A stretch of 64,000 nt of DNA, taken from NCBI GenBank assembly GCA_950295325.1, contig OX485805.1, positions 12,310,501 through 12,374,500 of the forward strand, in the 5' to 3' direction. How positions within the stretch are numbered: the first letter of the stretch is position 1; every line of letters begins with the position of its first letter. The notes beneath the pieces were generated by a model. The model was not told the origin of the DNA. It ran no database searches and was given only the letters and a program-made list of their open reading frames with translations. The position numbers were made by a program, and so were the translations under genes. This DNA comes from Polytrichum commune (Eukaryota; Streptophyta; Polytrichopsida; Polytrichales; Polytrichaceae). Shown here piece after piece: positions 1 through 64,000 of this stretch.

Positions 1-3000
1 GTGGAGAAGCCAGCCACTATATCCTAATCCAGACACTGCTGAAGACATGCTAGTCAAATTGCCTCCAACCCATGCCCGTTCGCCACCTCGCTGCACCCAA
101 ACCATGCCCGTTAACTCTTCATACAAATGACACAATTATCTTAGGCCCTCTTACAATAATTAAAGAAGAAATAGGTTTCCTTCTGACATTTGTAAGATCC
201 ATTTGAAAGCTGAACTATCAACTGAAATATGGTTCAAATATGCAGACAACATACAAGGTAGGGTGAGTCAACACCACTTAATACTTCATAAAAAATTACT
301 GGAAGAGAGTAATAAGAATGATGAACTTAGGAGCTGGATTCTATCGCTCCAGGGAAATCAACACATCTTCAGTGCCCCCAGTACAGGGAGAACTTCTTAG
401 AATTTGAATCATTGAAGCATTGGATCAAAATCCTATTTGTGAGTACCAAAAATCCCCCAAATGTCCAGCACACACTGCTCTACTTGCAATTAGAAAGAAA
501 ATGCATACCAATATGGAAGAGGATCCATCAGAAGAAGAAGCACCATGAGTGTCCAGAAATTGACGCAACCGGCTCAAACTGTCACGCATTCCATGAATGT
601 TGTCAATGCCCAAGAATATCACCTGCTGTCACAATTCCATATCACTATTAGCACAGTGATTTCTTACACTCCTCGCCCAAAACTGGATTCCCATTTCTAT
701 CAGAGGGAGTCTTTCTCCTTGCGACAAACTCTAGGACCTCCATTTCACTTGTCTCAAGCTCTGTGTAGATGCCAAGCAACATTGTTCCAACATTGTATAA
801 TTAGCATAATTTGCATCACTGAAGGGCTTCCTGCTCCAAAAAAATTAGCATCTCATGATCTGGATAAATCCTTTTGTAGATCCAAACCCTTTGATAGCTG
901 GAAGCTTCAAATTAACATAACAATACCCCCCCACTGGCTACGCCCCTATGTAGGCTTGAAATACTGCAAAGCCAAAGGTAAAGGAAGTAAAGCATAGACG
1001 AATGCTACTGTAACCTCTCATGGACAAAGAGCAGAACTGAAATCCTACCTCACACTGTAGGTAGTTGGCAGAAGATTCGGAACCTCCACCTATGGCAACA
1101 TTAGCTAATGCATTTTTTCGAGGTCGAGCATCAGCTATATAAAGCTTCCTGCAACATTGATAAGAAAATTCAAATACCTCCTGTCAGGACAGGCTCATCA
1201 CAGATTTTCAACCGAGCAAGTATCAAAATGCACAGGCTTCTGAAGATCCCTGACCTAGTTGCAAAGCTGTGCAAAAGTGAAGAACGCATACCATCCACAA
1301 CATTACAGAACATCAATGGACTATTCAGAGATTGAGTTTTTCAACATTGCAGGGTGCCAAAGATCAGGCAGAATTTTACATCAGCTTCCTGAAAGTGCAG
1401 GATGAACATACACCATAGGATATAATGCCAACCAGTTGGTTGAGATTACCAAGACTTGCTGTTGAGTATTCAAAATAAAGTAGCCACACTAACCTGCGCT
1501 GCGAGGCTGGACCACAAAGAGCCGCAACAAGCTTCTCATCCGCATTACTGCATGCAACATTCACATCATATAATACACCAGCAGAGGTAGAGACCAACTA
1601 CACCCATATAAACTAAAACTGATAGGTACACACTAATACATCCTTACGTAAATTGCAAGTATAAAATTAAGTCATGCTCGTACATACCTTCGTGAGTTCA
1701 TTGCAAAACCAGTAAATGGCTGGGAAGAGCGAGCAAGGACCGCTCTATTGTCTGCATGAAAGGATCCATTGTCATAAAATAACATGACCACTTGCCATAA
1801 GTCACAAGTATTGAAGATGTGGCTTCAGGGCATTATCGGGAAAGAAATAAGCATCCGATTAATCAACAAACACACACCAGATGCTACCATCAGAAACCAA
1901 GTATGAAGGGCTTACCAGGGTTTTGCCAACATAGATGTGGAAGCCTACCCTTTGAACGGAAGATTGCAGCCTGTTGAACATCCTCATCACTGCAATAAAA
2001 GAATGACACCCCTAAATTGCATTGCTTCCAACAAACAAACAACTCATAGAAGCCAGCAGTAGGTCTCCATAGAACTGACACCTTGATTACAATTTTAGCC
2101 ACAATGCACTCTCAACTTATTGACTTGCATGTGACATTGGCAAACCACAATGCACCAAAACAAAACGTGGTGGGAATTTGGTGTGTACCTGATTGAGGCC
2201 GGCATAACCAGCAATGAGGGATACGTTGGACACACATTGTAATTTGCATTGACTTCAGAAAGGCGCCAAGTATTGCTGCGCCTGAGCTCCTCTCTGTTAC
2301 TCAGACTGGCAGAAGCGGATCCAAATATCATGCGGGAATATTCTGCCCGCAGCCGTTCCCGTGGATCACCACCCGTAAGCGAGTTATTTATGAAGGCAAA
2401 CAAATCCCATAGCCGTGTCCGTCTTGACCGATTACCCAAAGCCACCAGCACATTCTTCCTCTGCAAAATAAGTTTACATTGTGAAATTTTCCAGCCACCT
2501 GGAATAACTTGCACCTATAAACGCAATAAGAATGTGAGTCACAGCAAGGGACTTGAGTACTTGTAGCTGAAGTGTGTGCAAAAGGCTACAGCATGGTACA
2601 GGTGGCACCATCCTATTATTATAGGACTTAACTCCATTCACAGTAATCCTATTCTTTTTGACATTGCAAACATTCCATGAATACCTCAATTTGAAGCAAC
2701 AAAACTTTCAAGAATGTCCAACAACAATGTCAAACAAAAGAATGTGTGAAATCATAAAGAGGTAGACATTGACCTGCTTCGTGTTGGGAATGAACCCAAA
2801 AGTGATTGTACGCAGATCCTTCCCTTCACCCAGCCAATTAAATCAGCAAAAAACCTGCATGTAGGACTAAACCACGTCCTCTAGTGCAGACTACCAGATA
2901 ACAATACATAAACATGACAGAATCTGGGCTACTCAACATACCTCAGAAGTTCGATCTACATTGCATTTAAAAGAGAGTCAGATCAGCTAGAGATTCTATC

Positions 3001-5854
3001 ATACAGCAAGGTGCATAAACAGGTGACATGCTGAAATAGGAATATTCCCAACCAGGATAAATTCTCTGATTGTGTCTGAGCATGTCTCCTTGACCAATTT
3101 CAATATATGGAAATACCAAGATTAAAATATGCAGGATTATGGCTTCACAAGAGGTTGGTTTAAAAATGTACAGGACAGAAGTTTTAAATGGCATAAATTA
3201 CACTACCCTTGCATCATTATTGCAAAAAGAGATGGATGTAATCCCTCAGTCGCATGCTCATAAGTCTACAGAAATATGTACAAGATCGTAAGTAACTCAC
3301 CAACTATTGTAAGCAACTTTGTTGACGGTGAGACTGCAGAGCCTGGGGAAACTTTCTGCACATCAAAGATGTTGCCAACCCTGATGTCATTGCTGACCTG
3401 CAATTTACATCATACATGTTCCTATATAGACTCAAAGAAAAGCATGTGCTCTCCTTATACTGGAGTCAAGGTAATAATACCTACAACTGGATGATTCAGG
3501 TTCAGATCAACAACTAACATGGGCCCTTTGTGAAAACCCTACTTACAAGAGCAATTTACTACCTGCTTAGAGAAACTTTCAATTGTAAGTAGCGGTATTG
3601 TTCCAAGTTGCACTAGCTGTTTTCCACGCCCAACCTGCAATATACACACCCCAATTTTAAAACCGTAAGACCTCTTCAGAATTCCAATCGTACAAGCTCT
3701 GAGACAAACTTGGAAAAAAGGTTAACAATAATCAAAACACTGCAATCCTAAATTAAACCCCCAATACTTTGATCAGGACGATGCAAGAAATGTAGGTGTT
3801 ACCTACCCTAGACGCACAATACATGCCAACATCTCCTAACTAAGCAGAGGGCACTCACACTACATCTGGTTTAACTGTTCCTTCCAAATCTATTAGCCTG
3901 AATTTAGGCTCCATTATTTTAGCATCTTGGAGTGGAACCAATGCATATTGCCCAATCTTTAATAGTAGACATTGCACATTGGACATAACTTGAATCGGGA
4001 GTCTTCCAGGCAGATAAAAACTGCAGAGAGCTAACAGGAGTTTACCAGGAATATAAGCCGGAAATTCGTGACATACAGGGTGCCAGTTACACCCAAGTTT
4101 ACCAGCAACACTCCCTGGCTCTGTTCAACCATTCCAGATAATTGAGAATCCTTACTGAGTACTAACTCCTTACTGATTGCAACTCTCACAAAGGGCGCCA
4201 GACATTCTAAGATCATGTTCCAATCTACAAAGTATCCACAAGAACTCAAGGGAATCATGGAACCTGCAATTAAGTGTGATTGAGTCATCCCGTTTCCAAG
4301 GACAGTGTGAAACATGGCTGTGCAACAGATATATTTGCCTGTATGATGTGCATGCAGAATCCTCACAAAGATCCTGATTTCTTGGCATTCAATAGCACTC
4401 TGTTTGCAAATTCAATCCATCCACATCACCTCATGGAAGAACCACAATTTACAACCACTGAATAAAGTTACTGACCTCTTCAATCACCAACTCCGCCGTG
4501 AGGAGAAAGCTATCCCCACTCTGAGTCATGGACCTTCCCATAGGCTGCAATCCAATCCCCCACCAACACTCAGTTGCCATAAATTCCCAACTTGATTGCA
4601 AAAATCACAGCAACAAGCTCAAGAATCTGAATTGTCAAACCCTAGACACACCGCTTGTGAAACCCTCGACATTGCCCTCCCTACAGGAGGCAATCCAAAC
4701 CCCATTGTCATTCAATGGCCACAAATTGCCAACCTAATTGCCAAACACAAGCTCATCAATTTCACAAAGACCTTCCTCTAAGCTGCAACCCAAAACCCAT
4801 TCGCTCAGTTGCCACAAATGGCCAGACTAATTGGCAAAAATAAGCTTATCAATTTCACATGGCCCTCCCTCTAAGCTCCAACCCAAACCCCATCGTCACC
4901 CAATTGCCACAAATGTCCAAACTAATTGGCAAACACAAGCTCATCAATTTTGCATGGACCTTCCTCCAAGCTGCAATCCAAACCCCATCGTCACTCAATT
5001 GCCACAAATTGCTGACCTAATTGTCCAAAAAATAGCTCATTGATCTTGCATGGACCTCCCTCCAAGCTGCAATCCAAACCCCATCGTCACTCAATTACCA
5101 CAAATTGCCCACCCATTGCCACCACATGCTCGTCAATTTTGCGTGGACCTCCCTCTAAGCTGCAATCCAAACCCCATCGTCACTCAATTGCCACAAATTG
5201 CTGACCTAATTGTCCAAAAAATAGCTCATTAATTTTGCATGGGCCTCCCTCTACGCTGCAATCCAAACCCCCTCCTCACTCAATTGCCACAAATCCCAGA
5301 CCAGAATTACAACACCAACAAAGAACCCCAAAATTTCAAACCACCAGACCACTAAGTGCACCAATTGCACCCCCGCCCCCCCCCCCCAACACACACACAC
5401 AAAAATTATTCACTCAATTGCCCCAAATTCCTGACCAAATTGCAACACCAACAAGAAACCCCAATAAATTCAAACCACCATTCAAACCCCATTCCTCACT
5501 CAATTGCTACAAATCCCTAATCAGATTGCACTACCACAACCACAAGCTCGTGAATCTGAATTGCCAAGCCCCGTCCTCACTCAATTGGCCTGATTGCAAC
5601 AAAAACCTCATCAAACCCTTCCAGAACGACCCTCGTCGAACCCTAAAGCACCAATCCCATTTCCCCATGCGGCAATCCAAACCCCATCCTCATCCTTAAT
5701 TTAATTGCCTTACTTTAACATTTGCAACACAAGAGCCTTGCAGAATACAAATGAACGAGACCCTAAACGCACCAATTGTGAAGAAACCTTCGAGAAGCCC
5801 AGGAGAGATGGGGAGCGTGCCTTCTGCTGATGCTTCGGTTGCTGTTGCTGCTGC

Positions 5855-5889
<35 letters not shown>

Positions 5890-5985
5890 ATGCTGCTGGT
5901 CACGGCTGCCCACGTTGACGGGAGTCCATTCAAAGGGCCCGTCCATCCAGCTCTCGCCCGTGTCCATGGCATGCCAGCCGACCAT
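1..5985 (-). CDS. MTM: Myotubularin-type phosphoinositide 3-phosphatase, N-terminal part (3' end outside the window)
   Basis: Myotubularins remove the 3-phosphate from PI3P and PI(3,5)P2 on endomembranes. Exons read on the minus strand: 5788-5985, 4046-4150, 3563-3634, 3301-3397, 2774-2823, 2189-2460, 1916-1989, 1688-1751, 1494-1547, 1049-1148, 509-622 and 1-90. They sum to exactly 430 codons with matching phases. Exon 1 encodes an acidic start with WMDGPFEWTPV and a glutamine tract. Exon 2 carries the GRAM/PH-G core (GTLYVTNFRLIFL), followed by LGTIPLLTIESFSK. Later exons hold RRTRLWDLFAF, the segment ending LARSSQPFTGFAMNSR, NADEKLVAALC, KLYIADARPRKNALAN and FLGIDNIHGMRDSLSRLR, all typical of the myotubularin phosphatase domain. 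The CX5R catalytic loop should lie in the next exon, left of position 1, so activity cannot be judged. The acceptor of the 2774-2823 exon (AAG) and the start of the GRAM exon are the least certain joins. A second in-frame Met, six codons in, could also be the start. Confidence 0.9.
4520..5700. repeat. Minisatellite, about 95 bp unit, in myotubularin intron 1
   Basis: On the plus strand a block like GGACCTCCCTCTAAGCTGCA, followed by a CCCCATCGTCACTCAATTGC block, recurs at about 4528, 4668, 4768, 4858, 4953, 5049, 5140 and 5237, and more weakly to about 5668. Spacing is 91-100 bp over most of the array. The repeats are C-rich on the plus strand and contain short open frames that I regard as by-products of the repeat. 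The segment near 4638 also resembles the exon 1-intron 1 junction near 5758-5795. Confidence 0.85.
5788..5985 (-). other. First coding exon of the myotubularin gene with polyglutamine tract
   Basis: This exon is 66 codons long. Its second half is a near-pure CAG/CAA run (about 17 consecutive Gln, plus a flanking QQHH and a KHQQK tail) at about 5820-5900. The exon ends on TCG AAG before a gtttct donor, in phase 0 with the GRAM exon at 4150. Another in-frame donor, gtgcgt, lies 15 nt further on. The Gln tract precedes the lipid-binding GRAM domain and is probably disordered. Confidence 0.7.
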
Positions 5986-7568
5986 GGTGGGTGCCCTTAA
6001 ACAAAATCCAACCTCTCCGTCCGTCCGTCACCAATCCGGCTGCGACATCCACGACTTCTTCATCAATGGCGGACCAAATCAAAGCTATGCTGCATCGACA
6101 ATCATCCTCGAGAACCGTGCCCCTTCCCCTTGCTCTTCCTCCTCTTTCTCTCCCTCGTCCTCGTTCTACGTTACGCTTAAGCTAAGGGTGCTTCTCTCTT
6201 GGTTCTTCCGATGTGTATACTTTGGCTTTGCTTTGCGTTTGCCCTTTGGCCTCTGCGGTGCGAGGATTTGCGTAAGTGCTAACGTGCACCTGACCTTGCC
6301 TGCCCGCTGGACGGGTGGGTGACTGGCAAGACAAGGCAGGCCAACTTTATTACACAGAGGATCTTGTTGCCAATCCCATATGCCTCTTTATATGAGCCCT
6401 ACATGTGGATCTTGGTCTAGGGTTAGGATGTGGGGGGAGGGGGGGTTTGTTTTTGCGTGCAAAACCCATGGAATCACGATCATCGTTTATGATAAGGTAG
6501 GTATGGTGGACCCACTTTGGCTTATGCGGTTGCGAGGCCGGGTTTTCTCGAACTTATGTAATGTTTTTTCCTTTCTTTTCTTTGTGTTTTAAATCTTCTT
6601 TTTGACTTCCAAGAATTTTGATTTGTTGAAGGTGTTGTTATTGTCTCAACCGTAGATTTTATTAAGGTCGAACATCATAAACATAACATTACTCGGTCGG
6701 TGTAGTTGAATAGTTTTGTGGGACCCAACATGATCGGTTTATATTTCAACACGATACATTGAGGTTCGAATCACAGGGGGGCCACGTCAATTTGGATCAT
6801 GAGCGGTCCCAAGGCCCCCACGCATTTCTGTGTCGGCATTTGGTAGAAATAGATGTGTTGTTTGCAATGTTAGTCTATTGGCCTTGCCTAGTTTATTAAT
6901 CAGCCAACACCAACACAACCAAGTTGTTTGAGATAATTCGCAAACCTAAATCAAGGCCATACCATTTTTCCTCATAAATTTTGGAGCTCGTATGAATATT
7001 ACTATTCAATAGCGAAATGAAGATCCTTTTCCATATGAAATGGTCATGTAGGTCTCTTCATTTTTCTTGATAGTTTGACCTGGAATACCAAACAAAATTT
7101 GAGCACATAGTCCAATCCATTTTAAGCACATGTCTATTTGGTACATGCTCTTAGATCCACATTTAACCACACGCGCACTTCATTCTAGGTGTCCAATTAA
7201 GATAAGTGGCCAAATTGAGCATGCCTACTTTAGTTGCTTAATAATGTTATGGTATTGATATAAGGCCAATATTTGGTACAACAAAATAAACAAATATAAT
7301 GATAATAAATAAAATGCCCACTTGTCAAGGTGATGATGCTTAGAGGAAAACAACGTTAGTTTGTTTAAGCCCATAAGTGCATTGGAGGCATGCTGAAGAG
7401 TTGGAGGGGGGGGGGTAAATCAGGGGTTCCAGGTTGGATCAAATATGTATTATACAATATGATACAAAGATGTTGCCCCTATTGTGGACAAGTAATGGGG
7501 ATGTGCGGGGGACATGTTAAAGATTCCATAAATTTTTACTTAATATTTAAAATACAAATAAATAAACA

Positions 7569-7570
7569 CA

Positions 7571-7610
<40 letters not shown>
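7569..7610. repeat. (CA)n microsatellite
   Basis: About 20 CA units in intergenic DNA, flanked by AT-rich sequence. It could be polymorphic. No functional claim. Confidence 0.9.
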
Positions 7611-7611
<1 letters not shown>

Positions 7612-10576
7612 CCATGGATTGCTTGCTTAAAGTTCACTTTGCAATTCTTTACCTATGGGCATGTAAAGTACATGCCCATATTACTTGAGATTAAATTACG
7701 ACAATATATCAATCATAGCATTACTAAGCATCTATATGATGGTCTCTTGTATAAGAAAGAGGTTAAAAAACCTATGACGACTTATAGTTTCTTATTGAAA
7801 AGTTTGTGACAATACACATCCTAAGTGCTTCTCATAAAGGGGGGAGGGTTCCACAATTAAAGGGGAGTTATGCTTAGGAAATGTTCAATGTCATGATGTT
7901 TGAGTCCATGTTCCCATTTGTTCCTTAAAGGTTTTCAACAACAAAAAATGAGGTGTTTGGGGAACATCATAAGGGCCATCAAAACCCATATCCCAATTGT
8001 TCTTTATTTTGTATTGAATGTTAGAATTACGAGTTTTCCACCATCTCCTTCAAAATTTGGTGGCTTACATGTGAATGCCAAATGGACTTTGGGATGCGAT
8101 CCATTTGCCCCTTATCACTCATGCACCCATGGATTCTTGTTTTTATCACAACGGGGTCCTCGTTTCCAAACATCCATGACCCTTCTCCAAGAATGGGGTG
8201 GGCCACAAGGTCCAAAGTTCCTCGATTGGGGAACATGTGATAGCCCAATGTGTCCTCTTCCTTAGGGCATGACTTGGAGATCATCTTACCAAAATCAAAG
8301 TCTTCTTGGAAGAGACACGATGTTAATCGAGGGTTGGCATGAATAATAATCGATGCTTCATTATATAGGGAACTTGAACATGTATACCTATAAAACCAAC
8401 ACATGTTTATAAAGCTTAGCCATGTGCCAAATGTTCTAAGTGTATCTTCTTCTTCTTCTTGTGTGCGTGTTTTATTATGGTTTTGTTTGGGGGGGGGGGG
8501 GCACATATGAGTGGATGATCAAAGACCACAACACTCTAAGGAGAATCAAACACTCCACCTTATCAGTCGGCCAATCAAAAGGCTCAACTATGATAGACAA
8601 CCTTTATTTGGTTATATGTCTTGATTGGACACCTATATTTAAGTGCTATGTGGCTAGGTATAGCTCTAACAATGGATGCCGAGAAGACACGTGTCTAAAA
8701 GAGATTGGACTAGATGCTCAAATATGAAAAAATGTTCATAAATTCTTCTTTTGGGGGGGGGGGGAGGAGGGGGCGTGGGAGAATCTATATGATCGTCTAA
8801 TGACCATTTTATATCACATTGAGAATGAATAAATGATTCATATGAGCTCCAAAAAATCATGAGAAAAGCTACAAATCCATGTGACCTTGATCTGGATTTG
8901 CTAATCATCTTGCACAAATTACATGTTTCGTATTCTTGGAGAAGTGGGCTAGTCATAAAAATGGAAACAAATTGAGACCCATCTACATACCTTACTTGCC
9001 TCTTATATGAGTGGTGTTTTTCTCTTGAAAATTGGGAGGGCCTTGGAGGCCACAAGGACGCCAACTTGCTTCAAAGTTTGCTCAATGTGAGTGATTGTAA
9101 TTTTGGAGTGAAGGTGTTTGGTATCTAATAGTGTTAGGCCCCACAGGCAATTAGTCCACAATGATTATGGTGGCACCCAACACTTGTTTTGATCAATCAT
9201 CTGGACCACTTTATGTTGTATTTTGCTAGTTGGAGGAGAGGCATTGCGTAAGGTAAATGTGCAAAGTGACATGCCTAAGTCGGTTACTTATCTTAACCAA
9301 ACCTATATATCGAGTGGAGTGTGGATCTAAGAACGGACACCCAAAAGATACGTGTTTAGAATATGTCATACTACCATAATACTAATCGACATGTAAAGAG
9401 TGCTCCTAATTCCAATTCCGGAGATAGGACATAAAGCTTGCACAAGTGGTTCCATGGTTACGAGGGGAGCTAGGCATGAGCTGAAGTCTTTATGAAGGTT
9501 TTCATGGAGGCTCTAACAAAATATTATTGGTTCGATGTCAAGGATGATGGATAGTTGCCCTTTGACATCTTCCTATGGAACACATATTGAGAAAGAATAT
9601 GGGTGGAAGGGGGAGATCCAAAGTGCATAATACTATCTAGATACATGGGCCCTACAATGTTGATTAATGTCATTTTGTGGTCAAAATATGATAATCATTT
9701 CAAGTTTAACTCGATGTAATTGGGAAGGGGTGGGTGGGTTGAGGAGGGGGCTACATGGTCATTTTAAGACTCTGACATTTTCGACTTTGGAGAGTCATAT
9801 TAACAAATGGGAGATCAAAATATTCAATAAGTTATCTAATACCATGCCCACACTAGGACCATCGACCGGCCCAAAGCAGTGGGAGAGTTTTCATCTCGAT
9901 AAGAGTTATTGTCTTGCATGCAGTGAAGTGAACAAATGAATTTACAATACATTATATTTAGTGACGTTATTGTGAATTGGACAAAAAATCCTCATTGACA
10001 GTAGTAAATTTTGGAAAGAAGTGACCTTTCCCTATCTACAAGGACTCATGTTGTTGCCAAGAAGTGGCGAATGACCCTTAGTGTGGCCATGGTTTATCTA
10101 TATAATCGAAGTTGAGGATCAAGACAAACAACCAACAAAACTTTAACCATTTAAGACACGTTTACCTTGTCCCAATAGAAAATGGGAAAAGAAAAAGAAG
10201 AAGACTATCACCATGATGGTAAACTATTCCAAGGGCAAACGGAGTGAGACGCAAAGGAGAGAATGAATGAATGAATGAATGGCAGGCTTCCCTCCCTCCC
10301 TTGGCCGGATAAGGCTTCAATTTCGAAAGATTTCCATCAATCTCATCAGAATCCAACTTAAACTCTGCACCACCACAATCTCAACAGCTTCACTCACAGC
10401 ATGAGATTGAGCCGCAGGAACCCACTTTGTGCAGATTGAGGCTGAAAAATAAGGAGGAAGATCGAGTCTATCGCAAGTTGAAGAAGAAGGGAAAAAGAAG
10501 AGAAAGAGAAAGAGATGGAGGGTGAGGTTGAAGGTGAGGACTGATACAGAGGAGATTTAGCAGCAGGAGATTTATG

Positions 10577-11310
10577 GAGGCAACCTTGGGGACGTGTGGG
10601 TTGGGGAGAACGACGTTGACAGCGAGGGGGGTTTGGGTATTGAGGCAGAGGAGATTGAGAATCACTTGGGGAATTGGGGAGAAGCAGAACAGTGGGCGAG
10701 GCTCACGAGGTGGAGATTGAGGCAACCTTGGGAGAACGACATTGCCAGTGAGTGGATATTGGGGATTGAGGCAAGGGAGATTGAGAGAAGCATTTTGGGA
10801 ATTCGGGAAGGAATAGGAAAGTGGGTTAGGGTTAGGATGTGGAGATTGACGGGAAGAGGAAGAGATTGAGGCAACCTTGGGAGTACGACAGTGACAGCGA
10901 GTGGATATTGGGTATTGAGGCAAGGAAGATTTAGAGAAGCATTTTGGGAATTCGGGGAGAAGCAGATAAGTGGGTGAGGGTTAGGAGGTGGAGATTGAGG
11001 CAACCTTGGGAGAACGATATTGACAGCGAGTGGATATTGGTGGTTGAGGTACGGGAGATTGAGAGGGGCATTTCGGGATTTTTGGGAGAAGTAGAAAAAG
11101 TGGGCTAGGGTTAGGAGGTGGAGATTGAGGGGAAGAGGAGATTGAGGCAACCTTGGGAGAACGACATTGGCAGCGAGGGGAGATTGGGCATTGAGACAAG
11201 GGAGATCGAGAAAAGCAATTTGGGAATTTGGGGAGAAGCAGAAAAGTGGGTGACGGTTAGGAGGTGGAGATTGAGGGAAAGAGGAGGAGATTGAGGCAAC
11301 CCTAGGATCG
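10577..11310. repeat. Tandem array, about 130-150 bp unit, directly upstream of the THF1-A start codon
   Basis: The block GAGGCAACCTTGGGAGAACG recurs at about 10577, 10719, 10868, 10997, 11144 and, diverged, 11293. Each is followed by a GTGGATATTGGG-like block and a TTTTGGGAATTCGGG-like block. The last unit runs to within about 20 bp of the ATG at 11330, so the array occupies the promoter or 5' leader of THF1-A. The strand is purine-rich. Long open frames across it on the minus strand are a by-product of the repeat. Confidence 0.85.
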
Positions 11311-11329
11311 GGGGTTGGGAAGGGGAGCG

Positions 11330-13147
11330 ATGGCGATGCCGATGGCGGCCGTAGCCGCTGCGATGCCGTCGTGCTGCGTGAAGAGTGCTGTGGCAGGGGT
11401 AGCGGCAGGGCAATGGGTGGAGCGCAGCGGTGGGCGTGGTGCGAGGGGTGGACTCCGCAGCAGCATGTGGCAGATGGGAGGATGTTACTGGCCTTCGGAG
11501 CAGCTGCGGTGCGCATGGAGATCTCCGCCCGGTAGGCTTGCGGTAGTGAGCTGCACCACTTCTTCCACCACCACCTCCACCACCACTACCGGTACGTGTC
11601 GAATTTCAATTGAATTTTAATCCGCAACAGCCACTAAATTCTGGAATTTTTCATGTGAGATTGATTGAATTGCAAGGGTTTCCAAACATGTGAGAGAAGA
11701 GATACGTGTGATGAGTGCTTCGGGTGGAGCTGGAAGTAATTATCCTGGTGATTGAAGTTGAGGCTTGAATCCAGAGCTACTTGGACGTGAACTTAACAGT
11801 AAGTGCAAGTCGGCGATGACTGCACTGGAATTGTGGCCAAATAGCCAGTGAATTTTGAAGCTCCATGTGAGACTGAATTGCAAGGGTTTCCAAACATGTG
11901 AGGGTAGAGATATCCGTGATGAATGCTTCGGAGCTGTTATCAAGCTGGTGATTGAAGTTGGGGTATGAATCCAGAGCTACTTGGATGTGATCTTAACAGT
12001 GAGTGCAAGTCGGTGATGATTGCATTGGAATTGTGGCAAAATAGCCACTGAATTTTGGAACTCCATGTGAGATTTGATTGCAAGGGATTCCGAACATGTG
12101 AGAGAAGAGATGTGTGTGATGAGTGCTTTGGTGGAGCTGGAAGTAATGAACCTGGGCGGAGGGAAAGATTGCACTGGTGGGAATTAGTTTTCTGGGCATT
12201 TGAATTTGTTAACGCAGAGTGGGTTTCTTTCTTTCTGAGGGGGAGCCCATTTTGAATTTGGAGGGGTGGGATTTGGGGTTAGGGCAGATGTAGATGTACC
12301 CACAGTGGCCGCTACCAAGGAAGCCTTTCTGAAGGCGTTGCTGAAGCCAATCCCCAGCAGTTACGAGACTGCAATCCAGGAGCTTCTCGTGCAGCAGCAC
12401 TCGATGCGATACAATGCCACTTACACCTACGATCCCATCTTCGCCTTGGGTGTTGTGACGGTCTTCAATCGGCTGATGGAGGGGTACCCGAGTGACATGG
12501 AAAGTCAATCCATTTTTGAAGCCTACATTAGTGCACTGAACGAGGATCCTGAATTATACAGGTACCCTTCTTTTCCTCTTCTTCCTTTTATTTTACTGGA
12601 GGGTGGCATTTCTTCTTCTGCACACCAGAAAGCTATGGAGTGCATCTCAACACAAAACAAGAATGACAATAATGGATAGGGGAAATCAGTATCTGTGTTG
12701 GAGATGAGGGGGGCTATTTGGCATTGCAGTTTAAGTTCTTCCATTCTTTCACTAGAGATGGCACCTCTTATTGATTACTCATCTGCATGTCGGAAATTAT
12801 GGAGTGCATCAGAGCAAGACAAGAGGGACAGAGGACAGATAAGGACATTCAGTTTCAATGTTGGAGATATGGGGGCTAGGTATTTGGCATTGCAGTTAAT
12901 TTTTTTTGTTTATGTCTGAAATGGATGCAGAATGGATGCAGAACGGCTGGAGGAATGGGCTGCCTCTGTAAGTGGGAGTGAAATTGCAGAATTTGCACGT
13001 AGGGAAGCTGGAGTAGAAGGCATTCTTAAGATCATTGGTTCTCGTGCAGCCGGCACAGGCAAAATTAATTACAGCCGGTTTTTCGCCATTGGTTTGTTCC
13101 AGCTTCTTGAACGCGCCAATGCTACCGACTCTGCTGTTTTGGAGCAG
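11330..13147 (+). CDS. THF1: THF1/Psb29 (THYLAKOID FORMATION 1) copy A, truncated: exons 1-3 only
   Basis: THF1/Psb29 is a thylakoid/stroma protein needed for photosystem II assembly and turnover and for FtsH stability. Exons 11330-11591, 12288-12561 and 12931-13147 give 251 codons. Residues 1-88 form a Ser/Thr/Ala-rich, Arg-containing transit peptide similar to that of copy B. Exon 2 holds the conserved VQQHSMRYNATYTYDPIF block and MEGYPSDMESQSIF, ending EDPELYR. Exon 3 holds ERLEEWAASVSGSEIAEF and NYSRFFAIGLFQLLERANAT. Exon 3 ends on Gln in phase 0, exactly as in copy B, but the two C-terminal exons of copy B are absent before the NAD kinase exon at 13324. Copy A is therefore either a truncated relic or the 5' part of a THF1-NAD kinase chimera. 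There are no frameshifts or stops in the three exons, which argues against an old pseudogene. Exon 2 has two possible acceptors 6 nt apart (12288 or 12294). Confidence 0.85.
11620..12150. repeat. Tandem repeat, about 200-216 bp unit, in THF1-A intron 1
   Basis: The block GCAAGGGTTTCCAAACATGT recurs at about 11670, 11880 and (diverged) 12081. Each is followed by an AGAAGAGATACGTGTGATG-like block and by a CCAGAGCTACTTGGA block in the first two units. This gives about 2.5 units and fills most of the intron. Confidence 0.8.
12625..12900. repeat. Imperfect direct duplication, about 160 bp unit, in THF1-A intron 2
   Basis: ATGGAGTGCATC (12637 and about 12800) and TTTGGCATTGCAGTT (12718 and about 12880) occur twice in the same order, with TTGGAGATG/TTGGAGATATGGGGGCTA between them. 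The second copy ends just before the exon 3 acceptor. Confidence 0.7.
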
Positions 13148-13323
13148 GTATTTTTGCGATTGTCGATCATTACTGTTGGTGTCCATTGATGAACAAAATT
13201 TTAGTGTTTCATAGTGTTGCAAGGTGGATGGAGAAGTTTTTCTTACTATATGGTTGGTTGGTAGAAGAGCAGTGTAGAACAGTAAAGTTGGCTTCTCTGA
13301 GATTCTGGAGCGGTTTTTGTTAG

Positions 13324-16300
13324 GTTGAAGGATACCAAGAAAACTCATCATGGAGCTCATTTCAGCAGGAGCAAGAAAGCTTGATGGAATCGAGGATGGA
13401 GGAGAGCCAATCACCGAAGGTGGATCCTGAGTGCAGAAGTGTTTCCACCACTGGGAGGAATGAAGACAACCTTGTGGAAGTCTCAGATGCTTTAGAGAGT
13501 ATGTCTTGTTCAGACTTTCTTCAATCTTGAATGCTTCTGTCAGGCTGTCCTTGTTGGTAAGCTCTTCTGCATCTTGAAGTCCCAAGTCAAATAAACAACT
13601 TCTGGCTGTACTCTCTGTCGAGAGTGTAGTCCTTATAATATGCCTAGGTGTTGTGAATTTCAATGACATGTTTTCATAATGTCACAAACAGCGGTTGCCA
13701 AGGCCCTTCGAGATGTGGCAAGGAAGAAAGCTCTTGCTGAAGAGGCGGCTGCAGTATGGAAGCGTAAATATGAAATGGAGCGTGGGAGGAACGATCGACT
13801 TGAGCGCCTGACTGCAGGCCATGCAGCTCTTGGTTTGTGAGGCTTGCCTTCACTTTTGCCTTGTTTTGGCATGTTTCTTCGTATGCTATTAGAGTTATCC
13901 CTTTATTCAATGAGACTTCTAATTGAGAGTTTGTCCCCTATGATTTTCTATTGGTTGTTTTGTATACAAAATCAATAATTTCTTACTACTTGTGGTGCAT
14001 GCTCGATGGTAATGTTTGAATATGAATGAAGACCAACCTATTTTGGTCCATTGAGGGCCAAACTCATTTTAGCACCTCTTGGCATGCCAAAACAAGTTTG
14101 ATCCTCATTGGACGATATTGGATCTTCTTTGTTCAAACCTCCACACTGCCTCCAAGCATGAGCTGAAAACTTACTGAAAATGGGAGTTCTTGTATGCCAA
14201 AACAACCAACTTCCAACCAGAAGTCATGTTAACTTTAGAGGATAACTCCGTTGTGTTTTATTTTTAATTTCAGTTTGTCAAGAATCAATTATGAAGGGAT
14301 TATGTGGAAATATGTTCTCAAAAACATGTATATTGATGCTCATAGCAACTTCTCTTGAATTCATACACGTTGCAGACTCTATGAGGCCAGAGGAACCCTC
14401 ACCCTCACACAATCCAGAGACAGATGCTGATGAGTTGAGAGCATCTGGAGTGCTCACAGGAAAGTTTCCAATTCCAAGAAACAGTCCTTGGCCAAAGGTA
14501 GAGGGAATGATCGATCAGCAAACGCCCCCTCATAGTGCTGTCTCCTTCAGCGAATTGGACTTGGATTCAGTTGAAAGCCTCTTGCCAGCTGACAAGGTAG
14601 ATGTAGCCTCTTATTTCTGTGATGAGCATGTAGCTTCCTACAATTACACTTTCAAACAAAAATAGTGCAGCTTTGCTACTGTGAAGGGTACAGCTTTCCT
14701 GTTGTTCAGTTTGAACCTTTGTCAAAGAAGTGGTTGCCTTTCTGTGTCTGTTGGCATTTCGTATTGGTATAGTAGTTATGCTGAATTCTGAGCACTTAAG
14801 AAGGACAGTATTAACAGGGATCTTGTGCAAATCCACATTGTTTTTTGAAGGACACTTATGTGCATATAGACAGTTAGATCAAAACTCAACATGTGAAATC
14901 AAGTGTGAATTAAATAGCTGTGCAATCATTGATTGAGTTTTCATTCTATTGGGGTGCAATGTTGACTAGTTGAAGTTAGAAAGGTGCTCACGTTTTAGGA
15001 GGTAGTCGTGAATGTGTCTTCTGGACTTACCTAATATTATCAATCTGCATATGCAGGCTTCATTTAAACTCACTTGGGGGACAACCAGCAAGAAGAGCAA
15101 GACCGATGTTGTATCATTCAAATCTGGTGACATAACGATGGCTATTGGGACTAACAAACAGGTACTCTTTACATCTACTAGTACTGAACTTTGAGAAGAT
15201 GGTTGATGATGTTAGGGTATGAATGCTCAGCACTTTCTGATATATTCTACTGATTCACATACATCTTGCTTGATTTGAATGATGTTGGTGTAGTTTGGTC
15301 ATATGTCCAGATTGCTACCTTGCTTTGGTACCCCTACTCTTGACAAGTTGGCTCCCTCTTCTGGTGTATGAATCTTCATTACAAAGTCACTGCTAATTCC
15401 ATGAGGATGTTTCGGTTGCAGATTACGTTGGTGTGGGACTCTCCACCTCGATCTATGGTCATTCTCAAGAAGCCTAACTCATCTACTGTTCACGAGTTAT
15501 CTAAACGAATGATTCGGTGGGTGGTACTCTGGCATCTATGTAGCTCTTGTGATGTAGTGGCATTTGTTGACATTATAATATGTGGGATTAATGTCCCTTC
15601 TGTACTCCCCACCTAATTGAATGCTATGTGTGTAGAATGATGAAAGAAAGATTCATATTTAAAATTTTGTCTTTGTCCTAGGGTGAATGTTCCCTGTTCA
15701 TTATTGTAGTTCTATAGTATATTTAAGGCTCTGCACAACTTCTCTCCTGAAGTAAATTGTTGATTTTTGGGGATGCAGGTGGCTCAATGAGGAGACTAAC
15801 TCAGTTGTATACGTGGAACCAAAGGTCAAGGGAGAATTAGTTCAGGAAGACCCTTACTTTGAGTTTCTTCAGAAATGTGAGACAGGTGAACAGTGGTTTC
15901 AAGCTGATGATTTCTACTCATCTGTTCCACACATGTATGTAGAAAATGGCTGAGATGATTGGTGTAATGTAATAATGTCTCCCAAGAGCGTCAGTGCTGC
16001 AATTTCTAATCGCTGATAAGAACTGTTGAGGATTAGTGATGGTTACAAAATAGTGAGAGACATAATACAGGGCTAATCAGTTCTGAGAAGTCTGTACCAA
16101 ATAATGGGTACTTCAAGTTTGTGGAATTTTTTATGAAATGTGACAGAGGAGGAAGTGATGAATCTGCACAAGAAAGTGGACTTGGTCATTACACTTGGTG
16201 GTGATGGAACTGTGCTTTGGGTAAGATCTTAGAACTCATGTTTCTTCAACTACAAGGAATTCATCTCTGTTGGTCAATAATCTTTGTTTCTAATTAGTAG

Positions 16301-18064
16301 GTAAATATAGGCAAGACTTATGGTAACATAGATGGCTAGAACGAATTTTTTAGCTAAATTATAAACTGGTAAACCCTCCTGTATGTATCTCTGTCCATAG
16401 TTATGTCTTACCTTGCTTCAATATTCAGTATTTGATGGTGAATGCAAATTGCATGGTCTTGATTGTGCAGGCAGCATCAATGTTCAAGGGCCCAATGCCT
16501 CCACTGGTGTCCTTCTCCATGGGCTCTCTTGGTTTTATGACTCAATTTGGTATCCACTTTCAAAGTTTATGATTTAGGGAGGGTATAAATTTCTGGTTCT
16601 GTTCAGGGTGATGAAACATGTGTCGTATGTGCGTAGTCAATTTTTTTGGGTGTTTGGTGGGAGACTTTCTCTGTTTACCTCTTCCTTCAAAGAGCATAGG
16701 GGTTGTGACCAACATATTTTTAGGTCAAATTTTAAATGTGGAAAGAAAATTGATTTTTATAGTATTTGTTGTACAGTTGAAACAAAGGTCTAAAAGGTGG
16801 AAGTGTTGCAGTTGCGGATGCCCCAGATGGTATTGTACGCTAACCAGGTCTTTTAATGTCTCAGTGTGACGATGTAATGTCCTTGACTGAGAATCTCAGA
16901 GAGTGATCTTTACAAAGAAAGTCTAATGAAGGTAATAAGAGGCCCTGTATACATCACGCTACGACATCGACTTCATTGCCAGATTGTCCGCAACGCGGAG
17001 AACCTTAAGGATGGCAACTACAGCTCAGAACCAGAAGAACACCTTGTGCTGAATGAGGTTTCTATTGATAGGGGCATGGCATCTGCCCTGTCTAATTTGC
17101 AGTGTTACTGCGATGGGCACTTTGTCACTACTGTACAAGGAGATGGATTGATACTTTCCACTCCGTCCGGAAGTACTGCCTACTCTTTGGCAGCTGGAGG
17201 CTCAATGCTTCACCCTCAGGTGCACTTCTCAATTCCACACCTGTCTGTCTTACCACAAATTGTGTACATACTCTTACTTATGTACATCAACAGTGAAACA
17301 CTTAAATTTGGTACTTGAGTCATTAGACTTTGAGTTGCAAGTTGAGAATGTGAGGTGATTGCTTGAATTAACCAAAGTAAATGACTAGTGACCTCTAATA
17401 TGACTGAAGAGGGTGTTTAAAGAGAAGACGTTTGAATATTGTGGTTAGAATTATCATGCGGAGAGTTTTGGGGAATAATATCACTTTGTTGTGGGCTGTG
17501 CAGGTTCCAGGAATTCTGTTTACACCTATTTGTCCACATTCGCTTTCCTTCCGGCCGGTTATTCTGCCCGAGTATGTGACAATAAGGATACAGGTCAGTG
17601 TACTTTACCATCATTGAAGACACAAATACCAGGCAACCTTTTACTTACAATTCTGTTAGTTTTGATCAACACTCTCTGCCTTAAGGGATAACTCCAATGA
17701 CGTGTCCACTAAGGATAGCTTGATGTGACTTGACGATGCTTGGCATTCATGCATGTAAACAAGGACCTTAATTCTTGAAGCTAGAAACAAACGAAATTGT
17801 CCTTAAAAATGCTTATGAATGATTGATGTTATTTATCTGCAGTTGCCTTTAAAGAGCAGGGGTCAAGCATGGGCGAGTTTTGATGGCAAGGCCAGGCAGC
17901 GGCTAAGTGGAGGTGATGCCCTAATTGTACGCATGTCTGCGTGGCCTGTTCCAACAGTGTGTGATGAGGAATCAAGTGGTGATTTCCTACGCAGTGTGAG
18001 GGAGGGCTTGCATTGGAACCTTAGGGTGTGCCAGTTATCTGATGGTCCTCAACAAATCAGTTGA
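13324..18064 (+). CDS. NADK1: NAD kinase, NADK1-like (possibly the 3' part of a THF1-NADK chimera)
   Basis: Phosphorylates NAD to NADP using ATP. Exons: 13324-13498, 13692-13832, 14274-14596, 15057-15161, 15422-15516, 15779-15885, 16147-16220, 16471-16549, 16900-17219, 17504-17593 and 17843-18064. All phases agree (577 codons including stop). The N-terminal 210 residues are plant-specific: a helical [19 protein letters not shown] block, then a Ser/Pro/Asp-rich stretch. The catalytic domain follows: [14 protein letters not shown] (GGDG motif), [22 protein letters not shown] and [20 protein letters not shown], which builds the NAD site. It ends in a short beta-rich tail ([15 protein letters not shown]) and a conserved C-terminal helix. 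The first exon opens at a TAG-G acceptor directly after an in-frame stop. A stand-alone protein would start at Met 13384 (556 aa). Alternatively the exon continues from THF1-A exon 3 in phase 0 across a 176 bp intron. A palindromic MITE sits in intron 2 and another dispersed repeat in the last intron. Confidence 0.92.
13889..14249. mobile_element. Palindromic MITE, copy 1 (NAD kinase intron 2)
   Basis: Starts TTAGAGTTATCC and ends GGATAACTC, with the family's central fold-back (a CTCATTTTAGCACCTCTTGG arm against its inverse around GGCATGCC). It shares the TGGTTGTTTTGTATACAAAA and CCACACTGCCTCCAAGCATG blocks with the other copies. It is somewhat diverged and ends about 25 bp before the exon 3 acceptor. 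Confidence 0.8.
17694..17815. repeat. Dispersed repeat B, partial copy (NAD kinase last intron)
   Basis: Contains a GTGTCCAC..A block, a short decayed spacer, then TGACTTGACGATGCTTGGCATTCATGCATGTAA and AAGGACCTTAATTCTTGAAGCTAG. The same order is seen at 33990-34105 and 54975-55075. It is truncated at the 5' side relative to the other two copies. Confidence 0.7.
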
Positions 18065-19745
18065 AAATCAGTGAACAAGATGCCTAACCCTGTGTATTTT
18101 GTGTACTACTAGTATGTCAATACTTCTTTGAGGTTTTTTATATACAACAATTCGAGTGTTGCTCAACAATCTGTACATACCAGAATGCTAGACACACAAA
18201 AAGTCTACATTCTACCATTCATTTTCAAAATAAATCTGAAAACGATCTCATTCTTTTCACGATTGAGTAATGGGGGTTTTGTATGCAAGTCCAGGATATG
18301 TCCAAGAATTTTGCATTGACAGATGTGTTTATTATCCCTGATTCATGAGTTTCTCTCCTTATCACTGTTCAGATTCCAGAAGCAATCCTTTATTTATGGT
18401 AGTTCTTATAATGTTGTCAGTCGACCTGTGTAGACTTCACTAATTCAGCACAAAGTCAGTGCAAATGAACATTAAGTGTACAGTATTCAAACGAACTCTT
18501 TTTGATGCAAATGTGCCTCTGTACATCTGCAGCTTTTAGAGACAACAACGCTGCAAAGTTCAAGCATAGATTTGTAAACTGTAAACTAGTTCTTACTACC
18601 TAATATTCAAAATAAACACATGTTTATAATACCTTGCATCGCACTCAAAATATTCAGTTTATGATTATTCTACAAATCTTCAATTTCAGCTCTTCATTTA
18701 TGCAGTTCTAAGTGAATTCCAAAGTCTAGAAAAGATGAGAGCATGGTTGACCAATGGATATTATTAGGCATGCACCCAATTCGCCTTTCCACATCCAAAA
18801 GGTGACTAGAAGTGGTGGACCATTGAAAATTCTGATGAGCAAAGTAAAACACTTGCTTGTACAGCATGTAACGAATCAATGTGACAAGTGCCACGAATCA
18901 CCTTCTGTTGCATACATGCACACTCCAACGCAAAAGAGACTCAACCATTGCCCCAATCAAATGAAGCACAAATCCTCTCTGCTCACGCATGCTGGAGCTT
19001 TACCTCACGCCAGTCAGTGCCAGTAAAAAACAAAAACATCAATATAAATTTATAAAATTCACAATATACTCCAAAACATTGATTCACAATATTGTTACCC
19101 TCATCTCAACATGACTTTTGGTTGGGAGTTGGTTGTTTTGCATACAACAATTTCCATGTTTAGTAAGATTTTAAAACATGCTTGGAGATTGTACGGAAAA
19201 TATATTATTGGTTCATTGGGGGTCAAACTCACTTTGGCATGCCAAGAGCTGCTAAAATAGGTCTGGCTCTCAATAAACCTCATGAAATAGATTGTCCTTT
19301 GTTCAAAATTTAAACACTATCTCCAAGTATGCACCATCATAAGTGCAAAGAAATTAATGATATTGTATGCAAAATTATCATAGGGGAACAACTCCCTGCA
19401 ACAAGCCCCATGAGTTCCCATTGAGTTAAAGAATAACTATAGAATGCACTAAATACTGCAAAATATTGATTCATAATGATAATAATAGGTGCAAAAAAAC
19501 TCCCAATCCCTGACGCCGAAGTGGACCCATGCTCCGGAACTCGCCACCTCACCAGCTAAAGTGGAGGGAGGCCTTTCCTTGGCCGCTTGGATAAGGCTCC
19601 GGCTCAACCCTTCCTTCTCTTCCCCTTCCCCTTGAAGGATAGTCATCGATTGAGAACCCATCATAGCATACTCCTGGGTTGTTTCTTGTTCAGAAATCAT
19701 CTTGTTCGCAGAAGGGTGAGGGTGAGGGTGAGGGAATTGGAGGCA
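18065..19745. other. Intergenic region between NAD kinase and THF1 copy B
   Basis: No gene supported. It should contain the NAD kinase 3' UTR (about 18065-18400, AT-rich), a MITE copy at about 19094-19440, and the THF1-B promoter/leader (GC rises after about 19500; a GGTGAG run at 19716-19735 lies just before the ATG). Confidence 0.6.
19094..19440. mobile_element. Palindromic MITE, copy 2 (upstream of THF1-B)
   Basis: Has the CAACATGACTTTTGGTTGGG arm near the left end, the TTGGCATGCCAAGAGCTGCT centre, and TTGAGTTAAAGAATAACTAT at the right end. Terminal repeats are worn but recognisable. It lies about 300 bp upstream of the THF1-B ATG. Confidence 0.8.
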
Positions 19746-22700
19746 ATGGCGGCGTTGGCCACATCGATGTCGTCGTCCTGCGTGAAGAGCGCCATTGTTG
19801 CAACCGCAGCACAATGGGTGGAGCGGAGTGCCACTAACAATGGGAGTATTGGCGTCAAAGGGCTAAGGAGTGGGATGTGGGAGATGAGTTGTTGTCATTC
19901 GGAGCAGTTGCGCGCCACTTTCAGGGCGAATGGCGCCATGACCACCACCAATAGGCGCGCTGTCGTTGTGAGCTGCTCGGCCACGGCTACTGGTACGTGT
20001 GCCTTTGAATTTGGTCATTTCCGGAGAAATTGTGGGGGCGATGATTGCTTGGTTCCGAAGTTTTGAGCTCCAACATTGTGAATGTTGTGGGTTGAGAGCG
20101 GATTGGGGTTGAGTTTCTGGTCGGCAATGTGCATGGTGCCGGGTTCATGGTAATCCGGTGGAATGTTGAGTTTTTGGTGGGTCGATGGCTTAGTTCCGCA
20201 ATTTGGAGTATTAGTGAGACGATTGCTTAGTTCCGAAATTTTGAGCTCCGACATTGTGTATGTTGTGAGTCAAGAGTGGGGCGGGATTTAGTTTATGGTT
20301 GGCAATGTGTATGGTGCTGGAGTCGCGGGTAATTCGGTGGAATGTGGAGTGTCTGGTGAGTTGATGGCTTAGTTCCGAAATTCTGAGCTTCGACATTGAG
20401 CTTCGTAGAAATAGCGAGTGGATGATCTTACTGCCGAACTTGGGTCTTCGGAGAATCAGTGGATCGATGATGGCTTAGTTCTGAAATTTTGAGCTCCGAC
20501 ATTGTGTATGTTGTGGGTTGAGAGTGGAATGGGGTTTAGTTTCTGGTCGGCAATGTGTATGGTGCTGGGGTCACGGAATTCGGTGGAATGTTGAGTTTCT
20601 GGTGGGTCTAAAAAACAGTGGGCCGATTGCTTAGTTCCGAAATTTTGAGCTACGAGATCGTGTCTGTTGTGGATTGAGAGTGGAACAGGGTTTGGTTTCT
20701 GGCCCTCAATGTGTACATTGCTTGGTCATGGTAATTTGGTGGAATTGATGCAAAAGTCTTCGCGGTGTCAGTGAAGGATTTTAGTCCCTTTGGGGAAAGC
20801 TTAATCAGGAGATGGGATCAGAATGATATATAGCATACCTTTGTGATTACTAATGGCTTTTTTGCACATAAAATCAACAACCTTTTTTCACTTGTGGTTT
20901 ATGCTTGAGGTAGTGATGAATTTGATTGAGTAGCAACCTATTGTGGTTCATTGAGGGAAAAAACTCGTTTTAGCACCTCCTGGCAAGCCAAAGTGAGTTC
21001 GACCCTTCAATGAACCGATATAGATTGTTCTTTGTGCAAAACCTCTACACTACCTCCGAGCATGCATCGAAAACTTACAGAACCTGGAAGGCTTTGTGTG
21101 ACAAACAACTCCCAATCAAAAGCCCATCGAGTTAAAAGGATAATTATATTGTGAGAGAGCTCAATTTTCTAAATGAGGGAGGGGATTGGGGTCAGGGCAG
21201 ATGTACCCACAGTGGCCGATACAAAATCTGCCTTCATTAAGGCATACAGGAAGCCTATCCCCAGCATTTACAGCAATGTGATCCAGGAGATTTTGGTGCA
21301 ACAACACTTGATGCGCTACAACACAACCTACACTTACGACCCCATTTTTGCTCTCGGGTTTGTGACGGTGTTCGATCAACTCATGGATGGGTACCCAAGC
21401 GAGACGGACCGCGACGCAATTTTCAAAGCATACATCACTGCACTGAACGAGGATCCTGAATTATATAGGTTACACATTCTTATATTTTCTTTCCACTTTT
21501 TTCTTCTTCTTCTATCTGTATGTAATGGCGAAGAAGGTGTGTGAACGATGTTCTAGGGTTTGTGTCTGGGAGTTGGTGAATGGGTGCCCATGGATTTCTC
21601 ATTGCAAAAGTCGGAATTGTGAAAGGCAGTATCATTTACTGAATCATTCTTATTCAAGTCATAGTTTGTGATTTGTAACTTTAAGGGCACTATCGATGCG
21701 GTTTATAAGTCTTATCCTCAAGCAGAACTGAAGGTCCGTTTACACACAACCACCATTCTCATGGGTGATGGTTGTAGGACACTCAACTACTATGCGGCAC
21801 TGGGAGAGAACTTCAAGACCAAAGCACGGGAGACCAACTTTATACTATCATCCATAAATTGTTTGTTTCCATTAGAAGGATAACACCAATAGGAGGGACA
21901 GTCATTGAGGTCAAATCCACTTTTCAGCTACAGGAGTACATGTGTGTAACGAAATAAATAGTAGTTGTTGAAAGTGAGGCTCAAAATTTTGTTCTTTTCA
22001 TTGAGTGCGACATTCTGAAATAGGTTTATTGGGGAAATGCAGAAAGGACGCACAAAAGCTAGAAGAGTGGGCTGCCTCCGTGAGTGGGAGTGGAATTGCA
22101 GATTTTGCAAGCAAAGATGGTGAGGTAGAAAATATTTTAAAGGAAATCGCCGCCCGTGCAGCTGGCACAGGCACATTCCACTACAGCCGGTTCTTTGCCA
22201 TCGGTTTGTTCCGGCTTCTTGAACGTGCCAATGCTAGCGACCCTGCCATTTTGGAGCAGGTCTGTGTCTCCTGACTCGCCTCGAAATTTCTAGTCTAGTT
22301 TTGATATTCTATTGGCATGGTCATTTTTTTAAAGTATCTAGTGGTAAGGATATTATAGCTTTGTACATATTTTCTCCAATTATGACAAGGATAGCGGCCA
22401 TTTCAATCCGAAACTAGATGTGGTGCAATTTCAGTATTCTGGGGAATAGATAGGCTACAGAGACTTCAACAGGTATACACTTTCTTTTGCCTGGAAATGG
22501 AAGGTTATGAGCGAACTGTCTTGTGGAAAGGAATCTATCAAACTGGTAGAATAATTGTTTTCTAGTGGCATGTTCATTTGTGGATGTGTTTTTTGGTAAG
22601 GATTTTATTGCGTAGCACATATTTTCATTAAAAATTAGGATTGTAGTAATCTTAAGATAATTTGCAATCTCGGTATTTCTGGGCGATAGATAGGCCAGAG

Positions 22701-23625
22701 AACTTTAAACAGGGAGGCACAATTTTCTGACTGGAAGGAGAAAGATTTTGCATGAACTGCCTTAGGTACTGGAGTTCCTGTCATTGTGATCACTAACTGT
22801 TCAAATTATGTTTTTATCAATATCCCTTTCTTCATGGAGAAATTCTCATGGGAATTGAGAACCTGAAAGGTGGTATTAATTGTTGCAATGTTGTCACTCA
22901 AGTCATAGTTTGTGGTTTATCACTTTGAGGGCATTACAGATGAGGCACTATTACCCTTACCCTTGTGCAGGTACTCACTACATACTTTGTAGTACCAGTA
23001 GAGTTAGTTACTCACGAATTCAAATGAAGTTCTGATTTTGTGGTTGGGTGGGAGGTAACAGCTTTCAAAGGCATTGAATGTCAGTAAGAGGAGTGTGGAC
23101 CGGGACTTAGATGTGTACAGGAACCTGCTGTCCAAGCTTGCACAAGGGAAGGAGCTTATCAAGGAGTATGTTGACAGGTGGGTTCTCAGAAGTTGCAATT
23201 ATACTTCATGTTTCAGTCTTTTTGTGTCATTGCTGCATTTTTGATCTACAAGTCTTGTTGTTCCTGGTTCATTTTTAATGCAGACAACTGTGAGGATGCA
23301 ACAGAACACATTCTTGGATTAGTTTTTAGAGCACCCAATTTCCCTTATTTGATATTGTTTGGAGATGAAGACTTTGAGTGGCTTTCTATAAGACTAACCT
23401 GATGCTCATGGTTAGTTTCACATTGATTTGCATAATCTGCATTAAGATGCATAGGGTCATATCACAAATGCCTCCTTAATGAGCATTGTGTAATTTTAGT
23501 TTCTCTGATTTTGTCTGAATATGCAACTCAGGGAGAGGAAAAAGGCAGCTGAGAAGGAAGCAGCAGCTGCTAATGCAAAGTCAGCCGAAGCTGTTGCAAA
23601 GACAGAAGGAGCGAAGTCAGAGTAG
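19746..23625 (+). CDS. THF1: THF1/Psb29 (THYLAKOID FORMATION 1) copy B, complete
   Basis: Plastid protein of thylakoid biogenesis and PSII maintenance. Exons 19746-19992, 21201-21468, 22043-22259, 23071-23177 and 23532-23625 give 310 aa, the usual THF1 length. Residues 1-82 form a transit peptide (rich in Ala, Ser and Thr, with Arg). The mature protein has VQQHLMRYNTTYTYDPIF, MDGYPSETDRDAIFKAY, QKLEEWAASVSGSGI, the HYSRFFAIGLFRLLERAN block, then DRDLDVYRNLLSKLAQGKEL and a charged Ala/Lys/Glu-rich coiled-coil tail ending EGAKSE. Intron 1 carries a tandem array and a worn MITE. This copy keeps the two exons missing from copy A and is the probable functional THF1. Confidence 0.95.
20042..20740. 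repeat. Minisatellite, about 105-180 bp unit, in THF1-B intron 1
   Basis: GCTTAGTTCCGAAATTTTGA-like blocks begin at about 20046, 20224, 20366, 20471 and 20629. Most are followed by CTCCGACATTGTGTATGTTG, TTTCTGGTCGGCAATGTG and ATTCGGTGGAATGTTGAG. This gives five units of uneven length. The first unit begins within about 50 bp of the exon 1 donor. Its sequence is unrelated to the array in THF1-A intron 1. Confidence 0.85.
20800..21152. mobile_element. Palindromic MITE, copy 3 (THF1-B intron 1, degraded)
   Basis: Recognised by the centre block (CATTGAGGG, CTCGTTTTAGCACCTCCTGG), the CACTACCTCCGAGCATGCAT block, and the right end CGAGTTAAAAGGATAATTAT. The left terminus has decayed. It ends about 50 bp before the exon 2 acceptor. 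Confidence 0.7.
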
Positions 23626-26105
23626 AAGGATTTGGTGGGCTGATGAATGCTTCATCTGGTCACTGCGTTGTTCGTTATGACATATCAATATTTTTCCAGT
23701 AATGAAAAAGGGTTCTTCTTGCAAGTCCCTGTGCACCTAACTTGCGGCGGATCTCAGAGCGTGAGAGAGCAAGAAAATCCAAAGTGGGTGCACCCATGTT
23801 TGACAAACACTCTGTAGTTAACACTAACTTTTGTTAGCCAGCCTTGTACACTTTGTGTAACTTAAACATCTTTTTTTCTGTTAGATGCAAGAGAAATGGA
23901 AGAAGGCTGTCCGAGTTTTCTTGTTTATGTACTTGAAATTGTATTATGGCTGTTGACTGATGTTGATATGCAGTTGATGAAGTGTGGTTTTGACATTCCA
24001 GCAACTATATATCACCTCCTACACCACTGATTTTCATGGGTGTTTTAGGAGGTTCAGATAATTTCATAGTAGTTATGTACAGTTTCAGCATGAATGCCAT
24101 CTTAGTTACTGCTTCCATTCTTTATAGAACATGCTGAATTATCTCACATGTATTCTAATTTCTTCTGGTTTTCAACGCCTATTTCCTCTTGCTTGTAAGC
24201 TGTTAATCGAGATTGGTATTTAACCTCTAATTGGTTATATGGGTCTTCACTCGTGATCTTATAAAAATAAAACAGCGCAAGAAAGTATAGGCTGGGGATG
24301 GATAACTAGAGTGGGAAGGATGAGTCACAGTTCTCTGGGGTCATGAGAGAGTTCACTTCAATCTGTACAAGTGTGTATTTTGGTGCTTTATCATTGAGTA
24401 GAGTAAAGATGTGGACTTGCAGTTGATGTCTTTATTGGTATGCAATCACTTGTGTCTGTACTCTACTTGAAGTCGTGAAAGATTGTGTAATAACATGAAC
24501 TGTGGTCACAATGAAGATGACTTACAGTTTGAGAGATATAAGTAGATACCTAGAGATATCGAGGTAAGGGTGCATGATATATGAGAGGCAATTTGATGTT
24601 TACAAACTATAAAGGTGACATAAAAAACAAGTGACAAGCCCCAGGCATTGCAAGCCATTGGCCCTACTCCGTGCTGCAAATGATGATTGAATGTCTACAG
24701 TGCCACCACATCACACTTGATCATTTTTCAATGCCTGTAAATTTATATTCTTTAAACTCTATAGAGCCTGTTCAGAAAGAATAGATTACGTGTTGTAGAT
24801 GCACACTTGCCTCCGAGAGACACCAACGTTTCTCTTTTGATTGAAAATACATCAACATTTTCCACCGTCCTTCCAGCAGAAGAGTAAAATTGTTATGGTA
24901 AAACAAATGCCGGTGAAATTAATCACATAAGACAAGGTAGGTTTCAGTGGATCAAAACCATGGTATTGAAATCAGTGAAGCCTCTGACTCTGACCAGCTC
25001 CATTTGACACTGGATTTGTCATCACTTCTAGATTCTAATGCTCTAACATAATTTAATAGAATGGTCACATGCCACAACATTACAGGGAGACATCCTACAA
25101 CATGCCAAACATCCAAGCAACGGTCGAGGTGAGAAACATCAAGTTTCATACTATAAAATAATGACACAAAAATAACCACAACACTGTACAAATTATGTAG
25201 GATAGTGATTTGTTTATGCAAATACACATGTGATAGAGCATTGGTGTAGTCCCGGACAGACTGATACTAATTATTACCTGCCATTACATTACTCAGTTGA
25301 TGAGCTGTATTTAGCAGCCTTGACTTCAAATTCAGTCTGAAGCATTGGGATTCCGACATCCGGAGGCTGTAATCTTGAATCTACTATGGGGCCCATGAAC
25401 ACAGCTCATCAACAAAGTAATGTTATGGCACCTGCACTTTCCAGCTAAACACAATGGGTGCCAGCTTCCAAGTTCCAGCTCCAAGTGAATGAAGATGGTA
25501 CTGGCACTATAAGGTGGTGCACATATACATTTACTTACAAGATATTTGGTGATGATTTGTGACAAGCAACAAAATTCAGCACAAGTGACATCGGTAGGAC
25601 ATTAGCAATCGAAAAGACGCACAGTTGATACATTGCCAGTTCTGATCAGCAGAGAGCTTGACAGTAAAGACTATGAGCCAGCAAGCAATACCCATTGTTT
25701 ATATAGACTCTTCTGCATCTGAACTATCCTTTATTATTTCCAAAAATGGCTAAGATATGTGTCCTCAAGCTCCCCACATTGTATTAGTACCCTAACTCAA
25801 ACAATCCCTCAACTTTGCTGGAGGAGGGGTTTCCATCAGGAACGAATTGCTGCAAAGTTGAGAATCTTCTCATTTTCATAAAATAGACGTAAATGCAGAA
25901 TACCATAAACTTGAACACATGTGTCATCGAGCATCTTACTCTTGGAGGAGGCATTCTATCAAAGGAAGTAGCAATGTCAACAATTCTTGATTGATGGGCT
26001 TTAATTTCATGACATGGGCTAAACTTACCCAACAAATTGATCAGAAACCACAGCTGACTCCATTGAGCCACTACTGTAAAGGAAAAACTACAATACACTG
26101 TGATT
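23626..26105. other. Intergenic region between convergent THF1-B and the M3 peptidase gene
   Basis: The two genes converge here, so the region should contain both 3' UTRs (AT-rich, with AATAAA-like strings). No open frame resembles a known protein. No repeat was seen apart from short AT runs. Confidence 0.55.
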
Positions 26106-29100
26106 TTACAAGCCTTTGCTCCTCAAGAAAGCTTCTTGTGTTGGTTCTCGTCCTAGAAAATCCACTAGAATAGCTGAAGCATCTTTGGTGGCTCCAGGAG
26201 CAAGAACCTGAAAAGACAATTACATCCAAACATGTTTCAGAAAGTGCAAAATCACTTTGAAGCTATGATGCTACATTATACATATTAACCATTGTGGGCG
26301 GCAAAATTCATCATCGACCCACAATACTGAATGTTATGCTAGTTATTGTGGGCCACATTATTTTCCTAGTAACACATTTTCTCATTATTATTTTATTGTG
26401 GGCCCCATGATTTATCATGGAAGTAGATTAATGCAGGTCAGTACTATCAATATATATTTTTATTTATTTATTTATTTATATATTTATTGCTACAACAAGA
26501 GGCTTCAGTAATTTGTAAGAAGACAACACATCCATTTTTAAGAGTTTGAATGTGACTGTGACCCACGATAAATATGTGGCACATTATTTTTAGTGCCACA
26601 CTAAAAGAAATATTTAATGTAGTTTCCTTGGTTCTCTTCTCAGTAGTAAATCATTAGTCTGGTACAGCAGCCCCTTCCAATACTTGTTGGATGCAGGTAC
26701 AATTAATTGTCTTACAAAGACCACGTGGAAGTAGAAACAGTTAACTTAGGAATTGTGCAGAAATTGACCTTATCTGACTACTAACCTTTTCTCGATACTC
26801 TCGACCTGCTGACTTGCTGAGTACATTGCCCTTGAATTTGGTCTCAAACATGTCAGCTGAAAATACCTGTATGTTTACCATTTCAAAAGAAAGGAATTTC
26901 AATACTTTCAGGAAGGTGCACAAAAATATGAACTCTCAAGCTTGGGATGGCCAAAGCCTGAAATAAGCTACTTGAATTCTCCCGATCCATTGATGTAGAA
27001 CGTTTACTACATCATGCTAAATGCAAAATAAAATGTACTTAAACAGCATTTGTGATTGAGTCTGCACAAAAGAAGGAAGCTTAAAGACTCTGTATGAGGA
27101 ACCAGTTGAAATGATTTTGGATCCTGAAGTTCTCCAAAAATTTTTTGGACTGAAAGAGGAGATCCAAGGAGTTTCAACCATGATGTAAGATTAGGCTCTG
27201 AACAAGACGCTCTAACAAGCTCCTAATATAAAAGTTCCTCTAAGAGGCACCAAACCCCTTGTTCAGTTTTGATATCAAGTGACAGCTTTGTTTCTTACCT
27301 CACTCCATAGATAACCATAGTATGCGGCATCATAACCACCTGCCATGTGGCCAAATGAGGCACTAAAATTGGTGCCCTCTAACATGGGAATTCCCTCCAT
27401 TACCTGCTGGCCAGGTGTCCCCCCAGCAGAACATCCTGGTTAATTGTGCTTCAGGAGTTGTGCATTACACTTGAAGTCTTCGAAGCAAAACAAACACAAA
27501 AGTATTCATGGTGATCAACTGCAATCAAGTCATTTCATTCTTTATGTGATCAAAGCAATATTGACAAAGCAAACACATGCCCATGAGTCTGTAAAAAAAC
27601 TAGAATACAAATCGAAAGTGAGCAACAACATGCATGCAAAATAGATGAAGGTGTGACCTTAGGAGTCAAGTCCTGAAGAATAGCAGCTGTGTCTGCTTTG
27701 TCTCGCATGTGTATCATCTGATCAAAGAGACCTGTATATTGAAAAGATTTACCATGTCAGATTAGAAATAGAAAACATAAATTTTGACCAATAAGGCTGA
27801 CATATCATGCAATTGAAAACACCTATTTGCACAACTTTTGTTGTTGTTAAAGACATCATTGCAGAAAGGGAACCACCCAAAATTGAGTTTAAAAGATTGT
27901 GATCAGGCAAGAAATGAAAACTTATAGTGTATTTACCAAAGAGGAGTTGCCGCTTTGTAAGAAGGCCAGCAAATGCTCGTCTTTTCTGCATAAGGGCTTC
28001 ACATATATCTTCTGGTAAGGGTGTCTCTGTATCCTGCAGTTGCTACAAACTAGTAAGCACCTCATAAAATGCTATGGACATATTAGAGTTGTTCTCTAAC
28101 ACAACATGACTTTTGGTCGAAATTCCCCACATCCTCTTCCAGACTTGACAGTAAACTGCAGACAATAAACCATTTCCTACCTACATGAAAGTAGAGGCTA
28201 CTGCAAGAGAAAAAATACTTGCCTTGTAGAATCCACTCATCATCTTCAAAGAAGAGCTTTCCAAACACCTGCACATCCAAAGCCACTCACTAAACCAGGC
28301 ATCCTAATCTCATTTATCATTCTATTAAATGACAACAATCACTATGCAGGACAAAAAGAGGCCACCAACATAATTATAACTACTATAATTGTCAAGCCGA
28401 TAAACAAAAACTAAAAGAATGACATAATAATATACCAATTCTCAAGCATCTGACTGGGAGCTTCCACAAAGTCATCTTCAACACGCAACCCGGAAAACTT
28501 TGCAAATGAAGCACGGCTACAAATATGGTGCATCTGCAACGTCAGTCCACATAAACAACATTTGTGAATGAACTTCAGTACTTCCATTGTATGTCTTCAT
28601 TGCTCTTTTGCAACTTGTCTTATAGTTTTCCACCAAACATTATCAATATGCATAAATATGAGACCTTTACGATCAACTACAGTCATACTGCCATCATACA
28701 CAGGCGAGTTGCACACAAGATGACCAAACTCTTGAATCTCCAAGATGGTTGGGTCACACATTTACAACAAAAGTGATGTGATCAATACATTACACAAGAC
28801 AAAGTATGCCTGATGCTAGAAGTTCTTACCACATGTCCAAACTCGTGGAAAAATGTCTCAACCTCAGAGTGCCCCAGCAGTGAAGGTTTCTCCTTTGTTG
28901 GCTTTGTGAAGTTTGCCAGCATAGCTGCAACTGGTAGCTGAACCAAATAGATGAAACTTTACTTGAAGTCTACACAACACTAACTAGTTCCCATTTATCT
29001 GCTTCAATGTTGAACAATTACCATTCAGAATAATAGAGTTATGCTCTAATTCAACATCACTTTTAGTCGGGAGTTGGTTGTTTTGTATACAACACCTTCC

Positions 29101-32100
29101 ATGTTTAGTAGATTTTCAGTGCGTAGTTAGAGGAAGTCTGGAGGTTCGAACATAGAACATTCTATATCGGTTCATCGAGGGTCAACTCATTTTGGCATGC
29201 CAAGAGACACCAAAATGAGTTTGGCCCTCAATGAACCAAAATAGGTTGGTCTTCATTCAAATTCAAATACTACCTCTGAGCATGCACCACAAGTGGAAAG
29301 AAGCTACTGATTTTGTATGCAGAAAATCAATGGAAACTCATAATGTGCCAGCTCCTGACAAAAGTCCCATTGAGTTGAAGGATAACTCTAATATTCGACC
29401 AAATCTAGGATTTACAAAAAAGCAGATGATCACAATGTGGATCATGATCAAAAAGCTGCAGGACTGGTGGTACCTGACGAGTGCCATCCTTCTGAACACA
29501 TCCAGGTTGCAGTGAGCATACACATGCATGTGTGTATTTTCCATCCCTGTTCCATATCTCAATGAGTGAAATTGGACACAGTTTTGCAGTAACTCACATC
29601 CTTCAAATGTTGGGTTTCTGACTCTTTAATCATAAGTCTTTTACATGTGTGATGAGATACAAGTGCAGTTCAGAGGCACTTTCAAATTTGAGGAAGCCTC
29701 TTTTTTTCTTCTTGAACCACTGAGCGGCTGACAAGATTCCTACTGCTGTAAAGATACTGTAATCTATAGAGTCATCTATAAAGTCTTGGGATGGAACTCA
29801 AAGTTAGGTGGTTAATGGTGAGTTTAAGAGCTTAATCATAAAGTCACCCAATATTTCTTAAAGGTCAGATTAACATTCTTAGAGAGTGGGACCGGGCTAT
29901 TATAAAAAACCGGCTTTCTAGCTTGTCATACTAGGATCTGTAGGACAAGCTAGCCTTCCATAGGCCGAGAAGGAATTTAGGGTGAAGGTTCCCAAAAGTC
30001 AAAGCCTATTTTATATCATGAAGTTCTCTCAGAAAAAAATTGCATTTAGAAAGGAGGTCCAAGAGTTTCACCAACTTTCAAAATGAAGCTCCAACACAAG
30101 AAGCTCTAATGAGCACTTAAAAGAAAAGTACCTCAAAGATGGACCAAATTCCTTTCTTGGTCCCTCTTTGAGAGACTTTGCATATATCTTCACTGCCACA
30201 AAGATACCCTATGGCTATCTCTGTGGTATCCACAATTTTGTATATTAGAGAAATGTCTTTTGAAAGCGTTTAGGAGATGTCTAACAAGCAACAGCTCGAC
30301 CAGCAAGATGTGGATATCCCTGGTATGTAGTTCATAAACATATATGAGAAACCTACCGTGGATACAGGTCAAGATAAAAGTAACCCATACGCTCTCCAGT
30401 TTCTGTATCTGACACAGCATATAGACAGACTTCAGGGTGCCACACTTGAGGTTTCAGCACTTCCTTGAACTTCAATCCTGCAAGGATGTGAAAGATGTAC
30501 AAGTTGTCATTCTCAAACATTTCTAAAAGTAAATAAATAGATTTGCTAAATAGTATTAACATTGATGTTATTATTATTTATTTGCTATTAGAATTTTATT
30601 AAAATACTAATTATGATAAAAAAAAACTCATTTCAACACACGGTTACGCAAAGGAATCAACACTCTCACTCAACCAAATATAGTTCCATGATTGTCAGTG
30701 TCAGACCTAGCAAATCTTGGTAAATTTGGAGGAGACCAGTAGTGACAACATTTATAGGAAAGTACTGCTTTACTGTCTCATAGTCCACTTTAAACTCCAG
30801 CTCTTCAGCTTTTCGAATGTAGTAACGCAAATCTTCCAAACCAAATGTATCATCACCTTCCTCAGCTCTCTGCATGCACAAAAGCAATTCCAAAGACATT
30901 TCTCTAATTAGAGGAAATGCAATATCAACAGTCCATGTGGAATGGATGTGTGATGGAGAAGAGGAAAAATCATCATTCCATATACGGATTCCCATCAGTT
31001 ACTTACACAACTAAAATAAAAACTTATCTAGAAATTAACCTTCATAGCTTGAAGATTTACAAGCTCCTTCTTTGCAAGGGCAGAGATTTTATTGGAGATG
31101 CTTTCCAGGAAGGATTTAACCTGAAAAAAGCATGTATACAGGATTAGTATCACTATAAAAATAATCATTATTCAGTAATTTTCCTAAAGCCAGAAAATGT
31201 ACATCAATACCACAAAATGAAGGCCACAATACCTTTACTGGAGACTTCGCCATGCGAACGGATATTGCATACTCTGCATGGTTCTTGTAACCTAGCAATT
31301 GTGCCATCGCATTTCTCATCGCCACCTACGCAGACCCAGAAAAAAAGATGTAGATTCAGTATTAAATTCACAAAGATAAATTATCCAAGCTCAGAGAAAT
31401 TGTCAGTTTCTGGTGGTCAAAGACACACCACTTTCTCCAGAATAGTCACATTCTCATCCATGCATCGCTGGTCATAGGCTATTGCCACAGCTTTCCTTGT
31501 AGCTCCCACCTGTTCAAAAAATGACATTAGATTAGCTATGAGGAATGAATAGTTCAAGGTTCCAGTGGATGATGATATTGGAGCATAAGAATCATCCTCA
31601 AACTCAACCTGACTTATGGTCGGGAGTTAGCTGTTTTGCATGCCACACCATCCATGTTTGGTAGGTTTTCAGTGCATGCTTGGAGGTAGTGTGGAGGTTT
31701 GAACAAAGAAAATCTTACATTGGTTCACTGAGGGTCAAACTCAATTTGGCATGCCAAGAAGTGCTAAAATGAGTTTGGCCCTCGATGTACTGAAATTGTT
31801 TGCTATTCCATCACATCCAAACACCTACCTCTGAGCATGAACTCAACTGGAAAGAAATTATTGATATTGTATGCAAATGAACCGATGGAAAATCATAAGG
31901 GACCAACTCCTGACGAATAGTTTGATTGCGTTAAAGGGTATTTCTGATATGATTGTTGTACCAACTCTGATTTGCTTATGTGTTTCCTACTCAGTAAATA
32001 ACATTCAGAGGATTGTGTCATGACAAGTCATACAAGAGCACACGAAGAATTGCCTCCAATCAGACACTACAGAGGACGATTCAGAATCATAATCAAGGTA

Positions 32101-35100
32101 AGAAGTGCAAGTTGCACAATTACAATCAAATCCTAGTATCAGAGTTCACAACATAACTCTGATCAAAAAAGTTGGCGCAAGACTCCCAAAAGAATGGCAA
32201 CAACACCCTCAGTCTATGCTTTCAATCACCAAAATTCATCCTTGGGCTCCTTAGATCACAAGGAGATAATCAAGATAGAGTAAAATTTCCACACCTTACA
32301 TCGTTCCATTATTGGAAAGTAGTGAGGGTACTTGAGATTGACTTCAAGCTTGCCATCCTTATCACGAGTGAGTTCCTGCATACCATAATCCAGAGCAAGA
32401 AAACTTGAACTTTCTTTCTCAACAAGCATACAAGGAATTTTCTTTCACTTTGATATTGCCAGTGTAAATTCAATGAACCTCTGGAACCTTCCATACTTTA
32501 AAAGGTTGCTCTGAGGTTTCCACCCATTAATTATTGAAAGTACTACACAGCAGAAGAAAACTCCAATGTCTAGAATTGTCGATACTTCACTGCACCTGTA
32601 TAAAATCAGAAGGTAACCCTGCCAATTCATCCTCAGTAAAATAAAGCCGCCGGTTCTCCTCGTTCATATTTTGCTGAAACTCAATGCACAGCTCTCCAAT
32701 AGTCGTTTTGAGAAATTCAACTTTTCTCCTGATCTCTGGGGAGAGGTTCAATCCTAACCTCTCATAGTCCCTAACCTGGGAAAGGCATACAGGCAATTTA
32801 TTTACTCATGCATGTGACGAATAACTTTGTGACTAAAATAGTCAGTTGATGGAATGAACGGAATTTTTCTAACCAAGCTGCAAACAAAGGACTCACCACA
32901 CGATCCACGAAGCGTTGTGCTTGTGCGCTCAAGACCTCCTTCTTCTCAGCAAAAGCCTTCACAACACGATATACATCTTCTCGCATACTGCAACACTCTC
33001 ACATAACATGTATTCATCAACTGGGTCTATCATATCCTTTAACAAATTTCACCTCACATTAGAGTTATCCTCTAACTCAATATGACTTTTGGTTGGGAGT
33101 TGGTCGTTTTGCATGGAACACCTTGCATGTTCGGTACATTTCGGTGCATGCTTGGGAGGTAGTGTGGAGGTTTGAAAAAAGAACGTTCCATATCGGTTCA
33201 TTAAGGCTCAAACTCATTTTGGCATGCCAAGAGGTGTTAAAATGAGTTTGGCCATTAATGAACTGAAATAGACTGCTCTTCATTCAAATTTAAACCCTAC
33301 CTCCCAAGGTGTATGCTTTCACTGACTTGTGGTGCATTTCTTTCCACTTGTCATGCACCACAAGTGGAAAGAAATTATTGATATTGTCTGTGAAACAACC
33401 AATGGAAAATCATAGGGGACTGACTCCTGATGAGAATCCCAATTGAGTTAATGGATGACTCTATTGAACCTACTTCTAAAAAATAGTTGAATGTCATCAC
33501 AAGGCACCAGGCACGCCTTCAAAGTTTTTACTAGAATAACCTGTGACTTGACAGCAACCTGGAATAGAGAACAACCTGCACTTCACATTGTAAGCATCAA
33601 TCCTCTTTTCTGCCTCAGAACTGGCATCGCGCACTGGCTTTGACTCAGATACCAAGCTAGGAAACACACAGCTCTGCACCAGGGCAAACTCTTCTGCTTC
33701 CAAATTGGCCAGTGGGGCTATCACATTTTCATAGCTCACCTGCATAGAGCAAAATTACAGAAATTATAGGCAATTTTTTTGAGTAAAATCCGATTCAGAA
33801 AGCCTCGCATGCAAAAGCAAATGTGAACCGCTGGAATCACCTCATAGCATTCTTAAATGGTGTAGTGGGTGTTCTCCCTAGATAAGCATCTTGGAGAGTA
33901 TACACTCAGTGACATTCATTTCGGCAAGGTCTTTTAAGTTGAATCTTGGTAGATGGGAGAAAGTTTGTCCAAAGATAGGTAACAATGAGGTGCCGACTAA
34001 TGAGACCTTGCCACTTGACTATGCTTGGCATTCATGCATGTAATCAAGGACCTTGGTTCTTCTTGAACCTAAACTACACATGCTTAAGAATGATATGCTG
34101 GCAAGTAGCTGAAGCCAACACTGAAACCAATGAGCCAATCTAATTGCCCCGGGCCTTACTTGATCAAGTGGCACAGCTGCAACTGCATCATGAACACCCT
34201 TTGAAGAAGCAATTATACTGTCTGCAAGATTCAGAATCTCTTGTGCTGACAGATTGATGCGAACTTTGATGCCCTCGAGTGCCTCTGCCAGGTTCACCAA
34301 TACACACATTTAAGATATAAATGTTTGCTTCAATTCAGAACAAAACATATTCTCCAAAAACACAAGACTTCCTTTGGTCCGCATTCTCAACCCTGAATTT
34401 CGTCCCACACTTAGCACACGTCACATTTGAGACACTTATGTAGCATCAATTTCCACACTATGTCATCCAGTCTAGCTCATCACCAGTCTCCAGAGCTCTT
34501 GCAAGTATGTACAACCAGTTACATTTTTTTCCTTCAACGCAAAGAATCGTATCCTCCAAAAAAGACATGACTTCCTCTGGTGCACATTGTCAACCTTGAA
34601 TTTGGTCCCGTGGTTATCACACATCACGTGTTGGGACACTCGTATAACATCAATTTCCACACTAGTTCGTCGACTCTGGCTCATCACCAGTCTCGAGAGC
34701 TCTTGCTGTAGATTATACGACCAGGTACAAAATGTGTGCTTCGTTCCAAAATAAACATATCCTCCAAAAAAAGCATCACTTCCTCTGGTCCACATTCTCA
34801 ACCTAGAATTTGGCCCCATGGTTATCACACATCACGTGTTGAGACACTCGTATAACATCAATTTCCACACTAGTTCAGCAATTCTGGCTTGAATATAGAT
34901 CATTCGACATCCCTTCTACACATGTATGTGAAAAGTCGCAGCTAGCTCTCGTAATGTATGACCTAAGAAGATGAATTTTGGAAGAACCGAGGAGAATCCT
35001 GCGCAAGACATTCATCTGGGTAACGTGCATTATTGTTGACAACAAGAAGTACAAGGTGAAGCCATCTCAATTCATTTCAATTCCCGCAAAGGGGTAAATG

Positions 35101-35706
35101 AATGAGTGGAAGCAGATATGCACCGGGCAGCTCAAAACCCATGGACATCACCCACATTCTTGTGAAATGGCCAAATTGCGGTCCTCATCAGAAATAGAGG
35201 TAGAAACAGGCCACCAAATTGACAATTCTCAGCAGGCGGGTAGCAATCTCATCAACCCCACGCGGCAGTTCGCATAACAATGCCGAAAGCATATTATAGT
35301 GCTCGGACATCATATAATCCCGCCATTTTTTTCTCGTCGCCAATCAATTCCTGCCCCCAATTCCAATAATCTAATGGCGGGAAAGTAAAAAGCTCACACG
35401 CACTCGCCGAGCGCCGAAAAATTTTAACAACCCCCCGCCCCCCCTCCCTCCCCAAATTCACATCAATGGTTCTTCATTCGCCCTTCTTTCTTTCTTTCTT
35501 AAGAGCAAGTAATGAACAGAGAAATCACTACCCACAATTGGAATGAATGTGGGAGGGAAAGAATGCAAGTGAGGGAGGGAGGGAGAGAGGGAGGGATTCA
35601 ATTTACCCGAGTTTTTGTTGCCGCGGAGTAAATTGAGAACGAGTTTGGCAGTGACGGCAAGGCCGGCAGCTGCCACACTGGCCACAGCCACGTCCTTCCG
35701 CCTCAT
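26106..35706 (-). CDS. TOP: Thimet oligopeptidase-type zinc metallopeptidase (M3 family)
   Basis: Cleaves short peptides, including cleaved targeting peptides. Twenty exons on the minus strand: 35607-35706, 34160-34284, 33576-33739, 32897-32987, 32596-32775, 32295-32375, 31429-31509, 31233-31325, 31040-31120, 30707-30869, 30357-30477, 29474-29546, 28830-28937, 28436-28533, 28223-28268, 27937-28033, 27658-27731, 27299-27403, 26786-26866 and 26106-26207. Phases close throughout, giving 687 aa, the classic length of this family. The zinc site is HEFGH at 28830-28937, with the third ligand Glu in [14 protein letters not shown] of the next exon. [19 protein letters not shown] is the substrate-closing loop. 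The N-terminus has a hydrophobic Ala/Val/Leu stretch after MRRKD that could be a membrane anchor or targeting signal. An upstream in-frame Met at 35775 would add 23 residues. One intron uses a GC donor (after 28223). Introns carry four MITE pieces, repeat B and a tandem array. Confidence 0.95.
28084..28135. mobile_element. Palindromic MITE, end fragment (copy 4, TOP intron)
   Basis: TTAGAGTTGTTCTCTAACAC followed by AACATGACTTTTGGTCG matches about 40 bp of one terminus of the family. The rest of the element is missing. Confidence 0.65.
29034..29390. mobile_element. Palindromic MITE, copy 5 (TOP intron), with intact termini
   Basis: Begins TAGAGTTATGC and ends GGATAACTCTA; the outer 9 bases are perfect inverted repeats. 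An inner arm (CAACATCACTTTTAGTCGGG) faces CCCATTGAGTTG. The central fold-back is around TTGGCATGCCAAG. If the outermost TA pairs are target duplications, the termini are GAGTTAT/ATAACTC. It has no coding capacity. Confidence 0.85.
31592..31945. mobile_element. Palindromic MITE, copy 6 (TOP intron)
   Basis: Has the left inner arm CTCAACCTGACTTATGGTCG, GGAGTTAGCTGTTTTGCATG, the centre GGCATGCCAAGAAGTGCTAA, and the right arm CCAACTCCTGACGAATAG. Outer termini are partly lost. Confidence 0.8.
33059..33463. mobile_element. Palindromic MITE, copy 7 (TOP intron), with extra hairpin
   Basis: Starts TTAGAGTTATCCTCTAACTC and ends GGATGACTCTA. It is about 45 bp longer than its relatives because of an inserted inverted duplication, CTTGTGGTGCATTTCTTTCC then its inverse, at about 33320-33375. 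The central fold-back is well preserved. Confidence 0.85.
33855..34105. repeat. Dispersed repeat B, long copy (TOP intron 2)
   Basis: Starts with GGTGTAGTGGGTGTTCTCCC and AGATAAGCATCTTGGAGAG. It continues through AAGTTGAATCTTGGTAGATG, AACAATGAGGTGCCGACTAA and CTATGCTTGGCATTCATGCA to CAAGGACCTTGGTTCTTC. It is collinear with 54850-55075. No terminal inverted repeat is evident. Confidence 0.75.
34330..34890. repeat. Minisatellite, about 205 bp unit, in TOP intron 1
   Basis: The blocks ATATCCTCCAAAAA, ACTTCCTCTGGTCCACATTC, ATCACACATCACGTG, AACATCAATTTCCACACTAG and GGCTCATCACCAGTCTC repeat in the same order about 2.7 times, with a period near 205-210 bp. The array lies in the intron after the first coding exon. 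Confidence 0.85.
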
Positions 35707-38628
35707 TGTGTTCGTACTGCTTTTTGGGTTTCTGGGTTTTGACGTTGTGATGCAACCTGGGGGCGAATGCAGCAAGCTAAGTTACAAGACTCACAAGCAC
35801 GCAACGACGACGCAATACGTTACACAAAAGCTCGTGAGTGCGCCAAGGGATCTTCGCAAGCCCTCCCTCACTCCGCCCATACCCGGTACTGCACCCACCG
35901 ATACCCTGTCAGAACCCATGTCTGAGCAGAAGACCCGTTCCATTCTTGGTCCACGCATACTCAGGAATAACAAACACATACCCGGAAGTCTGAGAACACA
36001 CTCTAGAGGCGGGTACTTCCTCCATGTCGTGCCATTTGAGCAAGGAGGCAGTAGCAATAGGCCAACCTACATACCCGGACGTGTTCGAATAATACCCAGG
36101 CTCATATCCGTTGGTTGGGGGCAAGGTCTTTCCCATTCTCCTGAAGAGGCAGGTAATCTCTTCGGTACGTTCCTTTGCATTCGGTGTCATCTCAAAATGG
36201 ACTATAGAGACTATCGTTAACAATGAATCGTACCCACTCCTACCGTAGAGGACTGTTTATTTCGGGCCATGTGTCAATTACATTGGTTGAGACCCTTGTT
36301 TCCCACATGGAAAGTACACTATGGCACCAGTAAAGATGAAAAAGAGTACCCTCTACAGTTGCCCAGAGTACACCAAATCATACCATGACCAAAAACCCAT
36401 TGGTTTAAACAAAAGGCCCTTTTCATTCTCATGTAGAGTAGAACCACCTATTCCCGAGCAGGACCCCATTGGGAATTTACAGGGTGCCATAAATTTGACC
36501 AGGGTGGGACTGATTTGGTAATTTGTTTTCATGGGTGGTTAAACTAAGGTTCCACGTTTCATGGTTTTTAAGGGTTAGTTGTCATTTAGGTTGCTTCGCG
36601 TCCACCAAATTCTAGTGGAAATGTAGATTCCACTGGGTTGAATCTACAGCGCCTCTAGAATTTAAAAGGCATGAAGCGGCCTACATGGCAACTATCCTAA
36701 GTCTCCAGCTTCGGTTATGGTATCATCAGGGAATCAATAATGTCATGACACATGTCCCTAGTTTTGAGTACTAAAGTGAGGAGGACTTCATCTCAAAATG
36801 GTTGATTATGGTAGACTCTAGACGTTGGTAATGTGTTCACACCAACTTTTGACTTCAAAAATTCACAAAAATATCAATTTAGGGAATAAAATTTCCGAAA
36901 AAATTGCAGTCCTTCTTATTTCTATCTTCCTACATGGAAGTCTCTCCATTATTTTTTCTTACTGTAGAAGACATCGTAGAAGGTTCAAATTAAAGGAAGG
37001 AAATGGGTTATTATATTTGTAGTTGTTGCTGGAGTTTTATATTATACCTCGTCATGGACCCCACAGTCATAGTAAATGTGTCATCCTCTTGGAGAGGTAG
37101 GTATTGTCTTGCGGTAATTTTTCTCAGCGTGTAATAAGTAAGTTCATTATGGAAGAGAAAGACTCGTATAAGAGAATGACCTCGAATCTAGGTGCACCAA
37201 ATATGAGATATGTCGTACTTTTTAAATTCATATAATCTTATGTCATGTACTTGGTCTGAGATGATCCTAAACTACCAGGTCATAGTGGAGTGGTTGGCGG
37301 TTCGATTCCCGCTATGAAATCTTCTCACTTCTTGACGGTAAAAATTTAGCTAAGGAGGTAGGAAGCCAAGAGTCCAAAGTAGGCTGAAAACCTCACCATG
37401 CACCAAAGGGATTCCTAAACATGGTAGGGCCAACATACTCAAATTCACGTCGCATTGCCTGACGTTGGCTGGTTATTTATTTATGTATGTCGTGTATTTA
37501 TTTGCATTAAATATCAATGAAGCATGTATAAATTGCTAAATCGTATTCAAATGGTAAAGCACAATGACTCAAATTTGGATCAAATACAGAAAGATGATGA
37601 ATATCAATCATGTAGTTATAATCCAAGCTCACAATAATGTGGGCAAAGAGCACAGCTGAAGTGAACCATTATGTGGGGAGGAAGCTACACGACTATAGTT
37701 CAAATACATACCAAGCACCAACAGTTCGTTCATTGCTGGAAAATTTGTACCACAAAGATAGATTGTTTATTTAATCACCTAAATTTGCTAACGCCTCCGA
37801 TTTGATTGTAAGGTTACATTAAAATTTAAAATTTGAACCATCAAGATGAATTAACGTCAAACTTATAATAAAAGATCATATGTAAAGACAGAAAGATATA
37901 GAGGAGTCACAATGCAAAAAGGTTAATTGTCATCTTCTTTACTAATTTATTATGGTTGTGAAACGAATTCATTCCAGAGATAGACTATAATCCAATAAAC
38001 ATTATATCTAGTTACAAGTTCATTTTAATGAATGGTTTTGGTTTTTAAAAGGATATACTTACAATTCAAACTTGAGCGTTGGAGACTTCCCTTTCATATG
38101 TGATCTCCCTTTTTCCACCCTCATGCACCTTCAACTGAAGGCAAAATAAAATACACATTGCCAAAAGTGTTTAATCATCATGAGTGGCTTTATTATTTGA
38201 GACCCCTGACATATAAATCATTTTGATGTATTTGAACCATAAGCTTGAATTAAGTCTAAACCAAAAGATGAATGTAAAGGAGACACATTCACAACAAACA
38301 TGGCATAAAAAATCATCATGATATTTTGAAATTTAACATTATAATATACAAATTTTCACCTTAAAACATGTGAGATTAAACTAACTCAACAAGTGCAATG
38401 TAGTCATAATCATAATCATAATCAAATAAATTTTTTATTTTTTTTTATAAAACCAATGCTATGTGACAAAGTCTATACATGTATACATAAGAAATAAATA
38501 ATGTTAAAAAAAGAAGTAAGAGCTCTAACCTGCATAAGTGTTGTTGATATTATCAACAACATGAAAAAATAAATTACCAAAAACAAATCATGAGTACAAC
38601 ACCCTACATTTGTGTGCAAGTAATCTTT
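35707..38628. other. Intergenic region between the M3 peptidase promoter and the zinc-finger 3' end
   Basis: The first 500 bases are GC-richer and should hold the peptidase promoter; they contain three CATACCCGG words spaced 94-97 bp apart (35878, 35976, 36069). Beyond that the DNA is AT-rich with no supported gene. A tRNA-like hairpin with a B-box-type word lies at 37280-37317. Confidence 0.55.
37280..37317 (+). other. tRNA-like hairpin, possible head of a SINE
   Basis: TCATAG at the left pairs with CTATGA at the right. Between them are AGTGGTTGG and the polymerase III B-box-like word GGTTCGATTCCC. There is no room for D and anticodon arms, so it is not a working tRNA gene. It may be the remnant of a tRNA-derived SINE whose body would run to about 37480 (followed by TTATTTATTTATG). 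Confidence 0.35.
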
Positions 38629-39191
38629 TCAAGATTTAGAGTCAAGTCCAGTGATGGTATTGTCTTTTTTCTGCTCGATCTCACCAAGCTCATGAATGGA
38701 TTTCATGAGTATAGGTTGGCTTGGTATACCTAAAACCTGATCAACTTGCTCAACCTTTAATCCAAAATTCTCACTTTGTATCATATTACCTTCATGAGAT
38801 CCTTGATAATGCATCGTGCGTGGCTTTACATTGCGGCCATCAATTCTACCTTGACCATGCTCCACTACTTGGCCAAGTGAGTCTACTGGAGCAAAATGAT
38901 GAGTCAAATCATTTCGCAAAGCTCCAGAACGCTGCATCTGAGATGGCGGAATGTTCCCAGCCATAGGCACTTTGATATATGGATTCTGGTTGGAACCTTC
39001 CATTGATTGGAAAATGCTTTGTTTGTTTAGTTGAAGGTTGGTAGCATATTGCTCCATTCCATAATTGGCCATGACATCATTGGTGTGTAAGTTGTCAAAA
39101 GGACCAAAAATAGTTTGTTGGGCATGCATTTGCATTTGTGATGCAACCCTGCTTCCTGATAATTAAAAGACAAATAATCAATAGATGTATC

Positions 39192-39227
<36 letters not shown>

Positions 39228-40612
39228 ATTCAAACACGTTAGCTAAATAATATTAAAGATGTATTAAAAATTATCTATGACATGATTTTGGGATTTATGT
39301 CATGAAACAAATAGCACCAAGATAAAAAATATTTTTAAAAAATCACATTTTTTGCTATCATAACTATTGATGTTATTCAAAAAGCTCAATTGAAACAACT
39401 TTTACCAATTGACTTGCTTAAACTTTCATGAAAACTTACCAGATGCTACATTCATTTGTCGACCATAAGCTCCAGTTGGCAAAAACTCTCCTTGCAAGTT
39501 AGAATTTTGCAATATTCTTGTATCCTCTGAGCCATACGTATTTATTCCATGTTGACCTTGTAATATTGCTTGAGGAACATAAGCATCTGGTTGATTTTGC
39601 AAGTTCATGTTTGGTTGGCTTGAATGGTACATATGTGGAGATGAAAACATTGAAGGTTGAGGTGGCATGACATAACCACCATGGTTGAAATTGATATGCC
39701 CTTTATCCCTGAAGATATTTACGATGTAAGATTTTGAAGAACATTAATATTTATAAGTTGCAACCATGATATTATGAACAAATATAAAATTTTGAAAGAA
39801 ACTAACAAATGAGAAATATTATAGTTTATAGGATAATAAGGAACTTACGATGTATTCCATGCACCGTATTGTAGCGCATTTTGTTGTGCCATGATGAGTT
39901 TCTTTGCGTGATTCAATTGCTCTTGTTCCCTTTCTGTTGACATCATAATTCAACGACATTCATAAATTACTCATTAATATTGATCAATGAGTTTACATGC
40001 AAATCATTTGTATAATCATATTGTAAGAATTTTTGTAATGAATTTAAAAAATTAGAAGAAAATTGTAAATTTTTATCAAATGTGGTGCAGTTACCTTGTC
40101 GATGACGATTCATGTGGCCTCCCAAAGCTTGAGACTTTGAGAATGTCATTGGACAAAATCGACATTTCAAACCTTGCTTGTTTCTTTGGTCCTCATTCGA
40201 AGTTGATGAACCGCTAGACTTTTTTGTCCTTGTAACCTCAATATCACCTGCACCATCAATACATCGATGAATTTTGAAATCATAATTCATGTATTGTTGT
40301 TGAGTATTAAAAATAACATTCCAAGCGGCGTTGTCTAACATGTCAAAGACAAGTTGTCACATATAAATTCACATTTTCATAGTATTATCATTTGATGCTA
40401 CATATTTGCATGGAAGTAATACCTGAAGATGCTTGAGGTTGTTCTGGAGATAGAGGATTTGTTGTGATTGCATTTGACAATTCTTGCAACGAGGGTGGAG
40501 ATTTTGTTTCATCAACAAAAAGATCAACATCTACATGTTGGTTACAAATATCCAATACTTGCGCATCGGAGTATGAATCTGAAACTTTGTTGTCGTGATG
40601 CTCATCAGCCAT
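38629..40612 (-). CDS. C2H2 zinc-finger protein with plant QALGGH finger (JAGGED/LATE-like class)
   Basis: Predicted nuclear transcription regulator. Exons on the minus strand: 40423-40612, 40095-40334, 39849-39933, 39440-39708 and 38629-39155; 436 aa with matching phases. A single finger at about residues 120-140 reads CRFCPMTFSKSQALGGH then MNRH (C-x2-C-x12-H-x3-H), the plant-specific type. Right after it comes EREQEQLNHAKKLI, the basic/acidic helix that follows the finger in JAGGED-like and related proteins, which is why I suggest that class. The N-terminal 100 residues are acidic and contain SLQELSNAI. The C-terminal 260 residues are rich in Gln, Asn, Met and Gly and look disordered. I do not see a clear LxLxL EAR motif. 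The gene is divergent from POP1, 2.4 kb away. Confidence 0.85.
39196..39224. repeat. (CA)n microsatellite in the last intron of the zinc-finger gene
   Basis: About 14 CA units, close to the acceptor side of the last intron (exon 5 begins at 39155 on the minus strand). The read-through frame gives a Cys-Val run that is not coding. Confidence 0.85.
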
Positions 40613-42953
40613 GTTGGTAACACAAATTAAACTAAGAATAATGCAAGAATACTGAGGGAAGCAATAGCAAGACTATAGTTGAAGCTACAATGAACGCACT
40701 GATAAACAAGAAAAATGTAGAAGCCTTCAAGTGCATATACATGTGGATGTTCTTCGAACTAAAGTTGGGTATGCACTGATGCGCATGTTAACCTTTGTCC
40801 ATTCTAAAATTATACCAAAGATGATACAAACAAGAAATTAGTTAATTTTGGAACTCTAGAAACCTAATTTTAGCTGTTCACTCTTCTATACTATTCTAAA
40901 TCCATCTCATCATTCTCCATCTATATAATATTCTTCCAAAAATCATGTAGATGTTTTTATTTTATTTTTAACTCCAAAAAAAGAAGAATCAAATAACAAC
41001 ACACAATGCCCAATTCATTTGAAATTTGCAAATGAATTACCCTCTAAACCATACATTTTGAGCGCAAACCAAGCTGAGTTATATCAACTTATAATTGTGG
41101 GTCATCAATGCCATAATTGTTAGGTTGCAATGACATTCATGTTGATGTTGATGCATATGTGATGAGCTAAATGAGCTCAAATAACTCATAAAAGTTCAAA
41201 TGACTTACATGGGAACTTGCAACCTCAACAATAGGTTAGGTTTTCTAGTTGCAACGGAGTGCTTGAATCCATGCTCATCAAAGGTTTAGATGTTACGTGA
41301 AGAGCCTCCAATATATTTATATGAAGCTTGAAGGTTCGACAAAGTTATAAACTATCCACACCATAATATTACTTCGCATATACATTGGGCCCCATTCTAA
41401 AATCGGAGGCCTAACCTATTGCTAAGAATTGAGGCTACATTCATGATGCATAAAGGCAAAGGAATTCATGGTTTAAGCATGGGGAGGTCACTTAGTGCAT
41501 TTTAAAAACGACGTGCGGCATAATATAAGGAGGATTAAAATCATTTGACATAAAAATTATAAAAGAATTCCAAATAATGAAGGGTCCATTAAAAGTACAC
41601 AAGCCCATTACAAGTAAAATAGATAGGTATAAAACATGGGCCATTCCCTTTTAGTAAAAATAATATGAGGGCTAAAAATAAGGATCTTAGGATGTATGTT
41701 TAGTAGAATCAATTTCGTACGCATGCCTCACGAGGGATGGATGAAAAATTACTCATCATTCACCCAAAAATGGATGAAATTGGAAGCCTAACTCTATGCC
41801 CGACTTCTCTTGGTGGTTTTTCTCCCCTTTTCTTTTGAAACTCTTCAGCCCGATTGTAGGGCGCCCGTTTGTGCACAACATTTGAGCATGTAAAATGATT
41901 TTGAATAAAGGATTTTTATGGAGTAGGTGTTGTGTTTGTGAACACACACACAATCTTGTTGTGTTTGTAAACACACACTCAATCATGTTGTGTTCCATCC
42001 TAACTCTTCTTTTTTTATTTTCACTTTAAGTTTTTGTACTTGGTTTCTGCAATGGTACATAATTTTTATATTTTTTTTGTTGCCATGCTTTTCCCATCAC
42101 TTTTGCATTGCATACATTCTTAAATTCAGTTTTTTTAATTAAGAGGAATATAGACTACAAAAAATTTCAATGACATGGGCATTATAAGTAATGGTAGGGT
42201 ACAAAAAATTAGGCCATTTTAGAATATTATGTAATTATAGGGAGCTTTTAATTCGTGCCTTGGAGGTAAATAGCCCCTAAACAAATACCCCTCCGCCGCA
42301 CGTGGTACACAAAAATCCTACTAAGTGACCTCCCCGTGGGTTTAAGCTAACATGCTACGCTGGTGCTACTAGCATCAATGCATAACTTTTTTATTTATTT
42401 TGTTTTGTTAAAAAATATTAAAAATATTATAAAAGAGTATAACAAAATATTATAAAAGCTTATTATTAAAAATTATAAAACAATATAATAAAACATTATA
42501 TAAAAACATTATATAAAACATTATATAAAACTATCCGGGGCTAGGCCAATTTGGCAACAATGCAACTTTAAAAAAAAAATTCCAAGCAACCGACTTGGCA
42601 ACAATGCAATTTATTTTAGAAATGTAAATTGGACAAATTTGACGGTAGAACTTGAGATTCGGTTCACATATATTCACCCTTGCATAGTGAATACAGTTGA
42701 AGACTCTTAATTTTGCAAGGTGACCTGTCCTAAGTGAACGATTATGCTTCCAAAATTTCCAACACTAGGGGTGCAGCACCCTAGTGCTGAGTAATGTTAT
42801 AACATTTCTGCTGCAGAAACACACCGAAATATTTCTGAGAGCAAGCACGAAGAGGAGGAAGAAAGTTAACATGCTGTGCGGGCCTTCACAAGGCTCCAGA
42901 ATTTGCACACGCCATCATCGCCACAATACACCGGTCGGTAGGTGAGAGCGAGC

Positions 42954-42990
<37 letters not shown>

Positions 42991-43080
42991 CTCTGCTCAA
43001 ACAAGGAGTGAGAGAGTGAGAGAGGGAGAGATTTTCGTAGCAAAGAGAGAGGCGAGAGAGTGAAGCAAGGGGATGCGGCG
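40613..43080. other. Divergent intergenic region between the zinc-finger gene and POP1
   Basis: Shared upstream region of two divergent genes. It is AT-rich. There is a short tandem ATTATATAAA run at about 42490-42530 and a local duplication around 41930-41995 (TGTTGTGTTTGTGAACACAC). A (GA)n tract lies near the POP1 start. No gene is supported. Confidence 0.55.
42955..42986 (+). promoter_or_regulatory. (GA)n tract in the probable POP1 promoter or 5' leader
   Basis: A pure GAGA run of about 28 bases, about 100 bp upstream of the POP1 ATG, with further GAGAG words to 43060. GA-rich stretches are common near plant transcription starts. The regulatory role is inferred. Confidence 0.4.
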
Positions 43081-46000
43081 ATGGACGGAGGGGTTCGCCA
43101 CGCGGGAGCACCGAGGACGCTGGACGTACAGCAATTCGCCAACGCCCGAGGCGCCGAAGTGCAATCGCTATACGCAGTGTTGAAGAGCAATGGCCAAGAG
43201 AAGAAAGAGGAGGAGGAGGGGGGCGCAACGGGGGGGCCTCCTCGCCATTTGCGAAGGCGGACGACGAGTCACAGTCGTCGTCGATCGTTTTTCTGGCAGA
43301 GGAAGTACAAGATGCTGAAGGTCGGAGAGGTGGACGTGGCCGAGACCGAGAATAAGAACGAGGGGTCGGCTGAGAACGGAGCGGATGTTGAGGGAGAGTC
43401 ACAGCAGGAGAAGAAGGAGAAGCTGCCATGTAGGCGTGTGCGAAGAAGGATTGAATTGAAGGGGGATGAGAGCGGAGGCGGTGGCTGTGCCAGTGATGGA
43501 ACCCAGCGTTTGGTCACTCATGTCTGGCATGCCAAGCGGTTCACCATGACCAAAATCTGGGGCCACTGGCTTGCGGAAGGATTGCCAGGAAGGTATTTCT
43601 CTCCTGGGATTTCACATCCTTCATGTCGAACGAGTCTGTTCTTGTCGATGATTACATCTGAACTTCGAAATTCACAGCTGCAAACTTAGCAATCAATGCT
43701 CCTTTAGGTCAGGTTTGAATGAGTTCAGGTAATCAAGCAAAACAGAACAGAACAGACAGACCTTTATTTATATTTTGGTAATGAAGATTTCAAAACCTTA
43801 AACCCTAGTCTCACCCAGCTAGCACAGTTTTAGTAGTCACCATTCTCATGTCCTTCATGTCAAACTCTGCTCTTTGTCGATTTTCTGAACTTCGAAATTC
43901 ACATCTGCAAAATTAGCAATCAATGTGCCTTTCGTTCAAATTTGAATGAGTTCAGGTAATCCAACAAGAGAGAACAGACAGACTGTACTTTGCATTTTGG
44001 TAAAGAAGATTCCAAAAGCCTTAAACCCTAGTGTTACCCAGCGAGCACATTGTCAATAGTCTCAATTCTCACGTCCTTCATGTTGAACTCTATTGTTTGT
44101 CGATTTTTTCTTCTGAACGTTGAAATTCACATCTGTAATCTTAGCAATAAAATGTGCCTTCCGGTAAAGTTAAATGAATTCAGGTAATCTAACAAAAGAA
44201 AACAGACTGTTGTTGCATTTTGGTAAACCTGGTGGAGATGAAGATTTCAAAGCCAATAGCCTAGTCGGGCCCCGCACAGTCTCAATGGTCAATATTCTCA
44301 TGTCCTGCATGTCAAGTTTTGTTCTTGTCGATTTTCCAACCTTCTTCATTGACTGCGGTGCACTCAGTGGTATTGTGGTAAGCACGTGTCCTCACATTCT
44401 GTTTAGCAACTCTCGATGGATGGGAATTCTGATGGAGTCACACAACCGGAATCTAAAGCCTCTTACTCTAGTATGTCTCACCTTTCTATCACACTATCAA
44501 AGTGTGCATGAGTTGTAATTTTACTTCCTTTTGAACACTAGGCATAATTTCAAGTTATGGTAAGGCTGGAGCTTGGATGTTGTGTAACAGAAACAGACAG
44601 ACTGTAATTGCATTCTGGTAAACCTGGCAGAGGGTCGCTGAATGAAGATTTTGAAGCCTTAAACCCTAGTCTCACCGGGCTCAACACAATATCAATAGTT
44701 TTCTTCCTGATTTGACTACTATGGATTCATTGATATCATGGTGAGAAATGCGCTTAGATTCTATGCTCAGCAACTCTTAATCGATGGGCATTCGGATGGA
44801 GTCAAACAATCCAGTATCTAATGCCTAACTTTGTAAGTCTCACCCTTTTAGCACAGTATGAAGGTGTGCATGATTTTTGAGTTGCTTCCTTTTGTGCACT
44901 AGCCATACATTGGAATAATGGTGAGGCGTGAGCTTGGATTTTGTTTATTGACACTGATATGATGTTGTGTTGGAATAAGTCTTCTATTGACTTTTATTCA
45001 GTTGTTGGTATTATAGTAAGACGTGTGCTTAGATACTATTGAAGAACTCTAAATGGATGGGTATACTGATGCAGTCACACAATCCAGCGTCTAAAGTCCT
45101 AAATCCTTGTATATCTCACCCTTCTAGCACAGTGTCAAAGTGTCTATGAGTTTTGTGTTACATTATTTTGAACATTGGGCCTACATTTGAATAAGGGTAA
45201 GGCATGAGCTTGGATTTTGTCCATTGACACTGATATGATGTTCTTTGGGGGTAAGGGTAGAGGTCGAGGTTCTCGATCAGTCATTAAGTGGGTACAAGAG
45301 GATGCGGTACTGCAGGACGCCAGCTTCTACTGTCCCATTGAGCTGCAAGGCAGTTCTGTAAGTTTTGACCCTGCTTGACATGCTGGTGGGCTCTATATGA
45401 TGTGGTTGTTGCAGCCTTCTTTCCAGCCTGAGAAATCTCTTACAATTTACAAATAGAGTGCATTGCTTTTCATGATCCCATCAACAAGAACATTGTCAGA
45501 GGAGTCCTTGGCAGCTTTTGCATAGGTATCATTCTTTTGTTGGCAGTGAATACGTTATTGAATCCTTCCTGAGGGTTTGTTCTTTTGATTCTAGGACGCT
45601 ATTCTAGAAGTTTTGCAGTTGGTGATGGAGCCGGTGCCGAGGCCTGTGGAGTCAATGTCAGAGAATGATCGAGCAGTGTTCAGGGGTATCCAGTATGGGA
45701 AAGCCATGGTGAGAGCTAATTATTCTGAAATGGGGTAATATAGATTTAGGTGCTCTAGCCAAAATGACTCCGCTACCAAGAATCTTACAGCAAAATGTTA
45801 TCCTTTTTAAGAACTATTGTAGATGGCCTAGAATCACCCGGACCTTATTTATAAGCTCATAAAATGGCTAGAGGACTAGTTTCTGTGTCATTGATTGCTA
45901 TACCTTTCATCAACACATTATATGCATGTAATAACAACATTGTGTAGTAACTTATTATAAATATGGTTGTCCCTGACTTGGTGGTTGCAGTTGCATCATG

Positions 46001-49000
46001 TGGGTAGATTTCCGCATGGATTGATTGCACCAATTACATATATGTGGCGCCCTGTGTTAAGCGGACCAAGAGGGAAACGGCAGATGTGGGTCTGGGTGCA
46101 TGCTGCAGCTTTTGAGGAGGCATCATCATGTCTGCTGGCTGTGTGTCAAAAACTGGTCTCTGTTTATTGCTTACCTTAAATCCTGCTTTCCCTTGAGGCG
46201 AGAGGGATCATTGAAGATTTATAAGTGCCTGTTCATCTTAATTTAATTGTAGGCATCCTTTTGTATATGGGAGATTGACCATTTAAAGACCACATCAGCT
46301 CTATAGTATGGCACCTAAAGCCTTAGACTAGGTTGTCATCTCTTACCTCAATGCAATTGTAATCCAAGGAGTGGTTGAGAAGGTAGCATGCCTAGCACAA
46401 GAATCTGAAGTTTGATGTGTGCCCTCGGAAATACTTAATATTTCTGTTTGGACTAGGTTTGCGAAAATCTTTATCCTCAAAGGTTCTCGCTGTGGCCTAT
46501 GGATAGAATGATGGCATGTACTCTCTTGAATGAGTATCTGTTGTGTCTTTTTGGACTACGTCTGTCTTCTTATGAGGTTATCTGAGTTGGTCCAATAGTC
46601 CATCCAGTTGTTTGGTCAGCATACTCAAGTAATTTTGCAAACTGTTCAATTCTTTAAACACAAGGTCTATGTTCTTTTGCAAACTGCTAAGACATGGGCA
46701 TGGTAAATACATGTGGGATTGAGTATCATCCATTGCCAACAAACCATTTTTTAAATTTAAAAACATAATATTTGGATGGCATGTGCTGGACCAGGGTGGT
46801 ACTGAGAATGATAAGGTGGAGTTTTGGTCAAGGAAAGGAGAGTTGGGGCGTTTAGATATACTAGGTGCAAATGCGGATATCGTACTGCGGAAGGTGCTCC
46901 ACCCTGTAGTCAGGTTTGCTTTCAAATTGACCTTGAGTTGCTTTTGGGGTGAGAAAAAGTCAAATCAAACACCAAGTAAAAACTACACTAAGTAGTCCTC
47001 TTAGTGTGGGTGGAAAATTATTGTGGAAAAAATCAAACTGGGCCCACTAGTTGTCTAGTCAGGGTGGAATAATGTGTGCTGAAGATCCTTGCCGAGTATT
47101 TCCCTAAGTATTTTTGGAGACTTCTGGTGAAGACCTTGAGTATTTAGTTCAAGGACAAAAGTAGCGTAAAATAGAATAGTCACTCATACCAATTGCCTAG
47201 AAAAGTAAATAATGTGGCCCACACTAATTTAAACTTAAAGATTTGGCATGGGTTGAAAATCAATGTGGCCCACATCAATTCTAATTATAACAAATAATGT
47301 GGGTACTAGAGATTCAATGTGGCCCATACTGATTGGACTATTTAGTGTAGTATACATTTTGAGATGCTGCTTTGTGTTGTCGTTGTAAAGGGTGTCAGAA
47401 TGGGTGATGCTTTTTGTGACCCTTTGTGTTAAGGTGCTGACAAAACATGGATGAGTTAAGCAATACAAGTCAGGGTTAGCCGACTGTCAATTTGGATTAT
47501 AATGTGCATTGATTTTGATCATAATTTGCCAGAAAGCCATCACAAGAAGCCTCTTCGGAAGATCCTGCCACTTTTAGCACATGTACAGCATCAACTGTTC
47601 TGGGTTTATTGGAAAGGGCCTGTGAATCATATGGGAACGCAATTTTTGGAATGGATGTCTGGGACCCTAGAGATCCTCCTCACTTGCAAATGGAGTTCCA
47701 ACCATCTTTAATATCAGATCAAGAAGTTGGCGAAGGCAGTGTAGTGGAGATGAAGGATACATGTCCAAGTCCAGTGAAAGTGGAAGATTTGGGTGCACAT
47801 TTGGCTGACATTACTCATGAGATCCCTCATAAAGTGAGCGCAATGTTCCACATGCTAGTTCCTTAGCCTTCAATGGACTCGGGTTATGTTTATACAGAAT
47901 ACATGATGATTTGTACGAACCCCCAACAAGTATTGAAACTATATTGTATTTGGTCTACAATTGAATTTACATTTAGGGCAACCTTTAAAAAAGAGGAAGT
48001 GGAATTAAAGTTATATGTAATAATGGTCACTTGATATATGTGGTCTGTATTTGAGTTATGCAAGCTCAAATCTCCCTAGAATGCATTTGACATTTGTGTA
48101 CTCCAATTGGAAGAATGCATATGATAAATGGGATGATTTCAGAAAGGGTCACTTTTAACACTTTTAGCTAAATTTATTAATAAGTAACCTTATACCCCTC
48201 TTTATGACGCCTTGAGGCCCAGAATTGGCCTCTTGGACCTTTAAGGTTAAGCAGGGTTAAGTATAGTCGTCTTTTGTCAAGGTCTCTACATGCAGTGATA
48301 TTTGTATTTCTGTCACCTACGCTCTTATTGTTAAATACAGTTTCTTGTAATGTGCTTGTTTAATTAATCTCAAAGATTTGCCTGAGCAATTCTGTTTATC
48401 ATGGACTTGGTTGGTTTTCAGGAAGTGGAAGTTGAGGAAGCAGGTTGGTCAAGTTGGTTGGAAGGGCAATTATCAGATAGCCCAAGATTGTGGAGTTCTC
48501 ATCCAAACAATGCAGGGCTTGGGATGGCTGGCAGGCCTCTGACTCAGAAAGATTTGAGCACTAGAAGGCATAAGAAGCGGTTGGCCTTTTTCCAACTAGG
48601 TAAACGTGCTGCCACTTCCCAAGAGGAGGTGGGTGCTTCAAATGAGAATTTGGAGTGTCCTATCTTGCTGTTGAAGCATGAACATCAGAATTTATCAGCT
48701 TGTGGGTGAGTAGGCTTCCTAAATTGCTCATATGGTTCAGGTGATGGCTTTATAAGTGTAGTAATTTCTGTGTAAAATTGAAAGAGCTGTCGCAGTTGAT
48801 CAGGGGAGACTACAGCAAGTTTGGTGTTTTATTTATTTTTACCTCTGGTCTATCAAAAATGGGTTTCTTGGGATATCTGGAAGATGGTGTCCATGGGACT
48901 TGACTCTAAGAACTTGCTGAAACACAGGTACTCATTGATCATGCCAATTGCTTGGGTGCGAAGCTTTTGGGTGCCTTTGGTGTTTGCGGGAGGTCATGCC

Positions 49001-51591
49001 ATTGGCTTGCGAGAGCGGCACTGGCTCTATACAGATGTATGCATCTTGGATTTTGAAGCAGTTTTTTCTCGATTTTGTCAAGAGTGAATTGGGAGATGTG
49101 TGTTTTGAGTAGCAGATTGTGATAAATTTGGAAAAAGGTTTAAGCTTTCAGGCTTTTGTAGTATGTCACGTTATCTTATTGAAATCGATCTGTTCTCTTG
49201 GTCATGTAAATGGCGTTAGTGAATATGTTTGAGTTCTTCCCTTGGTTTGACAACTTTCATCTGTTAAATCAGACTTGAACCTTATTTGAAATTCTTTCAG
49301 AAGCGAGTGCATCCGAAAGATAACATTTGCACTTGTAGTCTATTGAGCCCACACCATTGACTTGGAAAATTGCATATTGCATCCACTTACGTTGGTTTTT
49401 TTTCGTTTTTGTGCACTATAGAAGCCATTCCAGATTGGATATTTCTGTACATGTGTACGGTTTGCAGATTGTTGGCTAAGCTACATGTTGATAGTATACA
49501 ACAATGTCTTTTTTTGAAGTGTATAGTAAATGAATCTTGTAAATGCTACTTACCACAACCAGATCCATTGTAAAAGAATCCCTACATTTCTAAAATAACT
49601 CATGAAGAATGAAGCTAGCCTTTTTGGCACCTGGTCATGGAATTTCTCTCTCTGAGGCCTTTTCCTGCTTGTGTTTCACAGGCCAGCCTTCCATCCTTTC
49701 CACATGACTACCCAGATTGTTCTGCATACAACCAGTACATGGCCAAACAGGCTGAAGAGAAGCAAGATCTATATAAAAAGAAACCGCCTTCCAAAAGGGG
49801 CTTATATCCCAAGCTGGACTCACTATGGCAGTTTGCTGTTGGAGCAACTTCGCCAAAAGTGGAGGGTAGCAGTCAAGTTGAAAGTTCCTCATCGCCAAAG
49901 TTCATACCGATGACTCCAACTGATGCTGTAGTTTCAATTATCCCTGAAGGTTCCAGTCAAAGTGTTAGTGATGCGCTTGAGGATCAGGCTCTGGGAGGCT
50001 TGACAATGGAAGGCGTAGCAGCTGCTGATTTTGTGAGATTCATCCCTCAGTATTCTGCTTGCTTCAAAATTGCAGAGTTGGATCAAATTACATCCAGATG
50101 CAGTTACCTCTGTTTATCAACATCAGTTGAAGCCACTGTTTGCCCAAAGAGCAACTTAAACTTGCAACCAACAGGCTGCAGGCTATCAATCCAGTGGGAA
50201 AACATATATAACAGTTGAGATATCTCTAAGGTTCTAATTTATTTTCTTCTTCTGCAGACACCAATTGCAGATGTTGCTCATAAGTTAGCAGGAAAGGGCC
50301 AAGCTACAGATTCTTCTATGTGTGTGGTACGAACAGGTTTTGCATTGAGAGGCATTCTTAGGGATACCAACTTTCATCATTTGCCAATACATCCAGAAGG
50401 TGATTACATTGGGAATGACCTGCAAGATGAAGGGCAAGCTTATGGTTTGGATGAGCATGATTTTACACAATACTTGAAGAAGGGATGTTTAGTAAGGGTG
50501 CTGATTCGAGCTCCGCGCAAAGGGGTCTTTGATGCTGGAGCCATTATCTATCTGCCCACTTCCACCGACTATAATTCCTATCACTCTATGTACGTGGACT
50601 ACATGGCAACTTTGACAATACTGTTATTGTAGACAGATGTGAGGTTTCAGTACCTGCTATTTGCCGTCAGTAGATTTGCAGAACTTCATGTCCTGACGTA
50701 TGGTAAGTTTTAGTTACTAGAATCTTGAATAGGCTGATCGCACTTGCAGTTCTGTAAATGCTTATATTGAAAATTGTGAGTAGTATTGACCATGTCTGGC
50801 TGCACATTAGTCAGATCCAGAGGGGACGAGTTTTAAATTGCACTAATTCAGTCTGAATTCTCTTCCCTCGTGTGTTCACAAGGTCACAGAGGTGGCAAGG
50901 GTTTGAGGATCATAGCTTTAAGCAGATTCCTCAACACTTTCTTAGCAAGAAGAAGAAGTTAGCAGAGAAGGAAAAAGCCAGGAGAGCGCCATCACTGCCC
51001 GAACAATCACATCCTCTAGAAGGCCCGTTGCCAGCAGAAAGCAATTCACCCCAAGCCAACTTACTCAATATGGGTAAACAGACATGCAGTTTGCGAACCC
51101 CTATTGGGATCATAACATCGCCTTTACCCCGAGGAAGGTGAGGATCCTGTTTCCTCCAGAAGCCACATGATAATGTGTTGGCAGTTCTTGTGATCTATGT
51201 TGAAGAATTTTTGTTGCTTCATGGATTCAAGTTCTTGCAGAGCAGATTCATCAGCATATCACAAGATGAGCTGTGGCAGCATTGCACAGTATGCTGATGA
51301 GTGTATGTGATGTTTTGGACACTTTGAGTTTGCAGCTACTGCTCTGTTTGCTTATACTGTACATCAAGGTGTTGCTAAGTGACTTCTTTTTGTGTTTGGT
51401 GTAGTACGTCAAGATCAGCTGTCGGCATCTGTGAAGTTGCTAGTCTAGGCCTTTTAAGGGCAATACAAATGACAGACAAGAGATGGCAAGGGACATCAAA
51501 TTTTTTTCTACTTGCTCGAGATGAGCACTCATCTATGTATCGACCCGTCTTTGCCTCAATTCCATTGGAGAGTGGACCTGATTTGGACTAG
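43081..51591 (+). CDS. POP1: Ribonuclease P/MRP protein subunit POP1
   Basis: Largest protein of nuclear RNase P and RNase MRP; it scaffolds the RNA for pre-tRNA and pre-rRNA processing. Exons: 43081-43592, 45261-45357, 45595-45708, 45991-46155, 46795-46913, 47533-47833, 48422-48705, 48928-49036, 49682-50032, 50258-50589, 50883-51137 and 51405-51591; 941 aa, all phases consistent. The POP1 N-terminal domain covers about residues 1-300: THVWHAKRFTMTKIWGHWLA, GRGSRSVIKWVQEDAVLQDA, and MWVWVHAAAFEEAS. Residue block LGRLDILGANADIVLRKVLH follows. The POPLD domain is YSLIMPIAWVRSFWVPLVFA plus GGHAIGLRERHWL. The C-terminal part ends with SAVGICEVASLGLLRAIQMT. The ends of exon 9 and the start of exon 5 are the weakest boundaries. 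The start was chosen at ATG 43081 because it directly precedes the conserved TLDVQQFANARGAE block. A large repeat array fills intron 1. Confidence 0.93.
43610..45240. repeat. Two nested tandem-repeat blocks in POP1 intron 1
   Basis: Block 1 (43610-44280, period about 230 bp): CCTTCATGTCGAAC, GAACTTCGAAATTCACATCTG, TTTGAATGAGTTCAGGTAATC and TTAAACCCTAGTCTCACC recur about three times. Block 2 (44370-45240, period about 280-370 bp): AGCAACTCTCGATGGATGGG, GATGGAGTCACACAA, TAGTATGTCTCACC and TGAGCTTGGATTTTGT recur about three times. The array starts about 20 bp after the exon 1 donor. The AAACCCTAG words match the plant telobox. Confidence 0.85.
46985..47350. repeat. Cluster of TGTGGCCCACA palindromic words in POP1 intron 5
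   Basis: AATGTGGCCCACACTAAT, CAATGTGGCCCACATCAAT, AATGTGGGTACTAGAGATTC and CAATGTGGCCCATACTGAT follow each other, bounded by CTTAGTGTGGG on the left and TTTAGTGTAG on the right. It may be the remains of a small fold-back element. Similar words occur at 26280-26610. Confidence 0.45.
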
Positions 51592-53462
51592 CAGTCAGAT
51601 GCAAACTCCAATTCTATGTTCAGTGTTTAGGCATGAGGCATGGAGAGCACTTTGCCATTTATGTGAGGTGAGGTGTATGAGATCCTAGATTCTTCTCATT
51701 ATATCTCATGTACTGCGGAAATAGATAGAACAGGACTACCAACTAGTAGATTTAATGGCAGAATGGGAGAGGTAACCTGTTTTGAGGCCAGCATCAGACT
51801 TTGGAGGCTAATAAATTGTAGCAGTGTCACATTGAGAGTTGCTTGTCTGAAGTGGATTCATTGTGAGGTTTGCGATTGGGTGAATTTCTTTCTAGATATG
51901 CAGAAATTATTCATATGTACATCAAGTCAGTATGGAAAAGCTCCTGCAGTAGCACGTAGGACCTCAAAACTAATTCACAAGTCCATTTGAGTGTTTTGCA
52001 AAACATTCAAGTGTGTAAGCTCCTTTCAATTTCCGATACAGGGCTTTGAGTCCATTTGACCAGTTTATTGTAGTTATCAAGTGCTAAATTATTAACATTG
52101 CAAATGAACAACAAAAGAGTTGTATGCATAGATGATGATGATGATGATGGACGAGCAGACAATGGTTTCATTCAAGATGTATGAAAATTAGCCTAAAATT
52201 GTCAACAGAATGCATGAGCTTACCAGTAACAAATTCTATATTATACTCTTAATGCAGCCTGAGTATCCCTACATCTGTGTGTGCAAATCCCTGCGTGGTT
52301 GCGTCTCATCTGCATTGCAACCTGCACAAGGGCAAAAGCAAAGAACCTCAACAAGCAAGAACCTGAGAAGTAGGTGGTGCACTTTTTAAAATCGAGAGGT
52401 TCCACAAAGAAATTTGGTACCAAACTGTAACGAATATAGGTATCAAAATTTGCAGGAAAGATTGTGCTGCTGGATGAATATGTAAGTACTTGTGCACTGC
52501 GCAATCTTTTAAAAACGTGAGGAAGTGGTACTTAGCTCTAACCTACCTCCCTCCTTTCTGCAGCAGTTTCCTCGACACTTTGGCATCATGTTCCGAAATT
52601 GCTTGAAATTGCATAAATCCCGTGATCAAATATGCTCTTAATCAAATACAAAAAAATTAATCTACAGTGGTCCTTTCAATGTGGTATGAATGAACCCCAA
52701 ACCATTACAAAAGTCGGTGAAAGAGCATGAGCCACTGTAGAAGAGGTCTTGATGCCCATGCTCTAGTTGCAACTGAAAACGAGAGCGAAGTATACTTAAG
52801 TAAAGTACTTAGACGAGGTTCAGTAAAACTCCTTTCCCTTTGAAGCACTCACTCGGGAGGGAATACGACTTAACCTACATACTTAGCTTAGGTTACAGCC
52901 TTGTCAGCCAGATTTTGATGAAAGCATCGTAGAAGTTAATCAGGAACTGGCAAAACCATCTTGGAAATCCCGCCATGCTCCGCAGCGCATACAGATAGGA
53001 GTAGAGATTGAGCGCGAAGACAACCGCAAAGTCAGTCGTCAGTCTGAGGAATTTCCGTACCCCTGGCACGGCCATCACGCCTCCAGGAATGACTGATGAG
53101 AAGGCACAAGCAAGAGTTCCGGAGGAAGACTTAAGCAGAAGAGCGAAGATAAGTCAAGCTAACCGCACAAGAGGAGCATTGAAACATCAAAGCTGTGGTA
53201 TTATAAGCTTAGTTGGAACACATCGACGGCGAGGCCCAAATACATCGGCCGTCGGAGCCTCCCAGCTGTCACCACCGAAGCAGAAAAGAGCAAGCCTAAT
53301 GGGCCAGGTGGACCTACCATTAGCCAAACCCTAGAGTCTTCGCATTCGAGATGTTCTTGCATTCACCGACTGATCCAGTTGGCGTGGAGTAGGCAGGAAT
53401 CATCGGAGAGGAGTTTGGTTACTGTTGTTTGTTGTAATAATACCTACAGGGATTTGAGAACC
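51592..53462. other. Intergenic region between POP1 and PIG-M
   Basis: POP1 3' UTR followed by AT-rich DNA, a (GAT)n run at about 52132-52148, and a GC-richer divergent promoter zone from about 52890. That zone includes a small open frame on the minus strand (52893-53078). Nothing else is supported. Confidence 0.55.
52893..53075 (-). CDS. Possible small membrane protein, about 60 aa, unknown function
   Basis: The open frame starts MAVPGVRKFLRL and contains a hydrophobic stretch (FAVVFALNLYSYLYAL) followed by Arg, a second Trp/Phe-rich helix and a Lys/Arg end. It is GC-richer than its surroundings, as the known exons are. It diverges from PIG-M with 387 bp between start codons. I do not recognise the family. 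It may be a single-exon peptide or a chance frame. Confidence 0.35.
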   Translation of the reverse strand: MAVPGVRKFLRLTTDFAVVFALNLYSYLYALRSMAGFPRWFCQFLINFYDAFIKIWLTRL

Positions 53463-56400
53463 ATGGGTAGCGATGGCGGGGCGATGATAGTGATGTTGTT
53501 GGCGGGTTTGCTGCGTGCCGGATTGATAGTGTTTGGAGAATGGCAAGACACGCAGATGGAGGTCCCTTATACGGACATCGACTACACTGTGTTTTCGGAT
53601 GCAGCCAGGCTGATGGTGGAAGGAAAGTCGCCATTCGAGCGACACACGTATCGCTACTCGCCTTTACTAGCGCTCGTCCTTGTGCCTAATATCCTACTCC
53701 ATCGGTGCTGGGGAAAGCTCCTCTTTGCCGCTGCTGGTTCGAATTTTTTACTTCGATTCCCCTGTTTTTTTATTTTTTTTGTTTTTGGTTGATGTGCCTC
53801 CTCCGAGGTCTTTAGAGTGTAGACAGCAATGTGTGCAGAGAGCAGTGGATTAGGGCTGCATTTAGGTAGATTGGGAGATAGATTGGAGGGGTGCATGCTG
53901 TGGGATGCTCCTCTTTGCCGCTGCTGGATCGCTTCTCACACTTTGATTCCCCTGTTCCTTTTGCTGATGTACCTCCTCTGTGGTCTTAAGAGTGAAGACA
54001 TCAGTGTGTGCAGAGAGCAGTGAATAAGGGCTGCGTTTAGTTAAGACCTCTAGATCACTCTTCTACTTTGTTTCCCCTGGTTTTTTAGTTGATGTACCTC
54101 CTCCTTGGTCTTACAGTGTAGAAAGCAAGATGTGCAGATAGCAATGGATAAGGCCTGCATTTTTGTAGACTGAGAGAGATAGAGAGGAAGGGTGAATGCT
54201 GGGGGAACGTCCTTGTCGCCGCCGGTGGATTGCTCTTCCATATCGATTCCCCTGTTTCTTTAGTGGATGTGCCTCCTCTGTAGTCTTTAGAGTGTAGAGA
54301 GCAATGTGTGAAGAGGGCAGTGGATTAGGGCTGCATTTAGCAGAAAGAGAGAGAGGAGGGGGTGAATGTTGGGGGAAGCTCCTCCTTGCAGCCGCTGGAT
54401 CACACTTCTACTTTGATTCCCCTGTTTTTTTGGTTGATGTTCCTCCTTCGCGGTCATTAGAATGTAGAGGGCAATGTATGCAGAGAGAGCGTTTAGATAG
54501 ACTGAGAGAGCAGAGGGGTGAATGCTGTGTGGCAGGTGGGTAGGGCTGGAGGAAAAGCTGAAACAGGGAGGGTGAACTGCTCTTCTGTTGCAGATCTGGT
54601 GGTGGCTCACTTGATTCGGCAACTTCTCAAGCTGCGTGGCGTGGCCAGCAATGTGCAGCTTGTGTGCGCCGCGTTGTGGCTCTTCAACCCTTTCACGTTC
54701 GCCGTCGCGACACGAGGGAATTGTGAGGCACTTGTGTGTGCTGTGCTCCTCTGGATGCTCATCTGCCTCACGACTGGTATGTGTTTTTCTTTACATTTCT
54801 ATTCTTTTCTTCTTTTCCTTTTCATGTGGACAATCGGCATAGCATTCATTAAGTGGTGTAGTGAGTGCTCTCCCCAGATAAGCACCTTGGAGAGCTTACA
54901 CAGGATAAGATTCCTTTTGGCAAGTTCTTCAAGTTGAATCTTGGGCGGCTTTGACTGAAGATGGGCAACAACGAGGTGTCCACCAATGAGAGCTTGTCAC
55001 TTGACTATGCTTGGCATTCTTGTGTGTACTCAGGGCCTTGGTTCATGGAAACTTTTCTTGAAGCTAGGATAGAAAGTACTTCCTTACACCTCTGTAAGAA
55101 TGCTATGGATGCTCTTGTTTGTTGCGAAATTTTCTTAAGGTCAGGGTGTCGATTTTGACAATGTACAGTTCTGGCAGGTCGGCTGGTGCAGGCAGCGGTC
55201 TGGTATGGAGTGATTGTACACTTCCGCATCTACCCAATCATCTACGCACTTCCAATTGTGCTTTTCCTTGATGACGATTACCCTTCAATCGCAGCCCGAA
55301 CTCCTCACCGCAAGCTCTCTGATACCGACACTTCAAAAAGCCTGATAGAATGGCTGAACAGGGAGAGGATCACCTTTGGTCTTATTTCAGGGGGAGTTTT
55401 CTTTGCACTCACGGGGATCTGCTACAACATGTACGGAATGGAGTTTTTACAGGAGGCATTGTTGTACCACTTCACACGCACGGATCCCAGGCACAACTTC
55501 TCCATCTACTTCTACTATGTCTACCTGCACCATTCTCTCGGCTTCACATTGCTGGAGCGCCTGTTGGCATTCGTGCCTCAAATGGGCGTCCAGGTCGTGC
55601 TTGCTACCTTCTTTGCGAAGGACCTCCCATTCTGCATTTTCACGCAAACAGTCGCCTTTGTGGCCTTCAACAAGGTGATTCTACTTGAAGCTCTTGTCTT
55701 TTGCAAATATTCTATAGAATTGGGTTGGCATGAAGAAGGGTATATTGCAAGATGAGCAGAGCTTAAGGATGCGTTAAGATGAATTCCACTTATTCAGATG
55801 TCATGATTGGTAACTTCTTCCATGCAAACGGATTGTTGTGGATTGCCCCTGGTCAAATGGCTTGCCACCATTTGGCTATTTCTGCTCGTATGATTTGTTT
55901 TCTGATTCAGTCTAGTTTTTGATTGCTTCCTTCTCTTTATTTTGTATTGAGTATGTATCTCTAAAAACTTTGGATTAACTATCTTTCTTGATTGTAAATT
56001 TATGGTTTACTGATCAACTTTTTCTGTGAGTGTTGTTTGAACATAATTCTGATATCCTTGGCTAAATACAATGAAGTTCTCTTGTGTGATAACTCTTAAG
56101 TTTCACAAAAGTTCTGGTTCGTCAGCATTTAGTAACTTCCCTTAATAAGAGTAGGGTAGTAGTGGCATATACCATCAATATAAGGATGGGAGCTCCAGAC
56201 AAGACCATGGTTTAACTCGCTGATGTTTGTCTTTTCTTTTCTTGTATTCTTGCAGGTTATCACTGCACAATATTTTGTGTGGTTCTTTTGCTTGCTACCT
56301 GTCATCATTCCGTCAAGCAGATTAACCTGGAAGAAAGGCGCCATATGTATGGGTGTCTGGACGGCAGCTCAGGTGCATTGGTTAGGGTGGGCCTACCTCT

Positions 56401-56573
56401 TAGAGTTTCGAGGACAGAATGTGTTCTTCCAGCTGTGGACAGCCAGCCTTGTCTTTTTTGCAGCAACAGTGGGTGTCTTGGGGATGCTGGTGCATCACCA
56501 CACATACACCCCTCTTTTCCAGCAGGGAAGGCTTGTCCGGGTTCGCCGCTTTCTCAATACCAAGTCTGACTAA
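53463..56573 (+). CDS. PIGM: GPI mannosyltransferase 1 (PIG-M)
   Basis: Adds the first alpha-1,4 mannose to GPI anchors in the ER lumen (called PEANUT1 in Arabidopsis). Exons 53463-53736, 54594-54776, 55178-55674 and 56256-56573 give 423 aa, the usual size. It is a multi-pass ER membrane protein (GT-C fold). After the first helix comes the catalytic DXD-type motif in [15 protein letters not shown]. Next are [20 protein letters not shown], the [15 protein letters not shown] loop, [34 protein letters not shown] and [15 protein letters not shown]. The last helix precedes a basic C-terminus. The start at 53463 gives the expected short N-terminus. Intron 1 is filled by a repeat whose unit includes the end of exon 1; intron 2 holds repeat B. 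Confidence 0.95.
53716..54560. repeat. Tandem array, about 135-190 bp unit, in PIG-M intron 1, including the exon 1 end
   Basis: Units begin with GCTCCTCTTTGCCGCTGCTGG-like blocks at 53717 (inside exon 1), 53909, 54208 (GTCGCCGCCGGTGG) and 54376 (GCTCCTCCTTGCAGCCGCTG). Each continues with TTTGATTCCCCTG, TTGATGTGCCTCCTC, GTCTTTAGAGTGTAGA and GCAATGTGTGCAGAGAGCAG. A further unit near 54045 has lost its 5' block. In the intronic copies the donor GT has become GA or GGATTG. Confidence 0.85.
54850..55125. repeat. Dispersed repeat B, long copy (PIG-M intron 2)
   Basis: GGTGTAGTGAGTGCTCTCCC, AGATAAGCACCTTGGAGAG, AAGTTGAATCTTGGGCGGC, CAACGAGGTGTCCACCAATG and TTGACTATGCTTGGCATTC occur in the same order and orientation (plus strand) as at 33855-34105. 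Confidence 0.75.
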
Positions 56574-57496
56574 AAATTGCATAGTGTTGAAGTTGTCTTG
56601 ACTGCAGTGTTTCTGATTCAATATGATGATGCTCCATTGGAGATAGTTTGCATTCTCAACATGCGCTGTTTCTCGTCACTTGAGAAACTTGTACTATTCT
56701 GGTGTGGGTAAATTATAACCACAGCCAGTGTGTTCGCTAGGCAATAGTATACCTTCGATTTTATTGCAATCATCAAGAGGAGCTGTTTCAAATCCATTAT
56801 GGAGAAACTAGAAAGCTTACAAGTCTCAGCACCATTTTTACATTGTCATGTTCTACATTTGTAGAACATGAACTTTCAGATCAGAAAGGTCAAGTTCATA
56901 AACGTTCATCTCTAGGATGCTCGAGTGTTTCACGACGTCTGGTGGCATGTTAACAATTTCTGTAGTCTGATGTTTCAGAGGCTTTTGAAAAGCCTGCAGA
57001 GTCCAGACACATGAGAGCCATTATGAAATTGTTGCATAATTATTTTGAGGTTTTGAGTAAGAGTAGACACCAGCTCACTGGAATGCATGAAACACAGAAT
57101 CAGATGTTATGTATTTAATCTGACTTAGAGGTTCCGCTCATTTGTTGTACAAAGGAATGTTGAACAGGACTTGTGAACACAGTTAATTAGAATTCAAAAC
57201 CTGACAAGATTTAGAGTATGTGGAATAGTTTGAAGAATGTCACAACAGTGAGTTAGTTAGCACACCATGCCTTCTAAGGTAGTACATCTATACTGTTTAT
57301 GGTATTTAGTGTCACGTACACTATTTGAGAAAGGCCTGTACTAGATGCCTAGAGGTCTCAAAATGTCATGCCCATGAATTGCCAGTATGATTCCATTTGA
57401 CAACATAAGTAACTTCTTTAAGTGAAACAATATCTACATTATGACATTTAGAGTAGCACATTAGGATACATTAGATAATAGTCTTGTGTTTTAGTA

Positions 57497-57590
57497 TGCA
57501 AGGGGAAGAATTTTTTGAGTGCACTCATGGCAAGTGTCATGTGAGCATGCAAGAGGAAGATTTTTTTGAGCATACTAATGGCAGGTATCA
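57497..57590. repeat. Short tandem duplication, about 48 bp unit
   Basis: GCAAGGGGAAGAATTTTTTGAG and GCAAGAGGAAGATTTTTTTGAG are each followed by a CATACT/CACTCATGGCA block. Two units. Probably non-coding. Confidence 0.65.
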
Positions 57591-58343
57591 TTTGTGTACA
57601 CTATGGTCAACTTGTAGACCATTGTGTAACATAGGCATGCACCTCATAGGGATGCAAGGTGACAATTTTGCAATTGAATTGGGTGGGATCATGGAGGTCG
57701 TCATGTGGCTTTGCATACTGTCACTAGTTTGGCTTTGACCTAGTTTGGATCTAGTACCCAACTATGTTATGTTGGTTCTAGGCAATGAAGGTGGGGGTCT
57801 TCATCATATGCAAGGTTGTCATACACAAAGACCTAGATAGTGATTTTGACTTTGAATATTCATCAAATTTTCAATTAAGGCAAAAAAAAATTATATATCA
57901 AATTTTTAGCCCAAAGGCTAATTTTTTTTTAATATAAGCCACATAGCCATATGCATGTGCAATAGCTTAAAGTGTTGGTGTCAGTACCTTCAACCTTATG
58001 CTTGAGACATCATTGAGTTCAAAATAGCATGTGTGTGAAGTCAATTTAGGTAAAGAAATACATTGAAATTGATGCGAAGTGGGAGTTTATTGTAAATTGA
58101 ATGTATTTGTGACTCCACTTATATAAAATCTTTGACATCTAATGCATCATCAATTTTTGAAGTACCTCAAGCAAATGTTTGCTATCATCAATGTTTGAAG
58201 TATCTCAAATGAATGTTTGCTATCATAAATGGTTGCTCTATGTCAAATGAATGAAATCCCTCCAACTTAATAGAACAATGCTACTCGTAGTTGTTGCCTC
58301 CTGAAAATTTGCTCAATCATATTTGGATCAATAGTCAATTTGA

Positions 58344-58667
58344 CTACTCAATTGTTGAACTAGTGGTGTGATTCATCATGGGTCTAACCACATTCTTGCA
58401 TGTTGGCCATATCTTTGCCAATTCTTGAAAGTCACATTTTCCCCATAAAGTGTTCTCCAAAAACTTCTCATCTAAATTTTGGACTTTTGAGCTCCCTCCA
58501 ACATTCTCAGGCACCACCTTTGCAATTGCAATTATATTGTTGACTGGCAAGAAATCATTATCCAACATTGAAAACAACACAATCTCATCAAAGTCACAAT
58601 CTAGCAGGTTCTCGTCCTTCAAAAACAAACATGCAATACCCCAAAGGCAACTAATCATGTGCAACAA
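58344..58667 (-). CDS. Unrecognised open frame, possible relic
   Basis: About 107 codons with a mixed, protein-like composition (WGIACLFLKDENLLDCDFDE, EKFLENTLWGKCDFQELAKI). No family recognised, no clear splice partner, and surrounding DNA is AT-rich. It could be a decayed transposon or gene fragment. Confidence 0.2.
   Translation of the reverse strand: MLHMISCLWGIACLFLKDENLLDCDFDEIVLFSMLDNDFLPVNNIIAIAKVVPENVGGSSKVQNLDEKFLENTLWGKCDFQELAKIWPTCKNVVRPMMNHTTSSTIE

Positions 58668-58697
<30 letters not shown>
58666..58697. repeat. (ATT)n microsatellite
   Basis: About ten ATT units in AT-rich intergenic DNA. Confidence 0.85.
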
Positions 58698-58700
<3 letters not shown>

Positions 58701-59361
58701 AATTTAGGGGTTCCAATATTCAATTACCACAAGTTGCTATGCTCAAACTACAAAGCAACCTAAAGTCTCTAAAAGGTAAAGTGCTTATAGATGACTGCAT
58801 CATTTGCACAACCTGCCAACAAAAATCACAATTACTACTCCTCACCAATTAATCACAAAGCACAAACATGACACAAAAAAAAACCACAATCAAACACCAT
58901 TCTTTACCTACCTCAAGTCTTATCAACATTTAGATTCGTTGCATCAACTACCAAGTCATTGTACCCTCAGTACCATTAAGCACCACGTCTTGCAAGGGAT
59001 TCCCATAAACAAGTTCACCAAGTTCTAAGCCATTGTCATCCATAAGTAGTTCACAAACATCTTAAATCTCAGTTGGCATGGGTGAACTAAGAGTCATAGT
59101 GCATTCAACCACTTAATCAATTTCCGAACCACTATGCATACTCTCACAAGGCTCCTCAATGCACAATGAAAGTTGAAGTGGAGACGTGGAAATCATATGA
59201 TCATTAATTGTACAACGGACAACCTCACCATGAACATCATTGGTCTCAAATATAATAAGAGATTTTTTTTTTCATTGACACCCATGTCACATTATTGGAC
59301 ACATCATCACAAACTACCATCTTGGACAAACCATACTCATTAGCCTCCTCCAAGACCACTA

Positions 59362-59622
59362 CTAGACAAGTGGAAACCTCAACACTCGTTTTGTCAACAT
59401 CATCATGTGGAACAAGTAGGGATGTGCACATAGAGCCCTAAAATTCCGGTCATTCAATTCCGAGTTATCCCATATGTTAACAAGAACATGATGAACATCC
59501 TCATAAACCCTCTTATTGCTATGCTCATTGAATGGGCTAGCTATGATGTCCAGTGTGACCGTCTTTTGTAACTTCATGGATCGGTCATATCGTTTATAGA
59601 TTGATTTATTCTTTGTTGCCAT
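59362..59622 (-). CDS. Unrecognised open frame, possible relic
   Basis: About 86 codons starting MATKNKSIYKRYDRSMKLQK, with a basic N-terminus. No family recognised. It lies in the same orientation as the 58344-58667 frame, so the two could belong to one decayed gene or element. Confidence 0.2.
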   Translation of the reverse strand: MATKNKSIYKRYDRSMKLQKTVTLDIIASPFNEHSNKRVYEDVHHVLVNIWDNSELNDRNFRALCAHPYLFHMMMLTKRVLRFPLV

Positions 59623-62600
59623 TTACAAATATCCCCACGTGTGTGGGCACTCATTCCACTATCATCCTTTGCATTGTGGCATACCCAGTCGATTAGTTAG
59701 TGAAGGTACTCTTAGTATCAATTGGCTTGAACATGCTTTTCATCCAAAATGAAATGGTCTTCAAGTCAAGGTTATTGTCATGTACCATGCTTATAATAAC
59801 CAACACATGCATTAGTTCATGTAATAACGAACATATATAATAATAAGAACACAACACACATACATACATAAAAAGAAAAAATTGCAAAACATTACAACTT
59901 ACCAAAGTTGTAGGGTAGCCATGTATGGCTTGCAAAAATATGGGCATCTAAGCTGAGGTTCATCCTTTGGAGGTAAATGCCTCACCAATTGTAGATGAAT
60001 CAAAATGGCATCCCCCTCATAGCACACCACATATTCCTAGCAAATTTTTTATTGGTCTTTTGTTAAAGATTCTTTTAATTCTTCAAGTCCTTTTCATTGT
60101 ACCTGCGACATCCATAAAACAATATTAGTTCAAATAATTACAAATCATTGACAACCAAGATACAAATAAATCACATCACCACTAATGCACATGTGAACTT
60201 ATATAACAAATTTCCCATAAATGTCCTTTCCCTCTCCGAAATCAATGTCCAAAACACTATAAGCTTTTTGAATGCCCCCTTAGGCAAAGCCACAATAAGC
60301 AATGTTAACACCAACAAATCTACACACCAACAAGATGGGAAAGAGCATGATCAATGTCACTTAAACATTGGTTCTCGTCATTCGAAATGATTAAATCTTA
60401 TTTTCACATGGCCTTTATTAGCACTAGTCTTGATGGATTTATACATAGAAATCACTAAGGCATGTCTTGTTATTTCAAAGTACACATCATGGTTGGTTAA
60501 TATTAGAGCCTCGTCAACTTGTGTTGCTCAAAATGTAAACAACCCAATACTTCCTTAGCAACCTCCCAAGAGCCCTAAACATGTGGTAAAACAATCACCA
60601 ATATTCCAAATTGTTTAGAAATTGGGGCTACAAGTTAACTAAAATTACATACAAAAAGTACTACAAAAATCATTATGAGAACTAGACTAATGTTGTTGAT
60701 GGTTAGTGTTGCCCATTTTCCACAACTAGAGCATGAATGGGACCCACTAGATCTGCCAACACGTCCAACAACAATTCCTTAAGAGGAATAGAGTCATCCC
60801 TCTTAGTGAGAATTCTCCACCTAGAGGATCTCCTCAAATAACCACATGTCAAGACCATGACTTCTATTTAGTCTACCTTTGTTCACAACTTGTAAATCAA
60901 TAGGATCTAAGTCTACAATATCGTTATAATACTCATCATGGTTCCCTTCTAATGTCATTGAAGACAAATTTCAAACTTATGTTTGTATATACCTCAAACC
61001 TATGGTCATTGTCCTCATCAATGTTTTAATGTTCCATTCAACCTCCAATACCCAAGTCCACAAGTAAGCCATAATTTAAAGGAAGAACTACAAAGATGAA
61101 GCACAAAAGAGGCTCAAAAATCAACATGAATTGCTTACTTGAGTATCATTTACTAGAGTAGACTCATTGCACACAATTTTAAAGAGAGAAATAACAGAGT
61201 CTAGCATTCCAAGGGTTACAAATTTCTTCACTACTACATACAATGCTTGCTTTGTCATTCCAAACATCTTTTGATTGTATTGGGATCCTCTGATACATGT
61301 TGACAATGTGGATCACCTTCACAATCTTTGCACACGTTGAAAATGCCATATAGAGGCTGCAATTCAAAAACACCACAAGAACAAGAAAACCATTAGTTAA
61401 TCAAGTTACCTATAATACACAATAAACTTCACAAAATTAACGGAATATATCATGATGCTACAAGAAAACCTCCCTCAACATTCTTGAGGTTGATCAAAAA
61501 AAATGAATGAGTATTTTAGCAAACACTTTGTTGAAGGATCCATATCAAGGGCATTCACCAACATGCACCATATCTCTATCTAGGAAGAAATTTATGATCC
61601 TCAACACACTAGAGTACAACTCTCATGGTATAGCTACAATAACTTGAGATCCTACTTCAAAGCAATACCACCGAAGGCAAACAAAGGACATACATAAAAA
61701 ACAAGAAAGCAAATCACAAGAACTTAGTAGATTGCAAGAACAAATGGTTTACCACACATGTTGCACACAAAATGACCAACAAAGTTGTCACCCATTGCAC
61801 ACATTGCATGACACAAGTGTCTAGGGCTCCCGATTTGGACCCCTCACTCATGGCCGTCCACGATCTTGCCATTGTTGAGGCCCCAATATTCCATGTGCAT
61901 TGCATCACCCTCTTGCATATAACTATAGACATCTAGAAGATAAAATGATAACAAGATCAAGAACATTGGAATCAACGAACAAGACAAGATGAAACTGGAC
62001 AAGATCCAATCAAACTCCAAGTCGCAGTTAATTGACACCAACTATGAATGTAACACCTTAGGTTTAAGGTAGCACCCTTGTACAAAGATGCCTAAACACA
62101 AGAACAAAAACAATAACAACGTAAGCGTGAGAGCATGAACATCCACAACGTCACAACCGACCTAACACAAGAACACTGAATTGATGAACACAATAATGGT
62201 TCAATTGGTAACCAAGATCAAGAAACAAAAACCATTGCAAAGCGAGAACACAAGATGACCATAACTAGCGCCATCAGCACACACACGAGGACACAAGAAA
62301 CCATCAATACGCAAATCTTGTGTCATCAACAATGATCAAACGGGGCAATCTCGGAGGGGAATGAAGATCGTTTCGTAATGGCAGTCCCCACGCCCATTAC
62401 CAAGTACCTAAGTGTTTGAGTTTATATCCAGGTGGAGAATGGCAGTAGCACACCTAACACAATTATGAAGAAGGCCCGTTTTTAGCCAATCCTTATGTGC
62501 CTTATGCCCCCTCCCCACATGACTTTACCAAATAACCAGAGTATTTTCTAAAAATCGGGTAAAGCTCCCTCGGTTATGGCGATCCCAAATGCACCTACAA

Positions 62601-62880
62601 GAATTTGCTCCGGAGATTGTTGAGTACATTTTAGTTAAGTAGCTTTCACACATGTTCATTGTTTTATCTACCAAGCAATGAACGTTCGATATTTTTTCGT
62701 CCCATCCTCAAATGCCTTACTACTCATTTATCTTACCATCGGTTTTTGTTGATGAAGCTTCTCGTGCCCTCATAGCTAAGACTAAAAGCAACCAATCACA
62801 AGGGCGGGAGGCGACACTTTGCAAGGTCCTACATTCTTGCCTCATGTCCAGGTACCGATGGGAGGGTCGGTGCTTGAGAC

Positions 62881-63239
62881 TTAGGGCCGGTTCACACTAT
62901 GGCCAAACTTCGAGAGGAGAAGCGTTTGGACCAATGAAAATGCATAAATGTCTAAAGTCCGTCCTCTCGGCCTTCACACTAGAGGCCGAAGTCCAAACGA
63001 CGTCGCCTCCAAAAGAGCCTAGGTGGCAACACTTTTAGGAAGTTATGGCGCCAAGAGTTCGGCCTCTTGAACAAAATTTGGGTTGAGCAAAATGCTCGAC
63101 CCAAACTTCCGTCGAGAGGCCGAACTTTATTTTCATTAAAATTTTCAAAATCTGAATATAGCTTCTCCTCTCGACATAGTTTGGTCCAGAAAAGTGACGC
63201 TTCTCCTATCGACTTGGGCATAGTGTGAACCAGCCCTTA
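62881..63239. mobile_element. PIF/Harbinger-like MITE with TTA target duplication
   Basis: TTA at 62881-62883 and at 63237-63239 flank a 353 bp element. The left end GGGCCGGTTCACACTATGGC and the right end (reverse complement GGGCTGGTTCACACTATGCC) are inverted repeats. Both continue inward with GAGGAGAAGCG/TAGGAGAAGCG-type sequence for about 40 bp. There is no coding capacity. A 3-bp TTA duplication and GGG-starting termini are typical of PIF/Harbinger-derived (Tourist-type) MITEs. Confidence 0.85.
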
Positions 63240-63657
63240 AAACCTCCACTTTAAAACCATGCCACATCATTTGCCAACTAGGCTTGGCACTAGATAATGT
63301 TAATGTTGATGTTTTGAGAACCAACTTCTAGGCTTAGCTACAGTCAGGTGGTGAGGGGGCATTAGATGCCAACACGCCACCTATGGAGTGTGAAACCCTA
63401 AAACCCTGGAATTTCATATCCCTAATTTTTTCGTCTCTGATTTTGGAGTGACGAAAATTCCAGGAGCTCGATGACTCTTGGTGGAATCGTAATGTTGCGA
63501 GCTCCTGGACCGCACTGAAACTTCCTCTATGACCATATGAGACTCAATCCTTATCCCGAAATCTACATTCATGCTGGAGTGAAAGGTAGTAAAATGTAGA
63601 CTCGGTTGTAAGTAGAACTCTTGGAAGCCCTCAATGAAGTAAGTAAAGGTAGAAGCA

Positions 63658-63805
63658 ATGGCGCTGAGGGAGGCGTTCGGGGTTTCCAGTGGGGAGGTGA
63701 TGCGGGAAGACGCCATCCCCTGTACTCGCATCACACGGATCTTCTCCACTGTGGCTGGAATTGGCGGTGTCTTCCTCGCATGGCCTCTTTGCCACATCCA
63801 TTATG
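63658..63805 (+). CDS. Possible first exon of a small membrane protein gene (continues beyond the window)
   Basis: ATG GCG CTG opens a 49-codon frame ending before a good donor (gtgagt) in phase 1. The product begins MALREAFGVSSGEVMRED and has a hydrophobic segment (VAGIGGVFLAWPLCHIHYG) that could be one membrane helix. Local GC content is raised, as in the other first exons here. The next exon would be to the right of 63805, perhaps outside the window. Family not recognised. Confidence 0.45.
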
Positions 63806-64000
63806 GTGAGTATCCATCTCTACACATTCAAATTTCTCTTGAACTCGTTTATGAAAGGAAGAATCAATAAATTTCTTGGAGTAGTAACCTTGATCCACTG
63901 TGTAGAACAGTCGGGATTGCAAATCTTCAAGATCTGGCTGCCCTTGAGTGTTGAGGTTGGCTATGCTTTTAAAATCTCAAGCAGCTGCGTCCCGGTTTTG

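Follow-up and report, generated by a model that had tools for sequence, protein, structure and literature searches.

The window analysed here, a stretch of 64,000 nucleotides from Polytrichum commune, carries on its plus strand a 5'-partial copy of THF1 (THF1-A), followed by an intact NAD kinase gene and then by a full second copy, THF1-B (Table 1). As THF1-A lies directly upstream of the intact kinase, the two could be spliced into one chloroplast-targeted protein. An Rfam scan of the window gave no match reaching the gathering score, and a contig scan of genomes with THF1-B as query returned no relative.

Table 1. Gene features of the THF1 and NAD kinase region, in window coordinates
Feature	Position	Strand	Description
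THF1-A exon 1	11330..11591	+	ORF and splice sites; phase 1 at end
THF1-A exon 2	12288..12561	+	N-terminal part of ThylakoidFormat domain; Pfam PF11264; 76% DNA identity to THF1-B exon 2
THF1-A exon 3	12931..13147	+	domain match stops at profile position 154/216; phase 0; donor CAG|gtattt
Gap	13148..13323	+	either the proposed linking intron or a separate kinase gene's 5' region
Kinase first homologous exon	13324..13498	+	homology to N-terminal exons of moss and C4-paralogue kinases
Kinase exons 2-11	13692..18064	+	complete NAD kinase, subfamily I type
Kinase exons 2-6	13692-13832, 14376-14596, 15057-15161, 15422-15516, 15779-15885	+	
Kinase exons 7-11	16147-16220, 16471-16549, 16900-17219, 17504-17593, 17843-18064	+	
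THF1-B, complete, 5 exons, 313 aa	19746..23625	+	Pfam PF11264 1-215 of 216
THF1-B exons	19746-19992, 21201-21468, 22043-22259, 23062-23177, 23532-23625	+	

All three exons of THF1-A are open, with neither a stop codon nor a frameshift, and exons 4-5 are missing, both as the initial annotation had stated. Exon 1 aligns in part with THF1-B exon 1 and encodes an N-terminus rich in Ala, Ser and Arg, with two acidic and six basic residues among the first 60, which is presumed to be a plastid transit peptide. The ThylakoidFormat match reaches 165 bits (Pfam cut-off 27) and covers profile positions 1-154 of 216, which implies that the C-terminal helix region is absent from THF1-A. The extended C-terminal helix that marks a full-length THF1/Psb29 is thus not encoded. 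No remnant of THF1-A exon 4 or 5 turned up within the window, and when the 408-Mb assembly was scanned with the PF11264 profile all five matches were exons of THF1-A or THF1-B, with no orphan exon 4 elsewhere; because the scan missed exons 1 and 5 of both copies, a stray exon 5 would escape it. THF1-A lacks its own 3' end, and unspliced read-through beyond 13147 adds 13 codons before a stop.

The two THF1 copies diverged at a dS of about 0.9 and give a dN/dS of 0.245 over exons 1-3 (0.20 for exons 2-3), a pairwise value that shows constraint averaged over both copies and cannot date it relative to the truncation. Of 53 alignment columns that never vary among 11 cyanobacterial THF1s and that both copies cover, THF1-A keeps 31 and THF1-B 33. 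Relative-rate tests between the copies were non-significant with each of 11 outgroups, which are related to one another and provide 14-18 informative changes per test. On these measures exons 1-3 of THF1-A look about as conserved as those of THF1-B. THF1-A resembles THF1/Psb29 proteins (PF11264) in that its exons encode most of the helical bundle and retain five of the six residues given as universal in the excerpted text of PMC5566888 (F14, V35, L39, G55, R133 and G138), all of which are present in THF1-B. It differs from them in lacking the C-terminal helix region and in the replacement of L39 by Ser; D9 and I25 are also altered.

The kinase module contains the Pfam domains NAD_kinase and NAD_kinase_C as well as GGDG, NE and Gly-rich motifs (the motifs read by eye), and the PDB NAD kinase chain 9cr4_A aligns with it across residues 193-513. 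The earlier description of the kinase as complete is upheld, and its sequence points to a complete subfamily-I enzyme. In a tree of 21 proteins, built without the same genome's paralogues C1 and C4, it clusters with four moss kinases (support 99/97), and its placement among mosses is based on this grouping. The kinase part alone has 10 introns, a number that section 7 of PMC4072752 describes as common to most subfamily I genes. Nine of these have modelled counterparts at matching positions in C4, the sole comparison and one made without published gene models; the tenth corresponds to a final C4 exon that was located but whose border was not modelled. The core of the kinase, compared with that of C4, gives a dN of 0.166 and a dS of 2.2 and is therefore strongly constrained. 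The kinase exon 6/7 junction, 15885/16147, matches that of C4, so that a joined product would measure 793 aa if spliced at 13324 and 779 aa if spliced at 13366, a correction of the roughly 827 aa first proposed. A joined model of 810 aa was discarded on the basis of the same C4 border. An uncorrected kinase model, with 17 extra residues inside the kinase and away from the junction, underlies the Pfam, protein-search and composition analyses as well as the moss N-terminus comparison, the search for a second kinase copy and the tree.

The donor of THF1-A exon 3 is strong, ranking in the top 1.2% of GTs in the window, and the initial annotation was right about both its quality and its phase. At 13324, 176 bp past exon 3, an acceptor-like TTAG|G begins an exon that is in frame with the kinase; of the acceptor as first described, the site and the frame stand and the strength does not. 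It reads TAG where 31 of 33 known acceptors here read CAG, it outscores two of these 33 and is matched by 31% of the AGs in the window, and the resulting intron, at 176 nt, would fall below the 193-1696 nt spanned by the 25 introns modelled. An alternative in-phase acceptor, TTTCAG|CAG at 13366, would give an intron of usual length (218 nt) with the usual CAG, and is itself only modest, scoring above 3/33. At least one frame-compatible AG precedes the ATG at 13384 in 63% of 2000 Markov-resampled gaps, so frame compatibility is weak evidence for a fusion and was abandoned as a strong argument for one; the real gap holds four such AGs, a number reached in 9% of the resamples.

From the end of exon 3 to the ATG at 13384 there are 236 bp, and the initial view that no room is left for a separate kinase promoter is not borne out. 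String scans of 13148-13383 found none of the poly(A) hexamers AATAAA, ATTAAA, AATAAT and AATGAA and none of the TATA strings TATAAA, TATATA and TATAA; a single CTATAT occurs at 13246, and the base composition of the gap falls inside the range of the modelled introns. In-frame kinase ATGs lie at 13384 and 13396, the former preceded by an in-frame stop at 13321-13323. An out-of-frame ATG at 13350, which we take to have the better context by the Kozak rule, opens a reading frame that reaches 13430 and overlaps both kinase starts. A start within the gap followed by a micro-exon is possible on paper; the introns of 63-165 nt that it entails would be below all 25 modelled.

In both other subfamily-I kinases of the genome, C1 and C4, the homologous first exon is preceded by an acceptor-like site, CTTACAG|ATG in C1 and GTACAG|AT in C4, the latter with a candidate upstream exon. 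The C4 site has phase 1 instead of 0, with an in-frame ATG about 19 bases upstream, so the C4 exon may need no upstream partner. A short upstream ORF ahead of the C4 candidate start (read by eye) suggests that upstream ATGs may be tolerated. The candidate first exon of C4 has no upstream counterpart in the window, and the comparison of 13148-13520 with C4 gave no clear homology. The orthologues P0001 (Ceratodon), P0003 and P0009 have about 50 additional N-terminal residues, which are unmatched upstream in the window and in the genome; the short and different N-terminus of the Physcomitrium orthologue P0006 indicates that not all of the moss clade shares this extension. Genome scans with PF20143 and PF01513, which proceed exon by exon and can miss genes, gave the three subfamily-I genes plus one further locus, which we take to be NADK3-like.

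The anatomy is best explained, in our tentative view and at slightly less than an even chance, by a spliced chimeric gene comprising THF1-A exons 1-3 and the NAD kinase. A duplication capturing only exons 1-3 would have placed a 5'-partial THF1 before the kinase, possibly at the junction left by a tandem duplication that extended from kinase intron 1 into THF1 intron 3. This route is unproven because it predicts a former upstream kinase copy; neither the window nor the 20 kb preceding it yielded a second copy. Transcription would begin at THF1-A, with exon 3 joined to the kinase's first homologous exon through the acceptor at 13366 or 13324. A protein of 779-793 aa would result, imported into the plastid and consisting of the transit peptide, the THF1 helical bundle minus its C-terminal helices and a full NAD kinase, which would produce stromal NADP close to thylakoid partners. 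Of the original proposal, it is borne out that the two genes are juxtaposed, that THF1-A is truncated, that the phases are as stated and that the kinase is intact; the acceptor named for it is weak, and its frame compatibility is expected by chance in most resamples. The constraint seen in the truncated THF1 and the acceptor-like sites in both genomic paralogues lend some support, and the ATG at 13350 was also counted in favour, since a kinase-only mRNA starting before 13350 would carry it. So were the strong donor and missing exons 4-5 of THF1-A, the constraint on the kinase, the longer N-termini of P0001, P0003 and P0009 and the gap's lack of the poly(A) and TATA strings searched. Counted on the other side were the weak acceptors, the shortest intron via 13324, the cheap frame compatibility, the changes at L39, D9 and I25 and the CTATAT in the gap, together with the phase, in-frame ATG and upstream ORF of C4, the short N-terminus of P0006, the undated pairwise constraint and the absence of a THF1-domain protein of 445-1417 aa from the search described below. 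It is also conceivable, if rather unlikely, that the truncated bundle has long been kept as both transit peptide and tether on the thylakoid or FtsH side for a formerly cytosolic-type NAD kinase, providing the lineage with a second plastid source of NADP beside photosystem I or the site of photosystem repair. Both truncation and fusion would then be as old as the THF1 duplication, and L39S and other Ser changes would reflect adaptation to the loss of the helices.

A fusion of this kind would be new. In agreement with the initial annotation, which knew of none, the literature search returned no THF1-NADK fusion. With the THF1 part as query, no THF1-domain protein of 445-1417 aa was present at E≤0.001 among 1694 candidates, in a protein search from which close relatives seem to be missing (the best NADK match over at least 90% of the query is 59% identical); the search with the whole fusion gave at least one match among 8000 candidates scored. 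The kinase part shares with plant subfamily I (AtNADK1 type), described as cytosolic in PMC4072752, the complete catalytic domain, the three motifs and the ten introns. It would differ, if the fusion is real, in a 5' end made of THF1 exons with a presumed transit peptide. It would share compartment and reaction with the chloroplast enzyme AtNADK2, which belongs to a different subfamily (II); the N-terminal additions that the excerpt of PMC4072752 reports for subfamily II are phosphatase or adenylate-kinase domains, unlike THF1. Chimeras arising from partial or tandem duplication have been described in Drosophila yakuba (PMC5460883), in Oryza fusions (PMC9199173) and in the partial gene HvARM1 of barley (PMC6092874). 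The likeness is that part of a duplicated gene survives, or becomes attached to a neighbouring gene, in a new gene structure; the difference is that the abstracts of these three papers mention no pairing of THF1 with NAD kinase and that the present chimera is predicted from sequence. If spliced, it would pair a photosystem-repair helper with the enzyme that sets the NADP pool, redirect a cytosolic-clade NAD kinase to the plastid through exon capture and provide a natural experiment on whether it is important to make NADP at the thylakoid.

Nearly as likely as the spliced fusion is an arrangement of two units, in which THF1-A survives as a relic, whether truncated, decaying or unspliced, and the kinase is a normal cytosolic subfamily-I enzyme that starts at 13384 or 13396 and is transcribed from a separate short promoter within the gap or close to it. 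The kinase alone already has exactly the intron number that most subfamily I genes share (PMC4072752, in its section 7), and the in-frame stop before 13384 fits a start at that ATG. The N-terminus from 13384 is acidic like that of C1 and unlike a transit peptide, C4 has an in-frame ATG just before its own acceptor-like site, and the missing universal residue in THF1-A points the same way, as do the cheap frame compatibility and weak acceptors of the fusion. Against this, a THF1-A terminator and a kinase promoter must fit into 236 bp, the ORF opened at 13350 covers both kinase starts, and THF1-A shows no stop, frameshift or significant rate excess. An unspliced THF1-A would be a useful example of a truncated gene copy with an intact reading frame.

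The four in-phase AGs upstream of 13384, and the presence of the ATGs 13384 and 13396 in the same exon, would also suit a mixed output, in which the THF1-A promoter and a second start near the gap yield both a plastid fusion and a cytosolic kinase through alternative starts or splicing; this is improbable, as it needs every requirement of the fusion plus an extra promoter. Splicing of THF1-A exons 1-3 past the kinase to exons 4-5 of THF1-B, which would make THF1-A an alternative THF1 5' half, would explain the constraint on these exons without a fusion, and both the matching phases (the acceptor at 23062 is also phase 0) and the kept THF1-A donor allow it. It would need an intron of about 9.9 kb across a whole gene, where the longest of the 25 modelled is 1.7 kb, and is very improbable. 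An assembly error that deleted both exons 4-5 of THF1-A and the 5' end of the kinase is scarcely credible, given that the PF11264 scan met no orphan exon 4 elsewhere in the assembly and that the three contigs encountered are 59-78 Mb long.

Upstream of a complete NAD kinase gene (Pfam NAD_kinase and NAD_kinase_C) lies THF1-A, a THF1 copy that ends after exon 3 in an open frame, in phase 0 and with GT-AG borders. That it is spliced in frame into the first kinase exon, as the initial annotation proposed, is sound in its anatomy, but the splicing was overstated, as the acceptor at 13324 is weak and a matching frame is common in resampled sequence. We tentatively put such a fusion close to, though short of, an even chance.

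The ThylakoidFormat domain of THF1-A covers only positions 1-154 of the 216 in the Pfam profile. According to PMC5566888, THF1/Psb29 is an FtsH complex-binding protein made of a helical bundle and an extended C-terminal helix, and exon 3 of THF1-A stops before the region of this helix. No exons 4-5 were found for THF1-A: tblastn of the window gave only those of THF1-B, the complete downstream copy (five exons, 313 aa), at a meaningful E-value, and all five places matching PF11264 in the assembly (407.8 Mb, 64 contigs) are exons of THF1-A or THF1-B. As the profile detected exon 4 of THF1-B (exons 1 and 5 being too weak to register), a spare exon 4 elsewhere in the assembly should have appeared. 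The exons of the two copies align while their introns give no match, which indicates that the copies are old. Tandemly repeated G-rich DNA, with periods of 149 and 276, stops about 50 bp 5' of the THF1-A start codon, whereas the THF1-B leader looks ordinary at this place; the promoter of THF1-A may be unusual. Intron 1 of both copies holds internal repeats that do not match each other.

Between the copies, dN/dS is 0.245 for exons 1-3 and 0.20 for exons 2-3 (pN/pS bootstrap 0.22-0.42), an average in which the periods before and after truncation are not separable. Among 65 columns invariant in 11 cyanobacterial THF1s, 53 are aligned to both copies; THF1-A keeps 31 of these and THF1-B 33. In a relative-rate test, THF1-A is the faster copy, though not significantly, with each of the 11 outgroups (8-12 A-only vs 4-7 B-only changes, chi-square <=2.57); the power is low owing to small counts and related outgroups. 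It has also lost D9, I25 and L39, the last being one of six residues universal in THF1 according to PMC5566888. Judged from sequence, the frame kept despite the missing 3' end would count for a chimera, and these losses against it.

The donor at 13147 is in the top 1.2% of GTs and outscores 16 of 25 known donors but, being inherited from THF1, says little about the kinase. Acceptor 13324 has TAG where 31 of 33 known acceptors have CAG; it beats two of the 33, with 31% of the window's AGs scoring equally well, and the alternative at 13366 beats three. A smaller 16-intron matrix, which predates correction of the kinase exon 6/7 border, gave 3.9 for 13366 and -1.5 for 13324; the order of the two sites thus varies with the introns used for training. 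The linking intron would measure 176 nt (13324) or 218 nt (13366), the 25 modelled introns spanning 193-1696 nt. At least one AG with a frame open into the kinase ATG at 13384 occurred in 63% of 2000 Markov resamples of the gap between THF1-A and the kinase, and 9% reached the four frame-compatible AGs of the real gap; open frame and phase are thus weak evidence for the join. With the exon 6/7 border settled at 15885/16147 by comparison with the paralogue on contig C4, the joined product, earlier put at about 827 aa, becomes 793 aa via 13324 or 779 aa via 13366.

In a tree of 21 proteins, the window kinase stands beside four kinases including those of Ceratodon and Physcomitrium (support 99/97), in a wider group with a Sphagnum protein (97/94). 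PDB chain 9cr4_A aligns with residues 193-513 of the kinase part starting at 13384. The genome holds two further subfamily-I kinases (PF20143 scan), on C4 and contig C1, as well as a fourth locus detected with PF01513, presumably NADK3-like; inspection by eye of the motifs in common makes the C4 gene the closer one to the window kinase, and neither scan of the assembly gave an obvious chloroplast-type NADK2. Comparison with the C4 paralogue over the 279 codons of the catalytic part gave dN 0.166 at a saturated dS of 2.2, implying strong constraint.

A separate kinase, not joined to THF1-A, is only slightly less probable than the fusion. By itself the kinase has 10 introns, the number common to most subfamily I genes according to PMC4072752 (which also mentions that three Physcomitrella genes have gained an intron, place not given), so it could be complete, starting within the first homologous exon. 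Three orthologues of one clade (P0001 from Ceratodon, P0003 and P0009) carry about 50 extra N-terminal residues, for which no upstream match turned up in the window or in the genome, the following exon alone being matched in the latter; the window kinase may be without an upstream exon. If its first exon has a true acceptor, a partner is needed, and THF1-A exon 3 is the strongest nearby donor. The first coding exon of the C1 paralogue comes directly after CTTACAG/ATG. In C4 the homologous exon follows GTACAG/AT, and a candidate upstream exon ends CAG/gtatgt in matching phase; this acceptor-like site, being in phase 1, differs from 13324, with which it is not aligned, and an in-frame ATG about 19 bases 5' of it suggests that the exon may carry its own start. 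Both points count against a chimera, as does the short and different N-terminus of Physcomitrium P0006, the fourth clade member. The C4 ATG, P0006 and the exons to which PF11264 is blind soften the missing-exon argument, leaving our weighing the same within rounding. A separate kinase is opposed by an out-of-frame ATG at 13350, which any kinase mRNA starting 5' of it would meet; the ORF it opens extends to 13430 and so overlaps the kinase ATGs at 13384 and 13396. By the Kozak rule, as we apply it, 13350 stands in a good context and 13384 in a poor one. The C4 paralogue has a short upstream ORF before its candidate upstream exon (by eye), so upstream ATGs may be tolerated. Also in favour of a chimera, the gap has none of four poly(A) hexamers or three TATA strings, though CTATAT occurs at 13246.

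The order THF1-A(1-3), kinase, complete THF1-B would be expected at the junction of a tandem duplication that reached from intron 1 of the kinase to intron 3 of THF1. This predicts a full kinase copy upstream; none lies in the window or in the 20 kb before it, so by this route the copy must have been lost. Simple partial duplication or deletion fits as well. The relatives of the window kinase are cytosolic according to PMC4072752. Fused to the THF1 bundle, the kinase would gain a presumed transit peptide and might also make contact with the thylakoid; plastid import and kinase activity of the joined product would be expected.

The statement that no THF1-NADK fusion had been described was borne out among the papers that the literature searches listed and in a protein search with the THF1 part (lengths 445-1417 aa; 0 of 1694 candidates at E<=0.001). 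No ThylakoidFormat domain occurred among the best 120 of 5808 kinase matches, themselves drawn from a capped set of 8000 scored candidates, where top identity over >=90% of the query was 59%; close relatives thus seem missing from the proteins searched, and absence of a fusion is weak evidence.

Coordinates of features in the window and of the C4 paralogue
Feature	Position	Strand	Remark
THF1-A exons 1-3	11330-11591, 12288-12561, 12931-13147		
NAD kinase	13324-18064		
C4 paralogue (L022, L023, L026)	C4 ~37.179-37.191 Mb		9/10 introns modelled at same places as window kinase
G-rich tandem repeat	10604-11276		
Intron 1 internal repeats	11666-12128 (THF1-A), 20039-20745 (THF1-B)		
Dispersed repeat copies	13887-14248, 19105-19374, 20847-21122, 29035-29394, 31584-31950, 33054-33463		
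Local tandem repeats	4669-5302, 43612-44344, 53706-54487		self-comparison
ORF	39967-40341	-	by eye
Multi-exon ORFs	53379-55755	+	by eye

Self-comparison of the window also gave a dispersed repeat family (~270-400 bp, both orientations, 66-81% identity) that looks like a small transposon family and has members in intron 2 of the kinase and intron 1 of THF1-B. By eye, we take the minus-strand ORF to resemble a C2H2 zinc-finger protein and the plus-strand ORFs a multi-exon GPI mannosyltransferase-like gene.
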